From Marchantia polymorpha subsp. ruderalis (taxonomy: Eukaryota > Streptophyta > Marchantiopsida > Marchantiales > Marchantiaceae), in the NCBI GenBank assembly GCA_037833965.1, contig AP031354.1:20376001-20440000 (forward strand): a stretch of DNA of 64,000 nt, in the 5' to 3' direction. Shown here piece by piece: positions 1 through 64,000 of the stretch; position 1 is the stretch's first letter, and every line of letters starts with the position of its first letter. The translations under genes were made by a program, and so were the position numbers. The notes under the pieces were generated by a model that did not search any database, was not told the DNA's origin, and was given only the letters and a program-made list of their open reading frames with translations.

Positions 1-64
1 CCATGATGCGCTACCACAAAGCCATCAGAGGTAGACCTGAGTGAGAGTCAGCCCGGAGGTTGCA
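1..64 (+). mobile_element. 3' end of a D-family LTR (second D copy)
   Basis: These 64 bases match the last 64 bases of both LTRs of the complete D element (16318-16381 and 23310-23373) and end in the same GGAGGTTGCA. The next base is B-family LTR sequence, so a second D copy (full element or solo LTR) is inserted in the G LTR at a different site from the D copy at 15.5 kb. The rest lies outside the window. Confidence 0.9.
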
Positions 65-66
65 GA

Positions 67-1344
67 TCAAGGGAGCAGCAGACGATGGAGCGGAGTGACT
101 GTCAGCGGGATGAAGTCTCGATGCGCGATGCGCAATCCAACCCCGCGCAGCCACCCTCCGCTCAATCGCCTTCGGCGACGGACGACAGAGACAGAGAGAA
201 TGCGGTAGGCAATCAACCAGCGAGAGACGGGGATGCCGCACGGGTGCATTCGCCTTCCGCCTTAGACATTTTGGCGACGAGCAGCGAGGCTGCAGCCGTG
301 CCTTCGCAGGCAGCACACGTCGAGGACGTGCAGCCCCACTCGGGGCAGTCGCCGACGCAATCAATGGCGACTGAAATTCTCCACTCGGACGATGACGACG
401 GAGGCTCCACGGAAGAAATGTCAGGAGCAGAAGACACCGAGGAGGAGGAGGAGGAAATTGTTGGAGCGCCGGCGGCGGCGCTCTCTGAGCAGGTGATTCC
501 GTTGCTGCGGTACTTGGATCGCAAGGTCGATAAATACGCCGACCCACTCCAGCCGGGATCTTACATCGAGTTAGTGCGCAGGCGGACTCGCACTAAAGTC
601 CACACCAGCAAGCTATTAGCTAGAGTGGACCAGGAGTTGAGGGACTTGAAGGAGAAGCATGAGTGCTTGTGGGGACAGTACAAGCTTAATCAGAAATTCT
701 ACAAGCACTCCGAGAAGATGAAGGATGAGAAACTGGGCGAGCTCACCAAGGAGCAGGTGAAGGTCAAGGAAGCACTCAACTCTGAGCAGGCCCAGAATCG
801 GATTTTGTCAGAGGAGCTCGTGCGACAGACGCGGTTGTTGGAACAATGTCAGCTCGCACGGCAGGCGGATGAAGAATTAATCCGCAGGTTACAGTCAGAG
901 TGTGGCGAATTGAGGGCGCAACGTGCCGAAGCCGAATCTCAATTAGTGACCATTGAAGAGGATCGCAGGAAGGAGGCGGATCGCACGAAGGTGGAGACGG
1001 CGAGGCGAGTCGCCCACTGTCTCAAGGGCTACGCCCACTGGGAAGTGAAGGCGCAGGAGAAACTCACACTGCGTGAGTTTGAATTGCGCGCAGCCGGGTT
1101 GTTGTCAGGCGACAGTAGGAGTCGGCGGAAGGTAGCGAAGAAGCTCGAGGCCTTTCTGTCGAAGGCACAGGATACCATGTCCTCCCTCGAGGAGAAGGTG
1201 TCCGCGGCGTTGCAGCGGTTGGGACTGCGTAGTCGAGCGGAAGAGTGGCAGGGTAGGGAGTTAGTGCGCGGCAGTCGGCCGCGCAGGAGACGTAGTACAG
1301 GTTCCGCGGAGTGTAGTGTAGCGTGGTTCCGTGCAGGCGTGTAG
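67..1344 (+). CDS. LTR-encoded coiled-coil protein, C-terminal part (G LTR)
   Basis: This is the C-terminal 420 or so codons of the protein found in every A and B family LTR here. The frame is open from the D junction; the first ATG is at 85, but alignment with B shows that the real reading frame started upstream and was cut by the D insertion. Visible parts are a Ser/Pro/Ala-rich stretch, an acidic run of Asp and Glu near 410-460, a conserved LLRYLDRK motif, a long heptad-like Glu/Lys/Leu/Gln coiled coil, a conserved HWEVKAQEKLTLREFELRAA block and a basic tail. No signal peptide or membrane segment is visible. Function is unknown. It is the only B-family copy of this half without a stop. Its homology to A is at protein level, which suggests real coding. 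Confidence 0.7.
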   Translation, partial: SREQQTMERSDCQRDEVSMRDAQSNPAQPPSAQSPSATDDRDRENAVGNQPARDGDAARVHSPSALDILATSSEAAAVPSQAAHVEDVQPHSGQSPTQSMATEILHSDDDDGGSTEEMSGAEDTEEEEEEIVGAPAAALSEQVIPLLRYLDRKVDKYADPLQPGSYIELVRRRTRTKVHTSKLLARVDQELRDLKEKHECLWGQYKLNQKFYKHSEKMKDEKLGELTKEQVKVKEALNSEQAQNRILSEELVRQTRLLEQCQLARQADEELIRRLQSECGELRAQRAEAESQLVTIEEDRRKEADRTKVETARRVAHCLKGYAHWEVKAQEKLTLREFELRAAGLLSGDSRSRRKVAKKLEAFLSKAQDTMSSLEEKVSAALQRLGLRSRAEEWQGRELVRGSRPRRRRSTGSAECSVAWFRAGV

Positions 1345-1380
1345 CGTAGTGCAGTGTAGTGCTAGGTAGGACTTAGAAGG

Positions 1381-1409
1381 TATAAAATAGTTCCAGGCGT
1401 TTTGCCTGG
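1381..1409 (+). promoter_or_regulatory. G LTR core promoter: TATA box and adjacent hairpin
   Basis: TATAAAATAG (1381-1390) lies about 40 bp after the stop codon of the LTR ORF. Three bases further is a perfect inverted repeat, CCAGGC-GTTTT-GCCTGG (1393-1409). The same arrangement occurs in the B and A LTRs, so this marks the U3/R boundary and places the LTR ORF in U3. Confidence 0.7.
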
Positions 1410-2355
1410 GGTTCTTTCCCATCAGAAGTGCAGATCAGGAACCCATTTCCTTTGCGTGTTTGTGTCCTTGAGCTCTGTCACCACGCACGAGGAGTTACAA
1501 CTTAGCGTTCTGCATTTTGTAGCTGAAGGCCTGCGGCCGAATGTTCAGAGCTAGTACATTGGTTAGAGACTTGAGTAGTTCGGAACTGCACCTGCGGGTG
1601 ACTGCCGATGCTCAGAGCCAGTGACTAGTTAGATACTTGAACAGTTTCGCCCCTACACCTTCGAGTGTTTCTTTCTGATTGTACTCCTTTGGGATTTTTC
1701 CCCTGAATGCCAAAGTGAAGTTTTGCTACTTCGTGTAAGCCTTGGTTGTAAATTCAGGTTACGCTGCAGCAGGTGCCTTGAGGGTAACCCCTGTAGTATT
1801 TCTGGGAATGACAAGTGCCTGAGAATTCAAACTCTTCAATAGACTGTTGTTGTGTTACTGGAATGTTTCACAGTGAGTCCTTCAGTGCGGACCTGTGTTC
1901 TCTGCGCGTTTTGTGAGTTGAGAGTGTTGTTCACCGCGTATGAGTGACTTCGATCCGAAGTAGGCAGTCCAAACCGGGTTTCCTACGCTAGCAGCAAGCT
2001 AGTGGAAGCGTTGTAAAAGCCGGAGTTGGAAGTCACTACCCGCAGCTTCGCTGAGTGTACTCTTGAGAGACTTCCCCCCTGAAATCTTGAGTAGAGGTCC
2101 TAACGGATCTCTGGGTTGTGTTTCTGTAGTTTCAGGTGTGTGTGTGTGTGTGTGTGTGTTACGCTGCACTGTGCGACCTCCGAGTGCGCTCCGAGTGGAC
2201 ACTTGCAGTATTTCTGGGAGTGACAGTTGCCTGAGAATTCAAACTCCTCAATAGTCTGTTAAAACGTGACACTTTGTACCCTGTGTGTTCCTCTGTCCCT
2301 GTGGGTTCGACCTTTCTACCACTATATTGCAGTTTTAGCCTTTAGTGGGTTATTA

Positions 2356-2911
2356 CAGCCTCGTCCTGCTTCGACACCTTGACGCTCTCACTATCAAAGA
2401 GGAGGTGCCCTTCGATGCCGGCACACCTCCCCAATGCTTGCGCCCAATCTTGGACGGTCCACCGATCGACATGCGGACGCAATCCGCGCGAAGGTGGTTG
2501 CTGTGGCTCCAGCCACTCGCGCACCATATCCACACAAATGTAGTTCCATCCCCACAGCAAGAAATTGAGCTTTCTTGCAATCAGCCGTTCCTCGTAGGCG
2601 CGCAACCCGTTCTGTGGAAGCCGGAGCGGCATCATCCGCAATTGGTTCAGCTTCGACATTGCGTTCTTGGAATTCGCTTGCTCGCTAATTCTCTCTCTGC
2701 TCCGCTCGAGCTCCTTGCTCCATCTGCAAACTCTAATCTCACTCAATTCCAAATTGCGCGCACTCAATTCTCTCTCAATCAACAAGTAATCCTCTGCGCG
2801 GCGATGTTTGGAATGCTTAGCAGCTAGCAGGTGGACTTGCGCAGCTCGCACTAGAAAATGAAATCGCGAATTCAAGAATGGGGCGCTCTCCGTCTCGCGG
2901 TCGAAGGTCAT
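2356..2911 (-). pseudogene. LTR-encoded protein, N-terminal part (F LTR), truncated
   Basis: Reading leftward from 2911, this encodes the N-terminal 185 or so residues of the LTR protein. The long start (MTFDRETES) matches the B copy at 14029, and an internal NAMSK methionine coincides with the start shared by A and B. The conserved domain contains LLWGWNYIC, SRGLRPHVDRW, VQDWAQALGRCAG and HLLFDSESVKV. The frame is cut by the insertion of G after the KQDEA motif. It shows that the N-terminal domain is conserved in a third, more diverged lineage. Confidence 0.65.
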
Positions 2912-3151
2912 GGTCGGCTGTTGATCGTGAGGGTCGAATCACTTGATGGCCGCGCCGGCTCTACGCTAAAACGGTCTGCGCTCTCACGCGCGGCTTCACG
3001 CTCCGCCGACGCCGATTTAACTCACACGCTCGAATTGGCGAATTTGAACTCCGCGAGCGTACTACGCCGCGGACATGGGTGCGTAGCGCCGAAGGCGTCT
3101 TTTCCGCCTTGCGCGGTACACTCGTTCGTACCGCTCCTCGGCCAATCCTCT
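2356..3151 (-). mobile_element. F: antisense B-family LTR fragment, the outermost host element
   Basis: On the - strand this matches the B 5' LTR from about 13.79 kb to about 14.58 kb, with clearly more divergence than between B and its 3' LTR. It is bounded on the left by the clean 3' end of G and on the right by the LTR of E (TGTGAGCC at 3152). Both elements therefore inserted into F, which is the oldest layer. The remaining parts of F lie outside the window. Confidence 0.8.
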
Positions 3152-4276
3152 TGTGAGCCGAACCTTCCCACCCTTCAGCGTTTGTAGTCCAGGTGGGGGT
3201 TCGAGCTCCCATAATCTAACTTTGCTGATCACAAGCCATGTACTCACAGTGTATCCAAGACAACGAGATCATGAACACTTGCTCTTTCACAGACAAATTA
3301 TCCAGAACTGAAAATAATAACTTGTTTTCTGCGATTTTCACAAGAGCATCAAACAAGCTCTTTGTTACATAAAGATCTAACCCAACTCTGGGTGACTTCC
3401 TCAACACTACAGCCGCTGTGGGCTTTCCTAGATCCCAGTCCTACTCCCAATTCCTACTCTGATTTCAGTATCGATTTCTCAGCTTTCACCTTCAGACCCC
3501 ACCAGATTCCTCTCTTGGATTCAACTCTCCCTTTCCAGTTTCCCATTCAGATCCCGACTGTCAGAGTTCAGTCTCAGATTTCACTTCACTCTCAGCTTCC
3601 ATTCTCAGATCTTCCACTATGATTTCAGCTCCCACTCACAGATTTTACACTTCAATCTCAGATCCCACTTCAACTTCACTCTCAAATACGACTCTCCACC
3701 CACGAGAGTCTGCTTCCTCCTACTTCGAACTCTTCACACTCTGGTACACCACAAACTCTCCACTCAATAGCACACACAAGCTCTCCGTTCCCAGGCCGAA
3801 CTCCCCACTTCGAAGTCCAAGGCCGAGACACCCACAGCCCGCCTGAAATGCAACACTCGCAATGATGGGTAGCTGCCTACTCCCCTTGCGCGACTACATG
3901 CACTGTCGTCTTGCCTCCCCCACTTGACTTCACGCCGCCGCCGCTGCCACACCTGCACATTCTACATTCCTTACCACCCGATCTCCGCCGGAGGGAATCT
4001 TCTTCCGCGCACCGCCGAAGGCATCCACCCGCCAAAGACGCACGACCACACCTTTGCTTATCCATAACAGTCACTCCCCACACCCATAACTCACAGATCC
4101 TAGCTCCGTTTCACAAGTTCGTGTGCTCGTTTGAACGAGCAGGTTGAGCTCAACGAGACCCTAACATGGTCAAACTGTTATGAATTGAGAAAGCTATGCC
4201 TGTTTTACCCTTCGCCGAAGGCACACCGCCGAAGGCCTGTTACCTGTTATCGCCGAAGGCGCCGGCACGATGTTCG

Positions 4277-4336
4277 CCGGTTCGATGTCTTCCGGTTTGA
4301 TGTTGTCCGGTTCGATGTCTTCCGGTTCGATGTTGT
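4277..4336. repeat. 15-bp tandem repeat, 4 units, in E LTR
   Basis: Four 15-bp units alternate between CCGGTTCGATGTCTT and CCGGTTTGATGTTGT variants. The same block is in the other E LTR at 12428-12487, so it predates the insertion of E. Confidence 0.85.
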
Positions 4337-4600
4337 CCTACCCTATCCGCCGCTTTCGACGCTCATAACTCAGTGACGCCTTATCCGTTTGAAGAGTTCT
4401 TGGTCTCGTTGGAACGAACGTTACGAGTTCTTTCCAACAAGACCCTAATCAAATCAAACCGTAAACAAATGAAAAAGATATGCCGAGTTTACTGTTTCGC
4501 CGATGGCCCTTGCACGATGTTCACCGGCTCGAAGTTCGCCGACCCCGAGTTCGCCGAAGGCCTGCTCGCAGTTGTCGCGAAGTCGTCCGAAGCCGGAGAT

Positions 4601-4691
4601 GTTCGCAGCCGGAGACGTCCGGAGCCGAAGACGTTCGCAGCCGGAGACGTCCGGAGCCGAAGACGTCCGGAGCCTAAGGCGTTCGCAGCCG
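4601..4691. repeat. 16-bp tandem repeat, about 5-6 units, in E LTR
   Basis: Units alternate GTTCGCAGCCGGAGAC and GTCCGGAGCCGAAGAC. In the other E LTR only two units remain (12752-12783), because element B is inserted exactly at a unit boundary. Confidence 0.85.
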
Positions 4692-5141
4692 GGCTTGCCT
4701 CAACCCTTCCCATCAGTAACTTCCGACACTCACAACTCAATGATTCCTCATCCGTTTGAAGAGTTCTTGGTCTCGTTGGAACGAGCGTTGCGAGCTCTTT
4801 CCAAGGAGGCACCAACTGAGTCAAGGCGTCACACATTGAAAACGTTATGAGGGTTTCACTGTTTCGCCGAAGGCCTTTCCCCGAAGGAACTTCACCGAAG
4901 GCTCTTCGCCGGAGACCTTGCCCTGAAAGCCCCGTTCCGGACCCTTGCCTACTAGCTATTACACCAACTCCTAATCATACCAAAACTTCCAGAAAACTCC
5001 GAGCATAATTTTGCAAGAGCTTAAATCTAAAACTTTAACTCTCACAAGGTTAAAAAGACATGTGAGCACAGTTTTGTGCTCACATCATTGGCGACCATCT
5101 GGGGAAGATTCCAGAATCCTAGCTCTGCAGGCTAGACAGCT

Positions 5142-6314
5142 TCAAATCCGGTACTGCTTGCATCTACTTCCCGCAGTGCGTGTGGGGAAAACTTCTCCAT
5201 TCAACGTTTCCAACTGCACTGAGTTGTTTGGAAATACCTCACGAATCAGATAAGGCCCTAACCATACTGCATCAAACTTTCCTGGGAACTCAAGCTTCCT
5301 ACCATCCTGGAGCATCACCATCATACCTGGCCTCAGCGTCCTTTTCTTATGCTTCTTGTCAAAGGTGATTTTTCTCCTCCGTTGAATGGCCTCAATATGT
5401 TGAGCACTCATTCTCCTCCTCTCATCAAGCTCTTCTAATGTCGTCAGCCTATTCCTTAATGACTGACTGTTTGTAAGCCGTGACTGCACTGCAACTCGGA
5501 GTGATTCCACCTCGAATTCGATGGGGAGAGTGGCCTCCAATCCATACACTAACGAAAACGGCGTTGCCTGGGTTGTCACCTTGAAAGTTGTCCGATAAGC
5601 CCACAATGCTGCTGTCAGCTTGGTGTCCCAATCCCTTTTTGAGTCAACCACCGTTTTGCGAAGAATACTCACCAGAGTCCCATTGACTCGCTCTGTCTGA
5701 CCATTGGTTTGTGGATGATATGGAGTATTTTTTCTGTGATCTATCTCAAACCTATCTGTTAATTCTTGAAACATCTCATTCAAGAAGTGCCTGCCCCTAT
5801 CGCTAACCAGAATCTTGGGACATCCAAACCTTGAAATGATGTTTTCGTACATGAATGTGGCAGCATGAGCAGCCGTATTTGTCTTCACTGCCTTCGCTTC
5901 CGCCCACTTTGTCAAGTATTCTGTCGCAACTATGATGTAAGCCATGCCTTTTGACGAATGAGGATGAATCTCACCGACATAATCAATTCCCCATTTTTCA
6001 AAAGGTACAAGTGGCAATGAAACGTGTAGAGGCATCTCCATTCGAAGGTCATTCCTAGCATACCTCTGACAGGCATCACAGTGCTTCACATATTCATGAG
6101 AGTCCCTAAACAACCTAGGCCAGAAGTATCCCGCTCTAAGTATTTTTTGACCTGTAAGTTGGCCAGAGAAATGTCCTCCACAAGCACTGTCGTGGCAAGC
6201 CTCTAAAATTGCGGGAACCTCCACTTCTGACACACATCTTCTCAGAACACCATCAGCTCCCCTTCTAAATAATCTGTGGCCAATCACTGCAAAATGTCTA
6301 CTGTTGACTCTCAC
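5142..6314 (-). pseudogene. pol: E integrase
   Basis: Integrase segment of the E polyprotein, 390 codons after an in-frame TGA at 6345-6347. It inserts the element cDNA into the chromosome. The N-terminal zinc-binding HHCC motif is visible (H41, H48, C79, C82). The catalytic triad is D111 in WGIDYVG, D172 in VSDRG and E208 in NGQTE, giving the family's D-X60-D-X35-E spacing. The C-terminus ends with a GPYLIREVF...KQYRI type sequence and no chromodomain, so it is not a chromovirus. The segment itself is intact; the ORF start is only the first methionine after the stop and not a true initiator. Confidence 0.9.
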
Positions 6315-6344
6315 CTTCCTCCTTTCCTCCTTAGTCCAATCACC

Positions 6345-6839
6345 TCACAACTGCTGAGTTGTCAAAAACTCTACTATTCCAGCGTACCATTCTGGCTGAG
6401 CTGTGACTACAAAAAGACTATCATCTATCAACCTGTCATCTAATGGACTGGTCCCTACATCCTCCGACAACCTAGATAGATGGTCGGCCTGCAAGTGCAT
6501 GCGACCAGGTTTATACTCTACAGTGTAGTCAAATTCCTCCAGCAATAAAACCCACCTGGCCAATCTTCCACTAAGCTCCGCCTTGTTCACCAGATATTTG
6601 ATTGCCATATGATCAACGAAGAAAACCACTGGATTGCAGATCAGATAATGTCTAAACTTCTTGACTGAAAAAACCATGGCCAAGCACTCCCTCTTGGTAG
6701 TAGAATAGTTCCTCTCTGCTGGATTCAACTGCCTACTGGCATAAGCGATTGGCAGGTCCTTTCCCTTCTCCCCCGTGGACTGACACAGCGCACTACCCAC
6801 TGCTACACTACTTGCATCACAGAAAACGTGAAAAGGCAT
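6345..6839 (-). pseudogene. pol: E RNase H domain
   Basis: Continues the polyprotein frame between two nonsense codons. The RNase H motifs CDASSVAVG, the conserved E of TTKRECLAMV and VDHMAIKYL are visible; it would degrade genomic RNA in the RNA-DNA hybrid during reverse transcription. The upstream TAG (6843-6845) replaces the Trp of the conserved PDW motif seen in A, B and D, a TGG to TAG change. The downstream TGA is probably a former CGA. Confidence 0.88.
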
Positions 6840-6842
6840 GCT

Positions 6843-8906
6843 CTAGTCAGGAGGCCTCAACACCGGATAAGTACTCAACCTGGACTTCAATTCTTCAAAG
6901 GCTTCCTGACAGGCATCTGTCCACTCGAACCTATTCTCCTTCCTCAACAATTGAGTAATAGGCACTACAATCTTGGCAAAGTCAGGAATCAACTCTCTAT
7001 ACCACCCTACATGTCCCAATAACTTGGCTACACCCTTAGCATTCGTGGGAGTTGCCAATCCTTCAATGACTGCAATCTTATCAGGATCCGGTTCTCTTCC
7101 CTTCTCACTCACGACATAACCCAAAAGAACTCCTCTCTGAACACCTAGGAAAGTCTTCTCAGGATTCAGTGCTAGCTGCATTCTTCTACATCTAATGAGA
7201 GCTTGTCTAACACACTGCAGATGCTCACCAGCACTTGACTGAGTGCTAAAATCGTCCACAAAAACTGTCATAGACTTGTATAACAGATCCGTGAAAACAT
7301 ACATCACCAACCTTTGGAATGTGGGTGGTGCATTGCACAGTCCGAAAGGCATAACAACCCATACAAAAGTTCCCCACGGAGTTGTGAAGGCCGTCTTATG
7401 AACATCATGTACAGCTATGGAAATCTGATTGTAGCCAGCATATCCATCCATGAACGTGTACCTCGCATGACCCCCAACTTCCTCCAGAAGCAGAGTGATA
7501 AAAGGTAAAGGAAAGTGATCCTTCTCAGTACAGGCATTCAGCTTCCTATAATCCACACACACTCTAAGTTTCCCATTCTTCTTCTTGACCAAAATCATAG
7601 GAGAAACCCAATCCGTGATCTCTACAGGCTTAATGAATCCAGCTTTGAGTAATCTCCCCAATTCTGCTCGAACTAACAACTGTAACTGTGGGTTCATCCT
7701 TCTCTCCTTCTGTCTAATAGGCTTAGCTCCAGGGACCAGCAAAATCCGATGCTCCATCATTTCACGAGGTACTCCCTTCAACTCATCATACGACCAAGCA
7801 AAGGTATCACTGAATTCGTCCACCAACTCACCATACTTCTGTATCTCATCCTCTCCTAGCTTGGAACCCATCTTCATTTGCTTCAGCTCTCCTCCTCTGA
7901 TGCACACCTCCACATATTTCCAGTCTTCCTCCGCCACATGAGTGTGTTCCTCTGAGCTTTGATACCAATCAGGAGGGACCTGAGGATAGTTCCTGACGTC
8001 TTGGCCCACCAGAATTCCGGTTGATGTAGTCTTGAAATGCAAGGGTTCCTCCAACTTCGCATTTTTCACAGTAGTCTCCTCCTCTTGAGTTCCATCAACA
8101 TGCACCGAATCCACCTCAGTAATATCCAACTCGTCCAACCATGGAGTGAGACCTCCATGTATCCACTCTTCCTCCATAAGAACCTCACATGGTTCTAGCA
8201 ACAGATACTCTTCTCCCTGTGAACTGATCACCTCCTTCTTGAAAATTTTGTGATGAGAAATCATCATGGCGTCACAACCTGACTCAAGATAATCTCTCAA
8301 CCACTGAGCAAACTCTTCATCATCGCTTCTGCTGAAAAAACTAGGACCCAAGCTACCTGATCCTACATCTAATCTATTTTTTCTGTCATTCAAATGAACC
8401 ACTCCCACTAAAGTGTCATCACACTTGGCCTCGTTTTTCTCTTCTTCCTTCCCTGAAGATAACTCAGGATCCTCTCTCACCCTTCCACCTAAGGACCCTA
8501 TTGACACCTTGACTCTGTTATCCTGAGGACCATATGTGATTGATGGCTTCAGTCCTCCCCAATCCACAATTGCATTAGCCATTCTCAACCAAGGTCTGCC
8601 CAATAGAATAGGGAAAGTGTCCCTGTTCGAATGCATCTTAATCACATGAAATGTGACAATGTACTCCTCACCACCAGTGGACAAACGGCAATCTTTAATC
8701 ATCCCCACTGGTACAGCCGAAGTCTGATTGGCCATATTGATAATGAAAGGTGAGGGGCCTGTCAGATTCAAACCTAACCTTCTCATGGTGTGTTCAGGTA
8801 GGATGTTCAGACCACTACCCCCATCAACTAATACATTGGGAATCACCTTGTCTACCACTACCACCTCTATCTCCACAGGTTTGACATCTTGACTTCCTTT
8901 TTGCAA
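6843..8906 (-). pseudogene. pol: E protease and reverse transcriptase
   Basis: A 687-codon segment in the polyprotein frame. The aspartic protease active site is VLVDGGSG (D28), with DGG in place of the usual D[ST]G as in D. After a long acidic linker comes RT with WVSPMILVKKKNGKLRVCVDYRKLNA in pieces, FPLPF, the GYNQ motif, MPFGLCNAPPTFQR and the catalytic FVDDF around residue 550. It is in frame with the segments on both sides and separated by TGA (8913-8915) upstream and TAG (6843-6845) downstream. The DGG centre is normal for this lineage and not a defect. Confidence 0.9.
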
Positions 8907-8912
8907 ATGAAC

Positions 8913-9737
8913 TCAAGCAGCGACTCTAGTCTTCGTCTTTCTACTCCTTCTATGTACTGGAATGCCCTCCTTCAAGGTCTTACGAGCAATGGGAGATATT
9001 TCCAGCAGCTGACCAAAAGTAATGTCCGCCTTCAGCGAACTCAGATCTGACCACAAATTGTACTTCTCCGACTCTCTCCTTCTCTGACATCTCATGTCCT
9101 CCCACTCTTTCATGGGAATCCCCGGTACTTCCCACTCTCTTGGTTCATTGCTTTCTGAATCTTGCGTGACAGGTGGCACTTCTGCATCATGCAGAATCTC
9201 ATTTCTTTTCTCCTCTGCCCTTGTAGTCCTCCTTGCTCTCCTCGCCACTCTCTCAAGATCAGAGAGATGAGGAGGCTCCTCATATGAAGTCTCCCCTTGC
9301 TCATCTTCATTTTTCTCAGTTTGCATCTTGCGATGCACAGCTCTGGTGGTGACAGCAAGGGCCGGAGCTTCATGCATAATCACATCATCCAAATTTCTCA
9401 ACTTATAAGTAATCAGGTTAGTATGTGGAGGCCACTGATTCTGCCCTTGTTCGACTATCCCCTTACAAAGATCAGAACTACTACGTTGGACATCTCCATC
9501 ATCGTTTGCAAACCTAGCATCTTGAGAGTTTGAAGAACATGGATCTGCAAAAGAAACCTGTTTTCTGTTGTCATTACGAGGTTCATCTCGTGGTTCACTC
9601 TGGATAGGAATATATCTGTTCACTGTCTGCAGTCCAACAGGTGGATTGAATGTCTGTTTGCTGTTCTCATGATCATAATACAAGTTAGGAGGTCTAAGAT
9701 TGTTAGAATGCTCATTTTGCGGTCTTGCACCCCTCAT
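8913..9737 (-). pseudogene. gag: E gag C-terminal / pre-protease linker
   Basis: A 274-codon stretch in the same frame between two nonsense codons. It is mostly charged linker; near the end DITFGQLLEISPIARKTL corresponds to the (N/D)I(T/S)xxQLLE motif that precedes the protease in A, B and D. It therefore bridges gag and PR in the original polyprotein. No catalytic motif is present. Confidence 0.75.
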
Positions 9738-9749
9738 ATTTTCTCTCGA

Positions 9750-11261
9750 CTAGTAAGGACTAACAGTAGGCTGAGGCATCCTAATAATTTTATCTGGCTG
9801 CCGACATTGGTCAGAGGGATGACTACCTCCACAATTACTACACCCATTAACCCCAACCTCAGACCAACAGTGACCTGGATAGTGCCACCTACCACAAAAT
9901 GCATGTAATTCTTTTCTCTCCATGTTCTGACCATCCTGACCCCTAGGAGGTCCTCTGTACCCGTTTTGACCTTGGTAATTTGGTCCTTGGCCCCTTTGGT
10001 GTTGCACAGGTGGGCCACCGCTCATTCTGTTGTCACGGTTTGACACCACCCTACAAAATTGCCTAGTATGTCCAGATTGACCACACTGGACACACCACAT
10101 GCTTGATGAATGTCTACCTGACTCGACTGGAGGAGGAGGCCCTGGCTGTTGACTCCTGATCATCAAGGCCATCTGATCTGTAATATTTTGCATTTGCTTC
10201 ATCATGGTCTCTTGAAAGCTCACTTGGCTAGCATTTAATCTTTTCTCTACATCTGCCAGGTTAGGATCTACAGTAGGGGCTGGCAATGCTAAAACAGGTG
10301 CTGGCTCTCTGGTCTCCAAAATTGACTCAATGAGAGAATAGGGAGCTTGACCCCTATGCCTACCTAAGTCTCCTTCCATTGCTCTTGGACGAATTGGGAT
10401 GAACTGAGGAATGGATTCATCCTCCTTCCTCCACAATCTATCATAGTCCTTGTCAATATTCTCTATCTCCCTGGCAGCCATCTTGGCCTCAGCAAGAGTT
10501 TGAGGGCTTCTCTCTAGCACCCCTCGGATGGTCCCAGATTTGAAAAAGCCTTGGATAAAAAATTGTCTCAGCGTATCGTCATTGAGCATTGTACCCACAA
10601 AACGCGCACAAACCAGATCAAATCTTCTAATGTAAGCTGAGATTTCCTCTTCCCTTCCCTGTTTTAACGATGCCAAAGCTCTCAATGCAGAACCTTGCCC
10701 CACCTCAGGCCTAAACTCTTTCAAGAACTCCCTTTGCATCTGATCCCATCCCCCAAAATGACCTTCAGAATGATCCCTATACCACTCATACGCCTCACCT
10801 TCCAGGGTAGTAGGAAACCTGACCAAAAAATACCCTGGATCTGTAATCAGAGAGCTGGCTAGCCTCTCAACATATCTTTCCATGTGCCTTGAAGGATCCT
10901 CATCCTTCGTCCCATAGAACTTAGGCAGATTGGGTGGTATGACCACAGCTGCCGAGTTCTGTGGAACCTGAATAGGCAGGCCCCTTGGCCTCACGAGTGG
11001 TTCGATGGGAGGACTAGGAGGAGGTCCTGCTCTCCCTCCATCATCAGCCATGCGAGCAGATTCCTCAACCGACTTCTCACTATCAGGTTCTACAATCTCT
11101 AAACCTTCTAACAAAGACTCACCAACAGGGTCTACGTTCAGAAATATCTCAAGTTTAATTTCTTCCTCGATTTCCTTATTCTCAGGTTTCTTCCTACTAC
11201 GAACAGGTTTCTCCAGTCCTAGCTCCAGGTTTGGTTTGTGCGATCTAGTCCTATTCTGCAT
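9750..11261 (-). pseudogene. gag: E gag (capsid and nucleocapsid)
   Basis: 503 codons from an ATG only 13 nt beyond the PBS. Residues 111-230 form a retrotransposon gag (capsid) domain with FYGTKDEDPSRHMERYV and YEWYRDH. A classic CCHC zinc knuckle (CX2CX4HX4C) lies near residues 388-401, and a second Cys/His cluster with CSNCGG lies near 472-484. It would form the virus-like particle and bind genomic RNA. It ends at TAG (9750-9752), after which the same frame continues, so the original product was gag-pol. Confidence 0.85.
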
Positions 11262-11274
11262 TTACAAGATCAAG

Positions 11275-11292
11275 CTCCCGGCAGACGCACCA
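11275..11292 (-). promoter_or_regulatory. E primer-binding site
   Basis: On the - strand, five bases after the LTR end GGCTCACA, the sequence TGGTGCGTCTGCCGGGAG begins with the TGG expected for pairing to a tRNA CCA end. I do not recognise the tRNA. Confidence 0.65.
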
Positions 11293-11297
11293 TTTTA

Positions 11298-12783
11298 TGT
11301 GAGCCAAACCTTCCCACCCTTCAGCGTTTGTAGTCCACGTGGGGGTTCGAGCTCCCATAATCTAACTTCGCTGATCACAAGCCATGTACTCACAGTGTAT
11401 CCAAGACAACGAGATCATGAACACTTGCTCTTTCACAGACAAATTATCCAGAACTGAAAATAATAACTTGTTTTCTGCGATTTTCACAAGAGCATCAGAC
11501 AAGCTCTTTGTTACATAAAGATCTAACCCAACTCTGGGTGACTTCCTCAACACTACAGCCGCTGTGGGCTTTCCTAGATCCCAGTCCTACTCCCAATTCC
11601 TACTCTGATTTCAGTATCGATTTCTCAGCTTTCACCTTCAGACCCCACCAGATTCGTCTCTTGGATTCAACTCTCCCTTTCCAGTTTCCCATTCAGATCC
11701 CGACTGTCAGAGTTCAGTCTCAGATTTCACTTCACTCTCAGCTTCCATTCTCAGATCTTCCACTATGATTTCAGCTCCCACTCACAGATTTTACACTTCA
11801 ATCTCAGATCCCACTTCAACTTCACTCTCAAATACGACTCTCCACCCACGAGAGTCTGCTTCCTCCTACTTCGAACTCTCCACACTCTGGTACACCACAA
11901 ACTCTCCACTCAATAGCACACACAAGCTCTCCGTTCCCAGGCCGAACTCCCCACTTTGAAGTCCAAGGCCGAGACACCCACAGCCTGCCTGAAATGCAAC
12001 ACTCGCAATGATTGGTAGCTGCCTACTCCCCTTGCGCGACTACATGCACCGTCGTCTTGCCTCCCCCACTTGACTTCACGCCGCCGCCGCTGCCACACCT
12101 GCACATTCTACATTCCTGACCACCCGATCTCCGCCGGAGGGAATCTTCTTCCGCGCACCGCCGAAGGCATCCACCCGCCAAAGACGCACGACCACACCTT
12201 TGCTTATCCATAACAGTCACTCCCCACACCCAAAACTCACAGATCCTAGCTCCGTTTCACAAGTTTGTGGGCTCGTTGGAACGAGCAGGTTGAGCTCTTT
12301 CCAACGAGACCCTAACTGGGTCAAATTGTTATGAATTGAGAAAGCTATGCATGTTTTACCCTTCGCCGAAGGCACACCGCCGAAGGCCTGTTACCTAATA
12401 TCGCCGAAGGCGCCGGCACGATGTTCGCCGGTTCGATGTCTTCCGGTTTGATGTTGTCCGGTTCGATGTCTTCCGGTTCGATGTTGTCCTACCCTATCCG
12501 CCGCTTTCAACGCTCATAACTCAGTGACGCCTTATCCGTTTGAAGAGTTCTTGGTCTCGTTGGAACGAGCGTCGCGAGTTCTTTCCAACAAGACCCTAAT
12601 CAAATCAAACCGTAAACAAATGAAAAAGATATGCCGAGTTTACTGTTTCGCCGATGGCCCTTGCACGATGTTCACCGGCTCGAAGTTCGCCGACCCCGAG
12701 TTCGCCGAAGGCCTGCTCGCAGTTGTCGCGAAGTCGTCCGAAGCCGGAGATGTTCGCAGCCGGAGACGTCCGGAGCCGAAGAC
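11298..12783 (-). mobile_element. E 5' LTR, truncated by insertion of B
   Basis: Collinear with the first 1.48 kb of 3152-5084, including the 15-bp repeat block (12428-12487). It stops at GCCGAAGAC, directly followed by TGTGGTACC, the start of the B LTR. The part carrying the U3 start on the - strand must lie beyond the other end of B and is not in the window. No gene. Confidence 0.88.
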
Positions 12784-13292
12784 TGTGGTACCCCACTTTT
12801 GGCAATTTTGAGGAAATTAAAACATTTTTGGAAAACTGTACCCTGGCAGCATTGTAAATAGCCTTCAGTACATCAAAACGGAGTGAATCCGGAAGATCGC
12901 GGGGATTCTCGAGGGATCTTGTAGAATCTAGGATTTGGGGTGCAGCAGTAAGGACAGGCACCACCCTCCCTGCGAGCTCTGCAGTTAGGATCCCTGCGAC
13001 GCAAGGCGCAAAACCCGCCTTCGGAGGTTGCGTCCGCGGCGGTAGGGAAATCCTCCATAATTAGGTCAACCCTCGGGCGCCTTGACCGAGTTAGGGTCTC
13101 GTTGGAAAGAGCTCAACGCACTGATTCCAACGAGTCCAAGAACGCTGGGAACGGATGAGGACTTAGGGAGTTATCGCTATTGGAAGATACTGAGACGCTC
13201 GCCTTCGGCGGAAGGAGTTCGCCACCGGCGGGAATTCCGCCTACGCGGAAGGGGGAATCAAGTTTTGTCCTATGCGCGGACGAAGGAAGTTT

Positions 13293-13690
13293 GCCTGTGC
13301 ACAGGCGAAGTAGGGTTTGGGGAGGCGCGAAGTCCGCCTACGCACAGGCGTTCGCCTGTGCACAGGCGCTTCGGCGTCGGCGGAAAATCCGCCTTGGGCC
13401 CTAGAAATGCGCCTTGTGAGGTAGAAAGTGTACGGCGCCTTCTACGCCAGCGCGGCGCCGCGGACGGGCAAGGAGCCGCCAGAGTAATCAAATCCGTACG
13501 GACCATGCGGACGGGACGGGTGGATGCGCTCTCGGACGGACGGAATTGCGGCGGCGGAAGCGCCGACGGAGAGACAAGGAACGGACAGACTGGACGGAGA
13601 CGGCTGACCACGGTCAACGCCTTCCGCGCCAGCGCGACGCCACGCACGGAATTCGCCTGCGCACAGGCGAGTGCCTGTGCACAGGAGGAT
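13293..13690. repeat. Interspersed 14-bp palindromes in B U3
   Basis: GCCTGTGCACAGGC occurs at 13293-13306 and 13354-13367. Close variants occur near 13340, 13655 (GCCTGCGCACAGGC), 13673 and 13733, and again near 15453, 15468 and 15501 inside the ORF. The same set is in the 3' LTR at about 58.57-59.0 kb. Family A LTRs lack it. Confidence 0.75.
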
Positions 13691-14028
13691 GAAGTTCCGC
13701 GCCAGCGGAGAATCCGCCGAGGAGTCTGCCTGCACACAGGCAGGAGTTGAACTTTTGTCCGACATGCGGACACACGCGTCGAGGCAAAAGGGGATTGGCC
13801 GAGGGGCGGTACGAACAAGTGTACTGCGCAAGGCGGAAAACTCGCCTTCGGCACTACGCTCCCATGTCCGCGGGGTAATACGCTCGCGGAGTTCAAATCC
13901 GCCAATTCGAGCGTGAGAGTTTAATCGGCGACGGCGGAGCGTGAAGCCGCGCGTGAGAGCGGAGACCGTTCCAGCGTAGAGCCGGCGCGGCCATCAAGTG
14001 AGACGTCCTCCACGAGCAAGAGCCGACC

Positions 14029-14682
14029 ATGACCTTCGACCGGGCGGCGGAGAGCGTCCCATTCTTGAATTCGCGATTCCAATCTCTTGTGCGCGCTGCG
14101 CGCATCCAATTGCTGGCTGCTAAACATTCTCGACGTCGCCGCACAGGGGATTTCTTGGTGATTGAGGGAGAAGTGAGTGCGTGGGATTTGGAATTGAGGG
14201 CGATTAGAGTTTGCCGAGAGAGAAAGGAGCTCGGGCGGTGCGGAAGTAGAATGAGCGGGCGAGCGAACTCCAGGAACGCAATGACGAGACCGGGCAGATT
14301 GCGGATGGTGCCACTTCGCCTACCACAGAACGGGCTGCGCGCTTTCGAGGAGCGCTTAATAGCAAGAAAGCTCGATTTCTTGCTATGGGGATGGAACTAC
14401 ATCTGTGCGAATATGGTGCGCGAGTGGCTAGAGCCACAGGGACCACCCTCGCGCGGATTGCGTCCGCATGTTGATCGGTGGACAGTCCAAGATTGGGCGC
14501 AGGCATTGGGAAGATGTGCCGGCATGCCAGGGCATCTCCTTTTCGACAGTGAGAGCATCAAGGTGACCAAGCAGGAAGAGGCGCAATTTGTGGAGCTGTT
14601 CAAGACCGGGAGGTCTACCAAGAATGGGTACAGGACCCGTGATTACAAGGATCGATTTCGCCGGACTTTGTCCGCGCGCTGA
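14029..14682 (+). pseudogene. LTR-encoded protein, N-terminal part (B 5' LTR)
   Basis: 217 codons from MTFDRAAES, matching F at the same start; an internal NAM start (codon ATG at 14281) coincides with the start shared with A. It carries the conserved domain FLLWGWNYIC, SRGLRPHVDRW, VQDWAQALGRCAG, and ends in RTRDYKDRFRRTLSAR followed by TGA (14680-14682). In A the frame continues there, so B has a one-base shift. The stop overlaps the ATG of the next segment (TGATG). The 3' LTR of B has the same arrangement, so the change predates the insertion of B. Confidence 0.65.
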
Positions 14683-15520
14683 TGCAATTACTGCAGCCAC
14701 ACCGCGCCTGCTACATCACATTGTGGCAGGTCTTTTTTGTGGAGTGCGTCATCGAGGGAACTCCAATTCACTGGGCGAGCATCCTGCACAGGGTGATGCG
14801 ACAGCACGCTTTTGAGGAGAAGGGGGGAACTCTAAACCATCTCTCTCCTTTCCTCATCAATTTTTATCGACAGCGGAATTGTTTGACAGCGGCGGAGCTT
14901 GAGCATTTTCCGCCGTTGTCCGTCGACCATCCCGGGAAGTATGTGCGGGAGAATGAGGTCGACACTGATGCAGAGGAGTCACCGACTTCTACCCCATCAA
15001 GGCGGAGGGACGAAGGGAGAAACACTCCTGCAGCACGAGTGCCGCGGAAGCGGCGATGGAGAGAAGAGTCCGAAGAGGAGCAGCATCAAGAACCCTCTGC
15101 TCCCATTCGACCGCGGCCGTTGTACGAGTCATACAGCCGGCCGAAGCAGAAGGCACGCAGACTGGTGTTACCAGCCAACAGTGCGGACACGGCGACGATT
15201 GCGACGGAGAAAGGAAGTGCGTCGCCAGAAAAGCATGAGGAAGCGCGGACGATCGCAGGAGCAACGGACCACGCTGCAGCCTCGACGGGCGAGAGGCCGC
15301 CTACGGGCCAAGGGCCTCCGGAGTTACCACGTGCGTTGCGGACAGATGTTCCGTTTGCGCACAGGCGAGACTCCGCGGACGGACGAGCCTCCGCGGACAG
15401 GCGATCACAAGTGGACGTAGATCTACGTTTACGCGTGGGAAGGAGCAGTCCGCCTGTGCACAGGCGCTCGCCTATGCACAGGTCGCCTCCACACGTGCCG
15501 CCTGTGCACAGCACCCGTTC
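14682..15520 (+). pseudogene. LTR-encoded protein, middle part (B 5' LTR), cut by D
   Basis: Frame shifted relative to the N-terminal part and starting with the ATG in TGATG. It aligns with the A protein: MQLLQP, HWASILHRVMRQHAFEE, GGTLNHLS, an EVDTD acidic motif, PRKRRW and SRPKQKAR. It then enters a low-complexity Arg/Pro/Ser/Asp region. The frame is interrupted at 15520 by D; the coding frame on the other side does not match after removal of one GTTC copy, so a further frameshift has occurred in the low-complexity region or at the junction. Confidence 0.6.
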
Positions 15521-16381
15521 TGTAAGACCGGGTGTTGCACATATGTACTAAGTCTTAGAAGTGGTCAAGGGAATAAGGATGATTAGCCAAGGCATAGCTA
15601 AGACTAGCTAGTTATGACTAAACTAGTTAGTTATAACTAAGTTTATCTAGTCATGACTAAGTTTAGCTACAATGTCTATAGTTGGCGGAGTAATTAGCGG
15701 AGTTCTAGAAGAATGGAGTGAGCACTTCTATTTTGTCTTTTACAAGGAGTGAGCACTTCTATTTTGTCTTATACAAAAGTTCTAGATTCCAAGGGATTAG
15801 ATATTTGACTAGAAGCTTGGATTTGATTGGTTTGACTAAATGTATGAAAGATGATTGGCTAGACTAAGTCTAATGTTGACTTAGTGGCTAGGAAGCTTGT
15901 AGAAGTTTAAAAGCTTCCAATGGCATGTCGCCACCTCAACCTTGGATTCCGGAAGCTTCTAGAAGGTTTAGGTAGGCCAATGGCATGTTGCCACGTAGAG
16001 AAGGTTAGTCAAACTTACCTAGGTAAAAGTAAGTTAGGAGAAATTACCACATGTTACTATGGTAACTTCTCAAGTAGTATAAATAGAGAGGTAGAGTAGC
16101 ACCTCTCAAGCAAGTTTGGAGAGTCATGTGTGAGGACTTGTTTCAATAATGAAGGAGTGAAGTTTTCGAGTATCTTGGAGTATCGACGTGTGTTTGCGTT
16201 TATGTGAAGAGGGTGATGTGAGGAGAGTTTGTGTGTGTGAGTTGGAGTGATACATGAGAGTTTGTGAGAGAAGGTGTTTGTGACATGAGTGAGAGTATGA
16301 ATCCTAGTCTTCTAGAACCATGATGCGCTACCACAAAGCCATCAGAGGTAGACCTGAGTGAGAGTCAGCCCGGAGGTTGCA
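15521..16381 (+). mobile_element. D 5' LTR (861 bp)
   Basis: TGTAAGACC to GGAGGTTGCA. It contains a 31-bp direct tandem duplication (15715-15745 and 15746-15776), short CTAGTTATGACTAA-like repeats, two copies of an 18-bp CCAAT-containing motif and a TATA box. No gene. Confidence 0.95.
15917..16085 (+). promoter_or_regulatory. D promoter: duplicated CCAAT motif and TATA box
   Basis: CCAATGGCATGTYGCCAC occurs at 15917-15934 and 15977-15994, exactly 60 bp apart. TATAAATA is at 16078-16085. A small inverted repeat GTTAC-TATG-GTAAC (16053-16066) lies between. Spacing fits an RNA polymerase II promoter with transcription starting near 16110. The 3' LTR carries the same set 6992 bp downstream. Confidence 0.7.
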
Positions 16382-16385
16382 TTTT

Positions 16386-16404
16386 TGGTTCCGTTGCCGG
16401 GACC
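16386..16404 (+). promoter_or_regulatory. D primer-binding site
   Basis: TGGTTCCGTTGCCGGGACC, four T residues after the LTR end. It resembles the tRNA-Asp-type site of A and B except at positions 4-6. The exact tRNA is uncertain. Confidence 0.6.
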
Positions 16405-17058
16405 TCAATCTAGAAGGCGGAATGTTTAGGATTCGATTTCTAGCTCGAGAAAAAGTATCCATGAGGGATCACTTGGTGTTAACATTGGGGAATGAAAGAG
16501 CGGAGAGTGTGCTTGAGAGCGAAATTCCCTTTGTTTATCCCATAGTCTCATATGATAGCCTAGAAGTGATTTTGTATGTTTTGTTCACGTAAACATGTCT
16601 TTTTGAGAGAAAAGTGATTTTAGACACCGAAGAAGTATTTTTGAAGTTTTTCTTCAAAGTTTTTATTGATTTTAGATTGGAAGATAGAGAACGTTTACGT
16701 TTTTGTTTTAGGTCTAGAGCATGTGTAAACAAAAAGATATGAGAGTTAGAAGTTGAGGGGTTTTCACGGGTATCAAAAGTCTGCTCTCTGGAAAGTTTGT
16801 ACAGAGTTGATTACTTTTTCTGTATTTCAATTTAGGCTTTGAAACTTCGTACGAGTGTGTATTAGAAGATAAGCTACGTTTGAGTCAAAATTTCACTGAG
16901 AGATCACGTCTAGAGACAAAGTTATTATGATTTGAAGTTGAGGGGGTACAAAAGCAAGATAACAAAGCAAAAGTTTTTGATTTCTTCATTCACAGTTTTC
17001 GTCAAGTAGATAGCGTTTCTGGGAGAGGTCTTTTGAGTGGTTTCTGTCTTATGGGAAA

Positions 17059-17502
17059 ATGAGTGAACAAGAAGGTTGGAAGATTAGGTTATCCAAAGTA
17101 CCTCAAGGCTTGGATGTTATAGTGTCTTTAGACTCCAATACAAGAGAATTCAAGGTAGAGTTTGAAGAAAGAGTAGTGAGTCAATCTCCAAGAGTCAAAC
17201 GTGAAACTTGTTTTTATTGTGGAGAGGAGGGCCATAAGGTTGTCAATTGTTCCCTACGGAACAAAGATAGAAGATTGAGGAGCAAGAGGAACTTGGGAGA
17301 TTTGAAACTTCACTTGGGACCATCATCGCCACATGAATCCCAAAGCGCGACCTTCTGTGACAATTGCGGAGTGATTGGGCTACCAGCGGGACACGAATGC
17401 AGCGGAGTGAAGGCACTTCTGGAATCACTTGTGGAAGGGTTTGACGGCAAGCTAAGTGCTGAAACAGAGAAAGTGACCTCAGCGGGTTCAAGCTCCAACT
17501 GA
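17059..17502 (+). CDS. D upstream ORF: small zinc-knuckle protein
   Basis: 147 codons between PBS and gag-pol, in a different frame from gag-pol and ending 214 bp before it. It contains a perfect CCHC knuckle, CFYCGEEGHKVVNC (CX2CX4HX4C), and a second Cys/His cluster, CDNCGVIGLPAGHEC. Gag knuckles normally lie at the end of gag; here an additional one precedes gag. It could bind element RNA, but that is inference. The region 16405-17058 upstream has only short ORFs (for example 16377-16592) that I cannot support. 17503-17716 is AT-rich leader. Confidence 0.55.
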   Translation: MSEQEGWKIRLSKVPQGLDVIVSLDSNTREFKVEFEERVVSQSPRVKRETCFYCGEEGHKVVNCSLRNKDRRLRSKRNLGDLKLHLGPSSPHESQSATFCDNCGVIGLPAGHECSGVKALLESLVEGFDGKLSAETEKVTSAGSSSN

Positions 17503-17716
17503 AGATGGAGATCATCATTCGAATGATGGAGAAGATGATGATGAGGGTAAGACTCATCGTATGCCTAGGAGAGGAGAGAGCTTTGGCTATCTTGGAACAA
17601 CCAATTCCTTTTGTGTTTCCTTTGATGAATTACTCAAGGATGGAGTTAGTGTTGTTTATATTGTATTAGGAAGCCCCATATAAATTTCCAATAAAAATAA
17701 AAATAAAAAAAATTAG

Positions 17717-20700
17717 TTGGAAATGGGGAAGCTTCCGGTATTTTATGGGAGGGAGAATGAGGATGTAGAAGCTTTTGTTAGGGACTTCAAGAGGGCTTGC
17801 ATAGGAAACAATGAGAGGAAGAAGGACGAGTGGGCTATGCTTTTGCCGGATTTCTTGGAGGATTCTGCTCTCAAGTGGTACAAGGAGTACAAGAGGGAGC
17901 ATTCGGAGGACGACACGTGGGAGACATTAACGGAGAACCTGATCGAAAACTTTCTTCCCAGTGAAAGTTATGAAAAGTTGATGTGTGAGGTCACCTTCTT
18001 GAAACAAGGAGAGAACGAGAAGGTGAGGACCTATGTGGAGAGAACCGAGAAGTTGGAATCTAGATTCCACGTGGTGTTGAGGAAGGGCGGAGACGAAGTG
18101 GATGCTACAATGGTGGGGATAAGGGCGATGCTCATGAAGAACTTCGTTGGAGGTTTGAGACCTGAGATTCGAAGTAAGGTGAGATACGAGAAGCCCTCTT
18201 CTAAGGCTGAAGCCATTCGAATTGCTATTAGAATGGAGGAGAGCTTAGAAGATGATGATTCTAGCTTGGTGGCTAGAGAAGTAGCTCCACCAGTTGTAGG
18301 AAGGTCCATTGTTTCAAACCCTTCTACTTCATCCACGATAGCGAATCCTAGTGTGGATTTTCAAAATGAATTGAAATCTATCACGGAGACTCTAGCAGAT
18401 CTCAAGATCAATGTAGTACAGTTGTGGGAGAAGAGGAATCAGAACGTAGGAGGAGGCTCTAGGGGGTATGGAAATTATCCTCCAAGAGGAAATCCACCTT
18501 CAGGAAACTTTGCGGTTTCTTGCTTTTCTTGTGGAGGTCCTCATTTCCAGAGGAATTGTCCTAACCCTCGACAACATGATGGAGTTCGGCACAACAACAA
18601 TGCACCGGCCACGCAACAAGCCAAGGATAAGGGAGTAGCATCCATTGATGTATTTCCTCATCAATGCACTTTTGAGAAAGGGGAGAGCTCAAAATCGAAA
18701 GTGGATATCCTTGCTCATGAGAAGAAGCGTGCCCGATTTGCGGACGAGTCGATTTTCATGGAGGACACGCCAAGTCGAAGTACACGGTCAAGTGGAGTGA
18801 GTCAACCAAGAGTACCAAGGAAGAAGTTGGGCATGGATGACTTTTCCATTTCATCTTCTCAAGCTAAGTATGACGTGGTGGAGGATGTAGGAAATCAGAA
18901 GGCCAATATAACAGTTGGTCAGCTGATTGCCTTGAATCCAGCCATTCGGAAGGAGTTAAGAGGAGGTCTTATCTCCACAAGGACCAAGAAGCGGAAATCT
19001 AAGGGGAAGGCTCACATGACCAATGTGGGAGTTGGGGTGGTGGATGCGGCTGCTTCGGAGGTATGTACACATGCTTCAAAGATCGAAGTGAGGATCAATG
19101 GACATGATGTATCAGATGTGTTGGTTGATGGTGGATCGGCTGTGAATGCCATGTCTGAGAGGTTGATGCAGAAGTTGGGTATGCAACCTTCTAGACCTTC
19201 TAGCATAATTGTTGGTATGGCCAACAAACAGAAGGTAAGACCACTGGGGGTGGTAGACAAAGTTGTGGTTAGTGTGAGGGGAGTGCAAACTTTGCTTTCC
19301 TTCCAAATTCTCAAGGAAGCTAGCTACGACTTGCTGTTGGGACGTCCTTGGTTGAGGGCGGTAAGGACTACGGACCGATGGCACAAGGGCTATTTGAGGA
19401 TAGGCCCAAAGAACCATCGAGTTAAGGTTCCTTTGACGAGAGGAGGGGAATCCACCACTGACTCAGATAGACCAACTGACGAGTATTGGGAATCTGAGAG
19501 TGAAGAGAGTGGTAGCTTTTCAGAAGTTGACACAGACATCTCAACTTCTGATCAAGAAACATCATCAGAGTACTCTTCTGATGATAATGTTCAAGTACAA
19601 GTCATTGCTGCCATGGAGTTGTTGCCTAGGCCTGGAGTGAAGAAAGATCCTGACAAAGTGGAGATGAGCGAAGAGGAGGTGTGTCGACGACTGTCCACTC
19701 TCAGGTTTGGTCCCAAGGTTACCAAGGAGGAAAAGGCAAAGTTTCTGGATATATTTCGCAAATATATTCATGTTTTTGCCTTTAGTTACAAGGATCTTAA
19801 GCATGTGACGTTGGAGACTCATCGCATCGAGTTGGAGGAGAAAGCTCGTCCTATTCGGCAAAAGCAACGCCGAATAAATCCACCTACGGCTCTTGTGGTG
19901 AAGGAGGAGATCGACAAGCTCAAGGAGGCTGGCTTCATCTACGAGGTAGAAAATTCTGAATGGGTGTCTCCAATTGTGATAGTGAAGAAGAAGAATGGTA
20001 AGCTACGAGTGTGCGTAGATTACAAAAAGTTGAATGCTGTCACAAAGAAAGACTACTATCCCTTGCCTTTCATAGATGAGATTCTAGAGGAGGTTGCTGG
20101 TCATGAGTGGTATAGTTTTGGAGATGGTTATAGTGGCTATAACCAAATCCAAATTGCCTTAGAAGACCAACTCAAAACAACTTTTACCACTCCATGGGGA
20201 ACCTTCGCTTTTAGAGTGATGCCGTTTGGTCTATGTAATGCTCCTGCCACTTTTCAAAGGTTCATGAATAGAGTGTTTGAACCTTTCATTGGAAAGTTTG
20301 TAAGGGATTTCATAGATGATTTTTGTGTTTACGGGAGGAAAGCGGATCATTTTGATCATTTGATCAAAATACTTCAACGGCTGGAGGAAGCTAAGGCTTC
20401 ACTCAATCCAGAAAAATGCATTTTTGGATGTGAGGAAGGCCTATTGTTGGGGCATATCATCTCCAAGAATGGTATAGCGGTGGACCCGGAGAAGGTGACA
20501 CGGATCATGGAGTTACCTTTTCCGGCGACTTTAACCAAGTTGAGGCAATTCCTTGGTATGGTGGGGTACTATCGACGGTTCATCTTGTCCTTCTCCAACA
20601 AAGCTCATGCCTTGACGAATTACATGAAGAAGGGAGTGGAGTACGAACTCATTTTCAAGGATGAAGCTGCAAAGAAGGCGTTCGAAGTTCTCAAGAAGGC

Positions 20701-22489
20701 GTTGGTGACGGCTCCAATTTTGGCGAAACCGGATTGGGGTAAACCTTTCATTCTCTACACAGATGCATCAAATATTGCTGTAGGATGCACCTTGAGTCAA
20801 TTAGATGATGAAAAGCATGATCATCCAATTGCCTATGCTAGTAGACAAATGGTTCAAGCGGAGAAGAATTACTCAGTGACAGAGAGAGAGGCCTTAGCTG
20901 TAATCTTCTCACTTAAGAAGTTTCGACATTATTTGTTGGGTGGGAGATTCACTATAGTGACTGATCATAAGGCTTTGAAATACATTTTCAACAAGCCTAA
21001 TGCTGAAGGGAGGATAGCTAGATGGAAGCTACTACTAGCAGAGTTTGATTATACCATTGAGGATAGACCTGGAAAGAAGCTTGCTAATGCGGATTTGATG
21101 TCGAGAGCATATGATGATGGAGGAGATCAGTCAGTAGATGACACCTTTCCGGATGAGGACTTGCTAGTCATGGACACGGTGACAACAGTACCGGAGGAGT
21201 ACAAGGAAATTTGGGATTTCATCTCTAGAGGAGAGTTTCCTCAAGGAATGCATCAAAGGGAGAAAAATGCATTAGTGAAGAGATGTCAACCTTATATGAT
21301 CATGGAGAAGGTACTTTTTCATCAAGGAGCTGACGGACTTCTACGAAGGGCGGTTGGGAGAGGAGAGGCACTACAACTCATGAAGGAGTTTCATGATGGT
21401 GCAGTATGTGGAGGACATTTTGCGGGGAAGGTAACTGCCTTCAAAATTCTTGATGCTGGTTATCATTGGAAGGGTATTTTTAAGGATTGTGTGGAATATT
21501 GCAAAAGTTGTGATGTGTGTCAAGCTTTTGCTAAAAAGTCCATGAAAACCCCTCCTATGATTTCTGTACCAGTGTTAGGTCCTTTTGAAAAGTGGGGAAT
21601 AGATTTTGTAGGTCCTTTGAATCTTACTCCTCGAGGGAATAAGTTCATTGTGATAGCTACAGATTATCTTACGAAGTGGGTAGAGGCAAGACCACTTAAA
21701 TCTACTAATGAGAAGGAGGTTGGTAGATTTTTATATGAGAGAATCATTACTCGATTTGGTTGTCCATTGGAGTTAGTATCAGATAGAGGAGGAGAATTTG
21801 TGGGAAGTATGATTCAAGCCATGTTGGAGCACTTTTCCATCAAGGCTCGAGTAACCACTTCCTACAAACCTAACGCTAACGGGTTGGCGGAGCGGACCAA
21901 CTACACTTTGTGTATGATGTTGGCCAAGGATGCAGACATGGACAGGAGTAAACACAATTGGGACAAGAGGCTCCATGCTATCTTATGGGAGTATCGCACA
22001 ACATGGAAGACATCTACCGGATACTCACCTTTTCGGATGGTGTATGGAGTTGAGTCAAAACTTCCCATACAGTTTGACTTGACAACATTCACAACAATCC
22101 AGCAAAGGTTGAAGAAATCAAATGGAGCAGAAGCCATCAAGTCTCGCCAACAACAATTGATGGAGTTGGAGGAAGCTCGAGCATTAGCCATGGTACGAGT
22201 GGAGCGGGCTCAACAGTTGCAGAAGAAGTATCACGACAAACGAAGTGGAAACCAGAACTTGAAGCCGTTCAAGGAAGGTGATTGGGTGATGCTCTTTGAT
22301 GCAATTAGATACAAGAGAGCTAGGAAAAAGTTTCTTCCTAAGTATTTTGGACCTTTCATAGTTGAGAAGGTGTGGGGAAATTTCACTTATGACATCAAGG
22401 AGTTAGGAGGACGTCACTTCGATCGAGTCAACCACGACAAGTTGAAGTTATTCCATCGAAGATCAGATTCTTTCACTCCGAGGGCGTAG
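17717..22489 (+). CDS. gag-pol: D gag-pol polyprotein (1590 aa)
   Basis: One open frame with all retrotransposon domains. A gag capsid domain occupies about residues 5-120 (FYGRENEDVEAFVRDF, LKWYKEY). A variant knuckle CFSCGGPHFQRNC is near 270; it has three residues instead of four before His. The aspartic protease VLVDGGSA is near 470. RT has VSPIVIVKKKNGKLRVCVDY in pieces, MPFGLCNAPATFQRF and the catalytic FIDDF near 865. RNase H has YTDAS near 1014. Integrase has an HHCC zinc domain from 1226, then D in GIDFVG (~1295), D in VSDRGGEF (~1354) and E in NGLAERTN (~1390). No chromodomain. No frameshift or stop separates gag from pol, unlike A and B. Confidence 0.95.
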   Translation: MEMGKLPVFYGRENEDVEAFVRDFKRACIGNNERKKDEWAMLLPDFLEDSALKWYKEYKREHSEDDTWETLTENLIENFLPSESYEKLMCEVTFLKQGENEKVRTYVERTEKLESRFHVVLRKGGDEVDATMVGIRAMLMKNFVGGLRPEIRSKVRYEKPSSKAEAIRIAIRMEESLEDDDSSLVAREVAPPVVGRSIVSNPSTSSTIANPSVDFQNELKSITETLADLKINVVQLWEKRNQNVGGGSRGYGNYPPRGNPPSGNFAVSCFSCGGPHFQRNCPNPRQHDGVRHNNNAPATQQAKDKGVASIDVFPHQCTFEKGESSKSKVDILAHEKKRARFADESIFMEDTPSRSTRSSGVSQPRVPRKKLGMDDFSISSSQAKYDVVEDVGNQKANITVGQLIALNPAIRKELRGGLISTRTKKRKSKGKAHMTNVGVGVVDAAASEVCTHASKIEVRINGHDVSDVLVDGGSAVNAMSERLMQKLGMQPSRPSSIIVGMANKQKVRPLGVVDKVVVSVRGVQTLLSFQILKEASYDLLLGRPWLRAVRTTDRWHKGYLRIGPKNHRVKVPLTRGGESTTDSDRPTDEYWESESEESGSFSEVDTDISTSDQETSSEYSSDDNVQVQVIAAMELLPRPGVKKDPDKVEMSEEEVCRRLSTLRFGPKVTKEEKAKFLDIFRKYIHVFAFSYKDLKHVTLETHRIELEEKARPIRQKQRRINPPTALVVKEEIDKLKEAGFIYEVENSEWVSPIVIVKKKNGKLRVCVDYKKLNAVTKKDYYPLPFIDEILEEVAGHEWYSFGDGYSGYNQIQIALEDQLKTTFTTPWGTFAFRVMPFGLCNAPATFQRFMNRVFEPFIGKFVRDFIDDFCVYGRKADHFDHLIKILQRLEEAKASLNPEKCIFGCEEGLLLGHIISKNGIAVDPEKVTRIMELPFPATLTKLRQFLGMVGYYRRFILSFSNKAHALTNYMKKGVEYELIFKDEAAKKAFEVLKKALVTAPILAKPDWGKPFILYTDASNIAVGCTLSQLDDEKHDHPIAYASRQMVQAEKNYSVTEREALAVIFSLKKFRHYLLGGRFTIVTDHKALKYIFNKPNAEGRIARWKLLLAEFDYTIEDRPGKKLANADLMSRAYDDGGDQSVDDTFPDEDLLVMDTVTTVPEEYKEIWDFISRGEFPQGMHQREKNALVKRCQPYMIMEKVLFHQGADGLLRRAVGRGEALQLMKEFHDGAVCGGHFAGKVTAFKILDAGYHWKGIFKDCVEYCKSCDVCQAFAKKSMKTPPMISVPVLGPFEKWGIDFVGPLNLTPRGNKFIVIATDYLTKWVEARPLKSTNEKEVGRFLYERIITRFGCPLELVSDRGGEFVGSMIQAMLEHFSIKARVTTSYKPNANGLAERTNYTLCMMLAKDADMDRSKHNWDKRLHAILWEYRTTWKTSTGYSPFRMVYGVESKLPIQFDLTTFTTIQQRLKKSNGAEAIKSRQQQLMELEEARALAMVRVERAQQLQKKYHDKRSGNQNLKPFKEGDWVMLFDAIRYKRARKKFLPKYFGPFIVEKVWGNFTYDIKELGGRHFDRVNHDKLKLFHRRSDSFTPRA

Positions 22490-22512
22490 TGAAATCTTGG
22501 TCCGGGGGTAAA

Positions 22513-23373
22513 TGTAAGACCGGGTGTTGCACATATGTACTAAGTCTTAGAAGTGGTCAAGGGAATAAGGATGATTAGCCAAGGCATAGCTAAGACTAGC
22601 TAGTTATGACTAAACTAGTTAGTTATAACTAAGTTTATCTAGTCATGACTAAGTTTAGCTACAATGTCTATAGTTGGCGGAGTAATTAGCGGAGTTCTAG
22701 AAGAATGGAGTGAGCACTTCTATTTTGTCTTTTACAAGGAGTGAGCACTTCTATTTTGTCTTATACAAAAGTTCTAGATTCCAAGGGATTAGATATTTGA
22801 CTAGAAGCTTGGATTTGATTGGTTTGACTAAATGTATGAAAGATGATTGGCTAGACTAAGTCTAATGTTGACTTAGTGGCTAGGAAGCTTGTAGAAGTTT
22901 AAAAGCTTCCAATGGCATGTCGCCACCTCAACCTTGGATTCCGGAAGCTTCTAGAAGGTTTAGGTAGGCCAATGGCATGTTGCCACGTAGAGAAGGTTAG
23001 TCAAACTTACCTAGGTAAAAGTAAGTTAGGAGAAATTACCACATGTTACTATGGTAACTTCTCAAGTAGTATAAATAGAGAGGTAGAGTAGCACCTCTCA
23101 AGCAAGTTTGGAGAGTCATGTGTGAGGACTTGTTTCAATAATGAAGGAGTGAAGTTTTCGAGTATCTTGGAGTATCGACGTGTGTTTGCGTTTATGTGAA
23201 GAGGGTGATGTGAGGAGAGTTTGTGTGTGTGAGTTGGAGTGATACATGAGAGTTTGTGAGAGAAGGTGTTTGTGACATGAGTGAGAGTATGAATCCTAGT
23301 CTTCTAGAACCATGATGCGCTACCACAAAGCCATCAGAGGTAGACCTGAGTGAGAGTCAGCCCGGAGGTTGCA
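22513..23373 (+). mobile_element. D 3' LTR (861 bp)
   Basis: Same length and, by eye, same sequence as the 5' LTR. It is preceded by a short purine-rich CCGGGGGTAAA and followed by the GTTC target duplication. TATA box at 23070-23077. No gene. Confidence 0.95.
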
Positions 23374-23374
23374 G

Positions 23375-25000
23375 TTCCAACGTAGGAAGGGGAAGGAGCC
23401 GGCGGAAGAGCCGCCTACGAGACACCGGCCCTCGGGGCCAGACCCTCCGGCGCACCACGCGCCGCAATTTGCGCCTTCGGCGCCAGGGCCTTCGAGCCGA
23501 GGAGATACGAGCAGGGAGCGTGCGAAGGCCGCACCATCGGCGGGTAGTCCGCCGATAGATGCGCCTTCGGCGGTAGGGCCTATAGGCCAAGGGACATCGG
23601 GCGAGCGGCCCCCGGCCATGTCGCCTTTGGCGATGGATGTCCGCGGCGCTACGCCTGCGGCGGACAAGGCGCCGGCATTTGCGCCTGCGCACAGGCCAAG
23701 CACAGCCCCCACGGACCGATCAAGGGAGCAGCAACAGACGGAGGAGCGGAGTGACTGTCCGCGGGATGAAATTTCGATGCGCGATGCGCAATCAAACCCC
23801 GCGCAGCCACCCTCCGCTCGATCGCCTTCGGCGGCGGGCGTCGGCGGCAGAGAGGACACGGTAGACGACCAACAAGCGAGCGGCGGGGATGCTGCACGGG
23901 CACATTCGCCTACCGCCTTAGACATTTTGGCGAAGAGCAGCGAGGCTGCAGCCGTGCCTTCGCAGGCAGCACACGTCGACGACGTGCAGCCCCACTCGGG
24001 TCAGTCGCCGACGCAATCAATGGCGACTGAAATTCTCCACTCGGATGATGACGACGGAGGCTCCACCGAAGAAATGTCAGGAGCAGAGGACACCGAGGAG
24101 GAGGAGGAGGAAATTGTTGGAGCGCCGGCGGCGGCGCTCTCTGAGCAGGTGATTCCGTTGCTGAGGTACTTGGATCGCAAGGTCGATAAATACGCCGACC
24201 CACTTCAGCCGGGATCTTACATCGAGTTAGTGCGCAGGCGAACTCGCACTAAAGTCCACACCAGCAAGCTGTTAGCTAGAGTGGACCAGGAGTTGAGGGA
24301 ATTGAAGGAGAAGCATGCATGCTTGTGGGGTCAGTATAAACTTAATCAGAAATTCTACAAGTACTCCGAGAAGGTGAGGGATGAGAAACTGGATGAGCTC
24401 ACCAAGGAGCAGGTGAAGGTCAAGGAAGCACTAATTTCTGAGCAGGCCTAGAATCGGATTTTGTCAGAGGAGCTCGTGCGACAGACGCGGTTGTTGGAAC
24501 AATGTCAGCTCGCACGGCAGGCGGATGAGGAGTTAATCCGCAGGTTACAGTCAGAGTGTGGCGAATTGAGAGCGCAACGTGCTGAGGCCGAATCGCAATT
24601 AGTGATAATTGAAGAGGATCGCAGGAAAGAGGCAGATCGCACGAAGGTGGAGACGGCGAGGCGTGTCGCCCACTGTCTCAAGGACTACGCCCACTGGGAA
24701 GTGAAGGCGCAGGAGAAACTCACACTGCGTGAGTTTGAACTTCGCGCAGCCGGGTTGTTGTCAGGCGACAGTAGGAGTCGGCGGAAGGTAGCAAAGAAGC
24801 TCGATGCTTTTCTGTCCAAGGCGCAGGATACTATGTCCGCCCTCGAAGTGGAGGTGTCCGCGGCGTTGCAACGATTGGGACTGCGCAGTCGAGCGGAAGA
24901 TTGGCAGGGTAGGGGGTTAGTGCGCGGCAGTCCGCCGCGCAGGAGACGTAGCACAGGTTCCGCGGAGTGTAGTGTAGCGTGGTTCCGTGCAGGCGTGTAG
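23375..25000 (+). pseudogene. LTR-encoded coiled-coil protein, C-terminal part (B 5' LTR)
   Basis: Continues the low-complexity region (PAEEPPTRHRP, repeated PSA motifs), then the acidic segment, LLRYLDRK and the coiled coil. It contains one nonsense codon, TAG at 24449-24451, where G has CAG (SEQAQNRI), a C to T change. Beyond it the frame continues to the normal end with HWEVKAQEKLTLREFELRAA and a basic tail. The start codon of this segment is only apparent, because the ORF began before D. It shares the end STGSAECS with G. Confidence 0.65.
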
Positions 25001-25036
25001 CGTAGTGCAGTGTAGTGCTAGTTAGGACTTAGAAGG

Positions 25037-25065
25037 TATAAAATAGTTCCAGGCGTTCTGCCTGG
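25037..25065 (+). promoter_or_regulatory. B LTR core promoter: TATA box and hairpin
   Basis: TATAAAA (25037-25043) followed by CCAGGC-GTTCT-GCCTGG (25049-25065). It is 37 bp after the stop of the LTR ORF and drives the genomic RNA. Confidence 0.7.
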
Positions 25066-26015
25066 GGTTCTTTCCCAAACTCAGAAGTTTAGATCAGGAA
25101 CCCATTTCCTTTGCGTGTTTGTGTCCTTGAGTTCTGTCACCACGCACGAGGAGTTACAACTTAGCGTTCCGCATTTTGTAACTGAAGGCCTTCGGTCGAA
25201 TGTTCAGAGCTAGTACATTGGTTAGAGACTTGAGTAGTTCGGAACTGCACCTGCGGGTGACTGCCGATGCTCAGAGCCAGTGACTAGTTAGATACTTGAA
25301 CAGTTTCGCCCCTACACCTTCGAGTGTTTCTTTCTGATTGTACTCCTTTGGGATTTTTCCCCTGAATGCCAAAGTGAAGTTTTGCTACTTCGTGTAAGCC
25401 TTGGTTGTAAATTCAGGTTACGCTGCAGAAGGTGCCTTGAGGGTAACCCCTGTAGTATTTCTGGGAATGACAAGTGCCTGAGAATTCAAACTCTTCAATA
25501 GACTGTTGTTGTGTTACTGGAATGTTTCTCAGTGAGTCCTTCAGTGCGGACCTGTGTTCTCTGCGCGTTTTGTGAGTTGAGAGTGTTGTTCACCGCGTAT
25601 GAGTGACTTCGATCCGAAGTAGGCAGTCCAAACCGGGTTTCCTACACTAGCAGCAAGCTAGTGGAAGTGTTGTAAAAGCCGGAGTTGGAAGTCACTACCC
25701 GCAGCTTCGCCGAGTGTGCTCGCGAGAGACTTTTTCCCCTGAAATCTTGAGTAGAGGTCCTAACGGATCTCTGGGTTGTGTTTCTGTAGTTTCAGGTGTG
25801 TGTGTGTGTGTGTGTTTTACGCTGCACTGTGCGACCTCCGAGTGCGCTCCGAGTGGACACTTGCAGTATTTCTGGGAGTGACAGTTGCTTGAGAATTCAA
25901 ACTCCTCAATAGTCTGTTAAAACGTGACACTTTGTACCCTGTGTGTTCCTCTGTCCCTGTGGGTTCGACCTTTCTACCACTATATTGCAGTTTTAGCCTT
26001 TAGTGGGTTATTACA

Positions 26016-26058
26016 TAAGAAGCCGACAACTTCTTTTTGGCGCCGCTGCCGAGGACAG
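26016..26058 (+). promoter_or_regulatory. B 22-nt spacer and primer-binding site
   Basis: After the LTR end come 22 nt (26016-26037) nearly identical to those of A, then TGGCGCCGCTGCCGAGGAC (26038-). The PBS is complementary to plant tRNA-Asp (3' end CCGGCAACGGCGCCA, recalled) except for one or two positions. The 22-nt gap is long; usually 0-5 nt separate LTR and PBS. Confidence 0.7.
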
Positions 26059-26090
26059 TTGCGTCAACACCGGGGTTTTTACGAGCAGCC

Positions 26091-26132
26091 ATGCTCAGTG
26101 AATGTCGACGGGAGCTAGCGGGAGCAACCTAA
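26091..26132 (+). CDS. Short upstream ORF overlapping B gag (13 aa)
   Basis: An ATG 11 nt before the gag ATG, in another frame, opens a 13-codon ORF that overlaps the gag start. A has an ATG at the same distance and an ORF of the same length (35670-35711). It may tune gag initiation by leaky scanning. Confidence 0.35.
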   Translation: MLSECRRELAGAT

Positions 26133-28936
26133 GTGCTAGAGCTGTCCGCAGGTTCCGACGAGATTCAGAGAAGGCCGTGGAAGAGACACGGCGTCAAAAC
26201 AAGAAAACACCAAAAAGAGTACCTAAGCCTAGTTCGGCCGACATCCTTGGGGAACCTACCCCCGGCGACTCGGAACCAAACTTGGTGCTTATAGTTCTAC
26301 TAGATATTCCTTGCACGGACCCTCCTTGTGATTTAGAAACGACCGCCCGAGGACCGTCGACAGACACACCGATGGCGGACGGACAAGCCAATGTGCGGCT
26401 ACCTCAGCCGATCACTAAACATTCCTACCCAAAGTATAAAGGGAGTGGGGATGACGACGATGCAGATTCATACATCAAGTTGTTCGAATCGGTGTCTATT
26501 GCCAATCGCGAGATTGCAGACGACGACCGACTAAGGATCTTTCCAAGCCTTCTGCGGAAGAAAGCGAGGAGTTGGTACAATCACGAGAGCATCGACCCGA
26601 CTGGGTTGACAACATGGGCCCAGCTGAAGGAGAAGTTCCTTCGCCGTTTCCGTGAGCTCGGCTACGACAGTCGGGTATTGACAAAGTTACGTAATTTGCA
26701 GCGAGAGAAGAAGGAGAGTCTGCGTGACTACACTGAGAGATTTCTGGACCTCCTTGACAGAATACCGAAAACAGGACCAGGGTCCCCTTTCTCGGTACAA
26801 CAAGCTGTGGATTGGTACGTGACCGGTTTAACTCGGGAGATGGAGACTTTTTGCCGACGCAGCAAGTGCGACACTATTGAGGATGTGATTGCATCGGCAG
26901 AAGCCTTCGAAACTTCCACTCTCAACCGAAGAGGGAGAGAGAGACGGGAGTCAAAGGAGCGAAAACCGAAGGGAGGGCGAAGACGACGTAGAGGTACAAC
27001 TCCGTCATCGGAGGAATAGTCTTCGGACGAGAACCGTTCCTCATCCGAAGAAGAGGAAACCTCATCGTCGGAGGAGGAGAAGAAGAGGAAGAAGCATGGG
27101 GCAGCGAAGAAGAAGGGCACCCGACGAGTGACTACGGACAGAGCACCGGGAGACATAGCCTCGAAGATGGAGACCCTCGTGAAGGACTTCGCCGACCTCA
27201 AGGTTCAAGTGGTAGGCGGGCATGATCGCCGAAAATCACCCGGGAGGGTGCGAGCGAACTTATGGTGTACGACGTGCGGAGCGGTGGGACATGCAAACAC
27301 CGAGTGCCTTACCACCCGTCCGTCATATCCAGTCAACGCAGTAGAGTGGGCACAACCGTACTATGGAGAGCACCCTCAGTACTATGGAGAGGCTAGCGAA
27401 GAGACAGCCTACGCCGTCCAGTCGGTTCCCACCCCTACTGCAGTTTCAGCAATGCAAGTCCCACGATATCATCCGGTGGATCGGGCCACTACAGTACCCG
27501 TGAGGCGGAGAGCACCTCCAGGGACGTTTGACCCACCGCCACCGCGAGCTTGTTATAACTGCGGGGAAGTTGGACACTTCTCACCGCAGTGTCCCCATCC
27601 AAAAAGGCGAAACGATTATGTTCCGACATGTAGTAATTGCAAGAAGACCGGGCATACTGCGCCAGAGTGTGATCAGCCACCAGTTCCTCGGCCAGCGGTA
27701 CGATTTGTGAACCCTCCTGCCAAGGAGGACGTCCAAGTTAACCAGGTCGAAGTAGGTTCAGACGGGGATGACGAAGACGAAGAATGGCCGGCGGAAGAGG
27801 TTATGTGCGCACGGGTCGAAACTCGTAGTTCCAAGAAATCGAAGGAGCAAGAGCGTGACACTCGCAAGCACGAACGGAGAACCGACGACCGGACGGGAAA
27901 AGGGAAGGAGAAGACATCCAGCAAGTCCGACTTGCGACCTGCACGGAAGTCTTCGGTTACGCGAGAGGCACCAGCAGTGCGCCCCCAGACAGCAGTCGAG
28001 GATGAGCCGGTACGCTTGCTGAAACGGGACTATGCTCCGGATATCCGCAACGAGGTAACCAACCTGTTGAAGGAAGCGATCCGCACTCAAAAGGGCCCAC
28101 CGCGGCCAGACTTGCCATCCTTCCTTGGGGCAAAGTTGGCAGCCACCGTGGAACCTCGCAGAGCGTCGCCGCCGGCCCCGATGACCCAACGCGCCCACTA
28201 TGACTTGGTCGAAGATCTCGGGAGTCGGAAAGTGAACATCACGTTCAAGCAGCTCCTGGAGGACAACAAGACGTATAGAAGAATGTTGATGCTTTCGCTA
28301 CGACGTCCGCGGAAGCCGCGCGCATCCACATCCTCTCAAGTATATCAAGTGGAGAGCGAAGACCAAGGGCCACCAGAGATCGATGTGGAAATAGCAGGGT
28401 GTTGTGTACGCAGGGTACCAATCGACTCTGGATCAGGAGTCAACATAATGACGGAGGATACCGCGAGAGCCTTGGGGTTCAGTCAATACGAACCCTCGAA
28501 GCGTGTGTTGAGATTAGCGGATCAGACGCGGAGAATGCCTGCAGGTATGCTGCGCAATGTCAAAACAATCATCGGTGGTGCGGACTTTCGGTTGACGTAT
28601 ATCATCCTTCAACCGATGATGAAGCAGGGCTATGACGTTCTGCTCGGGCGACCATGGCTATATGGCGCACAAGTCAGATGTGATTGGCGAAGGCATCGCC
28701 TTAAGTTTCCCCATCCTTCGGAACCGACCAAGACCATTACGGTGCCCTGGAATAGGGTCAGACACGAAGGAGAGACCCCATCGACAAGTGCAGGTTACAC
28801 ATCGTGCGGGGACAGTGAGTCAACCGCGCGATCGGATTCCAGTGGTACCGAATCCGATTATTTCGTGGGATTCATTGCCTGCTGTTCGGTAGGAGAAGAA
28901 GAAGAGCCGGAAGCTATTCCGCCGGAAGACGAATAG
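26102..28936 (+). pseudogene. gag: B gag-protease, with one nonsense codon
   Basis: Starts MSTGASGSNLSARA, like A. It has a capsid-type domain (SYPKYKGSGDDDDADSYIKLFESV start, SWYNHES, GYDSRVLTKLRNL), a Ser/Glu-rich linker, three CCHC knuckles (CTTCGAVGHANTEC, CYNCGEVGHFSPQC, CSNCKKTGHTAPEC), the NITFKQLLEDNKTYRRM pre-protease motif and the protease centre IDSGSG. The frame is interrupted by TAG at 27017-27019 in the Ser/Glu linker, where the sister copy H has TCG, so this is a private null mutation. It ends at the conserved TAG 28934-28936. Confidence 0.9.
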
Positions 28937-28942
28937 CAATTA
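28934..28942 (+). promoter_or_regulatory. Candidate stop-codon readthrough signal, B (UAG CAA UUA)
   Basis: The stop between protease and RT is TAG followed by CAATTA, the same hexamer as the tobacco mosaic virus readthrough site and a match to the consensus CAR-YYA. RT continues in the same frame without another stop. The signal is conserved in H and, as CAACTA, in A. Confidence 0.75.
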
Positions 28943-30720
28943 ACGGTGGGACTGGGAAGGAGTGAGACGAGTCACACCGAGGGCATTGTCGACCCTAGTG
29001 ACTGTCACGAAGTACAACTCAGTCCCGACAAGTGCTTGAAGGTATCAAGCACAGTGGGAGGAGACGAGCTAAGGAAAGTACAGGCATTCCTTAGCCATTA
29101 TGTCGACGTCTTCGCCTGGAAGATCGAAGACATGAAGGGGATACCTGCACGGTATGGGGAACACCGTATCGATTTACTGGACGACTCAGTACCCATACGA
29201 CAGCGCCAGTATCGCCTCAACCCAAAATACTCCTTGCTAGTTAAGGAGGAGATAGATAAGTACTTGAGTGCTGGTATTATTTACCCAGTGCTCAGCAGTG
29301 AGTGGGTGTCGCCGATTGTTATCGTACCCAAGAAGTTGAAGGGTAAGATACGAGTGTGTCAGGATTTCCGGAAGTTGAATGCAGCAACACGCAAGGATCA
29401 TCACCCGTTGCCGTTCACGGATGCCATTCTAGACCATGTCGCAGGACATGAATGCTATAGCTTCCTGGACGGGTTCTCAGGTTACAATCAGGTGTCTATC
29501 CGGGAACAGGACAAGGATAAAACTACGTTCACAACCGACTGGGGAACTTACGCATACCACAAGATGCCCTTCGGTCTGTGCAACGCGCCTGCCACCTTTC
29601 AACGGATGATGACCAATATCTTCCAGGAGCAACTGAGGAAGTTCCTGGAAATATTCATAGATGACTTCTGTGTCTTTGGGAAGCGGTCTGAACACCTAAG
29701 TCACTTGAAGCAGACCTTCGATAAATGTAGAGAGAGCAGTTTATCGCTGCATCCCGAGAAGTGCTTTTTCTTTATGACTAGTGGGATCTTGTTGGGTCAT
29801 CGGGTCTCGGCAGACGGCATTGCGGTGGACATCGAGAAGGTCAAGGTTATACTCGAGCTTGAGCCACCCACGAATCTAAGAGAGCTGCGAGCATTCCTGG
29901 GTCATGTGGGCTACTACCGAAGATTCATACACCTGTATGCAATACTGGCGGCGGACCTGACCAAGTTGTTGAAGAAGGACGAGCCTTATGCCTGGGGTGC
30001 GAACCAGCAGTCAGCATTTGAGGCTCTTAAAGCGAAACTCACGACTGCTCCCGTGCTAAGGAGTCCAGACTGGAATCGACCATTCCATGTTTACGTTGAC
30101 ACATCTGCATTCGCCATTGGTGTAGTACTGAGTCAAAAGGATGACAACAAAAAGGACTACCCGATCTATTTCGCGAGCCGACAGCTGTCTCTAGCAGAGC
30201 GGAAGTACACCACGACGGAGAGAGAAGCGTTGGGGATGGTGTACTCCTGTAAAAAGTTCCGTCACTACCTAATCTGCTACGAGTTTGTGTTCCATGTGGA
30301 CCACTACGCATTGCAACACCTAGTCAGGAAAGCCGACCTGTCCGGTCGGATCGCCAGGTGGGTGTTGTTGCTACAAGAGTTCACCTACACAGTCCAGACC
30401 AGGAAAGGGGTGCACCACGAAAATGCGGATTACTTGTCCCGATTATGGACCCAGCCGACAGAGGAGGAATTGGTGGACGATTTTCCAGATGAAGAGTTAT
30501 TTCAGTTGTCTGCGGGGCATGAGTCCCGCTATGCCGACCTGTATCGATATCTGCTAACCCTCCAGTGTCCCGTAGGCATGGATTTGGAACAGCGAACTGT
30601 CTTTATTCATAAGGCAGGCCCGTACCAAATCCAGCAGGGGGTTTTGTTCAAGAAGATGGCAGATGAGCGCTTATGCAGATGCCTGGAGGAATCAGAGGTA
30701 CCAAGAATAGTGAGTGCGAT
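28937..30720 (+). pseudogene. pol: B RT-RNase H, interrupted by the A array
   Basis: Continues gag-PR after the UAG: QLTVGLGRSE, then RT with WVSPIVIVPKKL, VCQDFRKLNAATRKDHHPLPF, GYNQVSI, MPFGLCNAPATFQRMM and catalytic FIDDFCVFG. RNase H follows with VYVDTSAFAIG, TTEREALGMVYS and VDHYALQHL. It stops after CLEESEVPRIVSAI at 30720, where the A LTR begins. The missing integrase resumes near 56957. In A the same position reads on into the integrase zinc domain. Confidence 0.92.
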
Positions 30721-31908
30721 TGTGGTAACACACTTTTTGTTTTTTTTTGCAGAATTTAAACAATTTTAGAAAACTAGTACCAAAGCAGTGTTTGTAGCTA
30801 GAGAAGGGTACGCTAAATAGAGTGGATTGATGAGATCGTCACGAGGGCACAAAGAATCACGTAGTCGGATGTACCAACGCCAACGTCTTCGGCGCCTTCG
30901 GCAAAAGCTCCTTTTTGAGGTGTCTCTACTCACGCGCCTCTAGCGTATAAGGAAGCTACGCTTCCGGCGCAGACACCTCAGGAGGAGGTTTTGCTAAAGA
31001 CGTCAGGAGAAGGGCCCGGACCTCTAAAGGCATCCGACCATGAGTGCGCCTTCGGCGAAGCGCCGCTAGCGCGGAAAGGGAAAAACCTTCATAACAATCG
31101 GGATACACGGTAGATCCAGTTGGTTGAAGTTGCCTTAGAAAGAGCGCGGGACACTCGTTCTAACGAGTCCAAGAGCGTCGGAGATGGACCAGGAATGGAG
31201 AAGTTATGAGCGTCGGAAAACTCGTAGCCGGACATGCGCCGTTCGCGCTAGGGTTCACAGCCGGAAAGGATTCCCGTACGCCCTCGGCGATGCGCCTTCG
31301 GTGGAATCACGCGCTCATAGGAGGAAACCCACTCAGAGTCGGAAGCGCCTTTGGCGGCGGTCCATGGAAGGAAAGCGCCGGTCGGATGTACGTCTCCGAC
31401 GTGGCGCTGACAGCCGGATGCGCTGGCATGAGTTGCGCTGGCGGAAATGCGCCGGCAGCAACGGACGAGGCATAAAGGACAAAATAGGCGGTACGACTGC
31501 GCGCCGGCGTAATTCGATCCGACTGGATGTGCGCCTCCAGCAAGGCGCCGACGGATAATGAACGCACCAGCGGCGACACGCCTCCGGAGAAGGGTGGGTT
31601 AGGAAAAGACAACAGGGTCGACGTATACCCTGCAGCGGACTCGAGTCCGGAAGGTGGCGGCGGCGGGAGAATTCAACGTTTAAGCATGCGAATGCGCGCA
31701 ATGCGGAGACGTGAATTCGCGCATGCAAAGGGCGAACCGTTAAGCCGTATAGCCGACTGCGTACGTTGCAACCAGTAAGAACGTTGGACGTTCTTGAAAT
31801 CGGAGAAGAAAAGACTGCACTCCAGTCTCATTCTCTCATTCTTGGCTTTGCGATTTCCAGTTCCAAGATAACGCGCAAGGGCGGAGCGACCTGCAGTGAG
31901 AGTAGAGA

Positions 31909-34635
31909 GTGCGGAAACGAGTTGCGCAAGGATCTTGGCGGACCTTGAAAGAATTGGGAGTAGCGATCTTGAACGAGCGCAGAGAGAGTGAGCAGTCAGT
32001 GCTTGAGTGGCCGACGCGCAGTGGCGATTGTGAGAGAGCGAGCGAAAGGGAGAACGTTTGTGTGTGTGCAGGCAACGCAATGTCGAAGGTTCCCCAGCTG
32101 CGAGTGTCTCCACTCAGGGTGCCGCAGATCGGTCTACGCGCATTTCAAGATGTGCTGTTGAGGCTGAAGCTCGATTTTCTCCTATGGGGGTGGAATTGGA
32201 CATGTCCGGAGATGGTGCGCGAGTATCTGCAAGAGAGACACAAGCCTTCTCGCGGATTTCGCCCACACCCAGAGAGATGGGACATTTGCAATTGGGCGCA
32301 GGTGTTGGGCAGGTGTGCCGGCGAGGAAGGGGATCTCCTCTTCGAGGCCGACAGCGTGAAGGTGTCCCAGGAGGAAGAAGTCTCTTACAATGAGCTCTTC
32401 AAGGTGGCTAGACATCCCAAGAACGGTTTCCGGACACGGGATTACAAGGATCGATTGCGGAGAAATGTCGCGACGGCATTGCTGCAGATATTGCAGCCGA
32501 CCAAGACCGCTTACATGCATGGTTGGCAGGTAGAGTTCGTGGAGCTAGTGCTGTCAGGAGCTCCGGTGCATTGGGCACGGCTCCTGTGGAAGGTGACGCG
32601 CCAACATGCGCAAGAAGAGAGGGGAGGAACCCTCAATCATCTATCGCCTTACTTAATCGTGTTTTACCGGGCGATGGGATGTTTGACGAATGCTGAGAAA
32701 ACTCGGTTTCCGCAGCTGACCCGGACTTATCCAGGTAGATATTCGAGGGAGGCCGAAGTAGACACGGATCCGGACGAGGAACCTGCCAGTACGCCTCCGG
32801 CTCCGGCTCCAGCAAGGGCAGCAGAAGAACGTCGAAGTGAGCGCATTCCGCGAAAGCGGAAGTGGGATGAGAGACCTGAGGACAGGCAGCCGGAAGTGCC
32901 AGCTGCGCCGACTCGTGGTCGGCCCACCCCCGAGCCTCACAGTCGACCAAAACAGAGGGCACGCAAAATGCCAACTGTTACTGAGGAGACCAGGCGAACT
33001 CCGACCCGGCGGAATCTCACACAGGAAGAGATAATCGCTCAGATCCTAGGGAAGACGGCAGAAACCTCTGCACAGAAGGCACCACGGCCTTCGGGAGGAG
33101 ATGGACGGACTGACAGCCGGCCGACTGCGAGTCGGATGACTGAAGGTCGACAAGCGGAAGGAAGGCCAACTGAACGGCGCGTTGAACCGGACAGCAGGCC
33201 GGAAGCAGAAGAGAGTTTGGCTGACGAGCCAACAATCCTCAGAGGGTCGTCTTCGGCGGAAGGCACTTCTGGAAGAACGCCACCAACAAGCAGGCCAAGT
33301 GGAGTCAAGACGCGCAGGGTATATCCGACTCCCAGTCGGACAACTGCTGGTCGGCCGACTGCGAGTCGGACAACAGAGAGTCAGTCGGATTCGCCGACTG
33401 CGAGACGGATGGGGCCAACGACGAGTGTGCGGACGCCTTCGGCGGACGCACCTTCAGCAAGGACACCTCCCGCGCAGATTGCGCCGGAAGGACAGGCAGC
33501 AGAAGCGGGCGGTGCAAGAGTGACAAAAGTCACTGCGGCGTCGACCCCTTCACAAACCGAAGATCGAGCCGGAACAGGGGCTCAAGCAGTGGGATCTCCC
33601 ACTGCCATGGATATTTTAGCAGGCAGTGGAGCAGCAGTCGCAGCGGAAGCTGCTGCGCGCCACAGTTCCAGGGAGTCGCCAAGGGATTCGGTGGCGACTG
33701 AAATCCTCGAGACTGAGGATGATACGAGCTCGGAAGAGCAAGAAGCGGATTCGGTGCAAAAAACGCCAACAGGGGTGCTGTGCGAACAGATAGTTCCACT
33801 CCTGCGATATCTGGATCGCAAGACATCCAAATACGCAAGTGCCTTAAAACCGCTGTCTTATGTGGAGACAATCAGGCGAAGGACGAGGAGCAAGGTGGCA
33901 AGGTGGGCCTCTAGGTGCCAAGTATATGTGGATAGGAACACCGCCCTCCGACAACACCTGGCGGTCACCCAGAAGCTATACCAAGCCTTGCAGCAGCAGA
34001 AGGAGGATGCGGCGACGAAGAGTCAGGCGGATGCCGAACTAATACGGGCAAAGATCGAGTCGGAATTGCAGGAGGAGCGGAGACAGAACAAAGTCCTAGC
34101 AGCCGAGCTTGCGCGCCAGACGCGCGCCTTAGAAGAAAGTCAAAGAGCCCGCAAGGAGGATGAGGAGTTGTTGTGCAACTTGCAATCCGAGTGCTCGGAA
34201 TTGAGGGCACAACGTGCGGGATTGGAAATGCAGCTGGCAGAGGTGGAGAGCAGCTGCAGGGCACGAGGAGAGTTGGCGGCACGGGTGACTCGTTGTCTAA
34301 ACGGATACACCCATTGGGAGGTGGCAGCTCAAGAGAGGGTTACACTCCGGGAGTTCGAGCTTCGGGCGGCGGCCTTGACGGAAGGTGACAGTCGGAGTCG
34401 GCGGCGAGTGGCGAGAAAATTAGAAACCTTCTTGTCGGGTGCGCGCGACACTATGGCGCACTTGCAGTCGGAAGTCACCACAGCGCTCCGACGCCTGGGG
34501 TTACGCAGCCGGTCGGAACACTGGCAAGGTAGAGATAGTAAGCGGAGCAGTCCGGCGCGCATGAGGCGCAGCACCGGATGTGCTGAGTGCAGTAGAGTAG
34601 TTTGGTTTCGCGCAAATGCTGCGAATGGTAGATAG
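31909..34635 (+). CDS. LTR-encoded coiled-coil protein (A LTR 1, intact)
   Basis: 908 codons entirely inside U3. The shared start with B and F (NAMSKV, Met58, ATG at 32080) is the more likely initiator; residues 1-57 are not conserved. Order of parts: a conserved domain about 60-250 (LLWGWNW near 93, SRGFRPHPERWDICNWAQVLGRCAG, RTRDYKDRLRR, GGTLNHLSPYL); a basic PRKRKW motif; a Thr/Arg/Pro/Ser-rich disordered stretch to about 590; an acidic EILETEDDTSSEE; LLRYLDRK near 632; a coiled coil about 670-785; HWEVAAQERVTLREFELRAA; and a basic C-terminus with STGCAECS. No signal peptide, membrane segment or enzyme motif is visible. I recognise no family. On the genomic RNA it would lie after integrase. 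Confidence 0.75.
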   Translation: MRKRVAQGSWRTLKELGVAILNERRESEQSVLEWPTRSGDCERASERENVCVCAGNAMSKVPQLRVSPLRVPQIGLRAFQDVLLRLKLDFLLWGWNWTCPEMVREYLQERHKPSRGFRPHPERWDICNWAQVLGRCAGEEGDLLFEADSVKVSQEEEVSYNELFKVARHPKNGFRTRDYKDRLRRNVATALLQILQPTKTAYMHGWQVEFVELVLSGAPVHWARLLWKVTRQHAQEERGGTLNHLSPYLIVFYRAMGCLTNAEKTRFPQLTRTYPGRYSREAEVDTDPDEEPASTPPAPAPARAAEERRSERIPRKRKWDERPEDRQPEVPAAPTRGRPTPEPHSRPKQRARKMPTVTEETRRTPTRRNLTQEEIIAQILGKTAETSAQKAPRPSGGDGRTDSRPTASRMTEGRQAEGRPTERRVEPDSRPEAEESLADEPTILRGSSSAEGTSGRTPPTSRPSGVKTRRVYPTPSRTTAGRPTASRTTESQSDSPTARRMGPTTSVRTPSADAPSARTPPAQIAPEGQAAEAGGARVTKVTAASTPSQTEDRAGTGAQAVGSPTAMDILAGSGAAVAAEAAARHSSRESPRDSVATEILETEDDTSSEEQEADSVQKTPTGVLCEQIVPLLRYLDRKTSKYASALKPLSYVETIRRRTRSKVARWASRCQVYVDRNTALRQHLAVTQKLYQALQQQKEDAATKSQADAELIRAKIESELQEERRQNKVLAAELARQTRALEESQRARKEDEELLCNLQSECSELRAQRAGLEMQLAEVESSCRARGELAARVTRCLNGYTHWEVAAQERVTLREFELRAAALTEGDSRSRRRVARKLETFLSGARDTMAHLQSEVTTALRRLGLRSRSEHWQGRDSKRSSPARMRRSTGCAECSRVVWFRANAANGR

Positions 34636-34668
34636 GATAGCGTAGTGCTAGTTAGGATCTTTTGAGAG

Positions 34669-34697
34669 TATAAAGTAGATCAAGGCGTTTTGCCTTG
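34669..34697 (+). promoter_or_regulatory. A LTR 1 core promoter: TATA box and hairpin
   Basis: TATAAA (34669-34674) and CAAGGC-GTTTT-GCCTTG (34681-34697). Compared with B (CCAGGC/GCCTGG) the second base pair changed from C-G to A-T on both arms. Confidence 0.7.
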
Positions 34698-35597
34698 GGA
34701 CTCTTCCAGTTTCGGAAGTGCAGATCAGGAACTCACTTTCTTGGCGTGTTTGTGCATTTGGTCCTGGCACCACGTAGAGAAGCTGCAGCATAGCGAAGTT
34801 ACCGTATGTTGTAGTTGAAGGCCTTCGGCTGAATGTTCAGAGCTAGCACCCGGTTAGAGACTTGAGTAGTGCGGATCTGCACCTGCGGGTGATTTCTGAT
34901 GCTCAGAGCCGGCTGCGAGTTAGATACTTGAACAGTTCCCCCTTACTCCTTCGAGTGACATATCCTGATTGTACTCCTACGGGAAGTTTCCCCTGAATGC
35001 CAATGTGAAGTTTCATTACTTCGTGTAAACCTTGGTTTGTAATTCAGGTTGTGTGTGTGTTACTGGATCGTGTTTTCAGTAAGTTCTCAGTCGGGTCTGC
35101 ACTCCCTGCGTTTTGTGTGATAGTCGAGGGTGACGTCCACGGCGTACGTAGAGGCTTCGTTCCGAAGTGAGAAGTCCAGTCCGGGTACCCCCGCTAGTTC
35201 TTGGCGGAAGGGCAGTAAAAGCCGGAGTGGGAGGCACTTCCTGCAGAACCTCTGAGTGAACTTGCGAGACACTTTCCTCCTGAAATCCGAAGCGGAGGTC
35301 CTGACCGACCTCCGAGTTGTGCTTTTTTTGCCAGTTTCAGGTGTGTGTGTGTGTGTGTGTGTTGAGTGACCACGCTGTACCGTGCATCCTCCGAGCATCC
35401 TCCGAGTTGAGATCCTCCTCCGAGTCGAGCCTCCGAGTCGAGCACTGCAGTATTTCTGGGAGTGACAGTCGCCTAGAATTCAAACTCTACAAAAGTCTGT
35501 TAAACGTGACACTTTTACTCTGTGTGTTGCCTCTGTCCCTGTGGGTTCGATCTTTTTACCACCATACTGCAGTTTTAGCCTTTGGTGGGTTATTACA

Positions 35598-35637
35598 TAA
35601 GGAGCCGACAACTTCTTTTTGGCGCCGCTGCCGGGGA
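35598..35637 (+). promoter_or_regulatory. A copy 1 spacer and primer-binding site
   Basis: 22-nt spacer (35598-35619), then TGGCGCCGCTGCCGGGGA (35620-35637), complementary to plant tRNA-Asp except for one base. The gag ATG is 43 nt further on. Confidence 0.75.
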
Positions 35638-35669
35638 CAGTGCGTCAACACCAGAATACTTGAGCAGCA

Positions 35670-35711
35670 ATGCTCGGTGAATGTCGACGAGCGATAGTGT
35701 GGGAAACCTGA
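35670..35711 (+). CDS. Short upstream ORF overlapping A gag, copy 1 (13 aa)
   Basis: ATG 11 nt before the gag ATG and out of frame, 13 codons and TGA. Same position and length as in B (26091-26132), although the peptides differ in their second halves. Also present in copy 2 (46336-46377). Confidence 0.35.
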   Translation: MLGECRRAIVWET

Positions 35712-38509
35712 GTGCGAGAGCCACACGGAAACTCCGTCGAGATTCAGAAAAAGCCGTGGAAACAAAACGGCGAACTAAAAAGAAGACCCCCGGTGAGGAC
35801 TCTGCAGAAAGATCGCCATCACCGACTACTGGAAGACAAAGGCGTTCCAGTTCACCTACCGAGAGCATTGAGCTAACAGTTCTATTGGACATCCCTCCGA
35901 CGGGAACTCTTCCTGAGTTTGGCCAACCTAGGATCAGTCCGTCGACAGGATCATCGATGGCAAAACATCAAGCCAATCTCCGCCAGGTGTTTTCCCAACC
36001 TACCACCAAACATTCGTATCCAAGATACACGGGAACGGGCGACGACGATGATGCAGATTCATACATAAAGCTCTTCGAGTCTGTCTCCATCGCCAATCGT
36101 GAGACCAGTGATGAAGACAGACTACGAATCTTTCCTAGCCTGCTACGCAGACGAGCGCGTAGCTGGTACAACCATGAGAGCACCGACCCCACTGGCATCC
36201 GGACCTGGGCTCAGCTCAAGGAAAAGTTTCTGAGGCGGTTCCGCGAACTCGGATATGACAGTCGAGTTCTGACCCGGCTTCGAAATCTTCGACGCGAGCG
36301 GAAGGAGAATCTTCGAGACTACACTGAGAGATTCCAAGACCTCCTAGATCGAATTCCGAAGACAGGCCCAGGAGAACCATACTCGGTACAACAGGCAGTG
36401 GATTGGTATGTGACAGGGCTCTCAAGAGAAATGGAGACCTTCTGTAGGAGAGGCAAGACTGACACAATCCAAGATGTGATAGCTTCCGCGGAGACCTTTG
36501 AGACGTCAACCCTTGACACTCGAAGACGCGACCGACGGTCGACGAAGAAGAAGTCGCAAGGCGGACGCCGGAAGAGAAGGAACTCGCCTTCCTCGACAGA
36601 AGAATCAAGCTCCTCCGAATCAAGTTCTTCCTCGGAAGAGGAAGAGGACTCGTCATCTTCAGAAGAAGAAAGACGGAAGAAGAAACGCAGTGCGATCAAG
36701 AAGAAGGATCGAGGTAAGGGAATCCCAGTGAAGACTCAAGGGGACATCGCAGCCAAGGTAGACAACCTGGTGAAGAATTTTGCGGACCTGAAAGTTCATG
36801 TAGTGGGAGGCCAAGACCGACGTAAATCACCTGCGAGGCAACGAGCGAATCTCTGGTGTACTACGTGCGGACAGGTGGGACATGCCAACAAGGAGTGCAT
36901 GTCCGCGCGGCCATCTTACCCAGTGAATGCGGTCGAATGGGCACCACAGTGGGAGAACCCTATGTATTATGCTGAGCCACCTATGTATTATGCTGAGCAG
37001 GTTGAGGACACCGCCTACTCGGTACAGACAGCTCCAGCTACAACTCCGAACCCACCGGTGCATATACCGCGCTTTGTTCCGAGGGAAATGGCGGGTACAC
37101 TCCCACCAAGACGCATGGCACCTCCAGGCAATCACAACCGACCTCGACCACAATTCGATGGTTGCTACAACTGCGGAGACATGGGGCATTACGCGCCAAG
37201 CTGTCCCCACCCGAGGAAGCCAATGGGGTATGCACCGTTGTGCAGCAATTGCAAGAAGTCTGGACACACAGTAGCCGAATGTGATCAGCCCCAACTCCCT
37301 AGGCCAGCAGTGCGTTTCGTATCAACACCTGGCAAGGAAGAAGTGCAGGTCAACCAGGTAGAACTGAGTCTGGACCCAGATGAAGGAAACGAAGTATGGC
37401 CAGAGGAAGAAGTGATGTGCGGTCGGGTAGAAACCCGAAGTTCGAAGAGGAGGGGAGAAGGTCACGAGGACACTCGCCGCCTCGAGCGTAGAGAAGAGAG
37501 AAGGAAGTCTAAAGAAGATAGAGAAGGCCAAAGAAGGAGGCCGGGTACACCTCCGGCTATGAGAAACACCCAGCCGGAGCAGAACTCAGAAAAGGCGGAC
37601 AGGTATTCGGAAGAGTCCCGGACTCGAGATTACCTTCCGGACATCAAAGATGAGGTGAGTCACCTCATCAAGGAAGCACTGGGCGCCGGAATGACATCCG
37701 ACGACCGGAAGGCGGTTAGGCCCCCTACACCCCTTCCGACCGCGAGTACAGGGAAACTTCCGGCTGTGACTTCCAACACTTCCTACGACATAGTGAAAGA
37801 CATGGGGAGCCAGAGGGCAAATATTTCCTTCCACCAGTTGTTGGAAGACAATAAGACGTACAGGAGGATGCTGATGCTTTCGTTGCGCCGACCACGCAAA
37901 CCCCGAAAAGAGAAACTTCCGGCTGTGTACAGAGTGGAAGGAGGAGACCTGGGACCTCCAGAGATCGAGGTAGAGATCGGAGGCTGCGTCATACAGAAGG
38001 TACCAGTGGACTCCGGCTCGGGCGTGAATATCATGACCGAGGAGACAGCGAACTCCTTGGGATTCCAGACCTTCGAACCTACATCCCGAGTATTGCGACT
38101 GGCCGATCAAACACGCAGAATGCCACTAGGAATGTTGAGCAATGTGAGAACCAACATTGGAGGAGTGGACTTTCAACTGTCCTACATAATACTGCAACCT
38201 CTGATGAAGAAAGGTTATGATGTGCTGCTTGGCAGACCGTGGCTATACGATGCCAAAGCAAGGTGTGACTGGAGTAGGAAGAGATTACAGTTCCGTAGCC
38301 CTGCGGACCCTCCGACTGTCATTACCGTACCATGGACCAAGGTACCCCATGAGGGCGAAACACCTTCCACCACCTCCGGTTACACAACCGGAGGGGAGAC
38401 CAGCTCATCATGCACTTCCGAGACCGAAACGTCGGAGGAATTTGTGGGCTACGTCACTTGCTGCTCCATTGAGGAGGAAGGAGACGAGGTGTATCCGGAT
38501 GACGAATAG
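35681..38509 (+). CDS. gag: A gag-protease, copy 1 (942 aa)
   Basis: Intact frame from MSTSDSVGNL. Basic N-terminus; capsid domain about residues 110-275 (IFPSLLRRRARSWYNHES, LKEKFLRRFRELGYDSRV); Ser/Glu/Lys-rich linker about 285-350; three CCHC zinc knuckles near 393, 495 and 521; NISFHQLLEDNKTYRRM; aspartic protease VDSGSGVNIMT with the catalytic Asp near 776; DVLLGRPWLYDAKARCDW. It makes the particle and cleaves the polyprotein. It ends with TAG in a readthrough context. It differs from copy 2 by K/E in the MAKHQ motif and K/Q near residue 351. Confidence 0.95.
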   Translation: MSTSDSVGNLSARATRKLRRDSEKAVETKRRTKKKTPGEDSAERSPSPTTGRQRRSSSPTESIELTVLLDIPPTGTLPEFGQPRISPSTGSSMAKHQANLRQVFSQPTTKHSYPRYTGTGDDDDADSYIKLFESVSIANRETSDEDRLRIFPSLLRRRARSWYNHESTDPTGIRTWAQLKEKFLRRFRELGYDSRVLTRLRNLRRERKENLRDYTERFQDLLDRIPKTGPGEPYSVQQAVDWYVTGLSREMETFCRRGKTDTIQDVIASAETFETSTLDTRRRDRRSTKKKSQGGRRKRRNSPSSTEESSSSESSSSSEEEEDSSSSEEERRKKKRSAIKKKDRGKGIPVKTQGDIAAKVDNLVKNFADLKVHVVGGQDRRKSPARQRANLWCTTCGQVGHANKECMSARPSYPVNAVEWAPQWENPMYYAEPPMYYAEQVEDTAYSVQTAPATTPNPPVHIPRFVPREMAGTLPPRRMAPPGNHNRPRPQFDGCYNCGDMGHYAPSCPHPRKPMGYAPLCSNCKKSGHTVAECDQPQLPRPAVRFVSTPGKEEVQVNQVELSLDPDEGNEVWPEEEVMCGRVETRSSKRRGEGHEDTRRLERREERRKSKEDREGQRRRPGTPPAMRNTQPEQNSEKADRYSEESRTRDYLPDIKDEVSHLIKEALGAGMTSDDRKAVRPPTPLPTASTGKLPAVTSNTSYDIVKDMGSQRANISFHQLLEDNKTYRRMLMLSLRRPRKPRKEKLPAVYRVEGGDLGPPEIEVEIGGCVIQKVPVDSGSGVNIMTEETANSLGFQTFEPTSRVLRLADQTRRMPLGMLSNVRTNIGGVDFQLSYIILQPLMKKGYDVLLGRPWLYDAKARCDWSRKRLQFRSPADPPTVITVPWTKVPHEGETPSTTSGYTTGGETSSSCTSETETSEEFVGYVTCCSIEEEGDEVYPDDE

Positions 38510-38515
38510 CAACTA
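38507..38515 (+). promoter_or_regulatory. Candidate readthrough signal, A copy 1 (UAG CAA CUA)
   Basis: TAG followed by CAACTA, matching CAR-YYA. The frame then stays open through RT, RNase H and INT to 41350. The first ATG after the stop is 100 nt further in, beyond residues conserved with B, so the region between is evidently translated. Confidence 0.75.
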
Positions 38516-41350
38516 GCAGCCGGACTGGGCAGAAGCGAGATCAGTCACACAGAGGGGATTGTTGACCCGAGTGATTGCTGCGAACTGCAACTCAGTCCAG
38601 GTAAAGGCTTGAAGGTGTCAAGCCAGGTACAAGGAGAAGAGTTGAACAGGGTACAGGCGTTTCTTCGCCAGTATGAGGATGTCTTCGCATGGAAGATTGA
38701 AGACATGAAAGGCATACCTGCAAGGTATGGAGAGCACAGAATCGACTTGTTGGACGAGGCAGTTCCGGTTCGCCAACGCCAGTACAGGCTCAACCCAAAA
38801 TATTCATTATTGGTGAAGGACGAAATCGATAAGTACCTAAGCGCAGGAATCATCTACCCGGTACTCAGTAGCGAGTGGGTGTCGCCTATCGTGATCGTGC
38901 CCAAGAAACTGACGGGTAAAATCCGGGTGTGCCAGGACTTCCGAAAGCTGAACGCAGCAACGAGGAAGGACCATCACCCTCTTCCTTTCACGGACTCTAT
39001 TTTGGACCATGTAGCAGGGCATGAATGCTACAGCTTCCTAGACGGATTCTCCGGCTACAACCACGTGTCTATCAGGGAACAGGACAAGGACAAAACAACC
39101 TTCACGACCGACTGGGGAACCTATGCTTATCACAAGATGCCGTTCGGTCTGTGCAACGCGCCAGCGACGTTCCAGCGGATGATGACAAACATCTTCCAAG
39201 AGCACCTGAGGAAGTTCCTAGAAATTTTCATCGACGACTTTTGTGTCTTCGGTAAGAGGTCGGAGCACCTTAACCATCTTCGGCAAACGTTCGACAGATG
39301 TAGGGAGAGCAGCTTGTCCTTACACCCTGAGAAATGTTTTTTCTTCATGACCAGCGGAATCCTGCTAGGGCACCGAGTTTCGTCCGATGGCATTGCAGTC
39401 GATGTAGAGAAGGTGAAGATTATTCTCGAACTGCAGCCGCCAACGAATCTGCGTGAGTTGAGGGCCTTCCTTGGCCATGTAGGTTATTACAGAAGGTTCA
39501 TAAATATGTACGCCATCTTGGCAGCCGCTCTGACGAAGCTGCTTAAGAAGGATGAACCCTATGTGTGGGGCAAAGAGCAACAGCTGGCCTTTGAAACGCT
39601 CAAAGCCAAACTGACGACTGCTCCGGTTCTGAGAAGTCCGGATTGGAACAGACCTTTCCATGTCTATGTAGACACGTCGGCGTTTGCAATCGGAGTGGTT
39701 CTCAGTCAGAAGAACGACAATAAGAAAGACTACCCGATTTACTTCGCGAGTCGTCAGTTGTCAGCAGCAGAGAAGAAGTACACGACAACTGAGAGGGAGG
39801 CGTTGGGAATGGTGTACTCCTGCAAGAAGTTCCGACATTATTTGATCTGCTACGAGTTCGTGTTTCATGTAGATCATTACGCCTTACAGCACCTGGTGAA
39901 GAAGGCGGATCTGTCCGGACGAATTGCCAGGTGGGTACTACTGCTGCAAGAATTCACCTACACTGTACAGACACGGAAAGGCGTTCACCATGAGAACGCG
40001 GACTACCTCTCCCGACTATGGACCGAACCCATAGAGGAGGAAGTAGTGGATGATTTTCCCGACGAACAACTTTTTCAGTTGTCCGCCAGCCATGAGTCCA
40101 GGTACGCGGACTTATACAGGTTCCTGCTCACACTCCAATGTCCGGAAGGATTGGATGCAGAGCAGCGCACAGTCTTCGTTCATAAAGCGGGACCTTACCA
40201 GCTTCAACAAGGGGTCTTGTTCAAGAAAATGGCAGACGAGAGGTTGTGCAGATGCCTAGAGGAGTCCGAAGTCCCGCGAGTTGTCAAAGCCATGCACAAA
40301 GAAGACGCTGGTGGTCACTACGCCACCAGAAACACAGTGACCAAAATTGTGAATGCAGGATACTGGTGGCCGACGATGTTCAAAGATGTACACGACTACG
40401 TTCGCAAATGCGACAGCTGCCAGAGGACGGGAAGGCCGACTCCGACCACGAGATGGCCTCTTACACCAATCATGCCATTGGCACCATTTGAAAAATGGGG
40501 GATCGACTTCGTGGGACCAATACAACCTGTCACTAAAGGCACGCGCAGGCGCTACATATTGGTAGCAACAGACTATGCGACCAAGATGGTGGAGGCAGAG
40601 GCCACAAGGCACGACGACGCAGCCGCAGTAGCACGGTTCCTATTCGAATCAATCATCACACGCTACGGGTGCCCCCTAGAAATAGTCAGTGACAGAGGGA
40701 CGCACTTTCTGAATCAGGTGATAGAGAGTTTGACGCGGCACTTCCAGATTAAGCATCGAAAGACTACTCCATACAACCCCAAGGCAAATGGTCTGACAGA
40801 GAAGTCCAATGGATTACTCTGTAAGATACTCCTCAAGGTGACTGTAAACCATGCTCATGACTGGGACACCAAGCTACCGGCCGCCTTATGGGCATATAGA
40901 ACGGCAGAAAAAGTCACCACCAGGCAAACACCTTACTTCCTAGTTTATGGGCAGCATCCGATCTTACCCATCGAATTCGAGATACCTACCAAGAGGACCT
41001 TAGATCAGAGAAGGCTGGACGCGGAAGAAAGTCAGGCATATCGACTGCAAGAGGTAATGGCACTGGAGGAAAGACGTCAAGAGGCCGAAGATCGGACAAA
41101 GCAATTACAACTCAGGCGGAAGGAGAAGTACGATCGAAGGCTCAAACCAGTACTGCTGGAGAAGGGCGACTTGGCTTTGCTATACGATAGCAGACATGCT
41201 AGATTTCCAGGCAAGCTCCACTTGAGGTGGATGGGACCTTACAAGGTGATAGAAGTTTTTCCAAATGGATCCATCCAACTCGCAGAACTGACGGGAGAAT
41301 GGTTAGGCACCCGCGTGAACGGATGGCGTCTGAAGAAATACCACGTGTAA
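38510..41350 (+). CDS. pol: A RT-RNase H-integrase, copy 1
   Basis: Expressed by readthrough, first residues QLAAGLGRSE. Counting from the first ATG (38609): RT with WVSPIVIVPKKL, VCQDFRKLNA, MPFGLCNAPATFQRMM, FIDDF near 206; RNase H VYVDTSAFAIG near 351; integrase HHCC (HKEDAGGHY, KCDSCQ) from 565; triad D in GIDFVG (~632), D in VSDRGTHF (~694), E in NGLTEKSN (~730); SH3-like C-terminus ending in NGWRLKKYHV, without a chromodomain. Copy 1 has His at 39062-39064 where copy 2, B, D, E and H have Gln in the conserved GYNQ motif, so this RT may be impaired. Confidence 0.94.
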   Translation, partial: QLAAGLGRSEISHTEGIVDPSDCCELQLSPGKGLKVSSQVQGEELNRVQAFLRQYEDVFAWKIEDMKGIPARYGEHRIDLLDEAVPVRQRQYRLNPKYSLLVKDEIDKYLSAGIIYPVLSSEWVSPIVIVPKKLTGKIRVCQDFRKLNAATRKDHHPLPFTDSILDHVAGHECYSFLDGFSGYNHVSIREQDKDKTTFTTDWGTYAYHKMPFGLCNAPATFQRMMTNIFQEHLRKFLEIFIDDFCVFGKRSEHLNHLRQTFDRCRESSLSLHPEKCFFFMTSGILLGHRVSSDGIAVDVEKVKIILELQPPTNLRELRAFLGHVGYYRRFINMYAILAAALTKLLKKDEPYVWGKEQQLAFETLKAKLTTAPVLRSPDWNRPFHVYVDTSAFAIGVVLSQKNDNKKDYPIYFASRQLSAAEKKYTTTEREALGMVYSCKKFRHYLICYEFVFHVDHYALQHLVKKADLSGRIARWVLLLQEFTYTVQTRKGVHHENADYLSRLWTEPIEEEVVDDFPDEQLFQLSASHESRYADLYRFLLTLQCPEGLDAEQRTVFVHKAGPYQLQQGVLFKKMADERLCRCLEESEVPRVVKAMHKEDAGGHYATRNTVTKIVNAGYWWPTMFKDVHDYVRKCDSCQRTGRPTPTTRWPLTPIMPLAPFEKWGIDFVGPIQPVTKGTRRRYILVATDYATKMVEAEATRHDDAAAVARFLFESIITRYGCPLEIVSDRGTHFLNQVIESLTRHFQIKHRKTTPYNPKANGLTEKSNGLLCKILLKVTVNHAHDWDTKLPAALWAYRTAEKVTTRQTPYFLVYGQHPILPIEFEIPTKRTLDQRRLDAEESQAYRLQEVMALEERRQEAEDRTKQLQLRRKEKYDRRLKPVLLEKGDLALLYDSRHARFPGKLHLRWMGPYKVIEVFPNGSIQLAELTGEWLGTRVNGWRLKKYHV

Positions 41351-41374
41351 ATGTTCGCGTGGGCGCTCACAATT

Positions 41375-41387
41375 GAGGAGGGGGGCA
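41375..41387 (+). promoter_or_regulatory. A polypurine tract, copy 1
   Basis: GAGGAGGGGGG followed by CA and the LTR start TGTGG; primer for plus-strand DNA synthesis. Same in copy 2 (52041-52053), and GAGGAGGGGAG in B (58044-58054). Confidence 0.8.
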
Positions 41388-44300
41388 TGTGGTAACACAC
41401 TTTTTGTTTTTTTTGCAGAATTTAAACAATTTTAGAAAACTAGTACCAAAGCAGTGTTTGTAGCTAGAGAAGGGTACGCTAAATAGAGTGGATTGATGAG
41501 ATCGTCACGAGGGCACAAAGAATCACGTAGTCGGATGTACCAACGCCAACGTCTTCGGCGCCTTCGGCAAAAGCTCCTTTTTGAGGTGTCTCTACTCACG
41601 CGCCTCTAGCGTATAAGGAAGCTACGCTTCCGGCGCAGACACCTCAGGAGGAGGTTTTGCTAAAGACGTCAGGAGAAGGGCCCGGACCTCTAAAGGCATC
41701 CGACCATGAGTGCGCCTTCGGCGAAGCGCCGCTAGCGCGGAAAGGGAAAAACCTTCATAACAATCGGGATACACGGTAGATCCAGTTGGTTGAAGTTGCC
41801 TTAGAAAGAGCGCGGGACACTCGTTCTAACGAGTCCAAGAGCGTCGGAGATGGACCAGGAATGGAGAAGTTATGAGCGTCGGAAAACTCGTAGCCGGACA
41901 TGCGCCGTTCGCGCTAGGGTTCACAGCCGGAAAGGATTCCCGTACGCCCTCGGCGATGCGCCTTCGGTGGAATCACGCGCTCATAGGAGGAAACCCACTC
42001 AGAGTCGGAAGCGCCTTTGGCGGCGGTCCATGGAAGGAAAGCGCCGGTCGGATGTACGTCTCCGACGTGGCGCTGACAGCCGGATGCGCTGGCATGAGTT
42101 GCGCTGGCGGAAATGCGCCGGCAGCAACGGACGAGGCATAAAGGACAAAATAGGCGGTACGACTGCGCGCCGGCGTAATTCGATCCGACTGGATGTGCGC
42201 CTCCAGCAAGGCGCCGACGGATAATGAACGCACCAGCGGCGACACGCCTCCGGAGAAGGGCGGGTTAGGAAAAGACAACAGGGTCGACGTATACCCTGCA
42301 GCGGACTCGAGTCCGGAAGGTGGCGGCGGCGGGAGAATTCAACGTTTAAGCATGCGAATGCGCGCAATGCGGAGACGTGAATTCGCGCATGCAAAGGGCG
42401 AACCGTTAAGCCGTATAGCCGACTGCGTACGTTGCAACCAGTAAGAACGTTGGACGTTCTTGAAATCGGAGAAGAAAAGACTGCACTCCAGTCTCATTCT
42501 CTCATTCTTGGCTTTGCGATTTCCAGTTCCAAGATAACGCGCAAGGGCGGAGCGACCTGCAGTGAGAGTAGAGAGTGCGGAAACGAGTTGCGCAAGGATC
42601 TTGGCGGACCTTGAAAGAATTGGGAGTAGCGATCTTGAACGAGCGCAGAGAGAGTGAGCAGTCAGTGCTTGAGTGGCCGACGCGCAGTGGCGATTGTGAG
42701 AGAGCGAGCGAAAGGGAGAACGTTTGTGTGTGTGCAGGCAACGCAATGTCGAAGGTTCCCCAGCTGCGAGTGTCTCCACTCAGGGTGCCGCAGATCGGTC
42801 TACGCGCATTTCAAGATGTGCTGTTGAGGCTGAAGCTCGATTTTCTCCTATGGGGGTGGAATTGGACATGTCCGGAGATGGTGCGCGAGTATCTGCAAGA
42901 GAGACACAAGCCTTCTCGCGGATTTCGCCCACACCCAGAGAGATGGGACATTTGCAATTGGGCGCAGGTGTTGGGCAGGTGTGCCGGCGAGGAAGGGGAT
43001 CTCCTCTTCGAGGCCGACAGCGTGAAGGTGTCCCAGGAGGAAGAAGTCTCTTACAATGAGCTCTTCAAGGTGGCTAGACATCCCAAGAACGGTTTCCGGA
43101 CACGGGATTACAAGGATCGATTGCGGAGAAATGTCGCGACGGCATTGCTGCAGATATTGCAGCCGACCAAGACCGCTTACATGCATGGTTGGCAGGTAGA
43201 GTTCGTGGAGCTAGTGCTGTCAGGAGCTCCGGTGCATTGGGCACGGCTCCTGTGGAAGGTGACGCGCCAACATGCGCAAGAAGAGAGGGGAGGAACCCTC
43301 AATCATCTATCGCCTTACTTAATCGTGTTTTACCGGGCGATGGGATGTTTGACGAATGCTGAGAAAACTCGGTTTCCGCAGCTGACCCGGACTTATCCAG
43401 GTAGATATTCGAGGGAGGCCGAAGTAGACACGGATCCGGACGAGGAACCTGCCAGTACGCCTCCGGCTCCGGCTCCAGCAAGGGCAGCAGAAGAACGTCG
43501 AAGTGAGCGCATTCCGCGAAAGCGGAAGTGGGATGAGAGACCTGAGGACAGGCAGCCGGAAGTGCCAGCTGCGCCGACTCGTGGTCGGCCCACCCCCGAG
43601 CCTCACAGTCGACCAAAACAGAGGGCACGCAAAATGCCAACTGTTACTGAGGAGACCAGGCGAACTCCGACCCGGCGGAATCTCACACAGGAAGAGATAA
43701 TCGCTCAGATCCTAGGGAAGACGGCAGAAACCTCTGCACAGAAGGCACCACGGCCTTCGGGAGGAGATGGACGGACTGACAGCCGGCCGACTGCGAGTCG
43801 GATGACTGAAGGTCGACAAGCGGAAGGAAGGCCAACTGAACGGCGCGTTGAACCGGACAGCAGGCCGGAAGCAGAAGAGAGTTTGGCTGACGAGCCAACA
43901 ATCCTCAGAGGGTCGTCTTCGGCGGAAGGCACTTCTGGAAGAACGCCACCAACAAGCAGGCCAAGTGGAGTCAAGACGCGCAGGGTATATCCGACTCCCA
44001 GTCGGACAACTGCTGGTCGGCCGACTGCGAGTCGGACAACAGAGAGTCAGTCGGATTCGCCGACTGCGAGACGGATGGGGCCAACGACGAGTGTGCGGAC
44101 GCCTTCGGCGGACGCACCTTCAGCAAGGACACCTCCCGCGCAGATTGCGCCGGAAGGACAGGCAGCAGAAGCGGGCGGTGCAAGAGTGACAAAAGTCACT
44201 GCGGCGTCGACCCCTTCACAAACCGAAGATCGAGCCGGAACAGGGGCTCAAGCAGTGGGATCTCCCACTGCCATGGATATTTTAGCAGGCAGTGGAGCAG

Positions 44301-46263
44301 CAGTCGCAGCGGAAGCTGCTGCGCGCCACAGTTCCAGGGAGTCGCCAAGGGATTCGGTGGCGACTGAAATCCTCGAGACTGAGGATGATACGAGCTCGGA
44401 AGAGCAAGAAGCGGATTCGGTGCAAAAAACGCCAACAGGGGTGCTGTGCGAACAGATAGTTCCACTCCTGCGATATCTGGATCGCAAGACATCCAAATAC
44501 GCAAGTGCCTTAAAACCGCTGTCTTATGTGGAGACAATCAGGCGAAGGACGAGGAGCAAGGTGGCAAGGTGGGCCTCTAGGTGCCAAGTATATGTGGATA
44601 GGAACACCGCCCTCCGACAACACCTGGCGGTCACCCAGAAGCTATACCAAGCCTTGCAGCAGCAGAAGGAGGATGCGGCGACGAAGAGTCAGGCGGATGC
44701 CGAACTAATACGGGCAAAGATCGAGTCGGAATTGCAGGAGGAGCGGAGACAGAACAAAGTCCTAGCAGCCGAGCTTGCGCGCCAGACGCGCGCCTTAGAA
44801 GAAAGTCAAAGAGCCCGCAAGGAGGATGAGGAGTTGTTGTGCAACTTGCAATCCGAGTGCTCGGAATTGAGGGCACAACGTGCGGGATTGGAAATGCAGC
44901 TGGCAGAGGTGGAGAGCAGCTGCAGGGCACGAGGAGAGTTGGCGGCACGGGTGACTCGTTGTCTAAACGGATACACCCATTGGGAGGTGGCAGCTCAAGA
45001 GAGGGTTACACTCCGGGAGTTCGAGCTTCGGGCGGCGGCCTTGACGGAAGGTGACAGTCGGAGTCGGCGGCGAGTGGCGAGAAAATTAGAAACCTTCTTG
45101 TCGGGTGCGCGCGACACTATGGCGCACTTGCAGTCGGAAGTCACCACAGCGCTCCGACGCCTGGGGTTACGCAGCCGGTCGGAACACTGGCAAGGTAGAG
45201 ATAGTAAGCGGAGCAGTCCGGCGCGCAGGAGGCGCAGCACCGGATGTGCTGAGTGCAGTAGAGTAGTTTGGTTTCGCGCAAATGCTGCGAATGGTAGATA
45301 GGATAGCGTAGTGCTAGTTAGGATCTTTTGAGAGTATAAAGTAGATCAAGGCGTTTTGCCTTGGGACTCTTCCAGTTTCGGAAGTGCAGATCAGGAACTC
45401 ACTTTCTTGGCGTGTTTGTGCATTTGGTCCTGGCACCACGTAGAGAAGCTGCAGCATAGCGAAGTTACCGTATGTTGTAGTTGAAGGCCTTCGGCTGAAT
45501 GTTCAGAGCTAGCACCCGGTTAGAGACTTGAGTAGTGCGGATCTGCACCTGCGGGTGATTTCTGATGCTCAGAGCCGGCTGCGAGTTAGATACTTGAACA
45601 GTTCCCCCTTACTCCTTCGAGTGACATATCCTGATTGTACTCCTACGGGAAGTTTCCCCTGAATGCCAATGTGAAGTTTCATTACTTCGTGTAAACCTTG
45701 GTTTGTAATTCAGGTTGTGTGTGTGTTACTGGATCGTGTTTTCAGTAAGTTCTCAGTCGGGTCTGCACTCCCTGCGTTTTGTGTGATAGTCGAGGGTGAC
45801 GTCCACGGCGTACGTAGAGGCTTCGTTCCGAAGTGAGAAGTCCAGTCCGGGTACCCCCGCTAGTTCTTGGCGGAAGGGCAGTAAAAGCCGGAGTGGGAGG
45901 CACTTCCTGCAGAACCTCTGAGTGAACTTGCGAGACACTTTCCTCCTGAAATCCGAAGCGGAGGTCCTGACCGACCTCCGAGTTGTGCTTTTTTTGCCAG
46001 TTTCAGGTGTGTGTGTGTGTGTGTGTGTTGAGTGACCACGCTGTACCGTGCATCCTCCGAGCATCCTCCGAGTTGAGATCCTCCTCCGAGTCGAGCCTCC
46101 GAGTCGAGCACTGCAGTATTTCTGGGAGTGACAGTCGCCTAGAATTCAAACTCTACAAAAGTCTGTTAAACGTGACACTTTTACTCTGTGTGTTGCCTCT
46201 GTCCCTGTGGGTTCGATCTTTTTACCACCATACTGCAGTTTTAGCCTTTGGTGGGTTATTACA
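41388..46263 (+). mobile_element. A LTR 2 (4876 bp)
   Basis: Shared by both internal copies: 3' LTR of the first, 5' LTR of the second. TATAAA at 45335-45340, GT repeat at 46007-46028. It differs from LTR 1 by one T in the initial run and a few substitutions. No supported gene other than the 908-codon ORF. Confidence 0.93.
42575..45301 (+). CDS. LTR-encoded coiled-coil protein (A LTR 2, intact)
   Basis: Same 908-codon frame as in LTR 1, with one amino-acid difference near the C-terminus (Arg instead of Met in the basic ARRRRSTG motif). The conserved internal start is the ATG at 42746. A CAG preceded by a GT/T-rich run ends 7 nt before it (42722-42738) and looks like a splice acceptor. As part of a 3' LTR it could be translated from a spliced or internally initiated RNA of copy 1. 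Confidence 0.75.
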   Translation: MRKRVAQGSWRTLKELGVAILNERRESEQSVLEWPTRSGDCERASERENVCVCAGNAMSKVPQLRVSPLRVPQIGLRAFQDVLLRLKLDFLLWGWNWTCPEMVREYLQERHKPSRGFRPHPERWDICNWAQVLGRCAGEEGDLLFEADSVKVSQEEEVSYNELFKVARHPKNGFRTRDYKDRLRRNVATALLQILQPTKTAYMHGWQVEFVELVLSGAPVHWARLLWKVTRQHAQEERGGTLNHLSPYLIVFYRAMGCLTNAEKTRFPQLTRTYPGRYSREAEVDTDPDEEPASTPPAPAPARAAEERRSERIPRKRKWDERPEDRQPEVPAAPTRGRPTPEPHSRPKQRARKMPTVTEETRRTPTRRNLTQEEIIAQILGKTAETSAQKAPRPSGGDGRTDSRPTASRMTEGRQAEGRPTERRVEPDSRPEAEESLADEPTILRGSSSAEGTSGRTPPTSRPSGVKTRRVYPTPSRTTAGRPTASRTTESQSDSPTARRMGPTTSVRTPSADAPSARTPPAQIAPEGQAAEAGGARVTKVTAASTPSQTEDRAGTGAQAVGSPTAMDILAGSGAAVAAEAAARHSSRESPRDSVATEILETEDDTSSEEQEADSVQKTPTGVLCEQIVPLLRYLDRKTSKYASALKPLSYVETIRRRTRSKVARWASRCQVYVDRNTALRQHLAVTQKLYQALQQQKEDAATKSQADAELIRAKIESELQEERRQNKVLAAELARQTRALEESQRARKEDEELLCNLQSECSELRAQRAGLEMQLAEVESSCRARGELAARVTRCLNGYTHWEVAAQERVTLREFELRAAALTEGDSRSRRRVARKLETFLSGARDTMAHLQSEVTTALRRLGLRSRSEHWQGRDSKRSSPARRRRSTGCAECSRVVWFRANAANGR

Positions 46264-46303
46264 TAAGGAGCCGACAACTTCTTTTTGGCGCCGCTGCCGG
46301 GGA
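46264..46303 (+). promoter_or_regulatory. A copy 2 spacer and primer-binding site
   Basis: Same 22-nt spacer (46264-46285) and TGGCGCCGCTGCCGGGGA (46286-46303) as copy 1. Confidence 0.75.
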
Positions 46304-46346
46304 CAGTGCGTCAACACCAGAATACTTGAGCAGCAATGCTCGGTGA

Positions 46347-49175
46347 ATGTCGACGAGCGATAGTGTGGGAAACCTGAGTGCGAGAGCCACACGGAAACTC
46401 CGTCGAGATTCAGAAAAAGCCGTGGAAACAAAACGGCGAACTAAAAAGAAGACCCCCGGTGAGGACTCTGCAGAAAGATCGCCATCACCGACTACTGGAA
46501 GACAAAGGCGTTCCAGTTCACCTACCGAGAGCATTGAGCTAACAGTTCTATTGGACATCCCTCCGACGGGAACTCTTCCTGAGTTTGGCCAACCTAGGAT
46601 CAGTCCGTCGACAGGATCATCGATGGCAGAACATCAAGCCAATCTCCGCCAGGTGTTTTCCCAACCTACCACCAAACATTCGTATCCAAGATACACGGGA
46701 ACGGGCGACGACGATGATGCAGATTCATACATAAAGCTCTTCGAGTCTGTCTCCATCGCCAATCGTGAGACCAGTGATGAAGACAGACTACGAATCTTTC
46801 CTAGCCTGCTACGCAGACGAGCGCGTAGCTGGTACAACCATGAGAGCACCGACCCCACTGGCATCCGGACCTGGGCTCAGCTCAAGGAAAAGTTTCTGAG
46901 GCGGTTCCGCGAACTCGGATATGACAGTCGAGTTCTGACCCGGCTTCGAAATCTTCGACGCGAGCGGAAGGAGAATCTTCGAGACTACACTGAGAGATTC
47001 CAAGACCTCCTAGATCGAATTCCGAAGACAGGCCCAGGAGAACCATACTCGGTACAACAGGCAGTGGATTGGTATGTGACAGGGCTCTCAAGAGAAATGG
47101 AGACCTTCTGTAGGAGAGGCAAGACTGACACAATCCAAGATGTGATAGCTTCCGCGGAGACCTTTGAGACGTCAACCCTTGACACTCGAAGACGCGACCG
47201 ACGGTCGACGAAGAAGAAGTCGCAAGGCGGACGCCGGAAGAGAAGGAACTCGCCTTCCTCGACAGAAGAATCAAGCTCCTCCGAATCAAGTTCTTCCTCG
47301 GAAGAGGAAGAGGACTCGTCATCTTCAGAAGAAGAAAGACGGAAGAAGAAACGCAGTGCGATCAAGAAGAAGGATCGAGGTAAGGGAATCCCAGTGCAGA
47401 CTCAAGGGGACATCGCAGCCAAGGTAGACAACCTGGTGAAGAATTTTGCGGACCTGAAAGTTCATGTAGTGGGAGGCCAAGACCGACGTAAATCACCTGC
47501 GAGGCAACGAGCGAATCTCTGGTGTACTACGTGCGGACAGGTGGGACATGCCAACAAGGAGTGCATGTCCGCGCGGCCATCTTACCCAGTGAATGCGGTC
47601 GAATGGGCACCACAGTGGGAGAACCCCATGTATTATGCTGAGCCACCTATGTATTATGCTGAGCAGGTTGAGGACACCGCCTACTCGGTACAGACAGCTC
47701 CAGCTACAACTCCGAACCCACCGGTGCATATACCGCGCTTTGTTCCGAGGGAAATGGCGGGTACACTCCCACCAAGACGCATGGCACCTCCAGGCAATCA
47801 CAACCGACCTCGACCACAATTCGATGGTTGCTACAACTGCGGAGACATGGGGCATTACGCGCCAAGCTGTCCCCACCCGAGGAAGCCAATGGGGTATGCA
47901 CCGTTGTGCAGCAATTGCAAGAAGTCTGGACACACAGTAGCCGAATGTGATCAGCCCCAACTCCCTAGGCCAGCAGTGCGTTTCGTATCAACACCTGGCA
48001 AGGAAGAAGTGCAGGTCAACCAGGTAGAACTGAGTCTGGACCCAGATGAAGGAAACGAAGTATGGCCAGAGGAAGAAGTGATGTGCGGTCGGGTAGAAAC
48101 CCGAAGTTCGAAGAGGAGGGGAGAAGGTCACGAGGACACTCGCCGCCTCGAGCGTAGAGAAGAGAGAAGGAAGTCTAAAGAAGATAGAGAAGGCCAAAGA
48201 AGGAGGCCGGGTACACCTCCGGCTATGAGAAACACCCAGCCGGAGCAGAACTCAGAAAAGGCGGACAGGTATTCGGAAGAGTCCCGGACTCGAGATTACC
48301 TTCCGGACATCAAAGATGAGGTGAGTCACCTCATCAAGGAAGCACTGGGCGCCGGAATGACATCCGACGACCGGAAGGCGGTTAGGCCCCCTACACCCCT
48401 TCCGACCGCGAGTACAGGGAAACTTCCGGCTGTGACTTCCAACACTTCCTACGACATAGTGAAAGACATGGGGAGCCAGAGGGCAAATATTTCCTTCCAC
48501 CAGTTGTTGGAAGACAATAAGACGTACAGGAGGATGCTGATGCTTTCGTTGCGCCGACCACGCAAACCCCGAAAAGAGAAACTTCCGGCTGTGTACAGAG
48601 TGGAAGGAGGAGACCTGGGACCTCCAGAGATCGAGGTAGAGATCGGAGGCTGCGTCATACAGAAGGTACCAGTGGACTCCGGCTCGGGCGTGAATATCAT
48701 GACCGAGGAGACAGCGAACTCCTTGGGATTCCAGACCTTCGAACCTACATCCCGAGTATTGCGACTGGCCGATCAAACACGCAGAATGCCACTAGGAATG
48801 TTGAGCAATGTGAGAACCAACATTGGAGGAGTGGACTTTCAACTGTCCTACATAATACTGCAACCTCTGATGAAGAAAGGTTATGATGTGCTGCTTGGCA
48901 GACCGTGGCTATACGATGCCAAAGCAAGGTGTGACTGGAGTAGGAAGAGATTACAGTTCCGTAGCCCTGCGGACCCTCCGACTGTCATTACCGTACCATG
49001 GACCAAGGTACCCCATGAGGGCGAAACACCTTCCACCACCTCCGGTTACACAACCGGAGGGGAGACCAGCTCATCATGCACTTCCGAGACCGAAACGTCG
49101 GAGGAATTTGTGGGCTACGTCACTTGCTGCTCCATTGAGGAGGAAGGAGACGAGGTGTATCCGGATGACGAATAG
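46347..49175 (+). CDS. gag: A gag-protease, copy 2 (942 aa)
   Basis: Intact. Domain order as in copy 1: capsid domain, Ser/Glu linker, three CCHC knuckles, DSGSG protease. It has Glu in MAEHQ and Gln in PVQTQ where copy 1 has Lys in both. It ends in TAG (49173-49175) with CAACTA following. Confidence 0.95.
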   Translation: MSTSDSVGNLSARATRKLRRDSEKAVETKRRTKKKTPGEDSAERSPSPTTGRQRRSSSPTESIELTVLLDIPPTGTLPEFGQPRISPSTGSSMAEHQANLRQVFSQPTTKHSYPRYTGTGDDDDADSYIKLFESVSIANRETSDEDRLRIFPSLLRRRARSWYNHESTDPTGIRTWAQLKEKFLRRFRELGYDSRVLTRLRNLRRERKENLRDYTERFQDLLDRIPKTGPGEPYSVQQAVDWYVTGLSREMETFCRRGKTDTIQDVIASAETFETSTLDTRRRDRRSTKKKSQGGRRKRRNSPSSTEESSSSESSSSSEEEEDSSSSEEERRKKKRSAIKKKDRGKGIPVQTQGDIAAKVDNLVKNFADLKVHVVGGQDRRKSPARQRANLWCTTCGQVGHANKECMSARPSYPVNAVEWAPQWENPMYYAEPPMYYAEQVEDTAYSVQTAPATTPNPPVHIPRFVPREMAGTLPPRRMAPPGNHNRPRPQFDGCYNCGDMGHYAPSCPHPRKPMGYAPLCSNCKKSGHTVAECDQPQLPRPAVRFVSTPGKEEVQVNQVELSLDPDEGNEVWPEEEVMCGRVETRSSKRRGEGHEDTRRLERREERRKSKEDREGQRRRPGTPPAMRNTQPEQNSEKADRYSEESRTRDYLPDIKDEVSHLIKEALGAGMTSDDRKAVRPPTPLPTASTGKLPAVTSNTSYDIVKDMGSQRANISFHQLLEDNKTYRRMLMLSLRRPRKPRKEKLPAVYRVEGGDLGPPEIEVEIGGCVIQKVPVDSGSGVNIMTEETANSLGFQTFEPTSRVLRLADQTRRMPLGMLSNVRTNIGGVDFQLSYIILQPLMKKGYDVLLGRPWLYDAKARCDWSRKRLQFRSPADPPTVITVPWTKVPHEGETPSTTSGYTTGGETSSSCTSETETSEEFVGYVTCCSIEEEGDEVYPDDE

Positions 49176-52016
49176 CAACTAGCAGCCGGACTGGGCAGAA
49201 GCGAGATCAGTCACACAGAGGGGATTGTTGACCCGAGTGATTGCTGCGAACTGCAACTCAGTCCAGGTAAAGGCTTGAAGGTGTCAAGCCAGGTACAAGG
49301 AGAAGAGTTGAACAGGGTACAGGCGTTTCTTCGCCAGTATGAGGATGTCTTCGCATGGAAGATTGAAGACATGAAAGGCATACCTGCAAGGTATGGAGAG
49401 CACAGAATCGACTTGTTGGACGAGGCAGTTCCGGTTCGCCAACGCCAGTACAGGCTCAACCCAAAATATTCATTATTGGTGAAGGACGAAATCGATAAGT
49501 ACCTAAGCGCAGGAATCATCTACCCGGTACTCAGTAGCGAGTGGGTGTCGCCTATCGTGATCGTGCCCAAGAAACTGACGGGTAAAATCCGGGTGTGCCA
49601 GGACTTCCGAAAGCTGAACGCAGCAACGAGGAAGGACCATCACCCTCTTCCTTTCACGGACTCTATTTTGGACCATGTAGCAGGGCATGAATGCTACAGC
49701 TTCCTAGACGGATTCTCCGGCTACAACCAGGTGTCTATTAGGGAACAGGACAAGGACAAAACAACCTTCACGACCGACTGGGGAACCTATGCTTATCACA
49801 AGATGCCGTTCGGTCTGTGCAACGCGCCAGCGACGTTCCAGCGGATGATGACAAACATCTTCCAAGAGCACCTGAGGAAGTTCCTAGAAATTTTCATCGA
49901 CGACTTTTGTGTCTTCGGTAAGAGGTCGGAGCACCTTAACCATCTTCGGCAAACGTTCGACAGATGTAGGGAGAGCAGCTTGTCCTTACACCCTGAGAAA
50001 TGTTTTTTCTTCATGACCAGCGGAATCCTGCTAGGGCACCGAGTTTCGTCCGATGGCATTGCAGTCGATGTAGAGAAGGTGAAGATTATTCTCGAACTGC
50101 AGCCGCCAACGAATCTGCGTGAGTTGAGGGCCTTCCTTGGCCATGTAGGTTATTACAGAAGGTTCATAAATATGTACGCCATCTTGGCAGCCGCTCTGAC
50201 GAAGCTGCTTAAGAAGGATGAACCCTATGTGTGGGGCAAAGAGCAACAGCTGGCCTTTGAAACGCTCAAAGCCAAACTGACGACTGCTCCGGTTCTGAGA
50301 AGTCCGGATTGGAACAGACCTTTCCATGTCTATGTAGACACGTCGGCGTTTGCAATCGGAGTGGTTCTCAGTCAGAAGAACGACAATAAGAAAGACTACC
50401 CGATTTACTTCGCGAGTCGTCAGTTGTCAGCAGCAGAGAAGAAGTACACGACAACTGAGAGGGAGGCGTTGGGAATGGTGTACTCCTGCAAGAAGTTCCG
50501 ACATTATTTGATCTGCTACGAGTTCGTGTTTCATGTAGATCATTACGCCTTACAGCACCTGGTGAAGAAGGCGGATCTGTCCGGACGAATTGCCAGGTGG
50601 GTACTACTGCTGCAAGAATTCACCTACACTGTACAGACACGGAAAGGCGTTCACCATGAGAACGCGGACTACCTCTCCCGACTATGGACCGAACCCATAG
50701 AGGAGGAAGTAGTGGATGATTTTCCCGACGAACAACTTTTTCAGTTGTCCGCCAGCCATGAGTCCAGGTACGCGGACTTATACAGGTTCCTGCTCACACT
50801 CCAATGTCCGGAAGGATTGGATGCAGAGCAGCGCACAGTCTTCGTTCATAAAGCGGGACCTTACCAGCTTCAACAAGGGGTCTTGTTCAAGAAAATGGCA
50901 GACGAGAGGTTGTGCAGATGCCTAGAGGAGTCCGAAGTCCCGCGAGTTGTCAAAGCCATGCACAAAGAAGACGCTGGTGGTCACTACGCCACCAGAAACA
51001 CAGTGACCAAAATTGTGAATGCAGGATACTGGTGGCCGACGATGTTCAAAGATGTACACGACTACGTTCGCAAATGCGACAGCTGCCAGAGGACGGGAAG
51101 GCCGACTCCGACCACGAGATGGCCTCTTACACCAATCATGCCATTGGCACCATTTGAAAAATGGGGGATCGACTTCGTGGGACCAATACAACCTGTCACT
51201 AAAGGCACGCGCAGGCGCTACATATTGGTAGCAACAGACTATGCGACCAAGATGGTGGAGGCAGAGGCCACAAGGCACGACGACGCAGCCGCAGTAGCAC
51301 GGTTCCTATTCGAATCAATCATCACACGCTACGGGTGCCCCCTAGAAATAGTCAGTGACAGAGGGACGCACTTTCTGAATCAGGTGATAGAGAGTTTGAC
51401 GCGGCACTTCCAGATTAAGCATCGAAAGACTACTCCATACAACCCCAAGGCAAATGGTCTGACAGAGAAGTCCAATGGATTACTCTGTAAGATACTCCTC
51501 AAGGTGACTGTAAACCATGCTCATGACTGGGACACCAAGCTACCGGCCGCCTTATGGGCATATAGAACGGCAGAAAAAGTCACCACCAGGCAAACACCTT
51601 ACTTCCTAGTTTATGGGCAGCATCCGATCTTACCCATCGAATTCGAGATACCTACCAAGAGGACCTTAGATCAGAGAAGGCTGGACGCGGAAGAAAGTCA
51701 GGCATATCGACTGCAAGAGGTAATGGCACTGGAGGAAAGACGTCAAGAGGCCGAAGATCGGACAAAGCAATTACAACTCAGGCGGAAGGAGAAGTACGAT
51801 CGAAGGCTCAAACCAGTACTGCTGGAGAAGGGCGACTTGGCTTTGCTATACGATAGCAGACATGCTAGATTTCCAGGCAAGCTCCACTTGAGGTGGATGG
51901 GACCTTACAAGGTGATAGAAGTTTTTCCAAATGGATCCATCCAACTCGCAGAACTGACGGGAGAATGGTTAGGCACCCGCGTGAACGGATGGCGTCTGAA
52001 GAAATACCACGTGTAA
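49176..52016 (+). CDS. pol: A RT-RNase H-integrase, copy 2
   Basis: Reads on in frame after TAG CAACTA (49173-49181). All catalytic residues are present: FIDDF, RNase H VDTS, integrase D, D, E. It keeps the conserved GYNQ (Gln at 49728-49730). With LTR 2 on its left (intact ORF) and LTR 3 on its right, this is the best candidate for a source copy in the window. Confidence 0.95.
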   Translation, partial: QLAAGLGRSEISHTEGIVDPSDCCELQLSPGKGLKVSSQVQGEELNRVQAFLRQYEDVFAWKIEDMKGIPARYGEHRIDLLDEAVPVRQRQYRLNPKYSLLVKDEIDKYLSAGIIYPVLSSEWVSPIVIVPKKLTGKIRVCQDFRKLNAATRKDHHPLPFTDSILDHVAGHECYSFLDGFSGYNQVSIREQDKDKTTFTTDWGTYAYHKMPFGLCNAPATFQRMMTNIFQEHLRKFLEIFIDDFCVFGKRSEHLNHLRQTFDRCRESSLSLHPEKCFFFMTSGILLGHRVSSDGIAVDVEKVKIILELQPPTNLRELRAFLGHVGYYRRFINMYAILAAALTKLLKKDEPYVWGKEQQLAFETLKAKLTTAPVLRSPDWNRPFHVYVDTSAFAIGVVLSQKNDNKKDYPIYFASRQLSAAEKKYTTTEREALGMVYSCKKFRHYLICYEFVFHVDHYALQHLVKKADLSGRIARWVLLLQEFTYTVQTRKGVHHENADYLSRLWTEPIEEEVVDDFPDEQLFQLSASHESRYADLYRFLLTLQCPEGLDAEQRTVFVHKAGPYQLQQGVLFKKMADERLCRCLEESEVPRVVKAMHKEDAGGHYATRNTVTKIVNAGYWWPTMFKDVHDYVRKCDSCQRTGRPTPTTRWPLTPIMPLAPFEKWGIDFVGPIQPVTKGTRRRYILVATDYATKMVEAEATRHDDAAAVARFLFESIITRYGCPLEIVSDRGTHFLNQVIESLTRHFQIKHRKTTPYNPKANGLTEKSNGLLCKILLKVTVNHAHDWDTKLPAALWAYRTAEKVTTRQTPYFLVYGQHPILPIEFEIPTKRTLDQRRLDAEESQAYRLQEVMALEERRQEAEDRTKQLQLRRKEKYDRRLKPVLLEKGDLALLYDSRHARFPGKLHLRWMGPYKVIEVFPNGSIQLAELTGEWLGTRVNGWRLKKYHV

Positions 52017-52053
52017 ATGTTCGCGTGGGCGCTCACAATTGAGGAGGGGGGCA

Positions 52054-55000
52054 TGTGGTAACACACTTTTTGTTTTTTTTGCAGAATTTAAACAATTTTA
52101 GAAAACTAGTACCAAAGCAGTGTTTGTAGCTAGAGAAGGGTACGCTAAATAGAGTGGATTGATGAGATCGTCACGAGGGCACAAAGAATCACGTAGTCGG
52201 ATGTACCAACGCCAACGTCTTCGGCGCCTTCGGCAAAAGCTCCTTTTTGAGGTGTCTCTACTCACGCGCCTCTAGCGTATAAGGAAGCTACGCTTCCGGC
52301 GCAGACACCTCAGGAGGAGGTTTTGCTAAAGACGTCAGGAGAAGGGCCCGGACCTCTAAAGGCATCCGACCATGAGTGCGCCTTCGGCGAAGCGCCGCTA
52401 GCGCGGAAAGGGAAAAACCTTCATAACAATCGGGATACACGGTAGATCCAGTTGGTTGAAGTTGCCTTAGAAAGAGCGCGGGACACTCGTTCTAACGAGT
52501 CCAAGAGCGTCGGAGATGGACCAGGAATGGAGAAGTTATGAGCGTCGGAAAACTCGTAGCCGGACATGCGCCGTTCGCGCTAGGGTTCACAGCCGGAAAG
52601 GATTCCCGTACGCCCTCGGCGATGCGCCTTCGGTGGAATCACGCGCTCATAGGAGGAAACCCACTCAGAGTCGGAAGCGCCTTTGGCGGCGGTCCATGGA
52701 AGGAAAGCGCCGGTCGGATGTACGTCTCCGACGTGGCGCTGACAGCCGGATGCGCTGGCATGAGTTGCGCTGGCGGAAATGCGCCGGCAGCAACGGACGA
52801 GGCATAAAGGACAAAATAGGCGGTACGACTGCGCGCCGGCGTAATTCGATCCGACTGGATGTGCGCCTCCAGCAAGGCGCCGACGGATAATGAACGCACC
52901 AGCGGCGACACGCCTCCGGAGAAGGGCGGGTTAGGAAAAGACAACAGGGTCGACGTATACCCTGCAGCGGACTCGAGTCCGGAAGGTGGCGGCGGCGGGA
53001 GAATTCAACGTTTAAGCATGCGAATGCGCGCAATGCGGAGACGTGAATTCGCGCATGCAAAGGGCGAACCGTTAAGCCGTATAGCCGACTGCGTACGTTG
53101 CAACCAGTAAGAACGTTGGACGTTCTTGAAATCGGAGAAGAAAAGACTGCACTCCAGTCTCATTCTCTCATTCTTGGCTTTGCGATTTCCAGTTCCAAGA
53201 TAACGCGCAAGGGCGGAGCGACCTGCAGTGAGAGTAGAGAGTGCGGAAACGAGTTGCGCAAGGATCTTGGCGGACCTTGAAAGAATTGGGAGTAGCGATC
53301 TTGAACGAGCGCAGAGAGAGTGAGCAGTCAGTGCTTGAGTGGCCGACGCGCAGTGGCGATTGTGAGAGAGCGAGCGAAAGGGAGAACGTTTGTGTGTGTG
53401 CAGGCAACGCAATGTCGAAGGTTCCCCAGCTGCGAGTGTCTCCACTCAGGGTGCCGCAGATCGGTCTACGCGCATTTCAAGATGTGCTGTTGAGGCTGAA
53501 GCTCGATTTTCTCCTATGGGGGTGGAATTGGACATGTCCGGAGATGGTGCGCGAGTATCTGCAAGAGAGACACAAGCCTTCTCGCGGATTTCGCCCACAC
53601 CCAGAGAGATGGGACATTTGCAATTGGGCGCAGGTGTTGGGCAGGTGTGCCGGCGAGGAAGGGGATCTCCTCTTCGAGGCCGACAGCGTGAAGGTGTCCC
53701 AGGAGGAAGAAGTCTCTTACAATGAGCTCTTCAAGGTGGCTAGACATCCCAAGAACGGTTTCCGGACACGGGATTACAAGGATCGATTGCGGAGAAATGT
53801 CGCGACGGCATTGCTGCAGATATTGCAGCCGACCAAGACCGCTTACATGCATGGTTGGCAGGTAGAGTTCGTGGAGCTAGTGCTGTCAGGAGCTCCGGTG
53901 CATTGGGCACGGCTCCTGTGGAAGGTGACGCGCCAACATGCGCAAGAAGAGAGGGGAGGAACCCTCAATCATCTATCGCCTTACTTAATCGTGTTTTACC
54001 GGGCGATGGGATGTTTGACGAATGCTGAGAAAACTCGGTTTCCGCAGCTGACCCGGACTTATCCAGGTAGATATTCGAGGGAGGCCGAAGTAGACACGGA
54101 TCCGGACGAGGAACCTGCCAGTACGCCTCCGGCTCCGGCTCCAGCAAGGGCAGCAGAAGAACGTCGAAGTGAGCGCATTCCGCGAAAGCGGAAGTGGGAT
54201 GAGAGACCTGAGGACAGGCAGCCGGAAGTGCCAGCTGCGCCGACTCGTGGTCGGCCCACCCCCGAGCCTCACAGTCGACCAAAACAGAGGGCACGCAAAA
54301 TGCCAACTGTTACTGAGGAGACCAGGCGAACTCCGACCCGGCGGAATCTCACACAGGAAGAGATAATCGCTCAGATCCTAGGGAAGACGGCAGAAACCTC
54401 TGCATAGAAGGCACCACGGCCTTCGGGAGGAGATGGACGGACTGACAGCCGGCCGACTGCGAGTCGGATGACTGAAGGTCGACAAGCGGAAGGAAGGCCA
54501 ACTGAACGGCGCGTTGAACCGGACAGCAGGCCGGAAGCAGAAGAGAGTTTGGCTGACGAGCCAACAATCCTCAGAGGGTCGTCTTCGGCGGAAGGCACTT
54601 CTGGAAGAACGCCACCAACAAGCAGGCCAAGTGGAGTCAAGACGCGCAGGGTATATCCGACTCCCAGTCGGACAACTGCTGGTCGGCCGACTGCGAGTCG
54701 GACAACAGAGAGTCAGTCGGATTCGCCGACTGCGAGACGGATGGGGCCAACGACGAGTGTGCGGACGCCTTCGGCGGACGCACCTTCAGCAAGGACACCT
54801 CCCGCGCAGATTGCGCCGGAAGGACAGGCAGCAGAAGCGGGCGGTGCAAGAGTGACAAAAGTCACTGCGGCGTCGACCCCTTCACAAACCGAAGATCGAG
54901 CCGGAACAGGGGCTCAAGCAGTGGGATCTCCCACTGCCATGGATATTTTAGCAGGCAGTGGAGCAGCAGTCGCAGCGGAAGCTGCTGCGCGCCACAGTTC

Positions 55001-56929
55001 CAGGGAGTCGCCAAGGGATTCGGTGGCGACTGAAATCCTCGAGACTGAGGATGATACGAGCTCGGAAGAGCAAGAAGCGGATTCGGTGCAAAAAACGCCA
55101 ACAGGGGTGCTGTGCGAACAGATAGTTCCACTCCTGCGATATCTGGATCGCAAGACATCCAAATACGCAAGTGCCTTAAAACCGCTGTCTTATGTGGAGA
55201 CAATCAGGCGAAGGACGAGGAGCAAGGTGGCAAGGTGGGCCTCTAGGTGCCAAGTATATGTGGATAGGAACACCGCCCTCCGACAACACCTGGCGGTCAC
55301 CCAGAAGCTATACCAAGCCTTGCAGCAGCAGAAGGAGGATGCGGCGACGAAGAGTCAGGCGGATGCCGAACTAATACGGGCAAAGATCGAGTCGGAATTG
55401 CAGGAGGAGCGGAGACAGAACAAAGTCCTAGCAGCCGAGCTTGCGCGCCAGACGCGCGCCTTAGAAGAAAGTCAAAGAGCCCGCAAGGAGGATGAGGAGT
55501 TGTTGTGCAACTTGCAATCCGAGTGCTCGGAATTGAGGGCACAACGTGCGGGATTGGAAATGCAGCTGGCAGAGGTGGAGAGCAGCTGCAGGGCACGAGG
55601 AGAGTTGGCGGCACGGGTGACTCGTTGTCTAAACGGATACACCCATTGGGAGGTGGCAGCTCAAGAGAGGGTTACACTCCGGGAGTTCGAGCTTCGGGCG
55701 GCGGCCTTGACGGAAGGTGACAGTCGGAGTCGGCGGCGAGTGGCGAGAAAATTAGAAACCTTCTTGTCGGGTGCGCGCGACACTATGGCGCACTTGCAGT
55801 CGGAAGTCACCACAGCGCTCCGACGCCTGGGGTTACGCAGCCGGTCGGAACACTGGCAAGGTAGAGATAGTAAGCGGAGCAGTCCGGCGCGCAGGAGGCG
55901 CAGCACCGGATGTGCTGAGTGCAGTAGAGTAGTTTGGTTTCGCGCAAATGCTGCGAATGGTAGATAGGATAGCGTAGTGCTAGTTAGGATCTTTTGAGAG
56001 TATAAAGTAGATCAAGGCGTTTTGCCTTGGGACTCTTCCAGTTTCGGAAGTGCAGATCAGGAACTCACTTTCTTGGCGTGTTTGTGCATTTGGTCCTGGC
56101 ACCACGTAGAGAAGCTGCAGCATAGCGAAGTTACCGTATGTTGTAGTTGAAGGCCTTCGGCTGAATGTTCAGAGCTAGCACCCGGTTAGAGACTTGAGTA
56201 GTGCGGATCTGCACCTGCGGGTGATTTCTGATGCTCAGAGCCGGCTGCGAGTTAGATACTTGAACAGTTCCACCTTACTCCTTCGAGTGACATATCCTGA
56301 TTGTACTCCTACGGGAAGTTTCCCCTGAATGCCAATGTGAAGTTTCATTACTTCGTGTAAACCTTGGTTTGTAATTCAGGTTGTGTGTGTGTGTTACTGG
56401 ATCGTGTTTTCAGTAAGTTCTCAGTCGGGTCTGCACTCCCTGCGTTTTGTGTGATAGTCGAGGGTGACGTCCACGGCGTACGTAGAGGCTTCGTTCCGAA
56501 GTGAGAAGTCCAGTCCGGGTACCCCCGCTAGTTCCTGGCGGAAGGGCAGTAAAAGCCGGAGTGGGAGGCACTTCCTGCAGAACCTCTGAGTGAACTTGCG
56601 AGACACTTTCCTCCTGAAATCCGAAGCGGAGGTCCTGACCGACCTCCGAGTTGTGCTTTTTTTGCCAGTTTCAGGTGTGTGTGTGTGTGTGTGTTGAGTG
56701 ACCACGCTGTACCGTGCATCCTCCGAGCATCCTCCGAGTTGAGATCCTCCTCCGAGTCGAGCCTCCGAGTCGAGCACTGCAGTATTTCTGGGAGTGACAG
56801 TCGCCTAGAATTCAAACTCTACAAAAGTCTGTTAAACGTGACACTTTTACTCTGTGTGTTGCCTCTGTCCCTGTGGGTTCGATCTTTTTACCACCATACT
56901 GCAGTTTTAGCCTTTGGTGGGTTATTACA
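52054..56929 (+). mobile_element. A LTR 3 (4876 bp)
   Basis: Terminal LTR of the array. It differs from LTR 2 by a nonsense change in the ORF, changed lengths of two GT runs (+2 and -2 bp; 56675-56694 is the main one) and two or more substitutions in U5. TATAAA at 56001-56006. It is followed by 24 bp identical to the leader of A, not by target sequence. Confidence 0.92.
53241..55967 (+). pseudogene. LTR-encoded coiled-coil protein (A LTR 3, nonsense)
   Basis: Same frame as in LTR 1 and 2, broken by TAG at 54405-54407 (CAG in the others, a C to T change) after residue 388, at the start of the disordered region. The remaining frame (to 55967) is open and retains the coiled coil. The N-terminal domain could still be made. 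Confidence 0.85.
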
Positions 56930-56953
56930 TAAGGAGCCGACAACTTCTTTTTG
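56930..56953 (+). other. 24-bp A leader remnant beyond the last LTR
   Basis: Identical to the 22-nt spacer plus the first two bases (TG) of the A PBS. B integrase sequence resumes right after it. GACAACTTC occurs at 56939-56947 and again at 56956-56964. No 5-bp duplication of the left flank (GCGAT at 30716-30720) is evident. Confidence 0.75.
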
Positions 56954-58019
56954 AGGACAACTTCATACAGAGGAGGCGGGTGGACACTATGCCACCAGGA
57001 ACACGGTCACAAAGATTCTAAATGCGGGGTATTGGTGGCCGACCATGTTTAAGGATGTTCTCGATTACATCCGCAAGTGCGACAGTTGCCAGAGGACGGG
57101 GAGGCCAACGCCTACAACACGCTGGCCCCTGACTCCCATCATGCCTCTAGCACCTTTCGAAAAGTGGGGCATTGACTTTGTAGGGCCGATACAACCAGTG
57201 ACTAGAAGCACACGAAGGCGCTACATTCTGGTAGCAACGGACTACGCCACCAAAATGGTGGAGGCCAGGGCCACCAGAAGGGATGATGCTGCCACAGTGG
57301 CAGCCTTTTTGTTTGAGTCGATTATCACACGCTACGGATGTCCCTTAGAGCTAGTCAGCGACCGGGGCACGCATTTTTTGAATCAGATCATCGAAGATCT
57401 GACACGGTATTTCCACATCAAGCACCGGAAGACTACTCCATACAATCCCAAGGCGAATGGACTGACGGAGAAGTCCAATGGTCTGCTGTGTAAAATACTA
57501 CTCAAGGTCACGGTGAATCACGCTCACGACTGGGATACGAAGCTAGCAGCCGCTCTATGGGCGTACCGGACAGCTGAGAAGGTCACGACCAAACAGACAC
57601 CATACTTTCTGGTGTATGGGCAACACCCGATCCTCCCGATCGAATTTGAAGTACCCACCCAACGAACGTTGGATTTGCAGAGGATGGGCGCAGAGGAGAG
57701 TCAGCTCTACAGGTTACAGGAGGTCACGCTGCTGGATGAGAGGAGACGAGACGCCGAAGATCGCACCAGGAAAATCCAGCTCCGCCGAAAGGAGAGATAC
57801 GATAAAAAGATCAAACCTGTACTCCTGCAGGCGGGTGATTTGGCATTGCTCTACGACAGCAGGCATGCCAGATTCCCAGGCAAACTGCACCTGAGATGGA
57901 TGGGACCTTACAGGGTTGTCGAAGTCTTCTCGAATGGATCCATCCAACTTGCGGACCTGGCCGGCGATTTGTTAGGCACCCGAGTGAACGGGTGGCGGTT
58001 GAAGAAATACCACATGTGA
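56954..58019 (+). pseudogene. pol: B integrase, continuation after the A array
   Basis: In frame from about 56957 (QLHTEEAGGHYATRN), completing the pol interrupted at 30720. HHCC domain with KCDSCQ, triad D in GIDFVGP, D in VSDRGTHF, E in NGLTEKSN, and an end in NGWRLKKYHM, very close to A. The ATG at 57045 is internal and not a start. Intact except for the insertion. Confidence 0.92.
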
Positions 58020-58043
58020 GTGTTCGCGTGGGCGCTCACAATT

Positions 58044-58056
58044 GAGGAGGGGAGCA
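58044..58056 (+). promoter_or_regulatory. B polypurine tract
   Basis: GAGGAGGGGAG then CA and the LTR start TGTGGTACC. Confidence 0.8.
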
Positions 58057-59301
58057 TGTGGTACCCCACTTTTGGCAATTTTGAGGAAATTAAAACATTT
58101 TTGGAAAATTGTACCCTGGCAGCATTGTAAATAGCCTTCGGTACATCAAAACGGAGTGAATCCGGAAGATCGCGGGGATTCTCGAGGGATCTTGTAGAAT
58201 CTAGGATTTGGGGTGCAGCAGTAAGGACAGGCACCACCCTCCCTGCGAGCTCTGCAGTTAGGATCCCTGCGACGCAAGGCGCAAAACCCGCCTTCGGAGG
58301 TTGCGTCCGCGGCGGTAGGGAATTCCTCCATAATTAGGTCAACCCTCGGGCGCCTTGACCAAGTTAGGGTCTCGTTGGAAAGAGCTCGACGCACTGATTC
58401 CAACGAGTCCAAGAACGCTGGGAACGGATGAGGACTTAGGGAGTTATCGCTATTGGAAGATACGGAGACGCTCGCCTTCGGCGGAAGGAGTTCGCCACCG
58501 GCGGGAATTCTGCCTACGCGGAAGGGGGAATCAAGTTTTGTCCTATGCGCGGACGAAGGAAGTTCGCCTGTGCACAGGCGAAGTAGGGTTTGGGGAGGCG
58601 CGAAGTCCGCCTACGCACAGGCGTTCGCCTGTGCACATGCGCTTCGGCGTCGGCGGAAAATCCGCCTTGGGCCCTAGAAATGCGCCTTGTGAGGTAGAAA
58701 GTGTACGGCGCCTTCTGCGCCAGCGCGGCGCCGCGGACGGGCAAGGAGCCGCCAGAGTAATCAAATCCGTACGGACCATGCGGACGGGACGGGTGGATGC
58801 GCTCTCGGACGGACGGAATTGCGGCGGCGGAAGCGCCGACAGAGAGACAAGGAACGGACAGACTGGACGGAGACGGCTGACCACGGTCAACGCCTTCCGC
58901 GCCAGCGCGACGCCACGCACGGAATTCGCCTGCGCACAGGCGAGTGCCTGTGCACAGGAGGATGAAGTTCCGCGCCGGCGGAGAATCCGCCGAGGAGTCT
59001 GCCTGCACACAGGCAGGAGTTGAACTTTTGTCCGACATGCGGACACACGCGTCGAGGCAGAAGGGGATTGGCCGAGGGGCGGTACGAACAAGTGTACCAC
59101 GCAAGGCGGAAAACTCGCCTTCGGCACTACGCTCCCATGTCCGCGGGGTAATACGCTCGCGGAGTTCAAATCCGCCAATTCGAGCGTGAGAGTTTAATCG
59201 GCGACGGCGGAGCGTGAAGCCGCGCGTGAGAGCGGAGACCGTTCCAGCGTAGAGCCGGCGCGGCCATCAAGTGAGACGTCCTCCACGAGCAAGAGCCGAC
59301 C

Positions 59302-59955
59302 ATGACCTTCGACCGGGCGGCGGAGAGCGTCCCATTCTTGAATTCGCGATTCCAATCTCTTGTGCGCGCTGCGCGCATCCAATTGCTGGCTGCTAAACAT
59401 TCTCGACGTCGCCGCACAGGGGATTTCTTGGTGATTGAGGGAGAAGTGAGTGCGCGGGATTTGGAATTGAGGGCGATTAGAGTTTGCCGAGAGAGAAAGG
59501 AGCTCGGGCGGTGCGGAAGTAGAATGAGCGGGCGAGCGAACTCCAGGAACGCAATGACGAGACCGGGCAGATTGCGGATGGTGCCACTTCGCCTACCACA
59601 GAACGGGCTGCGCGCTTTCGAGGAGCGCTTAATAGCAAGAAAGCTCGATTTCTTGCTATGGGGATGGAACTACATCTGTGCGAATATGGTGCGCGAGTGG
59701 CTAGAGCCACAGGGACCACCCTCGCGCGGATTGCGTCCGCATGTTGATCGGTGGACAGTCCAAGATTGGGCGCAGGCATTGGGAAGATGTGCCGGCATGC
59801 CAGGGCATCTCCTTTTCGACAGTGAGAGCATCAAGGTGACCAAGCAGGAAGAGGCGCAATTTGTGGAGCTGTTCAAGACCGGGAGGTCTACCAAGAATGG
59901 GTACAGGACCCGTGATTACAAGGATCGATTTCGCCGGACTTTGTCCGCGCGCTGA
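59302..59955 (+). pseudogene. LTR-encoded protein, N-terminal part (B 3' LTR)
   Basis: Same 217-codon frame as 14029-14682, one residue different (Arg for Trp). It ends at the same TGATG stop/start overlap. Confidence 0.65.
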
Positions 59956-60504
59956 TGCAATTACTGCAGCCACACCGTGCCTGCTACATCACATTGTGGC
60001 AGGTCTCTTTTGTGGAGTGCGTCATCGAGGGAACTCCAATTCACTGGGCGAGCATCCTGCACAGGGTGATGCGACAGCACGCTTTTGAGGAGAAGGGGGG
60101 AACTCTAAACCATCTCTCTTCTTTCCTCATCAATTTTTATCGACAGCGGAATTGTTTGACAGCGGCGGAGCTTGAGCATTTTCCGCCGTTGTCCGTCGAC
60201 CATCCCGGGAAGTATGTGCGGGAGAATGAGGTCGACACTGATGCAGAGGAGTCACCAACTTCTACCCCATCAAGGCGGAGGGACGAAGGGAGAAACACTC
60301 CTGCAGCACGAGTGCCGCGGAAGCGGCGATGGAGAGAAGAGTCCGAAGAGGAGCAGCATCAAGAACCCTCTGCTCCCATTCGACCGCGGCCGTTGTACGA
60401 GTCATACAGCCGGCCGAAGCAGAAGGCACGCAGACTGGTGTTACCAGCCAACAGTGCGGACACGGCGACGATTGCGACGGAGAAAGGAAGTGCGTCGCCA
60501 GAAA
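59955..60504 (+). pseudogene. LTR-encoded protein, middle part (B 3' LTR), truncated
   Basis: Shifted frame as in the 5' LTR, with MQLLQPHRACY and SRPKQKARR. It ends at the junction with H; the residues beyond 60504 are antisense H sequence and meaningless. Confidence 0.6.
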
Positions 60505-60506
60505 TG

Positions 60507-61811
60507 CACCATCCCCAACGCTTCTCTCTCCGTCGTGGTGTACTTCCGCTCTGCTAGAGACAGCTGTCGGCTCGCGAAGTAGATCGGGTAGTCCTTTTTG
60601 TTGTCATCCTTTTGACTCAGTACTACACCGATGGCGAATGCAGATGTGTCAACGTAAACATGGAATGGTCGATTCCAGTCTGGACTCCTTAGTACGGGAG
60701 CAGTCGTGAGTTTCGCTTTAAGAGCCTCAAATGCTGACTGCTGGTTCGCACCCCAAGCATAAGGCTCGTCCTTCTTCAACAACTTGGTCAGGTCCGCCGC
60801 CAGTATTGCATACAGGTGTATGAATCTTCGGTAGTAGCCCACATGACCCAGGAATGCTCGCAGCTCTCTTAGATTCGTGGGCGGCTCAAGCTCGAGTATA
60901 ACCTTGACCTTCTCGATGTCCACCGCAATGCCGTCTGCCGAGACCCGATGACCCAACAAGATCCCACTAGTCATAAAGAAAAAGCACTTCTCGGGATGTA
61001 GTGATAAACTGCTCTCTCTACATTTATCGAAGGTCTGCTTCAAGTGACTTAGGTGTTCAGACCGCTTCCCAAAGACACAGAAGTCATCTATGAATATTTC
61101 CAGGAACTTCCTCAGTTGTTCCTGGAAGATATTGGTCATCATCCGTTGAAAGGTGGCAGGCGCGTTGCACAGACCGAAGGGCATCTTGTGGTATGCGTAA
61201 GTTCCCCAGTCGGTTGTGAACGTAGTTTTATCCTTGTCCTGTTCCCGGATAGACACCTGATTGTAACCTGAGAACCCATCCAGGAAGCTATAACATTCAT
61301 GTCCTGCGACATGGTCTAGAATGGCATCCGTGAATGGTAACGGGTGATGATCCTTGCGTGTTGCTGCATTCAACTTCCGGAAATCCTGACACACTCGTAT
61401 CTTACCCGTCAACTTCTTGGGTACGATAACAATCGGCGACACCCACTCACTGCTGAGCACGGGGTAAATAATACCAGCACTCAAGTACTTATCTATCTCC
61501 TCCTTAACTAGCAAGGAGTATTTTGGGTTGAGGCGATACTGGCGCTGTCGTATGGGTACTGAGTCGTCCAGTAAATCGATACGGTGTTCCCCATACCGTG
61601 CAGGTATCCCCTTCATGTCTTCGATCTTCCAGGCGAAGACGTCGACATAATGGCTAAGGAATGCCTGTACTTTCCTTAGCTCGTCTCCTCTCACTGCGCT
61701 TGATACCTTCAAGCACTTGTCGGGACTGAGTTGTACTTCGTGACAGTCACTAGGGTCGACAATGCCCTCGGTGTGACTCGTCTCACTCCTTCCCAGTCCC
61801 ACAGTTAATTG
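60507..61811 (-). pseudogene. pol: H RT, truncated in RNase H
   Basis: In frame with gag-PR after TAG, starting QLTVGLGRSE. RT motifs are complete (GYNQVSI, FIDDFCVFG). RNase H begins (VYVDTSAFAIG) and is cut after REALGMV. Integrase is missing. Confidence 0.9.
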
Positions 61812-61814
61812 CTA
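61806..61814 (-). promoter_or_regulatory. Candidate readthrough signal, H (UAG CAA UUA)
   Basis: On the - strand TAG (61814-61812) is followed by CAATTA, identical to B. Confidence 0.75.
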
Positions 61815-64000
61815 TTCGTCTTCCAGCTGAATAGCTTCCGGCTCTTCTTCTTCTTCCACCGAACAGCAGGCAACGAATCCTACGAAATAATCGGATTCGG
61901 AACCACTGGAATCCGATCGCGCGGTCGACTCACTGTCCCCGCCCGATGTGTAACCTGCACTTGTCGATGGGGTCTCTCCTTCGTGTCTGACCCTATTCCA
62001 GGGCACCGTAATGGTCTTGGTCGGTTCCGAAGGATGGGGAAACTTAAGGCGATGCCTTCGCCAATCACATCTGACTTGTGCGCCATATAGCCATGGTCGC
62101 CCGAGCAGAACGTCATAGCCCTGCTTCATCATCGGTTGAAGGATGATATACGTCAACCGAAAGTCCGCATCCCCGATGATTGTCTTGACATTTCGCAGCA
62201 TACCTGCAGGCATTCTCCGCGTTTGATCCGCTAATCTCAACACACGCTTCGAGGGTTCGTATTGACTGTACCCCAAGGCTCTCGCGGTATCCTCCGTCAT
62301 TATGTTGACTCCTGATCCAGAGTCGATTGGCACCCTGCGTACACAACACCCTGCTATTTCCACATCGATCTCTGGTGGCCCTTGGTCTTCGCTCTCCACT
62401 TGATATACTTGAGAGGATGTGGATGCGCGCGGCTTCCGCGGACGCCGTAGCGAAAGCATCAACATTCTCCGATACGTCTTATTGTCCTCCAAGAGCTGCT
62501 TGAACGTGATGTTCACTTTTCGACTCCCGAGATCTTCGACCAAGTCATAGTGGGCGCGTTGGGTCATCGGGGTCGGCGGCGACGCTCTGCGAGGTTCCAC
62601 GGTGGCTGACAACTTCGCCCCAAGGGAGGATGTCAAGTCTGGCCGCGGTGGGTCCTTTTGAGTGCGGATCGCTTCCTTCAACAGGTTGGTTACCTCGTTG
62701 CGGATATCCGGAGCATAGTCCCGTTTCAGCAAGCGTACTGGCTCGTCCTCGACTGCTGTCTGGGGACGCACTGCTGGTGCCTCTCGCGTAGCCGAAGACT
62801 TCCGTGCAGGTCGCAAGTCGGACTTGCTGGATGTCTTCTCCTTCCCTTTTCCCGTCCGGTCGTCGGTTCTCCGTTCGTGCTTGCGAGTGTCACGCTCTTG
62901 CTCCTTCGATTTCTTGGAACTACGAGTTTCGACCCGTGCGCACATAACCTCTTCCGCCGGCCATTCTTCGTCTTCGTCATCCCCGTCTGAACCTACTTCG
63001 ACCTGGTTAACTTGGACGTCCTCCTTGGCAGGAGGGTTCACAAATCGTACCGCTGGCCGAGGGACGGGTGGCTGATCACACTCTGGCGCAGTATGCCCGG
63101 TCTTCTTGCAATTACTACATGTCGGAACATAATCGTTTCGCCTTTTTGGATGGGGACACTGCGGTGAGAAGTGTCCAACTTCCCCGCAATTATAACAAGC
63201 TCGCGGTGGCGGTGGGTCAAACGTCCCTGGAGGTGCTCTCCGCCTCACGGGTACTGTAGTGGCCCGATCCACCGGATGATATCGTGGGACTTGCATTGCT
63301 GAAACTGCAGGAGGGGTAGGAACCGACTGGACGGCGTAGGCTGTCTCTTCGCTAGCCTCTTCATAGTACTGGGGGTGCTCTCCATAGTACGGTTGTGCCC
63401 ACTCTACTGTGTTGACTGGATATGACGGACGGGTGGTAAGGCACTCGGTGTTTGCATGTCCCACCGCCCCGCACGTAGTACACCATAAGTTCGCTCGCAC
63501 TCTCCCGGGTGATTTTCGGCGATCATGCCCGCCTACCACTTGAACCTTGAGATCGGCGAAGTCCTTCACAAGGGTCTCCATCTTCGAGGCTATGTCTCCC
63601 GGCGCTCTGTCCGTAGTCACTCGTCGGGTGCCCTTTTTCTTCGCTGCCCCATGCTTCTTCCTCTTCTTCTCCTCCTCCGACGATGAGGTTTCCTCTTCTT
63701 CGGATGAGGAACGGTTCTCGTCCGAAGACGATTCCTCCGATGACGGAGTGGTACCTCTACGTCGTCTTCGCCCTCCCTTCGGTTTTCGCTCCTTCGACTC
63801 CCGTCTCTCTCTCCCTCTTCGGTTGAGAGTGGAAGTTTCGAAGGCTTCTGCCGATGCAATCACATCCTCAATAGTGTCGCACTTGCTGCGTCGGCAAAAA
63901 GTCTCCATCTCCCGAGTTAAACCGGTCACGTACCAATCCACAGCTTGTTGTACCGAGAAAGGGGACCCTGGTCCTGTTTTCGGTATTCTGTCAAGGAGGT
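61812..64000 (-). CDS. gag: H gag-protease, partial at the window edge
   Basis: Open from the edge (LLDRIPKTGPGSPFSVQQ) to the conserved TAG; the ATG at 63941 is internal. Part of the capsid domain, the Ser/Glu linker without the B nonsense codon (TCG here), three CCHC knuckles and the IDSGSG protease are present. It shows the intact form of the B-family gag. Confidence 0.9.
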   Translation of the reverse strand, partial: LLDRIPKTGPGSPFSVQQAVDWYVTGLTREMETFCRRSKCDTIEDVIASAEAFETSTLNRRGRERRESKERKPKGGRRRRRGTTPSSEESSSDENRSSSEEEETSSSEEEKKRKKHGAAKKKGTRRVTTDRAPGDIASKMETLVKDFADLKVQVVGGHDRRKSPGRVRANLWCTTCGAVGHANTECLTTRPSYPVNTVEWAQPYYGEHPQYYEEASEETAYAVQSVPTPPAVSAMQVPRYHPVDRATTVPVRRRAPPGTFDPPPPRACYNCGEVGHFSPQCPHPKRRNDYVPTCSNCKKTGHTAPECDQPPVPRPAVRFVNPPAKEDVQVNQVEVGSDGDDEDEEWPAEEVMCARVETRSSKKSKEQERDTRKHERRTDDRTGKGKEKTSSKSDLRPARKSSATREAPAVRPQTAVEDEPVRLLKRDYAPDIRNEVTNLLKEAIRTQKDPPRPDLTSSLGAKLSATVEPRRASPPTPMTQRAHYDLVEDLGSRKVNITFKQLLEDNKTYRRMLMLSLRRPRKPRASTSSQVYQVESEDQGPPEIDVEIAGCCVRRVPIDSGSGVNIMTEDTARALGYSQYEPSKRVLRLADQTRRMPAGMLRNVKTIIGDADFRLTYIILQPMMKQGYDVLLGRPWLYGAQVRCDWRRHRLKFPHPSEPTKTITVPWNRVRHEGETPSTSAGYTSGGDSESTARSDSSGSESDYFVGFVACCSVEEEEEPEAIQLEDE

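What the first reader, a model, noticed from the sequence alone, without database searches (positions are those of the whole stretch)
42575..45301. A 908-codon gene lies wholly inside the LTR (U3), in the env position of the genomic RNA
The ORF is in all three A LTRs, both B LTRs, G and F. It is upstream of the LTR TATA box, so it is in U3 and is transcribed at the 3' end of the genomic RNA, after integrase, like mouse mammary tumour virus sag. A and B differ a lot in DNA, yet the N-terminal domain, coiled coil and C-terminal motif are conserved as protein. Additional ORFs between LTR and gag or after pol are known in Tat/Ogre and Athila elements; a complete long gene inside the LTR is not something I know for plant Ty3 elements. 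It is not an envelope: no signal peptide or membrane segment.
Basis: partly seen in the sequence, partly recalled or inferred. Interest (0 to 1): 0.9.

Follow-up and report, generated by a model that had tools for sequence, protein, structure and literature searches.

The report
Gene hidden inside retrotransposon end repeats
A jumping element in a liverwort genome carries a complete, selectively maintained protein gene inside each of its two end repeats, a place where plant elements of this kind are usually thought to hold only control sequences, so even leftover single repeats keep the gene.

Summary
Confirmed, with corrections. The window is from a Marchantia-type liverwort. The LTRs of the A element (4,876 bp, TGTGGTAACAC...GGTTATTACA) contain a long reading frame wholly upstream of a conserved TATA box, hence in U3. 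Its start is the conserved ATG at 42746 (851 codons), not the GTG at 42575. The LTR assignment holds outside the window: 16 of 20 genomic groups examined (of 39 found) have exact 5-bp target duplications at the LTR ends (5 pairs, 2 triple arrays, 9 single LTRs). At least 53 full-length A copies exist, 44 without a stop. One single LTR each of two older families (C, D), with duplications, also contains the gene. It is coding: pN/pS is 0.26 among 24 recent copies (0.08 in the N-terminal domain); dN/dS between families is 0.17-0.24 where not saturated. The protein is basic, with a conserved helical N-domain, NLS-like motifs, a disordered linker and a long coiled coil. I found no membrane segment and no Pfam, PDB or viral-fold relative; the 78 sequence relatives are Marchantia gene models plus five unnamed contig proteins. 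Function is inferred: most likely a nuclear, self-associating regulator of the element. There was no transcript evidence. My searches found no plant precedent in print; the position parallels MMTV sag.

The parts
41388..46263 (+). A LTR2, 4,876 bp, TGTGGTAACAC...GGTTATTACA
42746..45301 (+). LTR gene, 851 codons, from the conserved ATG
42575..42745 (+). open but poorly conserved codons before the ATG; probably not coding
42746..43390 (+). N-terminal helical domain (residues 1-215), pN/pS 0.08
43514..43633 (+). stretch with two NLS-like motifs, PRKRKW (residue 257) and RPKQRARK (residue 289)
43391..44410 (+). predicted disordered, Pro/Ser/Thr/Ala/Arg-rich linker (residues 216-555)
44411..45205 (+). 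C-terminal helical / coiled-coil part (residues 556-820)
45335..45340 (+). TATAAA conserved in A, B and F, 33 bp after the stop codon
41375..41385 (+). polypurine tract upstream of LTR2
46264..46303 (+). 22-nt spacer and PBS-like site TGGCGCCGCTGCCGGGGA (tRNA-Asp type by recall)
46347..49175 (+). gag-protease ORF, 942 aa
49275..52016 (+). RT-RNaseH-integrase ORF, 913 aa
30721..35597 (+). A LTR1; LTR gene 32080-34635, open
52054..56929 (+). A LTR3; LTR gene 53412-55967 with TAG at 54405-54407
12784..26015 (+). B 5' LTR, interrupted by another element at 15521-23376; gene pieces from the ATG at 14290 to 15530 and 23390-24991, frame-changed
58057..60508 (+). B 3' LTR, truncated; gene piece from about 59563, frame-changed
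65..2357 (+). F LTR, 3' part; C-terminal half of the gene 130-1335
2358..3155 (-). G LTR piece; gene codons 27-157 at 2743-2360, ATG at 2650

Best explanation
Shown: a family of Ty3-type LTR retrotransposons in a Marchantia-type genome carries a complete protein gene of about 850 codons inside U3 of each LTR. By the ordinary copying of LTRs every complete insertion has two copies and a solo LTR keeps one. The gene is under purifying selection and lies in the LTRs of at least four families (A-D). Inferred: it is expressed from the 3' LTR at the end of the genomic or a subgenomic RNA, or from a promoter in the first 0.5-1.4 kb of the LTR. Inferred: the product is a basic, nuclear, coiled-coil-forming accessory protein that acts in trans on its own element, most likely by binding LTR chromatin or element RNA so as to promote transcription or oppose silencing, similar in role to 3'-end regulators of retroviruses and to anti-silencing proteins of transposons.
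For: LTR status: 16 of 20 groups examined (of 39 found) with exact 5-bp duplications at the same TG...CA ends; four of six internal regions fetched hold full-length gag and pol matches between two gene-bearing LTRs. Coding: five of seven non-A pieces give dN/dS 0.17-0.24, two are saturated; shifted frames 0.81-1.77; pN/pS 0.26 overall and 0.08 in the N-domain among 24 distinct stop-free copies. Breadth: single LTR of family C with duplication TAGTT and an open 902-aa frame; single LTR of family D with duplication TTTCT. Nuclear/self-association inference: pI 9.8, two basic motifs, no membrane segment, a confidently predicted 130-residue helix.
Against: No expression, localisation or binding data. 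The N-domain has no recognisable relative, so the regulatory role rests on architecture alone. The basic motifs match by pattern in only 37 and 33 of 80 proteins, many of which are partial gene models. The gene evolves faster than gag and pol, as regulators do, but also env-like or structural proteins. No conserved splice acceptor or own promoter could be shown upstream of the ATG. Four of the 20 groups showed no exact duplication.
Confidence: 0.5

Rival explanations
1. The protein is an RNA- or particle-associated factor: it binds element RNA or Gag and helps packaging, export or nuclear entry of the cDNA, rather than regulating transcription.
For: Very basic ends (pI 9.6-9.7) and a long coiled coil.
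Against: No RNA-binding or Gag-like Pfam match; the elements already have zinc knuckles in gag.
Confidence: 0.25
2. The protein is an env-like or cell-to-cell movement protein, as proposed for 3' extra ORFs of other plant elements.
For: It follows integrase in the genomic RNA order, the env position.
Against: No hydrophobic segment (maximum 19-residue mean 1.12), basic, NLS-like motifs.
Confidence: 0.07
3. A captured host gene that now serves the plant; selection is on the host benefit and the LTR is only a carrier.
For: Annotated as ordinary genes; one old family C single LTR keeps a 902-aa open frame while most other family C matches hold stops.
Against: Purifying selection is seen among recent A copies, 44 of 53 stop-free, as expected for an element gene; no copy outside an LTR-like setting was established.
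Confidence: 0.1
4. The reading frame is a chance open stretch in a G+C-rich LTR, or the repeats are segmental duplications and not LTRs.
For: Only G+C content (0.56 in the LTR).
Against: dN/dS 0.17-0.24 in frame against 0.81-1.77 in shifted frames, pN/pS 0.26, duplications in 16 of 20 groups.
Confidence: 0.02

Closest known systems
Mouse mammary tumour virus sag (gene in the 3' LTR)
   Same: Accessory gene inside the LTR, making the LTR long; intact in nearly all endogenous copies according to the review (PMC3026287, passages read).
   Different: Sag is a superantigen of a retrovirus with an env gene. Here the protein has 851 aa, no sequence or fold relationship was found, and pol ends 37 bp before the LTR, leaving no room for a separate env.
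[not shown]
   Same: Reported from both Marchantia genomes of that study (PMC10508981, section 5 and passages read); no additional RNase H or chromodomain match in pol here.
   Different: No LTR-internal gene is described in what I read. Membership was not tested by phylogeny.
Extra ORFs (eORF/aORF) of plant elements: plant mobile domain, Transposase_28, Athila ORF-1, Retrosat2 ORF0
   Same: Fast-evolving accessory proteins; some with predicted nuclear signals, disorder and a C-terminal helix (PMC6317226, PMC11728184, PMC3485330, passages read).
   Different: [quoted passage not shown] the first three Pfam families gave no match to the ten proteins scanned.
Foamy virus Bel/Tas and HIV Nef (recalled, no call)
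   Same: Accessory genes that overlap the 3' LTR.
   Different: Not compared here.

Membership tests
Ty3-type LTR retrotransposon | Paired LTRs with TG...CA ends and short target duplication | tested here: met
   exact 5-bp duplications in 16 of 20 groups
Ty3-type LTR retrotransposon | gag and protease, then RT-RNaseH, then integrase | tested here: met
   Pfam matches in that order; full length in four of six internal regions
[not shown]
   no reference RT set at hand
[not shown]
   no such Pfam match in the A pol ORF at E up to 0.1
Known plant extra-ORF families (plant mobile domain, Transposase_28, Athila ORF-1) | Pfam profile match | tested here: not met
   no match to these for the window N-domain and nine relatives at E up to 10, within HMMER's filters
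U3-encoded accessory gene (works like MMTV sag) | complete ORF inside the LTR, upstream of the LTR TATA box | tested here: met
MMTV sag | sequence homology to the superantigen | tested here: inconclusive
   no Pfam or PDB sequence match of any such kind, but no direct comparison was made
Envelope protein | membrane segment | tested here: not met
   maximum 19-residue mean hydropathy 1.12
Expressed gene | transcript covering the ORF | not testable with these tools
   no RNA data

The most novel reading that the evidence does not exclude
The LTR of this liverwort lineage is a self-contained gene unit: a trans-acting anti-silencing or transactivating protein is made from any LTR copy, solo LTRs included. 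Solo-LTR formation, usually the end of an element, would then leave a standing pool of helper genes for full-length copies. This would be a complete long gene in U3 of a plant retrotransposon, with a protein fold of its own, and possibly one old solo LTR whose gene has been kept by the host.
Probability: 0.3. Interest if true: 0.85.

Novelty: new variant of a known kind. Interest (0 to 1): 0.72.

Why it matters
LTRs of plant retrotransposons are generally treated as non-coding control regions. Here they carry a selectively maintained gene, so solo LTRs, usually counted as dead remains, may be expressed genes that influence active copies. It explains a set of Marchantia 'hypothetical protein' gene models as element genes. 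It offers an easily grown model plant in which the function of a retrotransposon accessory protein can be tested directly, and shows an LTR gaining a whole gene outside the retroviruses.

Tried and rejected
Homology to known proteins: Pfam on the whole ORF, on its two ends, on 79 aligned relatives (25 of 45 weakly matched families shown) and on ten proteins at E up to 10, PDB sequences, Foldseek against PDB with the full model and with the N-domain model, and against BFVD with the N-domain model gave no credible match; weak matches are coiled-coil or low-complexity ones. The N-domain model is of low confidence (mean pLDDT 57), so the fold searches are weak negatives. A host-gene reading of the family C copy was considered because no gag, pol or partner LTR was seen within the 40 kb fetched; its 5-bp duplication shows a solo LTR instead. 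A conserved splice acceptor before the ATG was looked for and not established, nor a conserved promoter upstream. My first LTR end (46287) was wrong: genomic copies end at GGTTATTACA, 24 bases earlier (one search found no 3' end; one search did). One search had two copies in the wrong orientation; its flank comparison is not used and one search replaces its pN/pS counts. In one search the B3 start was misplaced by a gap and is given here as about 59563. Four papers whose listing held 'inside/within the LTR' were opened at those passages; none describes a gene in a plant LTR.
Full report
What is there. The reading frame 42575-45301 (+) exists as described. The window is position 20376001-20440000 of contig C5 of a 241-Mb genome in nine contigs. 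The best annotated relative of the protein, 96% identical over 59% of the query, is Mp_8g15400 of Marchantia polymorpha subsp. ruderalis, so the host is M. polymorpha or close to it. Self-comparison shows three nearly identical A repeats (99.8-99.9%) at a spacing of about 10.67 kb. Between them lie a gag-protease and an RT-RNaseH-integrase ORF. A second element (B) is interrupted by the A array, and its own 5' LTR by another element; its two LTRs share 2,452 bp at 99.1%. B is not a tandem array, and both its LTRs hold pieces of the gene.

Start and state of the copies. The codons before the first ATG are poorly conserved (pN 0.47 and 0.49 in the two pieces with more than 25 codons there), while the conserved protein begins at the ATG at 42746, preceded by AACGCA in A, B and G. 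Four Marchantia gene models begin at the same place. The gene is thus 851 codons. In the window A LTR1 and LTR2 are open, A LTR3 has a TAG at 54405, B is frame-changed, F and G are fragments.

Is it really inside the LTR? A search of the whole genome listed 53 full-length matches at 97-100% identity, 44 without a stop; only 53 candidates were scored, so this is a lower bound. They form 39 groups: 28 single, 8 pairs, 3 triples. I read the flanks of 20 groups: the 8 pairs, the 2 triples outside the window and 10 of the 28 singles. Eighteen have the 5' end TGTGGT, and 16 have exact 5-bp duplications beside TGTGGT...GGTTATTACA: five pairs, two triples, nine singles. The other four (one pair with a changed last base, two wide-spaced pairs, one single) show none. 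Of six internal regions fetched, four carry full-length matches to gag (942 aa) and pol (913 aa), two are partial. The gene is therefore wholly inside the LTR of separate elements and of single, apparently solo, LTRs. The A array of the window itself has no duplication.

Position relative to transcription. GTATAAA follows the stop codon by 33 bp and is kept in A, B and F, together with much of the following 0.9 kb. This places the gene in U3. In genomic RNA it would come after integrase. No RNA data were available, and neither a conserved splice acceptor nor an own promoter could be shown.

Is it coding? Of seven B, F or G pieces compared with A, five give dN/dS 0.17-0.24 and two are saturated at synonymous sites; shifted frames give 0.81-1.77. 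By the same method A and B (or the inverted B-like piece) differ at 25% of non-synonymous sites in gag and 5-8% in pol, against 30-42% in the LTR gene; synonymous sites are saturated or nearly so throughout. Of the 28 A copies whose ORF I held (of 53), three with stops and one duplicate were left out; the 24 distinct stop-free copies give pN/pS 0.26 overall, 0.08 for residues 1-215, 0.33 for 216-555, 0.27 for 556-820 and 0.76 for the last 31 residues. Leaving out copies with stops favours a low ratio slightly. Selection has thus acted on the protein during recent spread, most strongly on the N-terminal domain.

Other families. A profile search found 78 proteins among 7,997 candidates scored: 73 Marchantia gene models and 5 from unnamed contigs. 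A relative at about 45% identity (P0016) defines family C: of 81 candidates scored, only one match to the whole N-terminal part is free of stops, in an open frame of 902 aa; one further partial match and some short pieces also lack stops. That copy lies in a 3,841-bp LTR with TGTGGTAG...CATTACA ends and duplication TAGTT; its end aligns to the A and B ends. In family D (P0007; 76 candidates scored, stops in most of the long matches) one of ten loci held, L094, shows both ends, a 3,921-bp LTR and duplication TTTCT. The LTR-internal gene is thus common to families A, B, C and D. The ends of the other C and D loci were not established.

The protein. 95 kDa, pI 9.8, no hydrophobic segment. AlphaFold with 79 sequences gives a helical N-domain (residues 17-209, moderate confidence), a disordered middle, and helices at 563-819 including one of 130 residues at high confidence; a separate N-domain model was worse. 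PRKRKW and RPKQRARK look like nuclear signals; such patterns occur in 37 and 33 of 80 relatives, many of them partial. No credible family, structure or viral-fold match was found.

How it most likely works. Position, basic charge, nuclear-type motifs and a self-association helix suggest a nuclear accessory protein that acts on the element's own LTR or RNA. The strict conservation of the N-domain beside a freely changing linker suits a binding domain plus a tether. This step is inference: about even odds for a regulator in the broad sense, less for the specific anti-silencing version.

Noticed in passing
46264-46303, 35598-35637, 26016-26055: A 22-nt spacer, almost identical in A and B, separates the LTR end (ATTACA, fixed by target duplications) from the PBS-like site; about 22 nt would have to be removed at this end before integration, more than usual as far as I recall.
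   Followed up: partly
56930-56960: The right end of the A array keeps 24 nt of the leader, up to the first bases of the PBS, before B sequence resumes, and the array has no target duplication: an unprocessed or recombined end.
   Followed up: partly
30721-56929; also G000 C5:9246393-9270257 and C7:486795-510661: Triple LTR arrays with equal spacing; the two outside the window have 5-bp duplications around the whole array, as expected from LTR recombination after one insertion.
   Followed up: yes
2357/2358: The F LTR ends exactly where the G copy of the LTR gene is cut: F appears to have inserted into G's gene.
   Followed up: partly
15521-23376: Another Ty3 element (864-bp LTRs, 99.9% identical, one 1,590-aa ORF) is inserted inside B's copy of the LTR gene.
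   Followed up: no
3152-12783: A further Ty3 element on the minus strand, with LTR-like repeats of about 1.5 kb (98.0% identical).
   Followed up: no
G000 C6:13708915-13712755 (loci L082, L083): An old single LTR of family C keeps an open 902-aa frame while most other family C matches hold stops: a candidate for a co-opted gene.
   Followed up: partly
public annotation (proteins P0001-P0080): Many Marchantia 'hypothetical protein' gene models are copies of this LTR gene; one (P0015) runs from the LTR gene into gag.
   Followed up: partly
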